Source: Granulicella sp.
GTDB lineage: Bacteria > Acidobacteriota > Terriglobia > Terriglobales > Acidobacteriaceae
Assembly (NCBI GenBank): GCA_003142235.1
Contig: PLOU01000081.1
Location: 1 to 40,615 of the forward strand
Direction: 5' to 3'
Length of the DNA stretch: 40,615 nt
Part shown: positions 1-40,615 of the stretch, one piece after another
Position numbering within the stretch: the first letter of the stretch is position 1
Layout of the letters: each line of letters starts with the position of its first letter
The notes under the pieces: model-generated
What the model saw: only the letters and a program-made list of their open reading frames with translations
The model's database searches: none
Told to the model about the DNA's origin: nothing
Translations under genes and position numbers: made by a program

Positions 1-32
1 ATTTACGGATAAGCTCTAAGTCTTTGCGCTGA

Positions 33-1757
33 CTAGAACGTCAACGACAGCCCGCCCTGAATCGTCCGCGGAGTCTGCGCCAGAAACAGCGTGCGTCCAT
101 CCGCCGACAGAAACGGCTGATAGCCCTCAGCCAGCAGGTTGGTGCCGTCGATGGTGGCTTCCAGCCCTTCGGGCAGTCTGTCTCCCCAGCGAACCGCCTG
201 GCGCAGAGTGAAGCTGAGGAACGCCTGGTCGCTGAACGCATCGTACGGCCCCACTGGGGTCGCAAGACGCCGCGGCTGCCAGCGGTAGGCCGCGCGCAGC
301 TTGGTGCCGGTGCGCAGCACCCGCCCCTTCACAGCGACGGTCGCCGCCTCGGCCGATGCCGGTTGCAGCCCCGCCAGCCCTTGCCCGTTTCCTGTCTCCA
401 GCGCAGCGCCGCTCACAAACTCCAGAGCCGCCCACAGGCCCTCGGTCAGCGGCTCGCTCAGCGTAAGGCTCACCCCATTGGTCGTAATCCCCGCGCCCAG
501 TGCGCGGAAGCTCCCCGTCTCCGTATCGACGACGACTCCGCTCGGACCGCCGCTCCCAGCCAACTCCGCCGCGTCCATCGCGCCCGTTCCCGCAATGGAA
601 GTCCGCGCGATCGCATCGTGGTACACGGCTGCCTGCAGCAGACCGCCTCCGGCCCTCCGGCTCAGCGCAATCTCCTGATGCGTGCCGCTCTCGGTGCAGA
701 GCCGCGCGCCGCACGCGACAGCTACGGGAACCTCCGCCGCGATTGAGTCCAGTCCGTCGAAGTCCTGCACGTCGCGCGAGGTCGCCAGCCTGTAGCGCAC
801 CGCCCACACCTCGCCCGGATGCACCGTCACGTTCAGGAACGGGTGTGCCGTCAACGCGGTTCCCGCGGTTCGGATCGCGTAGACCGTGCCTCCGGCCTCC
901 ACGTCCACACTGTCGCCCAACTGCATCTTCTCGGCGCTCGCCATGCGCATCGTCTGCATGCCCATGACGTTGCCGTTGCCAGCGCCGCCGGAGGTCATCA
1001 TCTCCGGATGCGACGCATAGCTCACCACCAGCCGCGACCCACCAGCGAGCAACCCCCGCCGTTCGTATCCCGCATCGATCTCAGTCGCCGGCGCGCTCGC
1101 ATAGGCCGCCGCAACCGATGCCCGCATCGCCACATCCGAACCGTCATTCCCTGCCCGGTCCAGCGCAACCACGCCGTGGGCCCCGCCCCCGCCAAATCCT
1201 CCGTCGCCGCTCATCATGGCGACGCGCGCCTCGACCGGCACACCGCGCGGGGCCTCGCTCGCACCCGATGAAACCAGCTCCACGCTGCCATCGCCCATCA
1301 TGCGCAGGATCGGCCGGTTCGCCGCCGAGCGCAACGTCCAGGTCCAGTCGTCGCCCGGCTCATCCGCCTTGCGCCGCTGGGCCGGCAGCCACGCCACCGG
1401 GTCGCTCAACATGCTCAGCGTCAGGTCCACCGTCGCCCGCATCCCGGCGGTGAGCCGCAGATTGCCCCGCGTCGCGGGCGCAAACAACGCCGCCGTCGCC
1501 CGCACCTGGTATCTGCCCGCAGCCAGATTGGCGATCCGGTACCGCCCAGCCATGTCCGTGTACGCCGTGCCCACGCTGCCCGATGCGGCTGAGACCGCCT
1601 CCACCAGCGCTCCCATCTGCGCCACTCCGTGGATGTCGCGCACCACCCCGGAGACCGTCGCGGCCGAAGCCGCAACCATCATCCCCGGCGCCAGTGAGAG
1701 CGTCAGAGCGCCGAACGCAAACCCGAACCGTATCCAGCAGCGTTGCACAGTCCGCAT
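33..1757 (-). CDS. Carboxypeptidase regulatory-like domain outer-membrane (beta-barrel-like) protein
   Basis: 574-aa ORF with signal peptide, N-terminal CarboxypepD_reg-like repeat (VSGVVRDIHGVAQMGALVEAV...GRYRIANLAAGRYQVRA) and C-terminus GLSLTF ending in Phe as in outer-membrane barrels. Confidence 0.75.
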   Translation of the reverse strand: MRTVQRCWIRFGFAFGALTLSLAPGMMVAASAATVSGVVRDIHGVAQMGALVEAVSAASGSVGTAYTDMAGRYRIANLAAGRYQVRATAALFAPATRGNLRLTAGMRATVDLTLSMLSDPVAWLPAQRRKADEPGDDWTWTLRSAANRPILRMMGDGSVELVSSGASEAPRGVPVEARVAMMSGDGGFGGGGAHGVVALDRAGNDGSDVAMRASVAAAYASAPATEIDAGYERRGLLAGGSRLVVSYASHPEMMTSGGAGNGNVMGMQTMRMASAEKMQLGDSVDVEAGGTVYAIRTAGTALTAHPFLNVTVHPGEVWAVRYRLATSRDVQDFDGLDSIAAEVPVAVACGARLCTESGTHQEIALSRRAGGGLLQAAVYHDAIARTSIAGTGAMDAAELAGSGGPSGVVVDTETGSFRALGAGITTNGVSLTLSEPLTEGLWAALEFVSGAALETGNGQGLAGLQPASAEAATVAVKGRVLRTGTKLRAAYRWQPRRLATPVGPYDAFSDQAFLSFTLRQAVRWGDRLPEGLEATIDGTNLLAEGYQPFLSADGRTLFLAQTPRTIQGGLSLTF

Positions 1758-1956
1758 CCCCTGTGCGTCGCCGGCCTTCTCCTCAAATGCGGGCCGCCAA
1801 AAGCTGGCCCGTCAGGACGCTCTGCGCCGGCATCCGGTCATCGCAAACAATCCGCGTAACCGTTTCGCCGTATTGACCCCGCATCCGTCCTCAATCTGCT
1901 TCCGCCGAGCGCTCTTCGACCGCGGCGCTTCGGCCCCACTCCGCGCAAACCCGCAA

Positions 1957-3714
1957 TCAGTTCACGGTAAACTTTGCCGACTCCTCGGTCTCCTGCTTGG
2001 TCACTCCATCGTTCACCTTGATCTTCACCTGGTACTGTCCCGGCTGCAAACTGGCCAGCGGAAGGCTCTTCTCCAGCGTCAACTGGTCCGCATTGGGGCT
2101 CAGCGCCGAGGCCGGCTCCTGCGAATTCAACACCAGCTTGTTCGTTCCCAGGTCCAGGATCTGGTAGTTGATCGTCGCATTGTTCTGCTTGCTCTTCTCG
2201 TCGATCCCGAGGTTGTACACCTGCATCCAGAAGTTCAGGTTCTGCGCGCGGCTGAAGCTGACCGGCGCCGCCACAGGCCCATTGGCCGCCACGCGCGGCC
2301 TGATCCGCGTGTTGCCGATCACGAAGTTCCCGCCCCCGATCTCCTTCGACGGGACGCGTTCCATCTGGTCGGCCAGGATCAGCGACGAGTGGCCCAGCGT
2401 GTCGTCGTCGAACTTGGGCACATTGATGCTGCGCGTCCATCGTCCCACATGGTCCGGGTTGTTCGTGTCCTTGATCACGATATCGATCTTGTACAGACCC
2501 GGCTTCAGCGGAAGGGCCTTCCAGTACACCCTGGACCCCTTCTGAGTCGCCGCCAGCAACTCGCTCGGCGTACTCACCTCCACCGTGTCCCCGAACCATC
2601 CCCCGGGAACGACCTTGTGCGTCATGTTGGAGACGCGCCCCTCGATGTCGATCTTGCCCACCGACACCCCGTCCTTGGTCTCGAATGTGATGTCCGAGGT
2701 CTTCACCTGGACCGTGATCGGCACAATCACCGTGTCGTTGGTCACCTTCACATAGTCCGTGCGCACATCGAAGAGGAACGGCGGCCCGGTCAGGATCTTG
2801 GAGCTCGCCAAGAACTCATCCATGTCCTGGTACTTCACCGGCGGCGGCGCCATGATCTTCGCCATCAGATCGATGCGGTCGAACTGCTTGTTCTGCAACT
2901 GCTGCTGCATCCCCGGGCCCAGGCCAAGCTGCTCCAGCCCGCCGCCCTGGAACCGGTCCTCCTTCTTGGCCTGTCCGCTCTCCTCGGCCTGGGTCAACCC
3001 GGCGTTGGGAACGTGCAGCAGGGCGTCTTTCTCCGACCGGTCGATGGTGTAGTGGTAGTCGCCGCACTGGCAGGTGTCCACAAACTCCAGGTCGATGTTG
3101 TCGCCGATCCCCTCGATATACCGGTAGTGCCACACCTCGAACGGGAAGGTCACCGTGTTTCCGCCGCCCTCGTCCATTGGCCGATCGTACGAGCCGCCGC
3201 TGGGGTGCGCATCGATTTCGTCCGGCTTGCCGTATGCAATGTAGACGTGCCCGCGGTCGGTCATCCAACCGGGCTTGCCCGCGGCGAAGTGCTCGTCCGC
3301 ATAGGCAATTCGCGCGTAGATCTCGTCGCGGTACTCGTTCTCGGGTGAGTCGGGACTGGGGTTGCGCCGCTGCCAGAAGTTCTCGATGAACTGTTCCCGC
3401 TCCTCATCGTTGGTCAGGTGCATGAACGCCTGGTGCTCGGTGTCGGTGATGATCCAGCGCACATCCTCATCCAGCCAGGTCTTGAAATCGCCCCGCAACT
3501 CCTGCTTCAGGTCCTTTTGCTGAGCAACCCGCTCCTTGTCGGTGATCCGCCGATGCAGCGGGTTCGGCTTCTCCACCGTCGGCGCCGACTGGGTCACGCC
3601 ATCGGGGGCCGTCGCAGCCTGGGCTGCGGGAGCCGTCGCCTGCTGCCCATGCGCGCTGCCCCACCCCATCGAAAACAACATCGCGCCCAGAACCAATCCA
3701 CCCGCTGCTCTCAT
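1957..3714 (-). CDS. GWxTD domain-containing protein
   Basis: Contains GKPGWMTDRGHVYIAYGKPDEI typical of GWxTD domain; signal peptide if start is MRAAGGLVLGAMLFSMGWGSAHG (3714); ORF opens at 3819. Confidence 0.85.
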   Translation of the reverse strand: MRAAGGLVLGAMLFSMGWGSAHGQQATAPAAQAATAPDGVTQSAPTVEKPNPLHRRITDKERVAQQKDLKQELRGDFKTWLDEDVRWIITDTEHQAFMHLTNDEEREQFIENFWQRRNPSPDSPENEYRDEIYARIAYADEHFAAGKPGWMTDRGHVYIAYGKPDEIDAHPSGGSYDRPMDEGGGNTVTFPFEVWHYRYIEGIGDNIDLEFVDTCQCGDYHYTIDRSEKDALLHVPNAGLTQAEESGQAKKEDRFQGGGLEQLGLGPGMQQQLQNKQFDRIDLMAKIMAPPPVKYQDMDEFLASSKILTGPPFLFDVRTDYVKVTNDTVIVPITVQVKTSDITFETKDGVSVGKIDIEGRVSNMTHKVVPGGWFGDTVEVSTPSELLAATQKGSRVYWKALPLKPGLYKIDIVIKDTNNPDHVGRWTRSINVPKFDDDTLGHSSLILADQMERVPSKEIGGGNFVIGNTRIRPRVAANGPVAAPVSFSRAQNLNFWMQVYNLGIDEKSKQNNATINYQILDLGTNKLVLNSQEPASALSPNADQLTLEKSLPLASLQPGQYQVKIKVNDGVTKQETEESAKFTVN

Positions 3715-3999
3715 CGCCTGCAATACTCCTGCTTCGGAAACTTCACCAGCACGGTTCCGTCTCACGCCGCGGCGTTTGGCCCCGTAGCCCCTTGGTACGG
3801 CGCAGGGACCGAAACCCATGCCTCATTGTAGTGCGCCCTCTCCAGCGTTTCAAGCCGGGCCGCCGCCCCATCCCTGCTATCATCGACTACGAAGAGCTTG
3901 TCTTGCACAGCCATTGACAACCCGCAACGGAACCATCGCACCCGGATCCGCGTACCTGCTCTCAGCGCACCCTCTCCGTCAGGAGCATAGAAAGATCGC

Positions 4000-5421
4000 A
4001 TGAGCACTAAAAAGATCGTCATCGTCGTCGTCATCGTCCTTGCCCTTGCGGGCATCGCCGCCGGCACCATCCTGCACGGGCAGGCCGGCATCACCAAGGT
4101 CGCCACCGGCAAGGTGGTGCGTGAGGACCTCATCTCCACCGTCAGCGGCACCGGCCAGATCAAGCCGAAGAACTATGTCAACATCGGCGCAACCTCCTTT
4201 GGACGCATCACTCACCTGTATGTCAAAGAGGGAGACCGCGTCCATAAGGGAGACATCCTGGCGCGGGTTGAGAGCGTGCAGCCGGAGGCCACCGTCGATG
4301 CCCAACAGGCCGCCATCGCCAGCTCCAAGACCGACATCGCCTCCTACGTCGCGGCCGAGAACACCGCCCAGGCCAACATCACCCAGGCCAAGGCCGACCT
4401 GGAGCAGAAAAAATTCGACTTCGACCGCGCCCAGGCCCTCTACACCGCCCAGCTCATCGCCAAGCAGGACTTCGACGCCAAGAAAGCCGCCTACGACGTC
4501 TCCGCCGCCACCCTGGACCAGCGCGTCGCCGTGCTCGCCCAGTCCCGCGCCCAGACCGCATCCCAGCGCGCCCATCTCGATCAGGCCGTCGCCAGCCAGC
4601 GCGCCAACTTCGACGCCCTCGACAAAACCATCAGCCGCGCCCCCTTCGACGGCCTGGTCACCAACGTTCCCGTGCGCGAGGGAGAGACCGTCGTGGTGGG
4701 CATCCAGAACGCCGAGGGTTCCACCCTGATGACCCTCGCCGACATGTCCGTCATCACCGCCGAGATCAAGGTCGACGAGACCGACATCGTCAACCTCCGG
4801 CTCGGCCAGTCCGCCGATGTCACCGTCGACGCGCTCCCGGGGCGCACCTTCAAGGGCCACGTCACCGAGGTCGGCGATCAGGCCCTGCTGCGCACCACCG
4901 GCGTCGCCACCTCGCAGTCCACCACCGGAACCGAGGAGGCCAAGGACTTCAAGGTCGTCGTCACCCTCGACCAGATTCCCGAAGCACACCTCGAAGACCT
5001 CCGCCCCGGCCTCTCCACCACCGCCAAAATCACCGTCGCCGACAAGCCCAATACCCTCACCATCCCCATCCAGGCCCTGGTGCAGCGCGACCCCGCCATC
5101 GAAAAGGACCTCGCAGCCCACGCCGGCAAACCCTCCAACGCACCCGTCTCCGCCACCACAAACTCCGGCGCGCTCGTTAAGCCCGTACTCGCCCAGGGCG
5201 TCTACCTGCTCACCACCAGCGGAGGAAAGCTCCGCGCCAACTTCGTCCCCGTCACCACCGGAGTCACCGGGGCCACCGATATCGAAGTCCTCTCCGGCCT
5301 CAAGCAGGGCGACGAGATCGTCACCGGCCGCTACCAGGTGCTGCGCGCCCTCAAGAGCGGCACCCCGGTCAAGCGCGACAACTCCACTCCCGTCACCACC
5401 GACGACGACAGCAAGTCATGA
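4000..5421 (+). CDS. Efflux periplasmic adaptor (HlyD/MacA-like membrane fusion protein)
   Basis: N-terminal TM helix, lipoyl/coiled-coil organisation, [19 protein letters not shown] motif; ATGA overlap with following ATPase. Confidence 0.88.
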
Positions 5422-6218
5422 TCCATCCGGAGCAACCGATGCCCCTTGAAACCGCCACCGACACCACGCCTGAAACCGCCGACGGCCCCCACGACGGCGA
5501 GGTCATCGTCACCAGCAATCTCTGGAAGACCTACGAGATGGGCGAGCAGCAGGTCAACGCCCTCTGCGGCATCAACCTGCGCATCCTGCACAACGAGTAC
5601 GTCGCCATCATGGGCCCCTCCGGGTCCGGCAAGTCCACCCTGATGAACCTCATCGGATGCCTCGACTCGCCCACCCAGGGCCGCTACTGGCTCAACGGAC
5701 ACGACGTCTCCGCGCTCAACGACGACGAGCTGGCCCGCATCCGCAACAAGGAGATCGGCTTCGTCTTCCAGACCTTCAACCTGCTGGCCCGGGCCACCGC
5801 CCTGCACAACGTCGAGCTGCCGCTGATCTACAACGGCACCCCCTCGGCCGAACGCATCGCGCGCGCCAAGGAGGTGCTCGAGTCGGTCAGCCTCGGCGCC
5901 CGCATGACGCACAAGCCCAACGAGCTCTCCGGAGGCCAGCGCCAGCGCGTCGCCATCGCCCGCGCCCTGGTCAACCACCCCTCCATCATCCTCGCCGACG
6001 AGCCCACGGGAAACCTCGACTCCAAGACCGGAGACGAGATCATGGCCCTCTTCGACCACCTCCACGCCCAGGGAAACACCGTCATCATCGTCACCCACGA
6101 GCCGGACATCGCCGAGTACGCCCACCGAATCGTCACCCTCCACGACGGCGTCATCGCCAGCGACCACCCATCCCATCGCCAAGCCACCGGCGGCTCCAAG
6201 CACTCCCACTCCGACTGA
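5418..6218 (+). CDS. ABC transporter ATP-binding protein (MacB/LolD type)
   Basis: Walker [10 protein letters not shown], signature [15 protein letters not shown], Walker [14 protein letters not shown]. Confidence 0.95.
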
Positions 6219-6242
6219 CCCGCTCTTCCGTCGCAACGCAAG

Positions 6243-6932
6243 CTACAGCCGCTTGAGATACGCCTTGGCCGCCTCCAACTCGGGAAACAGCCGCTCCTCC
6301 GCCTGAAACGCCCTGGAATGCACGCAGCGCCGCCCCGCCTTCACCCGCACCGGATGCTTCAGGTGCAGCATCTCGTGATAGAGCAGATACTCGATGGCAC
6401 ATCGAGGGGTGTCAGCCCGGTCGAAGACGCGGCTCACTATGATGGTGTTGTGCGCCGCGTCGTAGTGGCCCAGCATCCGCCGCGCGTGGTGCGCGCTCCA
6501 GGTCAGTTGCGGCCGTCCCAGCAGCCCGTGAAAGAAGCGCGTGTTCAGGCCCTCGAAGACCTCGTCCAGATCGTAGCAACGACCCTCGGCCGTGAGGACC
6601 GTCTTGCGCCCGCGCGTCTGGCGGATCCGTTCCGCCTGCCGCGCCACCGCCTCCGAAGTGATATACCGCCGATAGCGGTCCGCATGGGCGCGCGCGATCG
6701 GCAATTTCTTGTAGAGCTTGGCCAGCAGGATGTGCGCGATCGCGTGGTGCACCGGCTCCGGCGCCGCCTCCAGCAGGTCTGAAAGCCGCACCAGCAGCCG
6801 CCCCTCGCGCAGCCGGATCGTGGTATTCAGCGAAGTGAACCGGCGGAAGCGGATGTCCAGCGCAGGAATGGGCGCGCGCGGGCGCAGCTCGCGGTACTCC
6901 TGCTCAAAGATTTCGATCAGTGCGGTAGACAC
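6243..6932 (-). CDS. SprT-like / zinc metallopeptidase domain protein
   Basis: HEMLH zinc motif near C-terminus; probable GTG start at 6932 (VSTALIEIFEQEYRELRP); the longer ORF to 7049 overlaps the neighbouring gene. Confidence 0.75.
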   Translation of the reverse strand: MSTALIEIFEQEYRELRPRAPIPALDIRFRRFTSLNTTIRLREGRLLVRLSDLLEAAPEPVHHAIAHILLAKLYKKLPIARAHADRYRRYITSEAVARQAERIRQTRGRKTVLTAEGRCYDLDEVFEGLNTRFFHGLLGRPQLTWSAHHARRMLGHYDAAHNTIIVSRVFDRADTPRCAIEYLLYHEMLHLKHPVRVKAGRRCVHSRAFQAEERLFPELEAAKAYLKRL

Positions 6933-6948
6933 GCTACGTTTGAGCTTA

Positions 6949-8946
6949 CTACGGAGTGGCCACCCCGCCCGCCGGAGCGGGAGTCTGCGTCGTCGGGGCA
7001 GTGGGCTTGCCGGTCGCATCGGGAGCAGAGCTGGAAGGCCCTCCTGCAACCTCCTTCAGCGGGTCTAGCCGCGCCACCGCCGAAACCGGGACCTCCACCG
7101 CCCCTACGTTGTCCGATTCCAGATCGTGAATCGCGGTGCGCAGATAGTACTGGCCCTTCACCGGCACGCTGATCTGCTGGTGGAACGCCATGACCCCGCT
7201 CAGCAAGCTGTTGTACTGCGCCGGAGTCAGCATCTGATGCACGCGCCGGCTCGCGGTGATGAGCTTGTCTCCATTGGTGTTGTAGACGAAGGTCCAGACC
7301 TCCAGCGCGCAGTGGTGGTTGCCGTCGGCCCCCAGGCGGCAATTGACCGCGTGCGCATCCGGCACCAGGTCCACTCCAAACTGTTTGAACGGCCCCTCGA
7401 TCTTTACCTTGGGATCGGGATTGGACTCGTTGCTCGCCAGTATCGCCGCCTGCGGTGGCGTATTCGCGGGGCGAATTCTCACCTTGAACAGGATCTCCGC
7501 CGGGTCCGGCCCGCCGTGCATCATGGCCGCCGACATGGTGTTCGTCTGGACCAGGGCCGTGGCCGCCCCTTGCACGTTCACCCGGTTCCGGTCGCTGGGG
7601 TCGATGGCAAAGTAGCCATTGCGATATGTAAGTTGCACGCTCGGCTCAGCCACCTTGACCTTGATCGTCCGGAACCTCTCATCCCACTGCAGGTTGGCCG
7701 GCGAGTACGTCAGCGTGTAGTAATTCGAGCCTTCCTCGACCGCCTTCGACACCGCCTGCGTCAGTCCATTGGTGTTGTAGAACGCCTCGCCGCCGGTGTC
7801 CTGCGCCATGGCCTCCATCGTCCCTTGCTCATTCGCCCTCTGAACCTGGAAATCCATCGATGCGGTGGAGGCGGCGGCCCCGGTGGGAACACCATTCATC
7901 TCCATGTTCGTCACGCTGATGGTCGGATCGGTCTGCAGCCCACGCGCGTCCACCGGATACATCGCAACCTGCGCGCGCGTCAGCAGGTTGTCCGTCTTGC
8001 GCACCGCATCGTCGTTGCGGATCACCGAGTCGTTCGGATCGGCCTCGTTGACATTGGGCTCGACGTTCAGAGGAAAGCTGGCGGAGTACCAGATCACGTT
8101 CTTCCGCCCGGGAATGCCCACCAGGTACCGCGCCAGTTGGTCGAACGAGTTCAGAGTGTAGAGCATCCGGTTGTTCTGCTCCTCCGCGGTAATCTGAGCA
8201 TCGACTCGCGCCATATCGTCGAGCATCTCTTGCGTCACATCGGGATACTGCGCAGCAGCGTCCGAGAACGCGGTTGTGCCCATCGGCCCACTGTTGACCG
8301 CGTCCGTCAGGATGTCCGAGACCTGCGGCGTCCCCTTCTTCGACGTCAGCGCGGCCTTCAACACCGCCATGTCCGATGTAAACCCCTGCAGCATGTACAA
8401 GTGCGTCGTCATGCCGAAGATGGCAATGCGCGTTCCAGCCGGCGCCTTGTCCAGAAACTCGAGCAACTGCCTGCGCGCGTATGGCTGCGAGGCCACCGGA
8501 GTGTTCAGATAATCCAGCAGAAGCACGTTCACCGGCCCATTGGCCGGGGCTGCCGACTTGTTGGTGAACAGGCCGGCAGGCAGCTTCGGTGCCGACTCAA
8601 TCTGCTCCGCCGCGGGCGAGGAGCTATGCTCCTCGAAGCTCCGGACCACCTGCAGCTTTCCATCTTCCATCAGGGTAAAATCCGACTTCTGCAACCCATG
8701 CACCGGGTTCTTCTTCGAGTCGGTGACCACCACATCGACCACCACCAGGTTGGTGCGCGCATGGATCGTGGCAACCGCGGTCGTGGCCGCCGGCTGCGTC
8801 CCATTCGTCGCCGCCAACGCCGCTGCTGGAGCGGCCGGGAGCGTCGAAGGTCCCGTCTGCCCGTGCATCCCGAACGCAAGAAACGCAGTGGCGAGCGCAA
8901 ATGCAAAAACTGCCTGAAACCAACGCGACTGGGTTGGACGAAGCAC
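6949..8946 (-). CDS. VWFA-related Acidobacterial domain protein
   Basis: TNLVVVDVVVTDSKKNPVHGLQKSDFTLMEDGK and VWA-type fold; GTG start at 8946 preceded by AGGAGG at good spacing. Confidence 0.85.
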   Translation of the reverse strand: MLRPTQSRWFQAVFAFALATAFLAFGMHGQTGPSTLPAAPAAALAATNGTQPAATTAVATIHARTNLVVVDVVVTDSKKNPVHGLQKSDFTLMEDGKLQVVRSFEEHSSSPAAEQIESAPKLPAGLFTNKSAAPANGPVNVLLLDYLNTPVASQPYARRQLLEFLDKAPAGTRIAIFGMTTHLYMLQGFTSDMAVLKAALTSKKGTPQVSDILTDAVNSGPMGTTAFSDAAAQYPDVTQEMLDDMARVDAQITAEEQNNRMLYTLNSFDQLARYLVGIPGRKNVIWYSASFPLNVEPNVNEADPNDSVIRNDDAVRKTDNLLTRAQVAMYPVDARGLQTDPTISVTNMEMNGVPTGAAASTASMDFQVQRANEQGTMEAMAQDTGGEAFYNTNGLTQAVSKAVEEGSNYYTLTYSPANLQWDERFRTIKVKVAEPSVQLTYRNGYFAIDPSDRNRVNVQGAATALVQTNTMSAAMMHGGPDPAEILFKVRIRPANTPPQAAILASNESNPDPKVKIEGPFKQFGVDLVPDAHAVNCRLGADGNHHCALEVWTFVYNTNGDKLITASRRVHQMLTPAQYNSLLSGVMAFHQQISVPVKGQYYLRTAIHDLESDNVGAVEVPVSAVARLDPLKEVAGGPSSSAPDATGKPTAPTTQTPAPAGGVATP

Positions 8947-9077
8947 TGGAAACCTCCTGCGGGTACACCTCAAGAATACACTCCTGCGAAATCACGCATT
9001 CATAGAATTAGACGCGAATCTGGAGGCAAAGTTGCCGCTGCATCTCCCGATTCCGGTCCGGCTCCGGGCAGTCTCGT

Positions 9078-9740
9078 TCAGCGTTCTGTCGCCGTCTGGG
9101 GCACGATCGCGCCAGCCCCTTCGGGCCCATCCTCAACAAGATGAGCGATGTGGCCCACCTGCAGCTTCACCAGCTCCGGCTGCGCGATGCGCGTCGGCCC
9201 AAGCACTGCAATCCGGGGCAGCGGCCCGCGCACCATCGCCACTTCGTCGCACGCATACAGCCGCGGACAGGCCTGGCAGTCCTTGTATATCTTGTCCGGC
9301 AGCGTCGTCCGGTCGGCCAGCCGGAAACCGAAGTGGAAGAAGAAGTCGGGAATCCGCGTGAACAGGCACACCGACGCGACGCCCTGCTCCTCGGCCTCCT
9401 CCAGCAACGCGAGCAGAATCCGCCCGCCCGCGCCCTGCCCCTTGGCCTCCGGTTTCACCACGATCGACCGCACCTCGGCCAGGTGCGGCCCATACAGGTG
9501 CAGCGCACCGCAGCCCAGAAAGATGCCGCTCTCCGACTCGGCCACCGCGAAGTCGCGCACGTTCTCGCAGATGTCCGCGTAGTTGCGGCGCAGCAGAGTT
9601 CCATCGCCGGAGAGCGAGTTGACCAGCTCGAAGATGTTGACCGCGTCCTGTAGCCGCGCCTTGCGCACCACCGCGCCACCCGCACGCGCGCGCGTCGATG
9701 CGGTGGATTCGCTGGCGGCCATCAGGGACGAGCTGGACAA
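9078..9740 (-). CDS. GNAT N-acetyltransferase, short-form ArgA-like (putative N-acetylglutamate synthase)
   Basis: GNAT motif VVKPEAKGQGAGGRIL; GCGALH and DKIYKDCQACPRLYACDEVAM as in ArgA-like GNATs; last gene of arginine operon. Confidence 0.75.
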   Translation of the reverse strand: MSSSSLMAASESTASTRARAGGAVVRKARLQDAVNIFELVNSLSGDGTLLRRNYADICENVRDFAVAESESGIFLGCGALHLYGPHLAEVRSIVVKPEAKGQGAGGRILLALLEEAEEQGVASVCLFTRIPDFFFHFGFRLADRTTLPDKIYKDCQACPRLYACDEVAMVRGPLPRIAVLGPTRIAQPELVKLQVGHIAHLVEDGPEGAGAIVPQTATER

Positions 9741-9767
9741 GTTGATGAAGCTCCTCTCTCTATCTTC

Positions 9768-11432
9768 TCAGAGTTGCGCCAATGCGTCCGAACTCAGCCG
9801 CTGGCGGGCCTCGGTCAGCGCGGCACGCACCCGCGCGCGCGCCGTGCCGCCGATTACATCGTGGCAATCCAGCGTGGCCTCCAGCAAAATCGCCGCATGG
9901 AAATCTTCGCCGAACGCCGGACTCAACCCCTGCAACTCCGCTAGCAAAAGCGCGTCCAGCTCGCGCCCGCTCTCCAACCCCAGCCGCACCGCATTGCCCA
10001 CAATCTCGTGCGCCTTGCGGAACGGAACGCCCTTGTTCGAGAGATAGGTCGCCGCAGCCATCGCGTTCAGATAGCCCATCGCCGCAGCCGTCTTCATCCG
10101 TTCAAAGTTGAACTTCAGCGAGCGCGTGAACGCAGGCAGAATCCCCAGAATCCCGCGGACTGTGTCCGCTGCGTCGAAGACCGGTTCCTGGCCCTCCTGC
10201 AAGTCCTTGTTGTACGCCAGCGGCAGCCCCTTCAGCAGCACGGCCAGCGTCGTCGCCGCACCAATCAGCCGCGCGCTCTTGCCGCGTAGCAGCTCCGTAA
10301 AGTCCGGATTTTTCTTCTGCGGCATCGCGCTCGATCCGGTCGAGAAGGCCTCCGGCAGATCGAGAAACCCAAACTCCGCCGTCGAGTAAATCGTCAGTTC
10401 CTCGGCAAACCGCGAGATGTGAACGCCCAGCGTGGCCAGGGCTTGCGTGAACTCAAGCAGAAAGTCGCGGTCGCTGGTCGCGTCCATGCTGTTGGGCGTA
10501 GGCCCGTCGAACCCCAGTTCCCGCGCCGCGATCGCGCGGTCCAGCGCAAGCGTCGCGCCCGCAACCGCTCCCGAACCCAGAGGACACAGATTCATCCGCC
10601 TGCGCGCATCCGCGAGCCGCGAAACATCGCGCTCGATCATTGCCACATACGCCAGCAGCCAGTGCGCCACCAGCACCGGCTCCGCCCGCTGCATGTGCGT
10701 GTACGAGGGCATCGCCGCCTCGCCCGCCTGTTCCGCGAGTTCGAGCAGCGCCAGCGCCCACCTGCGCAGGCCTTTCATGATGTTGTCGATCGCCTCGCGC
10801 ACAAATAGCCGCATGTCGGTGGCAATCTGCTCGTTGCGGCTGCGTCCCGTGTGCAGCTTCAACGCCAGCGGACCGATCACCCGGGTGAGCTGAAGCTCGA
10901 CGAAGTGGTGAATGTCCTCGGCGTGGACCATGGAGGCGGCGAGATCGGCCTCTGCCGTGGCAGAAAATTCCTCGTACGCAGCATCGCCGTCCAGGTTGAG
11001 ATTTGCCTGGATGGCAAAGTGGTTCTTCATCCGCAGCAGCAGGGGATCGTCCTTCGCCAGAACGATGCGCGTGTGCTTCACATGGTCTTCGCAGAACTCC
11101 GGCTGCCTGCTGAGCCAGCGGCGTATAGACCGCGGCGTCGTTCCCAACTCCGCCCCCAGCAGCCTGGGGTTGACGAATCCCGGCTCAACCGGCGCGAACT
11201 CGGGCACGATGTCCCCAACCTGGTCGAGGCCGTCGATCATTCGTTCCAGCTCGGCATCCGTCAGAATACCGACAGCCGCAATCATCCGCGCGTGCGCCTT
11301 CGACGCGGCCACTTCCTGTGGAAGCAGACGCACATCGAACGGAAACGACCGCTGCCACTGCTCGAATGCGGCGTCCAGAGGTTCGCGGAAGCGCCCCGAC
11401 CACATCTTTGCGGATTGTTCTGTGTTGGACAT
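9768..11432 (-). CDS. argH: Argininosuccinate lyase (with internal insertion)
   Basis: KLHTGRSRNEQIATD, SSAMPQKKNPD signature, PSYTHMQRAEPV; 554 aa. Confidence 0.95.
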   Translation of the reverse strand: MSNTEQSAKMWSGRFREPLDAAFEQWQRSFPFDVRLLPQEVAASKAHARMIAAVGILTDAELERMIDGLDQVGDIVPEFAPVEPGFVNPRLLGAELGTTPRSIRRWLSRQPEFCEDHVKHTRIVLAKDDPLLLRMKNHFAIQANLNLDGDAAYEEFSATAEADLAASMVHAEDIHHFVELQLTRVIGPLALKLHTGRSRNEQIATDMRLFVREAIDNIMKGLRRWALALLELAEQAGEAAMPSYTHMQRAEPVLVAHWLLAYVAMIERDVSRLADARRRMNLCPLGSGAVAGATLALDRAIAARELGFDGPTPNSMDATSDRDFLLEFTQALATLGVHISRFAEELTIYSTAEFGFLDLPEAFSTGSSAMPQKKNPDFTELLRGKSARLIGAATTLAVLLKGLPLAYNKDLQEGQEPVFDAADTVRGILGILPAFTRSLKFNFERMKTAAAMGYLNAMAAATYLSNKGVPFRKAHEIVGNAVRLGLESGRELDALLLAELQGLSPAFGEDFHAAILLEATLDCHDVIGGTARARVRAALTEARQRLSSDALAQL

Positions 11433-11511
11433 CGTGCGGGCTCTTGCCTCGGGATTCTCTAGTCGAACGGTACGAAGATACTATGCAATCCGTGGACCCA
11501 CAGCATGTGGG

Positions 11512-12912
<1,401 letters not shown>

Positions 12913-14004
12913 TCAGCCTCGCTTCCTCGCCTGCAAGCCGCGGTCGCGCGCATTGGATATCCGCTTCGCCCCGCCCAGCAGCATCAGCAGCAGCGCTTTC
13001 TGCGCGTGCATCCGGTTCTCCGCCTGGTCGAAGACGATCGACTGCGGCCCATCCAGCACGGCATCGGTCACCTCGGCGTTGCGGTGCGCCGGAAGGCAGT
13101 GCATGAAGACCGCGTCCTGCCGCGCGTGGGCCATCAGCGCCTCGTTCACCTGGTATGGCTTGAAGATGGGCGCGCGCTTGGTCGCCTCGTGCTCGAACCC
13201 CATGCTGGTGCATACGTCCGTGTACACCGCATCCGCGCCCGTCACCGCCTTCACCGGGTCCTGCATCAGCGTGATGCTGCCGCCGGTCTGCTCGCATATC
13301 TCGATGGCCTTGTGAATAATGTCCAGCTTCGGCGCATATCCCTTGGGACTGGCAACCGTGCAATGCACGCCCAACTGCGCCGCCGTCAGCATCAGCGAGT
13401 GGCACACATTGTTGCCATCGCCCACATAGGTGAAGCGCAGGCCCTCCGCCGAGCCGAAGCGCTCCTCCAGCGTGAAGAAGTCCGCGATCGCCTGGCACGG
13501 GTGCTCATAGTCGCTGAGCGCGTTGATGACTGGAATGCGCGAGCACGCAGCCATCTCCGTGATGGTCTCGTGCGAGTAGGTGCGCAGCACGATCACGCTC
13601 ATCCATCGCTCGATATTGTGCGCCATGTCGGCCAGCGACTCGCGCTCGCCCAGCGGCGACTGCGTCTGGTCGACGAAGACCGCGTTGCCGCCCAGCGTGT
13701 TGATCGCCGCCTCGAAGGTCAGCCGTGTGCGCAGCGAGGCCTTCTCAAAAAACAAAACCATCTGCCGCCCATCCAGCGAGTGGCGAAAGTCCTCGGGGCT
13801 GCTCTTGACCGAGTGCGAGAGGTCCATGATCGCCGCCATCTCGTCCACCGACAGATCGGCGATGGAGCACAGGTCGCGCCCAGATAGACGCTTGGAGGCC
13901 TCGGCAAACGCGCTGTCGGACTGGATGCCGAGCTGCTTGGCGGAATGCGCCGGCTCTGCGGCGGCGTCCGGCTTCGGGTTCATCATATCGGCTTTGCTAC
14001 CCAT
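12913..14004 (-). CDS. argF: Ornithine carbamoyltransferase
   Basis: FEKASLRTRLTFE, FMHCLPAHRNAEV, DVCTSMG; start 14004 preceded by AGGAGA. Confidence 0.92.
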   Translation of the reverse strand: MGSKADMMNPKPDAAAEPAHSAKQLGIQSDSAFAEASKRLSGRDLCSIADLSVDEMAAIMDLSHSVKSSPEDFRHSLDGRQMVLFFEKASLRTRLTFEAAINTLGGNAVFVDQTQSPLGERESLADMAHNIERWMSVIVLRTYSHETITEMAACSRIPVINALSDYEHPCQAIADFFTLEERFGSAEGLRFTYVGDGNNVCHSLMLTAAQLGVHCTVASPKGYAPKLDIIHKAIEICEQTGGSITLMQDPVKAVTGADAVYTDVCTSMGFEHEATKRAPIFKPYQVNEALMAHARQDAVFMHCLPAHRNAEVTDAVLDGPQSIVFDQAENRMHAQKALLLMLLGGAKRISNARDRGLQARKRG

Positions 14005-15286
14005 GGGTTTCTTCTCCTGCCGGCGCTCGGCCGGCCATTGCTGCACTGTTCAAAGGTTGTGTGGTGAGGATTCCATCGAGCGCCGCGATGGCCCGGTCTA
14101 CATGCGCGCGCTCAAGGATGTACGGCGGCAAAAATCGAAGCACGGTCTCGCTGGTACGATTCACAATAATGTGTTGCTTCATCATCTCCGAGGCCGCATT
14201 CTTCGCCAGCTCCTCCGAGTCCAGCTCGATGCCCAGCATCAGCCCCATGCCGCGCACCGCGACGATGCAATCGTGCCGCGATTGAAGCCACTCAAGCTGT
14301 TGCTTGAAGTATCCGCCCACATCGCGGACGTGCGCCAGCAGGTCCGTCTGCTTCATGGTGTCGATCACCGCAATGGCGACCGCGCACACCAGCGGCCCGC
14401 CGCCGAAGGTGCTCCCGTGCATCCCCGGGGTGAAGGCGCGCGCGGCCTCTTCCGTGCATAGCATCGCGCCCATCGGCAGGCCATTCGCCATCGGCTTGGC
14501 CAGCGTCGTGATGTCCGGCAGAATCCCGTAGTGCTGATAGGCGAACCACTCGCCCGTGCGCCCCAGTCCAGACTGTATCTCGTCGGCCAGCAATAGCGCT
14601 CCGGTGGAATCGCACAGCTCGCGCGCCGCCGCAATGAATTCCTTGCTCACCGGACGAACGCCGCCCTCGCCCTGCACCGCCTCGATGCAGATTGCGCAGA
14701 CCTCATCGCTGAACTTCGCGCGCAGGTCCGCCACATCGTCGAAGCGCACGAACTCCACGCCCCCCATCACCGGCTCAAACGGCTCGCGGTACTTCTGCTT
14801 GTGCGTCGTCGCCACCGCGCCCATCGTCCGTCCGTGGAAGCTCTGTTCCACCGCCAGGAAGCGCGTCCCAACTTTCTTGCCCTCTGCGCGCAGCAGCGCC
14901 GCGTGCGCCCGCGCCAGCTTCAGCGCAGCCTCCCACGCCTCCGTGCCGGAGTTGCAGAAGAATACGCGGTCCAGCCCGCTGATCTCGGTCAGCCGCAGCG
15001 CCAGCTCCGCCGTGTGCTCGTGATAGAAGAGATTCGAGGTGTGCAGCAGCCGCTTGCTCTGCGCCGCAATCGCCGCTTCCACCGCGGGATGCGCGTAGCC
15101 CAGCGCAGACACGCCGATGCCGCTCAACAGATCCAGGTACTCGTCGCCCTGCTCGTCGCGCAGAGTCACGCCACTGCCGCCCACAAACAACACCGGGGTG
15201 CGCTGATATGTATTCAACAGCAGCTTCTTCTCCGCCGCCTGGATTGATGCCAGCTTCATCGAACCATCCTTCATTGCATCCCTCAT
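13997..15286 (-). CDS. argD: Acetylornithine aminotransferase
   Basis: Class-III aminotransferase: [46 protein letters not shown] overlap with argB at 15283-15286. Confidence 0.95.
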
Positions 15287-16065
15287 GCGACCGTGACCTC
15301 CGTTCCGTCGTTGACCTTGGTCGAGCACAGGTCCGGTAGTAGATGCGCCGACTCCGCAGGCAGAATGCGCACGCGCTTCACGCCATGGGTCAGCGCGTCG
15401 CGGCACGCATTCAGCTTGGGCAGCATTCCGCCGGTGACAACCCCCTGGCGCTCCAACTCCGGCACGTCCTTCAGCGAGAGCCAGCGCATCACCTCGCCAT
15501 CAGCTCCCTTCACGCCGGGAACGTCGGTGAGAAACACCAGCGCGTCGGCCTTGGTGCAGATTGCGCAGGCCGCGGCCATCTCGTCGGCGTTGATGTTGTA
15601 GTACTCGCCGTCAAACCCCAGCGCGATCGACGAGATCACAGGCACCGCGTCCATCTTCCAGATCGCTTCGAGCCACAGCGGATCGGTCGCTGCAATCTCT
15701 CCCACAAATCCCAGGTCGGGCACGGTCTTCTTCTTGCGCGCGCGAAAGACGTTGCCGTCGCCGCCCGCCAATCCCATCGCCGATTGCCCATGCGTGCGCA
15801 GCGCGGCCACCAGCGACTTGTTCACGCGCCCGGCCAACACCATCAGCGCGGCATCGCGCGTCTCCGCATCGGTGACACGCAGGCCGCTGACGAACTCGCT
15901 CTTCTTGCCCATCTGCTCCAACACGCGCGTCAGTTGCTTGCCGCCGCCGTGGACCAATGCCACCTGGTTGCCGTCGCGCACCAGCTCGAAGATCGCCTTG
16001 CCGCACGCGTGCAGCAAAGCCTTGTCCTCGATGGAGGCACCGCCCAGCTTGACCACATATTTCAC
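15283..16065 (-). CDS. argB: Acetylglutamate kinase
   Basis: VKYVVKLGGASIED, LVHGGGKQL, GMLPKLNACRDAL; GTG start overlapping the argC stop (GTGA, 16062-16065). Confidence 0.95.
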   Translation of the reverse strand: MKYVVKLGGASIEDKALLHACGKAIFELVRDGNQVALVHGGGKQLTRVLEQMGKKSEFVSGLRVTDAETRDAALMVLAGRVNKSLVAALRTHGQSAMGLAGGDGNVFRARKKKTVPDLGFVGEIAATDPLWLEAIWKMDAVPVISSIALGFDGEYYNINADEMAAACAICTKADALVFLTDVPGVKGADGEVMRWLSLKDVPELERQGVVTGGMLPKLNACRDALTHGVKRVRILPAESAHLLPDLCSTKVNDGTEVTVA

Positions 16066-17174
16066 AGCAGGCCCTCCGCTTCGTCCCAGCCGCACATCAC
16101 ATTCATGTTCTGCACCGCCTGGCCCGCCGCGCCCTTCAGCAGATTGTCCAGGCAGGAGACAACCACCAGGCGCCGGCCGTCCTTGTTCAACTCAAATCCC
16201 AGGTCGATGTAATTCGTGCGCACCACATGCTGGATCTGCGGCAGCTCCGGCGTGGCATGGACGCGGACCATCGGACTCGCCGCGTAGAACGCGCGCAGGC
16301 ACGCCTCAATCTGCTCCGGCTCCATGCGTTCCGCAAGCCGCACATAGATCGTCGAAAGAATGCCGCGCGGAATCGGCAGCAGGTGCGGCGTGAACTGAAG
16401 CTGCTCCGCCGTCAATCCAAGCTGCTCCAGCATCTCGCCCACATGGCGATGCCCGAAGACCGCGTACGCCGAAAGATTGTCCGCCGCGTACATGAAGTGC
16501 GTCTTCGCCGTGGCAGCCTTGCCCGCGCCGCTCACGCCGCTCTTCGCATCGCACACGATCCCGTGGTCCAAATCCACCAGCCCCGCGCGCAGCAGCGGAG
16601 CCAGCGCCAGAATAATCGACGTGGCATAACATCCGGGATTCGCCACCAGCCGCGCCGCGGCGATCGCCTCGCGATGCAGTTCCGGCGCGCCAAAGACAGC
16701 CTCCGCCTGCAACTTCTCCGCCAGCGCCGCATCCGCATCGTGCAGCTTGTAGACAGCGCGGTTCGCCGGGTCGTCGAGCCGCCACGCGCCGCTCAGGTCG
16801 ATCACGCGCACCCCATGCTCCAGCCACTCCGGGGCCCACTGGCGCGAGGTCTCGTGCGGCAGCGCCAGGAACACAATCTCCGTGCCCGCATCGCGAATCA
16901 ACTCCCAGCTAAACGCGCGGACCTCCGGCTGCAGCTTGCCCTCGCCCAGCGCCAACTGCGGGTGCAACTGCTCCAGCGGAACGCTGTTTCCCGCAGCGTT
17001 GTCGGCCACGCGCCCCAGAAAGAGCGGCTTGGCCCCGGCCAGCCGCGGGTGCGCCAGCAACAACCGTGCCAGCTCTCCGCCCGCATATCCGCCAACTCCG
17101 GCCACAGCCGTGCGCACCGTCGCGTTGCCGTGCACTTTCGTCGCCGCTTCGAGTTCAGTTTCTAGTCCCCGCAT
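16062..17174 (-). CDS. argC: N-acetyl-gamma-glutamyl-phosphate reductase
   Basis: VAGVGGYAGGELARLL, VANPGCYATSIILAL active-site Cys, HRHVGEM. Confidence 0.96.
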   Translation of the reverse strand: MRGLETELEAATKVHGNATVRTAVAGVGGYAGGELARLLLAHPRLAGAKPLFLGRVADNAAGNSVPLEQLHPQLALGEGKLQPEVRAFSWELIRDAGTEIVFLALPHETSRQWAPEWLEHGVRVIDLSGAWRLDDPANRAVYKLHDADAALAEKLQAEAVFGAPELHREAIAAARLVANPGCYATSIILALAPLLRAGLVDLDHGIVCDAKSGVSGAGKAATAKTHFMYAADNLSAYAVFGHRHVGEMLEQLGLTAEQLQFTPHLLPIPRGILSTIYVRLAERMEPEQIEACLRAFYAASPMVRVHATPELPQIQHVVRTNYIDLGFELNKDGRRLVVVSCLDNLLKGAAGQAVQNMNVMCGWDEAEGLL

Positions 17175-17191
17175 ATCAACCAATCAATTCC

Positions 17192-17275
17192 TGAAGTCGT
17201 CATCCTGTTCGAGCCGTCATTCCAGTTATTGAGCCGTCATTCCGGCGTAGCCAGAATCTCCGTATTTGTCTTTCG
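17192..17275. repeat. GTCATTCTG-type intergenic repeat, copy 1
   Basis: Three successive GAxxCGTCATyC starts, then ATTCCGGCGTAGCCAGAATCTCCGTATTT. Confidence 0.7.
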
Positions 17276-17297
17276 CTCCCGCAATACTCCGTTCAAT

Positions 17298-17741
17298 TCA
17301 GCCAATATATCCTTCGATGCGTACCTTCAACGTGCGCGCCTGCCGCTCGTCCGGGCAAACAATCAAGACCGTGTCGTCGCCGGCGATGGTGCCCACCACC
17401 TCCGGCCAGTCCTCGTAGTCGATGCCTGCCGCCACCGGCTGCGCGGCGCTGGTGGTGGTAATCAGCACCAACTGGTTCATGGCCTGGCGGACCTCGATGC
17501 CAAAGCTGCCCAGCACTTCGCGAATTCCCGGCAAGCTGTCCTCATCCTCGTCCGCCCCATTGCCCGGCAACGCATAACCCGCCGGCCCCTTGGACAGCCG
17601 CAGCTCGTGAATATCGCGCGAGAGCGTCGCCTGCGTCACATGGAACCCGCGCCGCGCAAGCCTGCGGCGCAGCTCGTCCTGGCTCGGCACCGGAGCCTGG
17701 TTGAGTAAATCGCGGATTGCGGTATGGCGCTGCTGCTTCAT
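17298..17741 (-). CDS. argR: Arginine repressor
   Basis: ArgR organisation: N-terminal HTH (FHVTQATLSRDIHELRLSKG), C-terminal GTIAGDDTVLIVCPDERQA. Confidence 0.95.
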   Translation of the reverse strand: MKQQRHTAIRDLLNQAPVPSQDELRRRLARRGFHVTQATLSRDIHELRLSKGPAGYALPGNGADEDEDSLPGIREVLGSFGIEVRQAMNQLVLITTTSAAQPVAAGIDYEDWPEVVGTIAGDDTVLIVCPDERQARTLKVRIEGYIG

Positions 17742-17883
17742 ATTGGCCCGTCTGTCTGTACTCTCGAATGCCGTTGCAGCTCAAAGCGGAGCAGTTCAAA
17801 GAAAGGCTTGCGGCTTGAATTGCCTCTGTTCCTTAAACCAACCTACGGAGGCCGTCTTCCGTTGTCGGCTCCGCAACTGACGA

Positions 17884-17901
17884 AATGCATAAACATGCAC
17901 T
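17884..17901. promoter_or_regulatory. ARG box 1 (ArgR operator)
   Basis: AATGCATAAACATGCACT, perfect TGCAT-N4-ATGCA dyad (core 17886-17899), fits TGnAT-N4-ATnCA ARG-box architecture. Confidence 0.8.
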
Positions 17902-17904
17902 TTA

Positions 17905-17922
17905 TATGTATAAATATACACG
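17905..17922. promoter_or_regulatory. ARG box 2 (ArgR operator)
   Basis: TATGTATAAATATACACG, perfect TGTAT-N4-ATACA dyad (core 17907-17920), 3 bp from box 1 (21-bp centre-to-centre). Confidence 0.8.
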
Positions 17923-17935
17923 GGCCTTATGTCAA
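17907..17935 (-). promoter_or_regulatory. Predicted sigma70-like promoter of the argR-argCBDFGH operon
   Basis: Minus strand TTGACA (17935-17930), 17-nt spacer, TATACA (17912-17907); -10 lies inside ARG box 2. Confidence 0.75.
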
Positions 17936-17944
17936 GGCCCGTGT
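17918..17944 (-). terminator. Hairpin downstream of uxaC (candidate terminator)
   Basis: Perfect 11-bp inverted repeat ACACGGGCCTT-N5-AAGGCCCGTGT, followed on minus strand by AT-rich ATATTTATACATAT. Confidence 0.6.
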
Positions 17945-17989
17945 CTTACTCTCTGCTCGTCTGTGTCGGAAGCGAGTCCGCCTCAAACC

Positions 17990-19444
17990 TCAGAACTTGT
18001 AGGCCTTGCGTACCAGGTTCACGGTCAGGTCCTTCACCAACTCGAACGCCTCGGCCTCGTCCAGGCGGTGTTCGGCGACCAGCCGCGCCAGGAACGCGCA
18101 GTCGACGCGGCGCGCGACGTCGTGCCGCGCCGGAATCGACAGAAACGCGCGCGTGTCGTCGTTGAAGCCGACCGTGTTGTAGAAGCCCGCGGTCTCGGTT
18201 GCACTCTCGCGGAAGCGCATCATCCCCTCCGGCGAGTCGAGGAACCACCACGGCGGGCCCAGCTTGACCGACGGGTAGTGGCCGGCCAGCGGCGCCAGCT
18301 CGCGCGAGTAGGTTGTCTCGTCGAGGGTGAAGAGGATCAATGTCAGGTTTGGCTCGTTGCCGTACTTCGTCAGCAGAGGACGCAGCGCGCGCACATACTC
18401 GGTGGGCGAGGGGATGTCGGCGCCCTTGTCGCGCCCGAACTTCTTGTACACCGCCGCGTTGTAGTTGCGGATGGCGCCGGCGTGAAGCTGCATCGTCAGC
18501 CCGTCCTCAACGCTCATGCCGGCCATCTCGGTCAGCATCTGTGCCTGGAACAGTTCCTCATCGCCCGGCTGCAGGCGTCCGCTGAAGATGCGTTGATACA
18601 GCCGCTCGGCCTCCGCCAGCGGCAGGTCCGCGGTCTGTGCGGTCAGGTGTCCGTGGTCGGTGGCCGTCGCTCCGTTCTTCTTGAAATAAGCCCGTCGCGA
18701 ACGAAGCGCCGCAAGATAGCCCTTCCAGTTCGACACGTCCTCGCCGGAGACCTCGCCCAGCTTCTTCAGCTTGTCCTGAAAGCCCAGAAACTCCGCATCC
18801 ACCACGGCGTCGGGGCGGAACGTAGGCAGCACACGGCCCTTCCAACCCGAGGCCTTGATCGCCTGGTGGAACTCCAGCGAATCGACCGCGCCGTCCGTGG
18901 TCGCCAGCACTTCGATATTGAATCGCTCAAACAGAGCGCGCGGCAGAAACTCCGGCGTCTGCAGCTTCTTCTCAATCGCTTCATAGAACTCGTCTGCGTT
19001 GGCCGCCGACAGCCGCTCCCTCAGGCCAAAGACATTCTCCAGCGCGAAGTCCATCCACAGCCGCGTCGGCGTGCCGCGGTACAGATAGTAGTGCCTGGCG
19101 AAGATGCGCCACACCTCGCGCGGGTCGGCGCTCTGCTTGCCGTCCTCCTGCGGGATTCCCAGCGATTCCAGCGGGATTCCCTGCGAGTAGAGCATACGGA
19201 AGATGTAGTGGTCGGGCTGGATGAACAGCGCCGCCGGATTGGGAAATGGCTTGTTCTCGGCGAACCAGCGCGGATCGGTGTGGCCGTGCGGAGAAATAAT
19301 CGGCAGGTTGCGGACCGTCTCATACAACTTCACGGCAACGGCGCGGGCGGTGGCTTCGGCAGGAAATAGCCGCTTTGCATCCAGCATGGGGTCCTTCACT
19401 CCTCTAACTTTGGCGCTGTACATGGTCTGACGAGTCCTGAACAT
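17990..19444 (-). CDS. uxaC: Glucuronate (uronate) isomerase
   Basis: 484 aa; SPHGHTDPRWFAENKPFPNPAALFIQPDHYIFRMLYSQG, DDTRAFLSIPARHDVARR typical of UxaC. Confidence 0.95.
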   Translation of the reverse strand: MFRTRQTMYSAKVRGVKDPMLDAKRLFPAEATARAVAVKLYETVRNLPIISPHGHTDPRWFAENKPFPNPAALFIQPDHYIFRMLYSQGIPLESLGIPQEDGKQSADPREVWRIFARHYYLYRGTPTRLWMDFALENVFGLRERLSAANADEFYEAIEKKLQTPEFLPRALFERFNIEVLATTDGAVDSLEFHQAIKASGWKGRVLPTFRPDAVVDAEFLGFQDKLKKLGEVSGEDVSNWKGYLAALRSRRAYFKKNGATATDHGHLTAQTADLPLAEAERLYQRIFSGRLQPGDEELFQAQMLTEMAGMSVEDGLTMQLHAGAIRNYNAAVYKKFGRDKGADIPSPTEYVRALRPLLTKYGNEPNLTLILFTLDETTYSRELAPLAGHYPSVKLGPPWWFLDSPEGMMRFRESATETAGFYNTVGFNDDTRAFLSIPARHDVARRVDCAFLARLVAEHRLDEAEAFELVKDLTVNLVRKAYKF

Positions 19445-19611
19445 GGCGTTGTTCGCGGTCTTCGACCGGGCGAAGGCCCGTTCCCATGCTCTGGAGTACG
19501 CACATATGAATCAGGTTACTGTCAGAAATAGTATAGCCCCGCTTGCCAACAGGCCCTCCGTCAGGCGACCAAACCGCTGACCTGGAGCACTTCGTGATCA
19601 GCGCATCGCCG

Positions 19612-20727
19612 CTACGGCTTGATCACGATCTTCATCGAGCTGGCCTGCGGGTGCGACGCCAGGTCGATCGCCTCCGCCGCATCCTCCAGCGGAAAACGGT
19701 GCGAGATCAGCCGCGTCAAATCGAAGCTCCCGTCGCGATAGCCCTCGAAGACGAGCTGCGCCACCGCGTCATTGATCTCGACCGACGACGAGTAGGAACC
19801 CATCAGCGTCTTCTCGTCCATGCACACCGCCGCCGGATCGAACGGCGCCTCGCCGTGCTGCGTCGAGGCAAACAGCATCACGCGCCCGCCCGGCCGAATC
19901 GCGTCCATCGCCGTGCGGATCAGCGCGTCCGCTCCCACCGCGACCAGAGCCACATCCGCGCCGCGCCCCTCCGTCGCCTCCTTCGCGGCGGCCACTACAT
20001 CGCCCCGCGCATCCAGTGGCCGGTCCAGGCCAAACCCCGCTGCAATCGCGTACCGCTCCGCATACAGATCGCTGGTCAGCACGGTCGCCCCCGTCCGCCG
20101 CGCCAGCGCCGCCAGCAGAGTCCCAATCGGCCCTTGTCCAATCACCAGCACCGTCTCATCCGCCTGCAACCCAAGCAGCCGCACCGCCTTGTAACACGTA
20201 TTCACCGGCTCGATAAACGAAGCCTGCTCGAAGGGAATGTCGTCGGGAATCCGGATGAGGCCCGCCGTCTTCCCCTCCCTGCCAACGATCCAGTCCATCA
20301 CGCGGATGTACTCCGCAAACCCGCCGCCCGCCCCCGCAAAGCCCGCCGTGCATCCCACCTTCTTGTAGGTCTCGCACTGCGCAAAGGTCTGCTTGCGACA
20401 GTAATAGCACCGCCCGCAGGGGATGTGGTGATACGCCATCACGCGGTCGCCAATCGCGAAGTGCGAGACGCCCTCTCCTACCATCGCAATCGTACCGGCC
20501 ATCTCGTGGCCGAAGATTCTCGGCGCCGAATGCGACCCCGAATGGATCTTCTTCAGGTCCGTCCCGCAGATGCCGCAGGTGTCGATGCGCACCAGCACCT
20601 CGCCGCGCCCAATCCCCCCATTCGCATTCAGCGGCACTGGCACCGTCTCCACGCGCACGTCGTTCACCCCGCGATACACCGCCGCGCGCATCGTCGCCGA
20701 AATTCTATTATTGGCTTCGCTCATCAA
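19612..20727 (-). CDS. Zinc-dependent MDR alcohol/polyol dehydrogenase (sorbitol-dehydrogenase-like)
   Basis: CGICGTD, GHE, structural Zn CGRCYYCRKQTFAQC, Rossmann motif VIGQGPIGTL; ATGA overlap with hpnG stop. Confidence 0.92.
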   Translation of the reverse strand: MMSEANNRISATMRAAVYRGVNDVRVETVPVPLNANGGIGRGEVLVRIDTCGICGTDLKKIHSGSHSAPRIFGHEMAGTIAMVGEGVSHFAIGDRVMAYHHIPCGRCYYCRKQTFAQCETYKKVGCTAGFAGAGGGFAEYIRVMDWIVGREGKTAGLIRIPDDIPFEQASFIEPVNTCYKAVRLLGLQADETVLVIGQGPIGTLLAALARRTGATVLTSDLYAERYAIAAGFGLDRPLDARGDVVAAAKEATEGRGADVALVAVGADALIRTAMDAIRPGGRVMLFASTQHGEAPFDPAAVCMDEKTLMGSYSSSVEINDAVAQLVFEGYRDGSFDLTRLISHRFPLEDAAEAIDLASHPQASSMKIVIKP

Positions 20728-21455
20728 TCTGAAATAGCACCTGTCCGATTAATTTCATACACATTGCGTTGCTTGTCATGAATGAGAAAGTGAAGGATTG
20801 CAGAGGCTAAATAATTCGCCCCGCTCGCACTTGCCCTGCCCAACCGAATTAGCGCGGGCCAATAGCCGGGACGCAAAAGCACATGCCCTATCAATCTCGC
20901 CATCTCCATCTGTCCCATCGCATTGATAAACGGATTCAGATTGGGCAGCCTCGCGGTCACACCATCCGTAACGATCTTCATGCAGCAGACCGGAATTCCA
21001 CGCATCTGCGCCAGCCGCGCAATCGTCGCAGATTCCATATCCACCAGCATACCGCCGTAGGTCTCCGCCAACCGCCGCTTTTCCGCCTCATTCGCCACCT
21101 GCGCCGTCGTCACCAGCACAACCGGCTTCTCGCGCTCAGCCAGCATAAATCTCTCCCCGGTCTGCGCATTCACCACAATGTTCGGAATGAAAAACTCGCC
21201 CGGATATCCTTCATCGCGCAACGCACCAGCCCAGCCAATCGACAGCACCATATCCACTGGGCCATCCATCTCTGCCTGCGCAAAGGCTCGCGTTGCAGCC
21301 TCAGCACCCATCCCGGCGCATACGGCAATCCATCTGTCGCAACCAGCATCCTGCGTCCACTTGGAAACAAATTGCTGCCGTGTCGGCACGCGCTTCCAGC
21401 CCTTCACCAGAGGCTTCAATTCTCCAGGCAGCGCGGCAATGATGCCAATCCTCAT
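20724..21455 (-). CDS. hpnG: Hopanoid-associated nucleoside phosphorylase HpnG
   Basis: MTA/SAH-nucleosidase-like fold (IGIIAALPGELKPL, LSIGWAGAL, DMESATIARLA) in hopanoid operon; ATGA overlap with hpnA. Confidence 0.85.
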   Translation of the reverse strand: MRIGIIAALPGELKPLVKGWKRVPTRQQFVSKWTQDAGCDRWIAVCAGMGAEAATRAFAQAEMDGPVDMVLSIGWAGALRDEGYPGEFFIPNIVVNAQTGERFMLAEREKPVVLVTTAQVANEAEKRRLAETYGGMLVDMESATIARLAQMRGIPVCCMKIVTDGVTARLPNLNPFINAMGQMEMARLIGHVLLRPGYWPALIRLGRASASGANYLASAILHFLIHDKQRNVYEINRTGAISD

Positions 21456-22474
21456 CGCGCCTCACTCGGCGGCATACTCGCCAGCGCAGGCGCGTAGCCG
21501 TTGGCCAGGAACCACTCGATCGCGGCGCGCAGTGCGTTGTAGACCGGCAGCACGCGAAATCCAAGCTCGCATTCCGCCTTCGCCGACGACGCAAACATCT
21601 GCTTGCGCGACAGCCGCACCTCCTCCACCGTCGCGCGCGGCTCCTTGCCCAGCAGCCTGCCTGTAATCGTCTCGTCGAAGAACGCGAACGCCAGCGCCAC
21701 CGCGTGCGGCACCTTCATCGTCGGCGAAGGCAGCCCCGTAATCGCCGACATGCGGTCCAGAATCTGCTTCAGCGTCAGGTTCTCGCCGCCCAGAATGGTT
21801 CGCTCGCCTGGCGTCCCGCGCTCCAGCGCGACAACGTGCATGCGCGCCACCTCCGAGACATCCACCAGGTTCAGTCCCGTGTCCACATACGCGGGAAATT
21901 TGCGATTCAGGAAGTCCACCACAATCCGCCCCGTCGGCGTCGGCTTCGCGTCCCCCGCTCCAATCGGCGTCGTCGGGTTCAGAATCATCACATGCTGTCC
22001 CGCGCGCGCCGCCTTGATCGCCTCCTGCTCGGCCATGAACTTCGACCGCTTGTACGGCCCAATCATCTCGTCCAGCGAGACCGGCGTCTCCTCATCCACG
22101 ATAGAGCCATCCATCTTGAAGCCCATCGTCGCCACGCTCGACGTGTATACCACCCTGGCTACACCCTCTTCGCGCGCCAGTCGCAGCAGCTCGCGCGTGC
22201 CGTCCACGTTGGCCGCGTACATCTGCTTCGGATCGCGCACCCACAGCCGATAGTCCGCCGCCACATGCACCAGCGCATCGCACCCGGCCAGCGCCGTGCG
22301 CAGCGACTCCGGCTGCCGCAGGTCGCCGACAACAACCTCCCCGGCAATTCCCTCGATCGCCGCCAGCCGGCTGGTCTTGCGCGTCAGCAACCGCAACTCC
22401 GCCCCCGCCGCGGCGTAAGCCCGCGCCACATGACTCCCAACAAATCCCGTGGAACCCGTAAGAAATACCTTCAT
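21452..22474 (-). CDS. hpnA: Hopanoid-associated sugar epimerase HpnA
   Basis: NAD(P)-binding MKVFLTGSTGFVGSHVA, LVHVAADYRLWVRDP, SDR YKRSK motif, hopanoid context. Confidence 0.9.
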   Translation of the reverse strand: MKVFLTGSTGFVGSHVARAYAAAGAELRLLTRKTSRLAAIEGIAGEVVVGDLRQPESLRTALAGCDALVHVAADYRLWVRDPKQMYAANVDGTRELLRLAREEGVARVVYTSSVATMGFKMDGSIVDEETPVSLDEMIGPYKRSKFMAEQEAIKAARAGQHVMILNPTTPIGAGDAKPTPTGRIVVDFLNRKFPAYVDTGLNLVDVSEVARMHVVALERGTPGERTILGGENLTLKQILDRMSAITGLPSPTMKVPHAVALAFAFFDETITGRLLGKEPRATVEEVRLSRKQMFASSAKAECELGFRVLPVYNALRAAIEWFLANGYAPALASMPPSEAR

Positions 22475-22525
22475 GTCGATGAAGCCTATCTTACGTGAAT
22501 CTCTGAATGAGTCATGTTTTGAAAG

Positions 22526-22579
22526 GGCGGGACTTTAGTCCCGCCATGAGTATCGCAATTGCGTCGCGGCTTTAGCCGC
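22526..22579. repeat. Bipartite palindromic intergenic element, copy A
   Basis: GGCGGGAC-TTTA-GTCCCGCC (22526-22545) and GCGGC-TTTA-GCCGC (22566-22579). Confidence 0.85.
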
Positions 22580-22611
22580 CGAGGGGAGTCTGACGCTTGT
22601 TCAGACCTTCC

Positions 22612-23040
22612 CTAGCACAGCCTCTCCGGCTCGATCTGAATATTTTTTTCGCCGGCGGCCTTCTTCTCCCAGTACTTCTTCACCCAGGCATCGAAGGTCT
22701 TGCCCGCTGCGTTGTCGCGTCCTGTAAACGCCAGCGCGGCAATCTCCGAGTAGGCAATGCTCAACTTGGTTTTTTCATTAATCGGAATAATCCGCACATA
22801 TGACTCGGCCAGCGTCGCGCCCGTGCGCCGGTCGAATAAATAGCCCTGTACCTGCGTGCCGTCCTTGCGCGTCACCGTAATATCGCCGCGATAGTCGAAG
22901 GCCTTCTCCAGCGCCTCGCGCACCTCGTCCTCGCCGGCCAGCTCGGGCACCCAGCCCTCAAGCTGCGCGCGCTCGCGTCCCGCCGCAACCTCCATCTCGT
23001 CCGCGCTCGCCTGTGCCAACTTCGCTGCCTCCTGCGTCAT
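22612..23040 (-). CDS. Conserved-looking hypothetical protein within hopanoid operon
   Basis: 142-aa ORF (MTQEAAKLAQ...IEPERLC) starting 1 nt after the hpnH stop, same strand. Confidence 0.75.
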   Translation of the reverse strand: MTQEAAKLAQASADEMEVAAGRERAQLEGWVPELAGEDEVREALEKAFDYRGDITVTRKDGTQVQGYLFDRRTGATLAESYVRIIPINEKTKLSIAYSEIAALAFTGRDNAAGKTFDAWVKKYWEKKAAGEKNIQIEPERLC

Positions 23041-23041
23041 G

Positions 23042-24190
23042 CTACTCACGCGAAACCCCCTGCAACTCCGCAGCCTGCTCCTCCGCTGCGGCATCCGGTG
23101 CCGCGATCTGCACCAGCGGCCCGTGCTGCGCCTTCGGCCACTCATTCAGCAGCTTCCGGGCGTTCTCATCCTCATACAGCGGCGGGAAAATATATTTCAT
23201 CGCCGTCACCAGAAATCCCTTCAGCGAACTGAAGTTATAGTCCACCGCCGAAGCCTCGTGCCCGGAGTGCACCATGCAGTTGGCGCACTTCGGGTTCCCG
23301 CTCTTCGCGCCGTACTTCTCCCACTCCACCGAATCCAGCAGCTCCTGGAAGGTGTCCGCGTAGCCATCCTGTAGCAGGTAGCAAGGCTTCTGCCAGCCGA
23401 AGATCGAAAACGTCGGCATCCCCCATGGCGTGCACTCGAAGTTCTGCTTCCCCATTAAATATTCCGAAAATAATGGATGGGTATTGAATTGCCACGTCTT
23501 TTTTCGATTGGACAGGATCGCCCGAAACAGCCTGCGCGAGCGCGCCTTGCCAAGAAAATGGTTCTGGTCGGGGGCCTTGTCGTAGGTATAGCCCGGCGAC
23601 ACCATCATGCTCTCCACGCCCGCCGCCATCATCTCGTCGAAGTGCGCGCGCACGCTGTTGGGATCGGCCCCGTCGAAGAGCGTCGTGTTGGTCGTCACGC
23701 GGAACCCCGCCGCCACCGCGGCACGCACGCCCTCCATCGCAATGTCGTACCCACCTTCGCGGCACACGGAGAGGTCGTGGTGCTCGCGTTGCCCATCCAC
23801 ATGCACCGAGAACGAGAGGTACTTGCTGGGCTTGAACAGGTGCAACTTTTCTTTCAGCAGCAGCGCGTTGGTGCACAGGTAGACGTACTTCCTGCGCGCC
23901 ACCAGGCCGGCCACAATCTCCGGCATCCGCGGGTGCAGCAGCGGCTCCCCGCCGGGAATGGACACCATCGGCGTGCCGCACTCCTCCACCGCGCGGAAGC
24001 ACTCCTCCGGCGTCAGGTCGGTCTTCAGGATATGCGCTGGATACTGGATCTTTCCGCATCCGGCGCATGCCAGGTTGCAGCGAAACAGAGGCTCCAGCAT
24101 CAACACCAGCGGGTACCGCCTGCGCCCCTTGAGCTTCTGCTTCAGCACATAGGTCGCCACGGTCCACATTTGTGAGATCGGCACTGCCAT
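23042..24190 (-). CDS. hpnH: Hopanoid biosynthesis radical SAM protein HpnH (adenosylhopane synthase)
   Basis: Radical SAM LEPLFRCNLACAGCGKIQYP, GGEPLLHP; between shc and hpnA. Confidence 0.94.
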   Translation of the reverse strand: MAVPISQMWTVATYVLKQKLKGRRRYPLVLMLEPLFRCNLACAGCGKIQYPAHILKTDLTPEECFRAVEECGTPMVSIPGGEPLLHPRMPEIVAGLVARRKYVYLCTNALLLKEKLHLFKPSKYLSFSVHVDGQREHHDLSVCREGGYDIAMEGVRAAVAAGFRVTTNTTLFDGADPNSVRAHFDEMMAAGVESMMVSPGYTYDKAPDQNHFLGKARSRRLFRAILSNRKKTWQFNTHPLFSEYLMGKQNFECTPWGMPTFSIFGWQKPCYLLQDGYADTFQELLDSVEWEKYGAKSGNPKCANCMVHSGHEASAVDYNFSSLKGFLVTAMKYIFPPLYEDENARKLLNEWPKAQHGPLVQIAAPDAAAEEQAAELQGVSRE

Positions 24191-24353
24191 CCGTAGTTCT
24201 CCTTTACACATCGACGAGCGAAACGCCTGCCAATGCAACCGCTGATTGTTATCGATCTACCGCAGGGCCCACCACTCTACTTTAAGATGACATCCGCGTC
24301 GCCGCAGACTCTCGCCAGTTCCTCAACCAGCAACCAACAACCAACAACTGTTC

Positions 24354-26384
24354 CTACGCCGCCCCAACCTCCCGCTCCATCACGCGCTTGTAGGTCGTCA
24401 GCGCCAGTAGCGGGAAGTAGTCGCGATACAGGTGGTACGCCAGGTAGAAGACGCGGGGAAATCCCGTCCCGGTGTAGATTGCCTCGCCATTGCGGCCTTC
24501 GGCGGACTCGTCCCAGGTCCCGCTCGGCAACTGCTTCGACACCAGCCACCGTATCCCCTTGGCCACCGAGTCCGACCGCGTGTCGCCCGCCGCCAGCAGT
24601 CCCAGCACCGCCCATGCCGTCTGCGAGGGCGTGCTTGGCCCGATGCCGCGCTGTCCGGGATCGTCGTAGCTGTCGCAGGTCTCGCCCCACCCGCCGTCCG
24701 CGTTCTGCACCATGCGAATCCACTCCGCAGCCTGCACAATCGGCGGCTCGTGGCTCCACATCCCCATCGCCTCCAGCCCGCGCAACACCAGAAACGTCCC
24801 GTACAGATAATTGACGCCCCAGCGCCCGAACCAGCTTCCGTCGGGCTCCTGCTGCTTGAACACAAACTGCACCGCACGCTCCACCCGCTTGTCGCGCCGG
24901 GTGTAGCCGTAGCTCGCCAGCATCTCCAGAATCCGCCCCGTAATGTCGACCGTCGGCGGGTCCAGCATCGCGTTGTGATCGGCAAACGGGATGTACTGGA
25001 AGATCATCTTGGTATTGTCGCGGTCGAAGCTGGCCCATCCGCCGTTCTTGCACTGCATGGCGAAGATCCAGTCCAGCGCGCGCTGCGACACCTCATGCTG
25101 ATATCGCTCCCGCGGATTGCGCACGCAATTCAGCGCCAGCAGCACCTGCGCGGAGTCGTCCACGTCCGGGTAAAACTCATTGTTGAACTCGAAGTACCAA
25201 CCGCCCGGCGCCACATCCTTGATGCTCTCCGCCCAGTCGCCCTTGTGGCGCACCTCCTTGGAGAGCAGCCAGTCCGCCGCCTTCAGCAGCCGCGGATCGT
25301 TCTTGGCCACTCCCGCCTCGCCCAGCGCGTAGACCGCCTGCGCCGTGTCCCACACCGGAGAACTGCATGGCTGCATTCGGAAGGTAGGCGTGGGGTAGCC
25401 CGGCTCGCCGTTCGGCTTGTCGATGCCCAGCCGCTCGAACTCATCCATTGCGCGGATGAACTGCGGGTCGTCCTGGGTGTATCCCAGGCAGGCCAGCGCG
25501 ACGATCGCATTCAGCATGGCGGGATAGATCGCGCCCAGCCCGTCCGACATCTCCATGCGCTCCAGCAGCCACTTCTCCGCTCTCTTCAACGCCATCTTGC
25601 GCAGCGGCCGGATGTGGACGCGCTCCGCCCAATGGAAGATGCGGTCCGCCGCCAGAAAGATGTTGCGCCAGCCGATCAGGCGCTTGCGGTCCCACTTCAG
25701 GTGCAGGTTCGCCTTCTTGCGCCCGCCCACAAACAGTTCGCTGATCCCCTGTTCCGGCGGAATCTTCTTGAACGGCTTCTTGGCGTAGGCAACCGACAGC
25801 GGAACCAGGATCGCGCGCGACCACGACGAGATCTCGTAGATATTGAAATAGAACCAGTTGGGGAACAGGATAATCTCGGGCGGCACGGCGGGCACGGCGT
25901 TGTAGTCATACTGCCCCAGCGTGCAAAGGTAGATCTTGGTGAACGTATTGACCGCGGTCACGCCGCCATGGGCCAGAATCCACTCCCGCGCCTTCACCAG
26001 CACTGGATGGTCCGCCGGCCATCCCATCAGCTTCAGCGCCAGGTACGCCTTCACGCCCAGCGAGATGTTCGACGGCCCGTTGGGGTAGATGCTCCATCCG
26101 CCGTCCGCGTTCTGGTGGCGCAGAATCTCATTGACCGCGCGCTCCATCTTGCCGCGGTCGCCTGTCCCCAGCATGGTGTGCAGGAAGATGTAGTCCGACT
26201 CCAGCATGGAATCGGCTTCCAGTTCGCCGCACCAGTAGCCATCCGGATGCTGTAGGCCGAGCAGCCAGTCCGTGGCCCGGGCGATGCCCTCGGAGACCCG
26301 GTCCAGTCCGATGTCCATCCGTCCATAGCGCGGCCGCACAGGCATTGCGGTCACCATCTTCGGATTCCGAGGAAATGTGCTCAT
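24354..26384 (-). CDS. shc: Squalene-hopene cyclase
   Basis: DVDDSA catalytic motif, multiple QW motifs (QNADGGWG, GYWCGEL, QEPDGSWFGRWG). Confidence 0.97.
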   Translation of the reverse strand: MSTFPRNPKMVTAMPVRPRYGRMDIGLDRVSEGIARATDWLLGLQHPDGYWCGELEADSMLESDYIFLHTMLGTGDRGKMERAVNEILRHQNADGGWSIYPNGPSNISLGVKAYLALKLMGWPADHPVLVKAREWILAHGGVTAVNTFTKIYLCTLGQYDYNAVPAVPPEIILFPNWFYFNIYEISSWSRAILVPLSVAYAKKPFKKIPPEQGISELFVGGRKKANLHLKWDRKRLIGWRNIFLAADRIFHWAERVHIRPLRKMALKRAEKWLLERMEMSDGLGAIYPAMLNAIVALACLGYTQDDPQFIRAMDEFERLGIDKPNGEPGYPTPTFRMQPCSSPVWDTAQAVYALGEAGVAKNDPRLLKAADWLLSKEVRHKGDWAESIKDVAPGGWYFEFNNEFYPDVDDSAQVLLALNCVRNPRERYQHEVSQRALDWIFAMQCKNGGWASFDRDNTKMIFQYIPFADHNAMLDPPTVDITGRILEMLASYGYTRRDKRVERAVQFVFKQQEPDGSWFGRWGVNYLYGTFLVLRGLEAMGMWSHEPPIVQAAEWIRMVQNADGGWGETCDSYDDPGQRGIGPSTPSQTAWAVLGLLAAGDTRSDSVAKGIRWLVSKQLPSGTWDESAEGRNGEAIYTGTGFPRVFYLAYHLYRDYFPLLALTTYKRVMEREVGAA

Positions 26385-26495
26385 CAATGGCAAACTCTCT
26401 GAAATCTCCAGGCGCTCGATCGAACTCTGCCTGGCCTATCTGGAACGACAGCTCGCAGGCTTCTGTCGGAAGACCGGCCTGCGTAGGATTGCGTT

Positions 26496-27479
26496 CTACT
26501 GCTGGACCGGCGGGGCCGACGCAATCGCCTGCACGATCTCCGGAGGAAGTCCGAAGCGCACATTCTCAGGCATCACCTCAACCTCGTCAACCGACCCGTA
26601 CCCCATCTCCTGCAGATAATCAACCACATGCTGCACCACAACCTCGGGGGCCGAAGCGCCCGCCGTCACGGCTACCGTATTCACGCCTGCAAGCCATTCC
26701 GTCCGGATCGCGTCCGCCGAATCGATCAGGTAAGAATGCGTGCCCAGGTTCTTCGATACCTCCACCAGCCGGTTGGAGTTCGAGCTGTTCTTCGACCCCA
26801 CCACCAGAACCAGGTCCGCGCCGTGGGCCACTTTTTTGACCGCAACCTGCCGGTTCTCCGTCGCATAGCAGATGTCCTGCGCATGGGGCCCGGCAATATT
26901 CGGGAACTTCCGCTTCAACGCGTCGATCATGTATCGCGCTTCATCCAAAGATAGTGTAGTTTGAGTAAGATACGCAACCTTGTTGGGGTTCGGAACCACC
27001 AGCGCATCCACCTCCTGCACGGTCGAAACCACATGCGTCACATCCGGCGCCTCGCCCTGCGTCCCCTCCACCTCTTCGTGGTCGCGATGCCCAACCAGCA
27101 CCAGCGAATAGCCCCGCCTGGAGAACTTGATCGCCTCCTGATGCACCTTCGTCACCAGCGGGCAGGTCGCGTCGATCACCTTCAGCTTCCGCTCCAGCGC
27201 GCGCTCCCGCACCGCCGGCGATACGCCGTGCGCCGAGAAGATCACCCGCGCCCCCTCCGGCACCTCGTCCAACTCGTTGACGAAGATCGCGCCCTTCTTG
27301 GCCAGGTCGGTCACCACATAGCTGTTGTGCACGATCTCCTTGCGAACGTAGATCGGGGCGCCAAAGGTCTCCAGCGCAATCTGCACAATGTCGATGGCCC
27401 GCACCACCCCCGCGCAGAAGCCCCGCGGCTTCAAGAGAAGTACCCGCTTGGTGGCAATCGCCGCGCCGCTCTGCTCCAT
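26496..27479 (-). CDS. ispH: 4-hydroxy-3-methylbut-2-enyl diphosphate reductase
   Basis: KPRGFCAGVVRAID, IFSAHGVSP, DATCPLV, VVGSKNSSNSNRLVEV. Confidence 0.96.
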   Translation of the reverse strand: MEQSGAAIATKRVLLLKPRGFCAGVVRAIDIVQIALETFGAPIYVRKEIVHNSYVVTDLAKKGAIFVNELDEVPEGARVIFSAHGVSPAVRERALERKLKVIDATCPLVTKVHQEAIKFSRRGYSLVLVGHRDHEEVEGTQGEAPDVTHVVSTVQEVDALVVPNPNKVAYLTQTTLSLDEARYMIDALKRKFPNIAGPHAQDICYATENRQVAVKKVAHGADLVLVVGSKNSSNSNRLVEVSKNLGTHSYLIDSADAIRTEWLAGVNTVAVTAGASAPEVVVQHVVDYLQEMGYGSVDEVEVMPENVRFGLPPEIVQAIASAPPVQQ

Positions 27480-27716
27480 GCCTGGATGGTCCAGTGTGGT
27501 TGTAGTCACAGGTTCGAGTATACCGTGTCCAGACCCGCCGCAACACCTGTCAGGAGCCCCAGACATCCCTCGGCGGTCCGCTCATGGCTCAAAGCTCATC
27601 GCTCATGGCAGATACACAAATCCACCTTCAGCTTCGGTAAACGGCGCAGAGCTTCAGCCCACGAATTTCAATCCAACGAACGCCGCCCCGTCCCCCGGTC
27701 TCCGCCCGGTCCGGAT

Positions 27717-27887
27717 CTATGCCGCCGCTGCCTTCTCATCGCAGCCAGCGTGGCCGCAATGGCAGCTCAGTGTCATCATCTTCTTCGTGTCCTCGCAGTG
27801 CCGGGAACAATACTTCTTGCCTACGGGGGCCATGCAGGTACAAGCCATATGCGCGCATTTGATGGGTGTAGTGGGTGTGGTCGACAT
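27717..27887 (-). CDS. Small bacterial metallothionein-like protein (56 aa)
   Basis: Own translation: MSTTPTTPIKCAHMACTCMAPVGKKYCSRHCEDTKKMMTLSCHCGHAGCDEKAAAA*; 8 Cys in SmtA/BmtA-type arrangement; near-perfect SD TAAGGAGGT upstream; absent from the ORF track. Confidence 0.88.
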   Translation of the reverse strand: MSTTPTTPIKCAHMACTCMAPVGKKYCSRHCEDTKKMMTLSCHCGHAGCDEKAAAA

Positions 27888-28180
27888 GGAACCTCCTTAA
27901 AGTAGTCAGGCTCCGGACACTCCCGCGGGCGTACCCGAAGTGCCAGAATTGTACTGCTATCTCTCGCGATAAGATGCTATTTTTTTGCTCGGGCCATCTC
28001 TCCATTCCCGCCCGCACCGGCCCGTCCGCCGCGCCCAGCTCCTCCCCGAGGCCCTCGAATACAACTGGCAGGGCTACCCCATTGCCGGAGCAACAAAGTG
28101 ACTCAACAGCGCCGCTGTGGTGCCGCAACCAGCTCAACGGCGGCGTATCATGGGTTCTTCCTGGAACCACGGGGGCACCC

Positions 28181-28369
28181 ATGAACCTATTCAAATCCTT
28201 TACGTTGCAATGGTGGCAAGCCGGCCTCTTCAAGGTCGGCTTGCTGGCGCTGGGAATCGCAGCCGGAGCATATTGGCACGGCCTCTTCACAGGCTTCCTA
28301 CCCGCCCTCATCATCCTTGCCGTGGTCTGCCTGGCCTACATCACTGTCGTCTGGTGGAAGCAACCCTAA
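28181..28369 (+). CDS. Small membrane protein
   Basis: MNLFKSFTLQWWQAGLFKVGLLALGIAAGAYWHGLFTGFLPALIILAVVCLAYITVVWWKQP, two hydrophobic segments; internal start in ORF 27875-28369. Confidence 0.65.
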   Translation: MNLFKSFTLQWWQAGLFKVGLLALGIAAGAYWHGLFTGFLPALIILAVVCLAYITVVWWKQP

Positions 28370-28377
28370 CCAACCCT

Positions 28378-30102
28378 CTACCGGCTCGACTTCAGCAGAC
28401 TCCGCGCGTGCTCCAGGCTCGTCTCCGTCAGCTTCGCCCCCGATAGCATCCGCGCAATCTCCTGCGCGCGTTCCCCCTCCTCCATCCGCCGAACGCTGGT
28501 GCGCGTCCGTCCGCCCTTGTCCGCCTTCTCGATCAGAAAATGCTGGTCGGCAAACGCAGCAATCTGCGGCAGGTGCGTGATGCACACCACCTGCTGCCGC
28601 CGGGCCAGCGTCTTCAGCTTCCGCCCCACCGCCTCCGCCGCCCGCCCGCCAATCCCAATGTCGATCTCGTCGAAGACCAGCATTCGCGGCGTAGGCAGTT
28701 GCGCCTTCTTCCGCCCATGCCCAACACCAGCGGCAAAGCTCTCCTCCACCGTCACCTTCAGTGCCAGCAGAACGCGAGACATCTCCCCGCCCGACGCAAT
28801 CTGGTCCAGTGGCTTCAGCGGCTCGCCAGCATTGGTCGCAATCAGGCACTCCACCCGGTCCCACCCATGCGCCGCCCAGTTCGCCGCCTCCTCGCCCCCC
28901 GTCTCTCCAGAACCAGCCACCTGCACCTTGAACCGCGCCGTCATCGCCAAGTCGTTGATCTCCGCCGTCGCCAGCTTCTCCAGCCGCGAGGCCGCCGCCC
29001 GCCGTGCCGCCGTCAACTTCTCCGCCGCCGCGCGATACAACGCTGCGTCCCGCTCCAGCTTCACCCGTAGCTCGGCCAGCAGCTCGTCGCGGTTCTCCAC
29101 CTCGGCCAGCCGCCGCGCCGCTTCTTCGCCAAACCGCATCACCTCGCCCAACGTCCCGCCGTACTTCCGCTTCAGCCGGTCCAGCGCCGCCAGCCGGTCC
29201 TCAATCTCCTCCAGCCGCACGGGCGATGCGTGGACCTTCTCGGCAAAGTCCCTCACCTGCGCGCTCACGTCCTCCACCGCCGCCTTCGCCGCGGCAAGCT
29301 GCGCCGCCGGCTCCGCGAACCGTGCGTCGAACTTCGCCAGCTCCTCCACATGCTTCAGCGCCGCCGTCAGCGTCGTCTGGGCCGCGCCCTCCGACTCATA
29401 CAGCAGCTCATGCGCGCTTCGTGCCGCCGTATACAGCTTTTCTGCATTGGCCAGCACGAGTTTTTCCGCCTCCAACTGCGCGTCCTCGTCCTCGGCCGCA
29501 AGCTGCGCGTCGGCAATCTCGCGCGCCTGAAATCGCCACAGATCGGCCATGCGCATCCTGTCCTGCTCGGAGGCCTGTAGCTCCGCAAGCCGCTCCGTCG
29601 TCGTCCGCCAGTCCGCAAATGCCGCCGCCACGTCGTCGGTCGCAATCCCGCCGAAGCGATCCAGCAGCCCCCGCTGCTGCGCCTGGTCGAACGAGCCCAG
29701 CGTCTCTCCCTGCGTGTGGATCAGCCCCAACTCCGGCGCCAGCTCTCGCAGCACCGCCACCGTCGCCGGCTGGTTGTTGACGAAGACGCGCCCCTTGCCT
29801 CCCGCCGCAATCTCCCTCCGCAGCAGGATGTCGTCGCTGAAGGCCCCCGTGTCGATCCCATTCGCGTCTAAAATTGCCACGGCTCCAGGGGTAGATTCAA
29901 AGACGCACCCCAGCACGGCCTTCTCCGCGCCGTGCCGCACCACATCTGGCGAAGCCTTGCCGCCGAGTAAGAGCGCAAGCGCGTCGATCAGGATCGACTT
30001 GCCCGCGCCCGTCTCGCCCGTCAGCAGGTTCAACCCCGGCCCAAAGCTGGCCACCGCCTGGTCGATCACCGCATAGTTTTCCGCCCGCAGCTCCAGCAGC
30101 AT
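28378..30102 (-). CDS. recN: DNA repair protein RecN
   Basis: GETGAGKSILIDALALLLGG Walker A, SGGEMSRVLLALK, FDEIDIGIGGRAAEAVG. Confidence 0.97.
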   Translation of the reverse strand: MLLELRAENYAVIDQAVASFGPGLNLLTGETGAGKSILIDALALLLGGKASPDVVRHGAEKAVLGCVFESTPGAVAILDANGIDTGAFSDDILLRREIAAGGKGRVFVNNQPATVAVLRELAPELGLIHTQGETLGSFDQAQQRGLLDRFGGIATDDVAAAFADWRTTTERLAELQASEQDRMRMADLWRFQAREIADAQLAAEDEDAQLEAEKLVLANAEKLYTAARSAHELLYESEGAAQTTLTAALKHVEELAKFDARFAEPAAQLAAAKAAVEDVSAQVRDFAEKVHASPVRLEEIEDRLAALDRLKRKYGGTLGEVMRFGEEAARRLAEVENRDELLAELRVKLERDAALYRAAAEKLTAARRAAASRLEKLATAEINDLAMTARFKVQVAGSGETGGEEAANWAAHGWDRVECLIATNAGEPLKPLDQIASGGEMSRVLLALKVTVEESFAAGVGHGRKKAQLPTPRMLVFDEIDIGIGGRAAEAVGRKLKTLARRQQVVCITHLPQIAAFADQHFLIEKADKGGRTRTSVRRMEEGERAQEIARMLSGAKLTETSLEHARSLLKSSR

Positions 30103-30179
30103 ATCCGCCCGTGCCTCATCCTCAATGCGAAAAGCCTAGCACGTCAGCGCAATCTGTTGGTGCAGGATGCACTCCGTCG

Positions 30180-30419
30180 TCACTTCCCGCTCGACGGCGC
30201 CGCTTTCTTCACCTTCACTGACCACAACCCAGGAGCCAGCTTCGCTAGCAGAAAGAAGAAAAGTCCAACAGAAATCATCCAGAGAAGCACCAGAAAAAGC
30301 ACTATTCGCCAGCCTTCAAGGTTGAGAAAGTCAGCTAGAACGACTGAGTCATTCACATGCAGATGCTTGACGACAGGACTCAAGCAAAACAAAGCGACAG
30401 TCGCGCACAACCCTTGCAC
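30180..30419 (-). CDS. Small hydrophobic membrane protein (GTG start)
   Basis: 79-aa ORF with two hydrophobic segments; no family recognised. Confidence 0.4.
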   Translation of the reverse strand: MQGLCATVALFCLSPVVKHLHVNDSVVLADFLNLEGWRIVLFLVLLWMISVGLFFFLLAKLAPGLWSVKVKKAAPSSGK

Positions 30420-30434
30420 AAGGTATATCCAGCC

Positions 30435-30527
30435 TCACCTGACACCTCTGCGGAACAGCGACACCGACAGTAGAGCAGTCAGAGTCGCAACCAGCGGCCA
30501 GTACAGCAACAGGATCAGCGTCTTCAT
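30435..30527 (-). CDS. Putative 30-aa single-TM microprotein
   Basis: Own translation MKTLILLLYWPLVATLTALLSVSLFRRGVR*; ATG two nt after stop of the upstream gene. Confidence 0.45.
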   Translation of the reverse strand: MKTLILLLYWPLVATLTALLSVSLFRRGVR

Positions 30528-30529
30528 AC

Positions 30530-31834
30530 TCACTGCCCTCCCGGCGATCCCGACCCTCCCGGCGCGTCCCCGCCGCCACCGCCCATTCCGCCACCACCGC
30601 CCCTCCCCCCCATTCCTCGCCCGCCCATGCCCATTCCGCCACCGCCCATCGAACGCATGTAGTAGCTGGTTTCAAAGCTGGCCGGGTGGCCATTCTCCTG
30701 ATACGGAACATAGACCAGCAGCGTCGCCCTGGAGTAGCCCGCATCTGCGGATTCCTTGTCGTCGGCATCCTCAACCACCGCCTTCGATACCTGTCCCTTT
30801 TGATCCACCCAAACCCTCACCACCGCCTGGCCGCTGACCATCGGAGGAGGAGCAGCCTGCGACGCAATTGAATTTGGAGTCGGAGGCAGTTGCGGGTGCG
30901 GGTTCTGCCGGAACACCAATCCACGCTGCTCATCGATCCTCGTGCCGGCCGGTTCTTCGGTCGCCCCAGCCGGAACGGCAAGCGCATCCGGCGATACCTC
31001 AGTCGACGCGTCCGTCAGCTTCGCCTCAAAAAGCTCATGCTTCCCAAAGCTCTTGCGGACAGTGGTCGCCAGATGCAGTGGGCCAACCTGCTTCCAGTCC
31101 TCGTACGCCACCTTCTCTGTGTCCCGAATTGCCAGCGCGACGTACCCAGTCGCCGGGTCGAAGCAGACAGCGCCTCTGTCGTCTTGCCCTCCACAGGTCA
31201 GCGAGACGCCATCGACCGTGCGCGCCTTCATCTTTTGGTCTCCGCGCATGGCCATCACCAGCGCAACGCGGTCCATCCAATGCACCTCCGCGAACTCCAT
31301 AATCCGCAGAGGCCGCAGTCCTTTTTCCGTCGCCCAGACACTATTGCCCTTCGTCAGATCGCTCTCGTCGTAGGCGTCTGTATGGATCGCGGTGCGCACC
31401 CCGTCTTTGCTGATCCACGTCTCATAGGTGCCCGTGTGCGGCTTATTCTTGTAGTCCGTAATCTTCAGCTCGTATCGCAGGTGCAGGGGAGTCGCTGGTT
31501 CTCCCTTCGCATTGGTTGCCATGGTTGCAATCAGGCTCCGCTGCAAGGCCTGGGCAAGGGTGTCATCCCCCATTGCGCGTGGTAGCCCGGAGGGATTTGC
31601 CGCAGTCCCTCCGGTCGGCGGTGGAATGGTCTGCGCCGCTGGCTGTGCCGCTGCCTGTGCCCCGGCCTGCATCCCTCCCTGCCCCCGTCCCTGCATCCCG
31701 CCCTGCCCCCCGCCCTGCCCTCGTCCCTGCGCCCAAACCGTGCCAGCCAGCGCCAACAGCATCACCAACCCAACTCCACGCCAACTCCAACCAGCCAGCC
31801 GATTGACCATCTTCCCATCCATCAAGTAGTTCAC
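30530..31834 (-). CDS. Secreted protein with Gly/Gln-rich N-terminal repeat, TonB-C-like region and Gly-rich tail
   Basis: Signal peptide; QGRGQGGGQGGMQGRGQGGMQ; AVVRVWVDQKGQVSKAVVEDAD...LLVYVPYQENGHPASFETSYYMR; MGGGGMGMGGRGMGGRGGGGGMGGGGG. Confidence 0.7.
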   Translation of the reverse strand: MNYLMDGKMVNRLAGWSWRGVGLVMLLALAGTVWAQGRGQGGGQGGMQGRGQGGMQAGAQAAAQPAAQTIPPPTGGTAANPSGLPRAMGDDTLAQALQRSLIATMATNAKGEPATPLHLRYELKITDYKNKPHTGTYETWISKDGVRTAIHTDAYDESDLTKGNSVWATEKGLRPLRIMEFAEVHWMDRVALVMAMRGDQKMKARTVDGVSLTCGGQDDRGAVCFDPATGYVALAIRDTEKVAYEDWKQVGPLHLATTVRKSFGKHELFEAKLTDASTEVSPDALAVPAGATEEPAGTRIDEQRGLVFRQNPHPQLPPTPNSIASQAAPPPMVSGQAVVRVWVDQKGQVSKAVVEDADDKESADAGYSRATLLVYVPYQENGHPASFETSYYMRSMGGGGMGMGGRGMGGRGGGGGMGGGGGDAPGGSGSPGGQ

Positions 31835-31968
31835 ATTGCCTCCGTGTGCTTGTGTGCGATCCTCACCAATCTAGGTCGTCCCATGTGCAAGGATCAAGTT
31901 AATTCCCCGAACCTTCCCGTATACGCGCGCCACCATCCCCAGCCCCGCCGCGCCTTACAATAGTGCTA

Positions 31969-32775
31969 ATGATTCTGCATCCATTGGCCTCGCCCATCGC
32001 CCTCGCGCTCTGCTTCTTTCAGGATGACGCCACGCTTCCGCCGGTTGGCGCCTCCGGCGGCGCGCTGATGGAGATGGTGCGCAACTCCGGCCCCGTCGCC
32101 TTCGCCGTCCTCATCATCCTGCTCATCGCCAGCCTCTGTTCCTGGGCCATCATGATCTCCAAGTGGCGCCGCTTTGGCCGCGCGCGCCGCCAGAGCCAGG
32201 GCTTTCTGCGCGCCTTCCGCAAGTCCGGCCGCCTCTCCGAGATCGCCGCCATCGCCGGCAGCTTCAAGCCCAGCCCGCTGGTCTCCATCTTCAACGAGAT
32301 CAACGACGAGTACCAGCGCCAGAGCGGAGGCCGCGGAACGCCGCGCAACCCCGCCGCCCTGGAACGCGCCGCCCAGACCGCATCCTCCGAGGCCCTCACC
32401 GCCATGGAGACGCGCATGACCTGGCTGGCCACCATCGCCAACGGGGCCACCTTTGTCGGCCTCTTTGGCACCGTCATGGGCATCATCGACGCCTTCCACG
32501 GCCTGGGCACCGCCGGCGCGGCCACTCTGCGCGCCGTCGCCCCCGGCATCTCCGAGGCGCTCATCACCACCGCCGCCGGCCTGGCCGTCGCCATCCCCGC
32601 GCTGGTCGGCTACAACCAGCTCACCGCGCAGTTGCGCGACTTCGCCGCCCGCATGGACGACTTCGGCCGCGAGCTGCTGAACGCCATCGAGAACGCGGCA
32701 TTACTCACCCCGCAGCCGCCGCCCACCCCAACACCTGAAGACCTCGCCGCCCAGCCCCGCCGGAGGACCTTCTAG
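31969..32775 (+). CDS. MotA/TolQ/ExbB proton channel family protein
   Basis: Three TM segments, TFVGLFGTVMGIIDAFHGL, EALITTAAGLAVAIPALVGYN. Confidence 0.94.
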   Translation: MILHPLASPIALALCFFQDDATLPPVGASGGALMEMVRNSGPVAFAVLIILLIASLCSWAIMISKWRRFGRARRQSQGFLRAFRKSGRLSEIAAIAGSFKPSPLVSIFNEINDEYQRQSGGRGTPRNPAALERAAQTASSEALTAMETRMTWLATIANGATFVGLFGTVMGIIDAFHGLGTAGAATLRAVAPGISEALITTAAGLAVAIPALVGYNQLTAQLRDFAARMDDFGRELLNAIENAALLTPQPPPTPTPEDLAAQPRRRTF

Positions 32776-32778
32776 CTT

Positions 32779-33243
32779 ATGGCCTTCTCCACCAGAAGCG
32801 GCGGCCAGACGCGCACCCAGACCGCGCTGGCAGATATCAACATCACGCCGCTGGTCGACGTCGTGCTTGTGCTTCTGCTCATCTTCATGCTCACCGCGCC
32901 GGTGCTGCAATCCGGCATCAACGTCAACGTGCCCCACACCCGCTCGGTCAACCAGCTCACCGAGCAGCGCACCGTCGTCACCATCGACAAGGACCAGAAC
33001 GTCTTCCTCCAGGCTGGCGGCCCGGACCGGCCAACCAACCTCGCCGACCTCACCGCAAGTCTAAGAAGCACAGGCCGCGGCGATCCGGCCAAGCGCATCA
33101 TCTACCTGCGCGCCGACGAAAAAGTTCCCTTCGGCGCATTCGCCTCCGTCATGGACGCCGTCAAACGCGCAGGCATCACCAACATCAGCATCGTCACCCA
33201 GCCGCTGGAATCCACCCCGGCGGACCAAACCGCCGCAAAGTAG
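32779..33243 (+). CDS. Biopolymer transport ExbD/TolR
   Basis: ADINITPLVDVVLVLLLIFMLTAPVL motif. Confidence 0.95.
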   Translation: MAFSTRSGGQTRTQTALADINITPLVDVVLVLLLIFMLTAPVLQSGINVNVPHTRSVNQLTEQRTVVTIDKDQNVFLQAGGPDRPTNLADLTASLRSTGRGDPAKRIIYLRADEKVPFGAFASVMDAVKRAGITNISIVTQPLESTPADQTAAK

Positions 33244-33254
33244 AGCTTTGAAGG

Positions 33255-33274
33255 GGACGGGCTTTAGCCCGTCC
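33255..33274. repeat. Palindromic intergenic element, variant copy B
   Basis: GGACGGGC-TTTA-GCCCGTCC, between exbD-like and tonB-like genes. Confidence 0.8.
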
Positions 33275-33347
33275 GTATCGGGCCCACAATTTGAACGGGA
33301 TTTAGCCCCTAAGGGAATCTTTCAGGACCGAATTTTTCCCGCAAACC

Positions 33348-34154
33348 ATGGAGACCCAGCTCACAACCCGCGCCCTCAACATCGCCCCCAACGGCGACCA
33401 GCTTGGCGGCGGCTTCATGGGCTCCTTCGCCCTGCACGCCGCGCTCATCGCGCTGCTCCTGTCCTGGGCCTGGATCTTCCACTCCGGGCAGAGCTGGGGC
33501 GACGCCGGCGCAACCTCGGGAGCCATCCAGGCCACCATGGTCGACGCCCTCCCGCTGCCGTCCAAGCAACCCATGGACCAGAACAACGTCCTTGCCACCG
33601 ACCAGCCCTCGCCCGCGCCCATCACCTCCACGGCGCGCACCGCCGACACTCCCCAGCCCGACGCCATCGGCCTCCTCAGCAAGTCCGCCAAGCCGCTCAA
33701 GACCGCCGACCACGCCACGCCGGCCCCGCCGCTCCATCCCCAGCCCGGCAAGGCCGATCTCAACAAGGTCCAGACCGGCGAAGCCGGAGGCTTCAACCTC
33801 GCCATGAGCACCGCCCAGACCAGCGCCGGCACAATGAGTATCGGCACCGACGCCGCCTTCGGCACCAAATACGCCTACTACGTCCAGCAGATCACGCAGA
33901 AGGTTGCCCAGCAGTGGTACACCAACATGCTCGACCCGCAGGCCGCCGGCCACCGCGTCTACATCACCTTCCAGGTGGAGCGCGACGGCTCGCTCACCCA
34001 CATCGTGCTGGCCCAGCGCAGCGGCGATGCCACCCTCGATATGACCGCCCTCAATGCCGTCCGCCACATCGACACCTTCGGCTCCCTGCCCGACGCCTAC
34101 ACCGGAAGCCACATCAACGTCACCTACTACTTCGATCCCCCGCCCCGCCCATAG
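33348..34154 (+). CDS. TonB/TolA-like energy transducer
   Basis: N-terminal TM, proline-rich middle, TonB-C-like VYITFQVERDGSLTHIVLAQRSGDATLDMTALNAV. Confidence 0.8.
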   Translation: METQLTTRALNIAPNGDQLGGGFMGSFALHAALIALLLSWAWIFHSGQSWGDAGATSGAIQATMVDALPLPSKQPMDQNNVLATDQPSPAPITSTARTADTPQPDAIGLLSKSAKPLKTADHATPAPPLHPQPGKADLNKVQTGEAGGFNLAMSTAQTSAGTMSIGTDAAFGTKYAYYVQQITQKVAQQWYTNMLDPQAAGHRVYITFQVERDGSLTHIVLAQRSGDATLDMTALNAVRHIDTFGSLPDAYTGSHINVTYYFDPPPRP

Positions 34155-34157
34155 GGA

Positions 34158-34196
34158 TGAAGTCGTCATTCTGGCGCAGCCAGAATCTCTGTATTG
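34158..34196. repeat. GTCATTCTG-type intergenic repeat, copy 2
   Basis: GAAGTCGTCATTCTGGCGCAGCCAGAATCTCTGTATT; perfect ATTCTGG/CCAGAAT stem. Confidence 0.7.
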
Positions 34197-34290
34197 TGTT
34201 CGCAGCAACCCAATCTCCCCCTTCACTGACAATGTTCTCCGCCCTCCGGTTACAACCAAAGATTCATCCTGACCGTCTACCATAGAGAGC

Positions 34291-35685
34291 ATGGAGAGCA
34301 CGCCCCGCACATTCCGCACGCACGCAGCCCTGTCCCGATCCACCATCGCCGTCCTGCTGTTGGCGCTGGCCGCTTGCTTCGCCCCACCCGCCCGCGCCCA
34401 GGACAACATCCTCACCGGAACCAGCACAGGCGTCACCTCCATCCGCATCGCCGTCGCCGACTTCAAGCCGCTGGCCGACGACCCCCAGACCGCCCCCTTC
34501 AAGCAGACCTTTGACGCCACCCTCTACGCCGATCTGGCCAGCGCCGGCATCTTCGACATCGTCTCCAAGAGCCTCATGCCGCCCGGCTCTCCCGGCGCGC
34601 CCGCCGAGATCCAGTTGCAGAGCTACTCCAACGCGCCCGCCAGCGCAGCCATGCTGGTCTTCGGCTCCCTCGGCCAGGCCGGCGGCAAGCTGCTGGCCAA
34701 CGGCTATCTCTTCGACGTCAAGAACCTCCAGTACCCCCAGGTCATCGCCAAGCAGTACAGCGAGGCCCCCAGCGAAGACTCCGCCCGCCAGATCGCCCAC
34801 CGCTTCGCCGACGAGATCATCTACCGCCTGGGCGGAGGCACTCCCGGCATCGCCGAGACAAAAATCTACTACGTCCAGATGACTGGCGACCTCACCAGCG
34901 ACGTCAGCAAAGAGATCTGGCAGATGGACTACGACGGGGCCAACCAGCGCCCTATCACCCACCTCGGCGCCATCTCCATCTCGCCGCGCGTCTCGCCCGA
35001 TAACACTCGCCTCGCCTTCGCCTCGCTCGGCCGATACGGCTTCCAGCTCAAGATGTACTCGCTCCTGCTCGACCGTTACGTCGCCTTTCCCATCGGCAAC
35101 GGCAGCACCGAGTCGCCCGCCTGGGCGCCCAGCGGCAACGAGCTGGCCTACGCCTCCGCTCCCAACGGCTCCTTCGAGATCTGGGTCGCCGACTCCAACG
35201 GCAACCTCGGCCGGCGCATCACCAGCTTCCGCGGAGGCAACGTCAGCCCCACCTACAACCCCAAGACCGGGGCCCAGATCGCCTTCATCAGCGACCGCAC
35301 CGGCCTGCCCCAGCTCTACATCATGAACTCCGACGGCTCCAGCGTGCAGCAGATGACCGACGGAGGATACGCCTCCTCGCCCTCCTGGTCGCCCAACGGA
35401 CAGTTCCTCGCCTTTGCCTGGGACCGCAAGTACGGCCCCGGAGCGCCCGGCGGACAGGACATCTACGTCATGGAGGTCGCCACCAGGAAATGGACCCAGC
35501 TCACCCACGACGGAGGCCGCTGCGACTTCCCCTCCTGGTCGCCCGACAACCGCCACATCGTCTACGCCAACTCCAGTGACGGTCGCGCCAACCACATGCG
35601 CGTCTGGACCATGCTCACCGACGGCACCCAGCGCCGTCCCCTCACCGGCCCAGGCGCCGATATGCCCAACTGGAGCTGGAAATAA
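34291..35685 (+). CDS. tolB: Tol-Pal system beta-propeller protein TolB
   Basis: Signal peptide; repeated SPxWSPxG propeller motifs; followed by Pal. Confidence 0.92.
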   Translation: MESTPRTFRTHAALSRSTIAVLLLALAACFAPPARAQDNILTGTSTGVTSIRIAVADFKPLADDPQTAPFKQTFDATLYADLASAGIFDIVSKSLMPPGSPGAPAEIQLQSYSNAPASAAMLVFGSLGQAGGKLLANGYLFDVKNLQYPQVIAKQYSEAPSEDSARQIAHRFADEIIYRLGGGTPGIAETKIYYVQMTGDLTSDVSKEIWQMDYDGANQRPITHLGAISISPRVSPDNTRLAFASLGRYGFQLKMYSLLLDRYVAFPIGNGSTESPAWAPSGNELAYASAPNGSFEIWVADSNGNLGRRITSFRGGNVSPTYNPKTGAQIAFISDRTGLPQLYIMNSDGSSVQQMTDGGYASSPSWSPNGQFLAFAWDRKYGPGAPGGQDIYVMEVATRKWTQLTHDGGRCDFPSWSPDNRHIVYANSSDGRANHMRVWTMLTDGTQRRPLTGPGADMPNWSWK

Positions 35686-35767
35686 TGCGCCCCATCTCCC
35701 ACAATCTCTCCGCTGCAAAAAACTTCCCTGACGCAAATCTTGATTTTCAGTAACATGGAATAGACAA

Positions 35768-35813
35768 AGCGTTGGAAATCGTGCCGGACATAGCGTTGGA
35801 AATCGTGCCGGAC
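35768..35813. repeat. 24-bp period tandem repeat upstream of pal
   Basis: AGCGTTGGAAATCGTGCCGGAC occurs twice exactly, separated by AT. Confidence 0.85.
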
Positions 35814-35864
35814 GGCCCACTGGAAACACCGTTGGATGTAGCATTGGCAACGCAGGAGAAACCG

Positions 35865-36659
35865 ATGACCCACACGCACTCGTCTCAGCCGAAGTCCTTC
35901 CTCACCCGGTCGCTTCGCTCCGCCCTCTTCCTGGCGGTCGCGCTCGGGGCCGTCTCCGGCTGCCACAAGACCCCCGCCGCCAACGCGAATCCAGACAGCT
36001 TCGCGCCCACGCCCGCGCCGCTGCCGCCTGTGCCCACCGCTTCGCTCACCGCCGATCCGCTGGCCATCGACCTCGGCCAGTCCGTGGTCCTCAACTGGCG
36101 CACCACCGACGCCACCAACGTCAGCATCGAGGGCCTCGGCCCGGTCAACCCCAACGGCACCCAGACCGTCTCGCCCACCGCCTCCACCAACTTCCACATC
36201 GTCGCCAAGGGCGATGGCGGCACCACCGAAGCCAGCGTCCGCGTCACAGTCCGCGTTCCCGTCGCGCCCACCGTCCCCGTGGACAACACGGCAACCGCGG
36301 ACATGGGATCCGAGTCCGTCTTCCACGACAACGTCCAGGACGTCTACTTCGACTACGACAGCTACGAGCTGCGCGCCGACGCGCAGGCCTCCGCCGTCAA
36401 GTCCGCCTCCTTCCTCGTCGCCCACCCCGACATCCGCATCGTCGTCGGGGGCTACTGCGACGACCGCGGCTCCGCCGAGTACAACCTGGCCCTGGGAGAG
36501 AACCGCGCCAACGCCACCAAGACCGCGCTGGTCAACGCCGGAGTCGCCCCCGCGCGCGTCCGCGTCGTCAGCTACGGCAAGGAGAAACAGTTCTGCACCG
36601 ATGAGAGCGAGTCCTGCTGGCAGCAGAACCGCCGCGCCCAGTTCTCCCTCGACCGCTAG
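35865..36659 (+). CDS. pal: Peptidoglycan-associated lipoprotein Pal with Ig-like insertion
   Basis: Lipobox AVSGC; OmpA-like VYFDYDSYELRADA...GYCDDRGSAEYNLALGENRA; start 35865 preceded by AGGAGA. Confidence 0.9.
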   Translation: MTHTHSSQPKSFLTRSLRSALFLAVALGAVSGCHKTPAANANPDSFAPTPAPLPPVPTASLTADPLAIDLGQSVVLNWRTTDATNVSIEGLGPVNPNGTQTVSPTASTNFHIVAKGDGGTTEASVRVTVRVPVAPTVPVDNTATADMGSESVFHDNVQDVYFDYDSYELRADAQASAVKSASFLVAHPDIRIVVGGYCDDRGSAEYNLALGENRANATKTALVNAGVAPARVRVVSYGKEKQFCTDESESCWQQNRRAQFSLDR

Positions 36660-36693
36660 AGCAGGAGCCGGGTTGATGGTTCAACAATCGAAC

Positions 36694-36752
36694 GATGTCA
36701 TCCTGAGCGGAGCGGTTCGCGTCGTTTGCGAATCGCGCAGTCGAAGGACCCC
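36694..36752. repeat. GTCATCCTGAGCG-type intergenic repeat, related copy
   Basis: GATGTCATCCTGAGCGGAGCGGTTCGC...GCGAATCGCGCAGTCGAAGGACCCC. Confidence 0.65.
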
Positions 36753-36852
36753 GATGGATCCGGCGCTGCCACAACCGCCGCAACCGTTCCAACCACGGAG
36801 CTTGTTCTTCCGCTCGTTCGGGCCACGAATCTGCTCCTGAGGTACAAGACTT

Positions 36853-37845
36853 ATGATCCAACACAGCACTCGATTCGCCTGCGCTCTCCTCGTTCTCGCC
36901 CTCGCCGCCCCTCCCGCCTTCGCCGCCAACAAGGACATGATTCAGCTCCAGACCCAGGTCCAGGAGTTGCAATCCGCCGTCGCACGCCTCCAGCAGTCCA
37001 ACGACGAGCGCATGGGAGTCCTCAAGGACCTCGTCCAGCAGAACGCCGATTCGGTCAACAAGATGTCGGTCGCCGTCGACGCCCTGCAGCAACAGGTCCG
37101 CGCACAGCACGACTCGACCAACGCCAAGCTCGACCAGTTCTCCGGCCAGATGCAGACCCTCAACGACTCGCTCGACGAGGTCAAGGCGCGCCTCAACAAC
37201 CTGGAAAAAGCCATGAAGTCCGTCCAGGACCAGCAGCAGTCGATCGACGCCGCCCTGCAGAACATTGCCCCCGGCTCCCCCGCCGCACCCGCTGCAACAG
37301 GCACGGCAACCCCCTCCCCGGACTCCTCTATGCTGCCGCCGCCCTCCGCCACCCGAAAGGGCAAGCCGATCGCCGCAGTTCCAGCCAGCGCGCCGGACGC
37401 CGCAGACGCCTCATCCGCCCTTCCGTCGAAGCTGGTCGCGCCCGCCCCTTCCGCCCTCTACAAAACAGCCCTCAGCGACTACATGGCCGCCCACTACGCA
37501 CTGGCCTCCACCGAGTTCGCCGAGATCATCCGCTCCAGCCCCGCCGACCCCCTGGCCGGAAACTCCTTCTACTATCTGGGCGAGATCGACTACCGCGCCG
37601 GCAAGTACGCCATCGCCATCAAGGACTACGACCGCGTCCTGGAGCAGTTCCCCAGCAACGCCAAGGGGCCCGTCTCGCACCTGCACAAGGGCCAGGCCCT
37701 CTTCGAGACCGGCAAGCGCGAGGCCGGCATCAGTGAGCTGCGCGCCCTCATCTTGCGCTTCCCCAACTCCCCCGAAGCCGCCCAGGCCCGCAGCAAGCTC
37801 AACGGAATGGGCGTCCCCATCGCCCCCCGCCGTCCCGCCCAATAA
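36853..37845 (+). CDS. Tol-Pal system protein CpoB/YbgF-like
   Basis: Signal peptide, coiled coil, C-terminal TPR (NSFYYLGEIDYRAGKYAIAIKDYDRVLEQFP). Confidence 0.88.
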   Translation: MIQHSTRFACALLVLALAAPPAFAANKDMIQLQTQVQELQSAVARLQQSNDERMGVLKDLVQQNADSVNKMSVAVDALQQQVRAQHDSTNAKLDQFSGQMQTLNDSLDEVKARLNNLEKAMKSVQDQQQSIDAALQNIAPGSPAAPAATGTATPSPDSSMLPPPSATRKGKPIAAVPASAPDAADASSALPSKLVAPAPSALYKTALSDYMAAHYALASTEFAEIIRSSPADPLAGNSFYYLGEIDYRAGKYAIAIKDYDRVLEQFPSNAKGPVSHLHKGQALFETGKREAGISELRALILRFPNSPEAAQARSKLNGMGVPIAPRRPAQ

Positions 37846-37861
37846 CGCGGCCTCCGCCTAT

Positions 37862-37905
37862 TGAAGCCGTCATTCTGAGCGCAGTTCAGAATCCCCGTAT
37901 TTCGT
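37862..37905. repeat. GTCATTCTG-type intergenic repeat, copy 3
   Basis: GAAGCCGTCATTCTGAGCGCAGTTCAGAATCCCCGTATTT; perfect ATTCTGA/TCAGAAT stem. Confidence 0.7.
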
Positions 37906-38017
37906 TGTTTCCTGTTCCTGCGCTTTTCTGGCTCCATCCTCCGTGAAATGCGTTTAAGCTATAGATGCTGAGCCGCATCGCCGCTGAACGCACGATGCAG
38001 GAGAGACAGACCCCCGC

Positions 38018-38485
38018 GTGAAAGAGCGTATTCGCAAACTGGACAATCGCCCCAACGCAGGCAGCAAGCCTCTTCGGCTGGTGGCCGCGGCGCTGATTCT
38101 GCGCCCCGCCGCCAGCGAGAACGGAGGCACCGAAGTCCTCGTCTGCCAGCGGCGCCAGAACCAGCCCATGAGCCTCAAATGGGAGTTTCCCGGCGGCAAG
38201 ATCGAGCCCGGCGAGACCCCAGAGCAGGCCCTCGCCCGCGAGCTTGACGAGGAACTCGGCATCGCGGCCGTCATCGGCCGCCGCATCGCCCAGATCCGCC
38301 ACCGCTATCGCAACGGCGGTGCCGTCGATCTTCAGTTCTTCGTCGTGGACACCTTCACCGGCGAGCTGGACAACCGCATCTTCAACGCCCTCGAGTGGTC
38401 CCCCCTCAGCCAGCTCCCCACCTTCGACTTCCTCGCCGCCGACTACAACCTCATCCGCGACCTCGCCGAGGGCAAGCTCCTCTAG
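38018..38485 (+). CDS. NUDIX hydrolase (MutT-like)
   Basis: Complete Nudix box GGKIEPGETPEQALARELDEELGI. Confidence 0.93.
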   Translation: MKERIRKLDNRPNAGSKPLRLVAAALILRPAASENGGTEVLVCQRRQNQPMSLKWEFPGGKIEPGETPEQALARELDEELGIAAVIGRRIAQIRHRYRNGGAVDLQFFVVDTFTGELDNRIFNALEWSPLSQLPTFDFLAADYNLIRDLAEGKLL

Positions 38486-38496
38486 CTGCCAAAACC

Positions 38497-39072
38497 CTAC
38501 AGCGCGCCCACAATCTCCTCGGTCGCGCGCACCCGCCCAATCCGCGGAAAAATCCGCTCCACCGCATTGGCGTGGCTCTGGGCGCTGCGGCCCGTCATGG
38601 CGTCCTCCGCAAACACAATCTCATAACCGCGCTCGTATGCATCTCTCGCCGTGCTCTCCACGCCGAACTCGGTCGCAATGCCGCACAGCACAATCGTCGT
38701 CAGCCCCCGCCGCCGCAGTTGCAAATCGAGGTCCGTCCCGTAGAACGCGCCCCACTGCCGCTTCAGGACCGCAACATCGCCCGGCTGCCGGTCCAGCTCC
38801 GGAATTAACTCGCTCCAGTCCGCCGCCGGCGGCGCAGCTCCTCGCATCGGCTGGTCCACCATCGAATGCAGCCGGTCCGCGCCATTCGCCGCGCCTCCCA
38901 CATGCACCAGCACAGCCTGTGCCCCCTTGCCGCGTGCCGCAGCCAGCAGCCGCGCGCAGTTCGCAATCACCGTCGCCGCCGGATGAGGATCGCCCTCGAC
39001 CCCCACAATCCCCTTCTGTAGATCGATCACCACCACCGCCGTCCGCCGCGCTTCCAGTACCAGCTCGCTCAT
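38497..39072 (-). CDS. Isochorismatase-family hydrolase
   Basis: VVVIDLQKG, VLKRQWGAFYGTDLDLQLRRRG, GIATEFGVESTARDAYERGYE. Confidence 0.9.
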   Translation of the reverse strand: MSELVLEARRTAVVVIDLQKGIVGVEGDPHPAATVIANCARLLAAARGKGAQAVLVHVGGAANGADRLHSMVDQPMRGAAPPAADWSELIPELDRQPGDVAVLKRQWGAFYGTDLDLQLRRRGLTTIVLCGIATEFGVESTARDAYERGYEIVFAEDAMTGRSAQSHANAVERIFPRIGRVRATEEIVGAL

Positions 39073-39126
39073 CCCCGGATTCCTTTCCCTACAACACATT
39101 TTGCTCCAGTGAACCTCTAAACCGTT

Positions 39127-39209
39127 TTGAAAGGGCGGGACTTCAGCTTTGAAGGGGCGGGACTTTAGTCCCGCCGTAAATGCTGCCATCGCAACGCGGC
39201 TTTAGCCGC
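39127..39209. repeat. Bipartite palindromic intergenic element, copy C (with partial tandem duplicate)
   Basis: TTGAAAGGGCGGGACTT partial copy, then GGCGGGAC-TTTA-GTCCCGCC (39156-39175) and GCGGC-TTTA-GCCGC (39196-39209). Confidence 0.85.
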
Positions 39210-39267
39210 TGAGGGAATGTCGTGCCCAGGTTCACACCCTCCCCTGTCGGCTTGCGCCTGCCCGCTC

Positions 39268-40521
39268 CTACCCGCCGTGCATCTGGTTCCACATCATCAC
39301 CAGCGATAGCCCGATCACAATCGCCGCCGTCGCCCATGCCACCCAGTTGAACCAGGTCGAGTTGGTATGCTTCCCCATCAGCTCGTGCTTGTTGATCAGC
39401 TTCAGCATGAAGATCATGATCACCGGCAGCAGCACGCCATTCAGCACCTGCGACAGGATGATTACCCTCACCAGCGGGAAGTTTGGCCACAGCACCAGGC
39501 CCGCGCCCAGCACGATCAGCGCCGTGTAGAACCAGTAGAAGAACGGCGCCTCCTTCAGGCTCTTGTCCAGTCCGCTCTCGAAGCCCATCCCCTCGCACAC
39601 CGTATACGCCGTCGACAGCGGCAGGATCGACGCCGAGAAGATCGAGGCATTGAACAGCCCCGCCGCGAACAGGATGAACGCAAAGTCTCCCGCCAGCGGC
39701 TTCATCGCGCCCGCCGCTTCCGACGCATCCTGAATGTTGCGCATCCCGTGCGTATACAGAGTCGCCGCACAGGCCACAATGATGAACCACGCCACAATAT
39801 CGGTGAAGAAGCAGCCCACAATCACATCCAGCCGCGAGGCCTTGTACTGCCGGATCGTGATCCCCTTGTCCACCACCGACGACTGAAGATAGAACTGCAT
39901 CCACGGCGCAATCGTCGTTCCAATCACTCCGATCGTCAGATAGATATAGTTCTTGTCGCTCCACACCGAGCGCGGCGGCGGCATGATGGTCGCTTTCAGC
40001 GCCTCATGCCAGTCGGGATGGCTCACCACCCCCGCCCCAATGTACGCAAGGTAGATGACGCTGGCCACCAGAAAGAACTTCTCCACGGTCTTGTAGTCGC
40101 CCTTCACCACCAGCACCCACACAATCGCCGCGCAGATCGGCACACTCAGGTATTTACTGACGTGAAACAGTTGCATCGATCCCGCAATGCCGCTGAACTC
40201 CGAAACCACGTTGCCGTAGTTCACAATCACCAGCAGGATCATCATCACGAACGTCATGCGCAGGCCGAACTCCTCGCGGATCAGGTCGCTCAGTCCCTTG
40301 CCCGTCACCACCCCCATGCGCGCGCTCATCTCCTGCACCACGATCAGCGCCAGCGTCACCGGCAGGATCGTCCACAGCAGCAGCAAGCCGTACTGCGCAC
40401 CCGCCTGCGAGTATGTGAAGATCCCGCCCGTGTCGTTGTCCACATTGGCCGTTATGATTCCCGGTCCCAGCACTGCCAGGAACAGCAGGATGCGCAGCCG
40501 CCATTGCCGCCACAGCTTCAT
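39268..40521 (-). CDS. NRAMP-family divalent metal transporter (atypical metal-site motifs)
   Basis: Multi-TM; LGPGIITANVDNDTGG (TM1) and GVIGTTIAPWMQFYLQS (TM6) align to NRAMP TM1/TM6 motifs. Confidence 0.85.
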   Translation of the reverse strand: MKLWRQWRLRILLFLAVLGPGIITANVDNDTGGIFTYSQAGAQYGLLLLWTILPVTLALIVVQEMSARMGVVTGKGLSDLIREEFGLRMTFVMMILLVIVNYGNVVSEFSGIAGSMQLFHVSKYLSVPICAAIVWVLVVKGDYKTVEKFFLVASVIYLAYIGAGVVSHPDWHEALKATIMPPPRSVWSDKNYIYLTIGVIGTTIAPWMQFYLQSSVVDKGITIRQYKASRLDVIVGCFFTDIVAWFIIVACAATLYTHGMRNIQDASEAAGAMKPLAGDFAFILFAAGLFNASIFSASILPLSTAYTVCEGMGFESGLDKSLKEAPFFYWFYTALIVLGAGLVLWPNFPLVRVIILSQVLNGVLLPVIMIFMLKLINKHELMGKHTNSTWFNWVAWATAAIVIGLSLVMMWNQMHGG

Positions 40522-40615
40522 CGACACCCCGTTCCGGCGTCCGTCACCGGCCGCGCTCCAGCCGCGTCCAGCCCGCGCCCCCGCGGCGCGTCCAGCCCCG
40601 CGCCCCGTGCGAAGC

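Follow-up and report, generated by a model that had tools for sequence, protein, structure and literature searches.

Paired zinc-dependent medium-chain dehydrogenases in acidobacterial hopanoid clusters as a candidate for finishing the ribose-derived tail

Introduction

The sterol-like hopanoids belong to the major membrane lipids of bacteria and are also molecular fossils. The closest described systems are the acidobacterial gene clusters reported by Sinninghe Damsté et al. 2017 (PMC5462960), with hpnA-hpnG-ug1 as cluster C and ug2-hpnC-hpnD-hpnE as cluster A. The gene ug2 was described there as 'often annotated as a Zn-binding alcohol dehydrogenase of ca. 350 aa' and was tied to squalene synthesis, for which no enzyme beyond HpnCDE is required according to the same paper. 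HpnA was suggested for the conversion of ribosylhopane to bacteriohopanetetrol (BHT), and Chloracidobacterium was given as a BHT producer.

As late as November 2025, PMC12583986 described the enzyme for the conversion of ribosylhopane to BHT as 'not yet established', in agreement with the preliminary description of the present locus, by which no dedicated enzyme for this step was well established. No named enzyme for it was found in the literature that was searched. As related in PMC12583986, a cell-free preparation of Methylobacterium organophilum reduces ribosylhopane, and the enzyme is given there as not identified (Bodlenner et al. 2015); the reaction is the same as that proposed for MDR1, the medium-chain dehydrogenase (MDR) encoded at the locus analysed here.

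Materials and methods

Gene order was compared in 80 named loci, which were the best 80 of a genome-collection scan and were all from Acidobacteriaceae or like them in sequence. The survey of Acidobacteriota was carried out with 297 genomes, using a threshold of E <= 1e-60 for MDR1 and taking the presence of shc or HpnH as the mark of a hopanoid-bearing genome. Reading of the beta-2 end as a cofactor motif was calibrated within the same alignment, in which the NAD enzymes xylitol dehydrogenase, TADH, GatD and TDH were acidic at this place and the NADP enzyme ketose reductase was not.

Results

Gene order and junctions in the window

The window, that is, the whole stretch of DNA analysed (40,615 nucleotides), carries on its minus strand the order ispH-shc-hpnH-(ug3)-hpnA-hpnG-MDR, followed by a glucuronate isomerase gene (Table 1). 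The placement of hpnA, hpnG and the MDR gene downstream of shc and hpnH, as given in the preliminary description, was thus confirmed for every gene. Of the two ATGA overlaps reported there, the one between hpnA and hpnG was found as described, and the one between hpnG and MDR1 was not: this junction reads TTGATGA, with the stop TGA at 20726-20724 and the start ATG at 20724-20722. An overlap of 4 nt would need a TTG start at 20727 and would read TTGA, not ATGA. The glucuronate isomerase gene (17990-19444) lies between the hopanoid operon and arginine genes, the latter comprising argH, argG, the ornithine carbamoyltransferase gene and further likely arg genes at 9768-17741 on the minus strand.

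Table 1. Features of the hopanoid operon in the window
Feature	Position	Strand	Basis or remark
ispH, HMBPP reductase	26496..27566	-	profile match; first gene of conserved cluster
shc, squalene-hopene cyclase	24354..26393	-	TIGR01507, 738.7 bits vs cut-off 431
hpnH, adenosyl-hopene transferase (radical SAM)	23042..24238	-	TIGR03470, 519.6 bits vs 225
ug3, small conserved protein	22612..23145	-	no NCBIfam/Pfam match; fits published 'ug3'
hpnA, extended SDR, 'hopanoid-associated sugar epimerase'	21452..22474	-	TIGR03466, 473.7 bits vs cut-off 368
hpnA stop / hpnG start, ATGA overlap	21452..21455	-	sequence
hpnG, adenosylhopane nucleosidase/phosphorylase homologue	20724..21455	-	TIGR03468 E 2.5e-26, below cut-off; PNP_UDP_1
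hpnG stop / MDR1 start, TGATG, one shared base at 20724	20722..20726	-	sequence
MDR1, Zn-dependent medium-chain dehydrogenase, 370 aa, NAD-type motif (D219)	19612..20724	-	ADH_N + ADH_zinc_N

The small gene ug3, the real start of which is probably inside the listed ORF, is kept between hpnH and hpnA in the clusters of Acidobacteriaceae. The hpnG gene is assigned by best hit and synteny; its product retains the VDMESA and TDG motifs and scored 92.6 bits against the TIGR03468 cut-off of 187. This cut-off was reached by no HpnG match in the surveyed Acidobacteriota, and hpnG would therefore be overlooked by automatic annotation in the phylum.

Fold, zinc sites and family placement of MDR1

Both ADH_N and ADH_zinc_N (GroES-like and nucleotide-binding domains, respectively) matched MDR1 above the gathering score. 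The catalytic zinc ligands C53, H73, E74 and E172 and the structural zinc cysteines C103, C106, C109 and C117 were invariant in 16 homologues, which bears out the earlier statement that both zinc motifs are intact. The AlphaFold2 model of MDR1 (mean pLDDT 89.8) was nearest to the structures of (2R,3R)-butanediol, L-threonine 3-, sorbitol and xylitol dehydrogenases (TM-score 0.76-0.82 on the query). Like these polyol and secondary-alcohol enzymes, MDR1 has a catalytic Cys-His-Glu-Glu set, a four-cysteine structural zinc site and a Glu-Pro motif; unlike them, it shares at most about 30% identity with any and forms a clade apart from all PDB rows. By domains, zinc ligands and fold match, MDR1 is a member of the Zn-dependent MDR superfamily.

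Within this superfamily, no curated family was matched by MDR1 at its cut-off. The best curated matches were the scyllo-inosose 3-dehydrogenase IolM (NF041097, 165.6 bits, cut-off 450) and L-threonine 3-dehydrogenase (TIGR00692, 147 bits, cut-off 458), and status as an equivalog of IolM or Tdh was ruled out by these scores. Membership of the sorbitol dehydrogenase family was also ruled out, since MDR1 stands in a clade separate from ketose reductase and xylitol dehydrogenase (98/90) and is 26% identical to human sorbitol dehydrogenase. MDR1 falls into none of the characterised dehydrogenase clades.

Sorbitol dehydrogenase converts a C2 alcohol to a ketone and back, while the formation of BHT from ribosylhopane is a reduction of the C1 aldehyde/hemiacetal. 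The statement that enzymes of the sorbitol dehydrogenase type do the required chemistry accordingly does not hold. The structural matches of MDR1 listed above all act on secondary alcohols, and homology thus favours a secondary-alcohol enzyme.

Conservation and linkage of MDR1

In the survey of hpnG neighbourhoods proposed in the preliminary description, the adjacency was seen to extend well past close relatives. hpnG was located directly upstream of MDR1 in 74 of the 80 best-matching named loci, with a median gap of 8 nt, and because of this the arrangement is not due to chance. Among the six others, the upstream sequence is shorter than 1.1 kb in three, and no hpnG was detectable upstream of MDR1 in L142 (Bryocella elongata), L153 and L157; in the genomes of L142 and L153, where MDR1 lies away from the hpn genes, HpnH is still encoded. 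MDR1 was found inside the hopanoid clusters of four families (f1, f2, f28 and f50), with 47-54% identity outside f1, and in f28 it follows hpnA, with hpnG elsewhere in the genome. MDR1 is a conserved member of the hopanoid operon in several acidobacterial families.

Among the 297 acidobacterial genomes, MDR1 was present in 46, HpnH in 76 and shc in 76. MDR1 was recorded in 43/78 genomes with shc or HpnH and in 3/219 without them, as counts that are not corrected for kinship. Two of these three genomes, both incomplete and metagenome-assembled (G211, 84% complete, and G282, 88% complete), have an hpnA or HpnG match on the contig and are probably hopanoid-bearing too. The third, G221 (f39), is rated 100% complete and has an MDR pair (see below), and no match to shc, HpnH or HpnG was obtained in it.

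MDR1 in the strict sense was absent from 35 of the 78 hopanoid-bearing acidobacterial genomes, which lowers the case for a universal enzyme and not that for a lineage-specific one. Clusters of the type shc-hpnH-(hpnA)-hpnG without MDR1 occur in families f47, f26, f48, f10, f25 and others. No common substitute reductase was found among the genes beside hpnG in these clusters, which were isoprenoid genes, squalene synthases, TonB and a glycosyltransferase.

Some single loci are recorded here for their own sake. The MDR-free hopanoid cluster of L084 (G059, 3400-13400) contains genes for HMG-CoA reductase, a GHMP kinase, a squalene-synthase-like protein and a member of the FMN-dependent dehydrogenase family that may be a type 2 IPP isomerase; this set suggests a mevalonate route beside shc-hpnH-hpnG. 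hpnH of L088 (G029, 6942-7946) is divided into two ORFs by an in-frame stop or frameshift, and hpnA of L083 (G214, 7056-7502 and 13209-14141) is apparently in two parts, with about 5.7 kb of other sequence between them.

MDR2, the paired enzyme

In f1, f2, f28 and f50, MDR1 is directly followed by a second MDR (MDR2) about one third identical to it, and MDR2 by hpnC/hpnD and often hpnE. This second enzyme is not mentioned in the preliminary description. Among the 80 best-matching named loci, MDR2 came directly after MDR1 in 38 (median gap 9.5 nt); in the others, the window's genus included, the cluster is broken between the two genes. After such a split, MDR1 remains with hpnA-hpnG and MDR2 with hpnC, and in the metagenome-assembled genome of the window MDR2 was found on contig C195 with hpnC, hpnD and hpnE. 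Each of the two proteins formed one clade in the tree, with the distant pairs of other families near both. The beta-2 end was acidic in 22/22 MDR1 rows (D in 21, E in 1) and lacked an acidic residue in 18/19 MDR2 rows (VKR, VKH, GRR, GKR or similar). Judged by this motif, MDR1 would be NAD-type and MDR2 NADP-type.

From their positions, ug1 and ug2 of PMC5462960 would correspond to MDR1 and MDR2, respectively, as ug1 follows hpnA-hpnG and ug2 precedes hpnC. The gene after hpnA-hpnG having been published as ug1, its association with hopanoids is not new; the present analysis differs from that paper in that ug1 was not called an MDR there, the two genes were not treated as a pair and cofactors were not analysed.

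Pair-like genes outside the hopanoid context

Homologous pairs were present in the hopanoid-free families f60, f34 and f45. In f34 (L207, L208 and L209), a divergent tandem MDR pair is located between dxs and nadK, with ispA in the neighbourhood, and these genomes gave no shc match. The pair of G221 adjoins a proline dehydrogenase-like gene, and genes resembling those of nucleoside salvage were found in G066/G221. Overall, in genomes that are hopanoid-free or have the pair unlinked, its neighbours indicated no clear function.

MDR2-like genes unlinked to hpn genes were detected by profile search in Chloracidobacterium and relatives. Among 88 genomes of the class of Chloracidobacterium (that of G051), such a gene was present in the shc-less families f60 and f81 and absent from the shc-bearing f10 and f70. 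The distribution follows ancestry and not shc, so the wider pair is no marker of hopanoids, and the MDR2-like genes of the shc-bearing Chloracidobacterium group were dropped as independent support. An MDR2-like gene is kept in G309 (Chloracidobacterium genus group g76, 99% complete), in which no shc match was found, though its relatives have shc.

Discussion

The reading preferred here, with a probability of roughly 0.45, is that MDR1 and MDR2 are a zinc dehydrogenase pair of the hopanoid side-chain operon with a redox function on the ribose-derived tail. The ancestral order was probably ispH-shc-hpnH-hpnA-hpnG-MDR1-MDR2-hpnC-hpnD-hpnE, and in the window's genus the cluster would have broken after MDR1. 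HpnH links adenosine to hopene and HpnG takes off the adenine, and the pair would then carry out redox on the tail. Gene order, zinc ligands, motif split, monophyly and distribution are shown above; the substrate, direction and division of labour of the pair we infer to be as follows. MDR2 would be the likelier of the two to reduce ribosylhopane to BHT, since an NADP-type motif is expected of a biosynthetic reductase and thereby favours it over MDR1, and MDR1 would more probably convert a secondary alcohol of the tail to a ketone or the reverse. A role of MDR1 in hopanoid side-chain metabolism is likely, and the strict MDR1 clade quite probably has a hopanoid function in these families. For the formation of BHT by one of the pair, with MDR2 ahead of MDR1, the odds are put at somewhat less than even.

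The proposal of the preliminary description, in which MDR1 itself reduces the C1 aldehyde of the ribose to the C35 alcohol of BHT, stands as to the conserved place of the gene in the hopanoid operon, its linkage to hpnG being the tightest of the two MDRs, and it has in its favour the intact zinc sites and a step without an assigned enzyme (PMC12583986). It is weakened by the NAD-type motif, by the nearest solved structures, which are not aldose reductases, by the many hopanoid-bearing relatives without MDR1, by the presence of MDR1 in G221, by the non-adjacent hpnG of f28 and by the BHT producer Chloracidobacterium (f32/g76, putatively assigned from genome architecture), whose only homologue is distant and belongs to a sister clade. 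We regard a ribosylhopane reductase function of MDR1 as possible but unlikely and do not favour it. About the same standing is given to HpnA as the reductase (as suggested in PMC5462960), with the MDRs doing something else: hpnA occurs in clusters with MDRs as well as in those that lack them, and a lipid-modifying SDR ranks second among its NCBIfam matches, but in studies cited in PMC5462960 Burkholderia cenocepacia is reported not to require hpnA for BHT, and the BHT producer Rhodopseudomonas to lack the gene.

It is equally doubtful that the ancestral function of the pair is unrelated to hopanoids and that its place in the operon reflects a persistent genomic accident or co-regulation only. 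The pairs or pair-like genes in hopanoid-free f60, f34, f45 and f25, the MDR2-like gene in f81 and the neighbours of the pair in G221 and G066 would fit this, but hardly any member of the strict MDR1 clade comes from a genome that is not hopanoid-bearing, and the clade lies in the hpn cluster across families, and the f39 branch may precede recruitment. A service to squalene or general isoprenoid supply instead of the side chain, as proposed in print for ug2 (MDR2), appears distinctly improbable. MDR2 does remain with hpnC-hpnD-hpnE, also in PMC5462960, and the divergent pair of f34 has isoprenoid genes around it (ispA-dxs-...-nadK); however, split clusters keep MDR1 with hpnA/hpnG and not with hpnC, and HpnCDE suffice for squalene (PMC5462960).

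For the zinc dehydrogenase pair acting on the tail, a more specific version, to which only a slight chance is given, is a two-enzyme redox epimerase. MDR1 would use NAD+ to oxidise the C34 hydroxyl, which is the polyol C2 position attacked by enzymes of the sorbitol dehydrogenase type, and MDR2 would use NADPH to reduce the 34-ketone to the opposite configuration.

The two unnamed genes of the published cluster can now be named as a zinc dehydrogenase pair with opposite cofactor motifs, which is an unproven but testable candidate for the tail-finishing step. If MDR1 or MDR2 acts on the tail, the missing step would be supplied. If the pair is an epimerase, it would determine the 34R/34S ratio of bacteriohopanetetrol, which serves as a geochemical biomarker, and would bear on the reading of BHT isomers in sediments.
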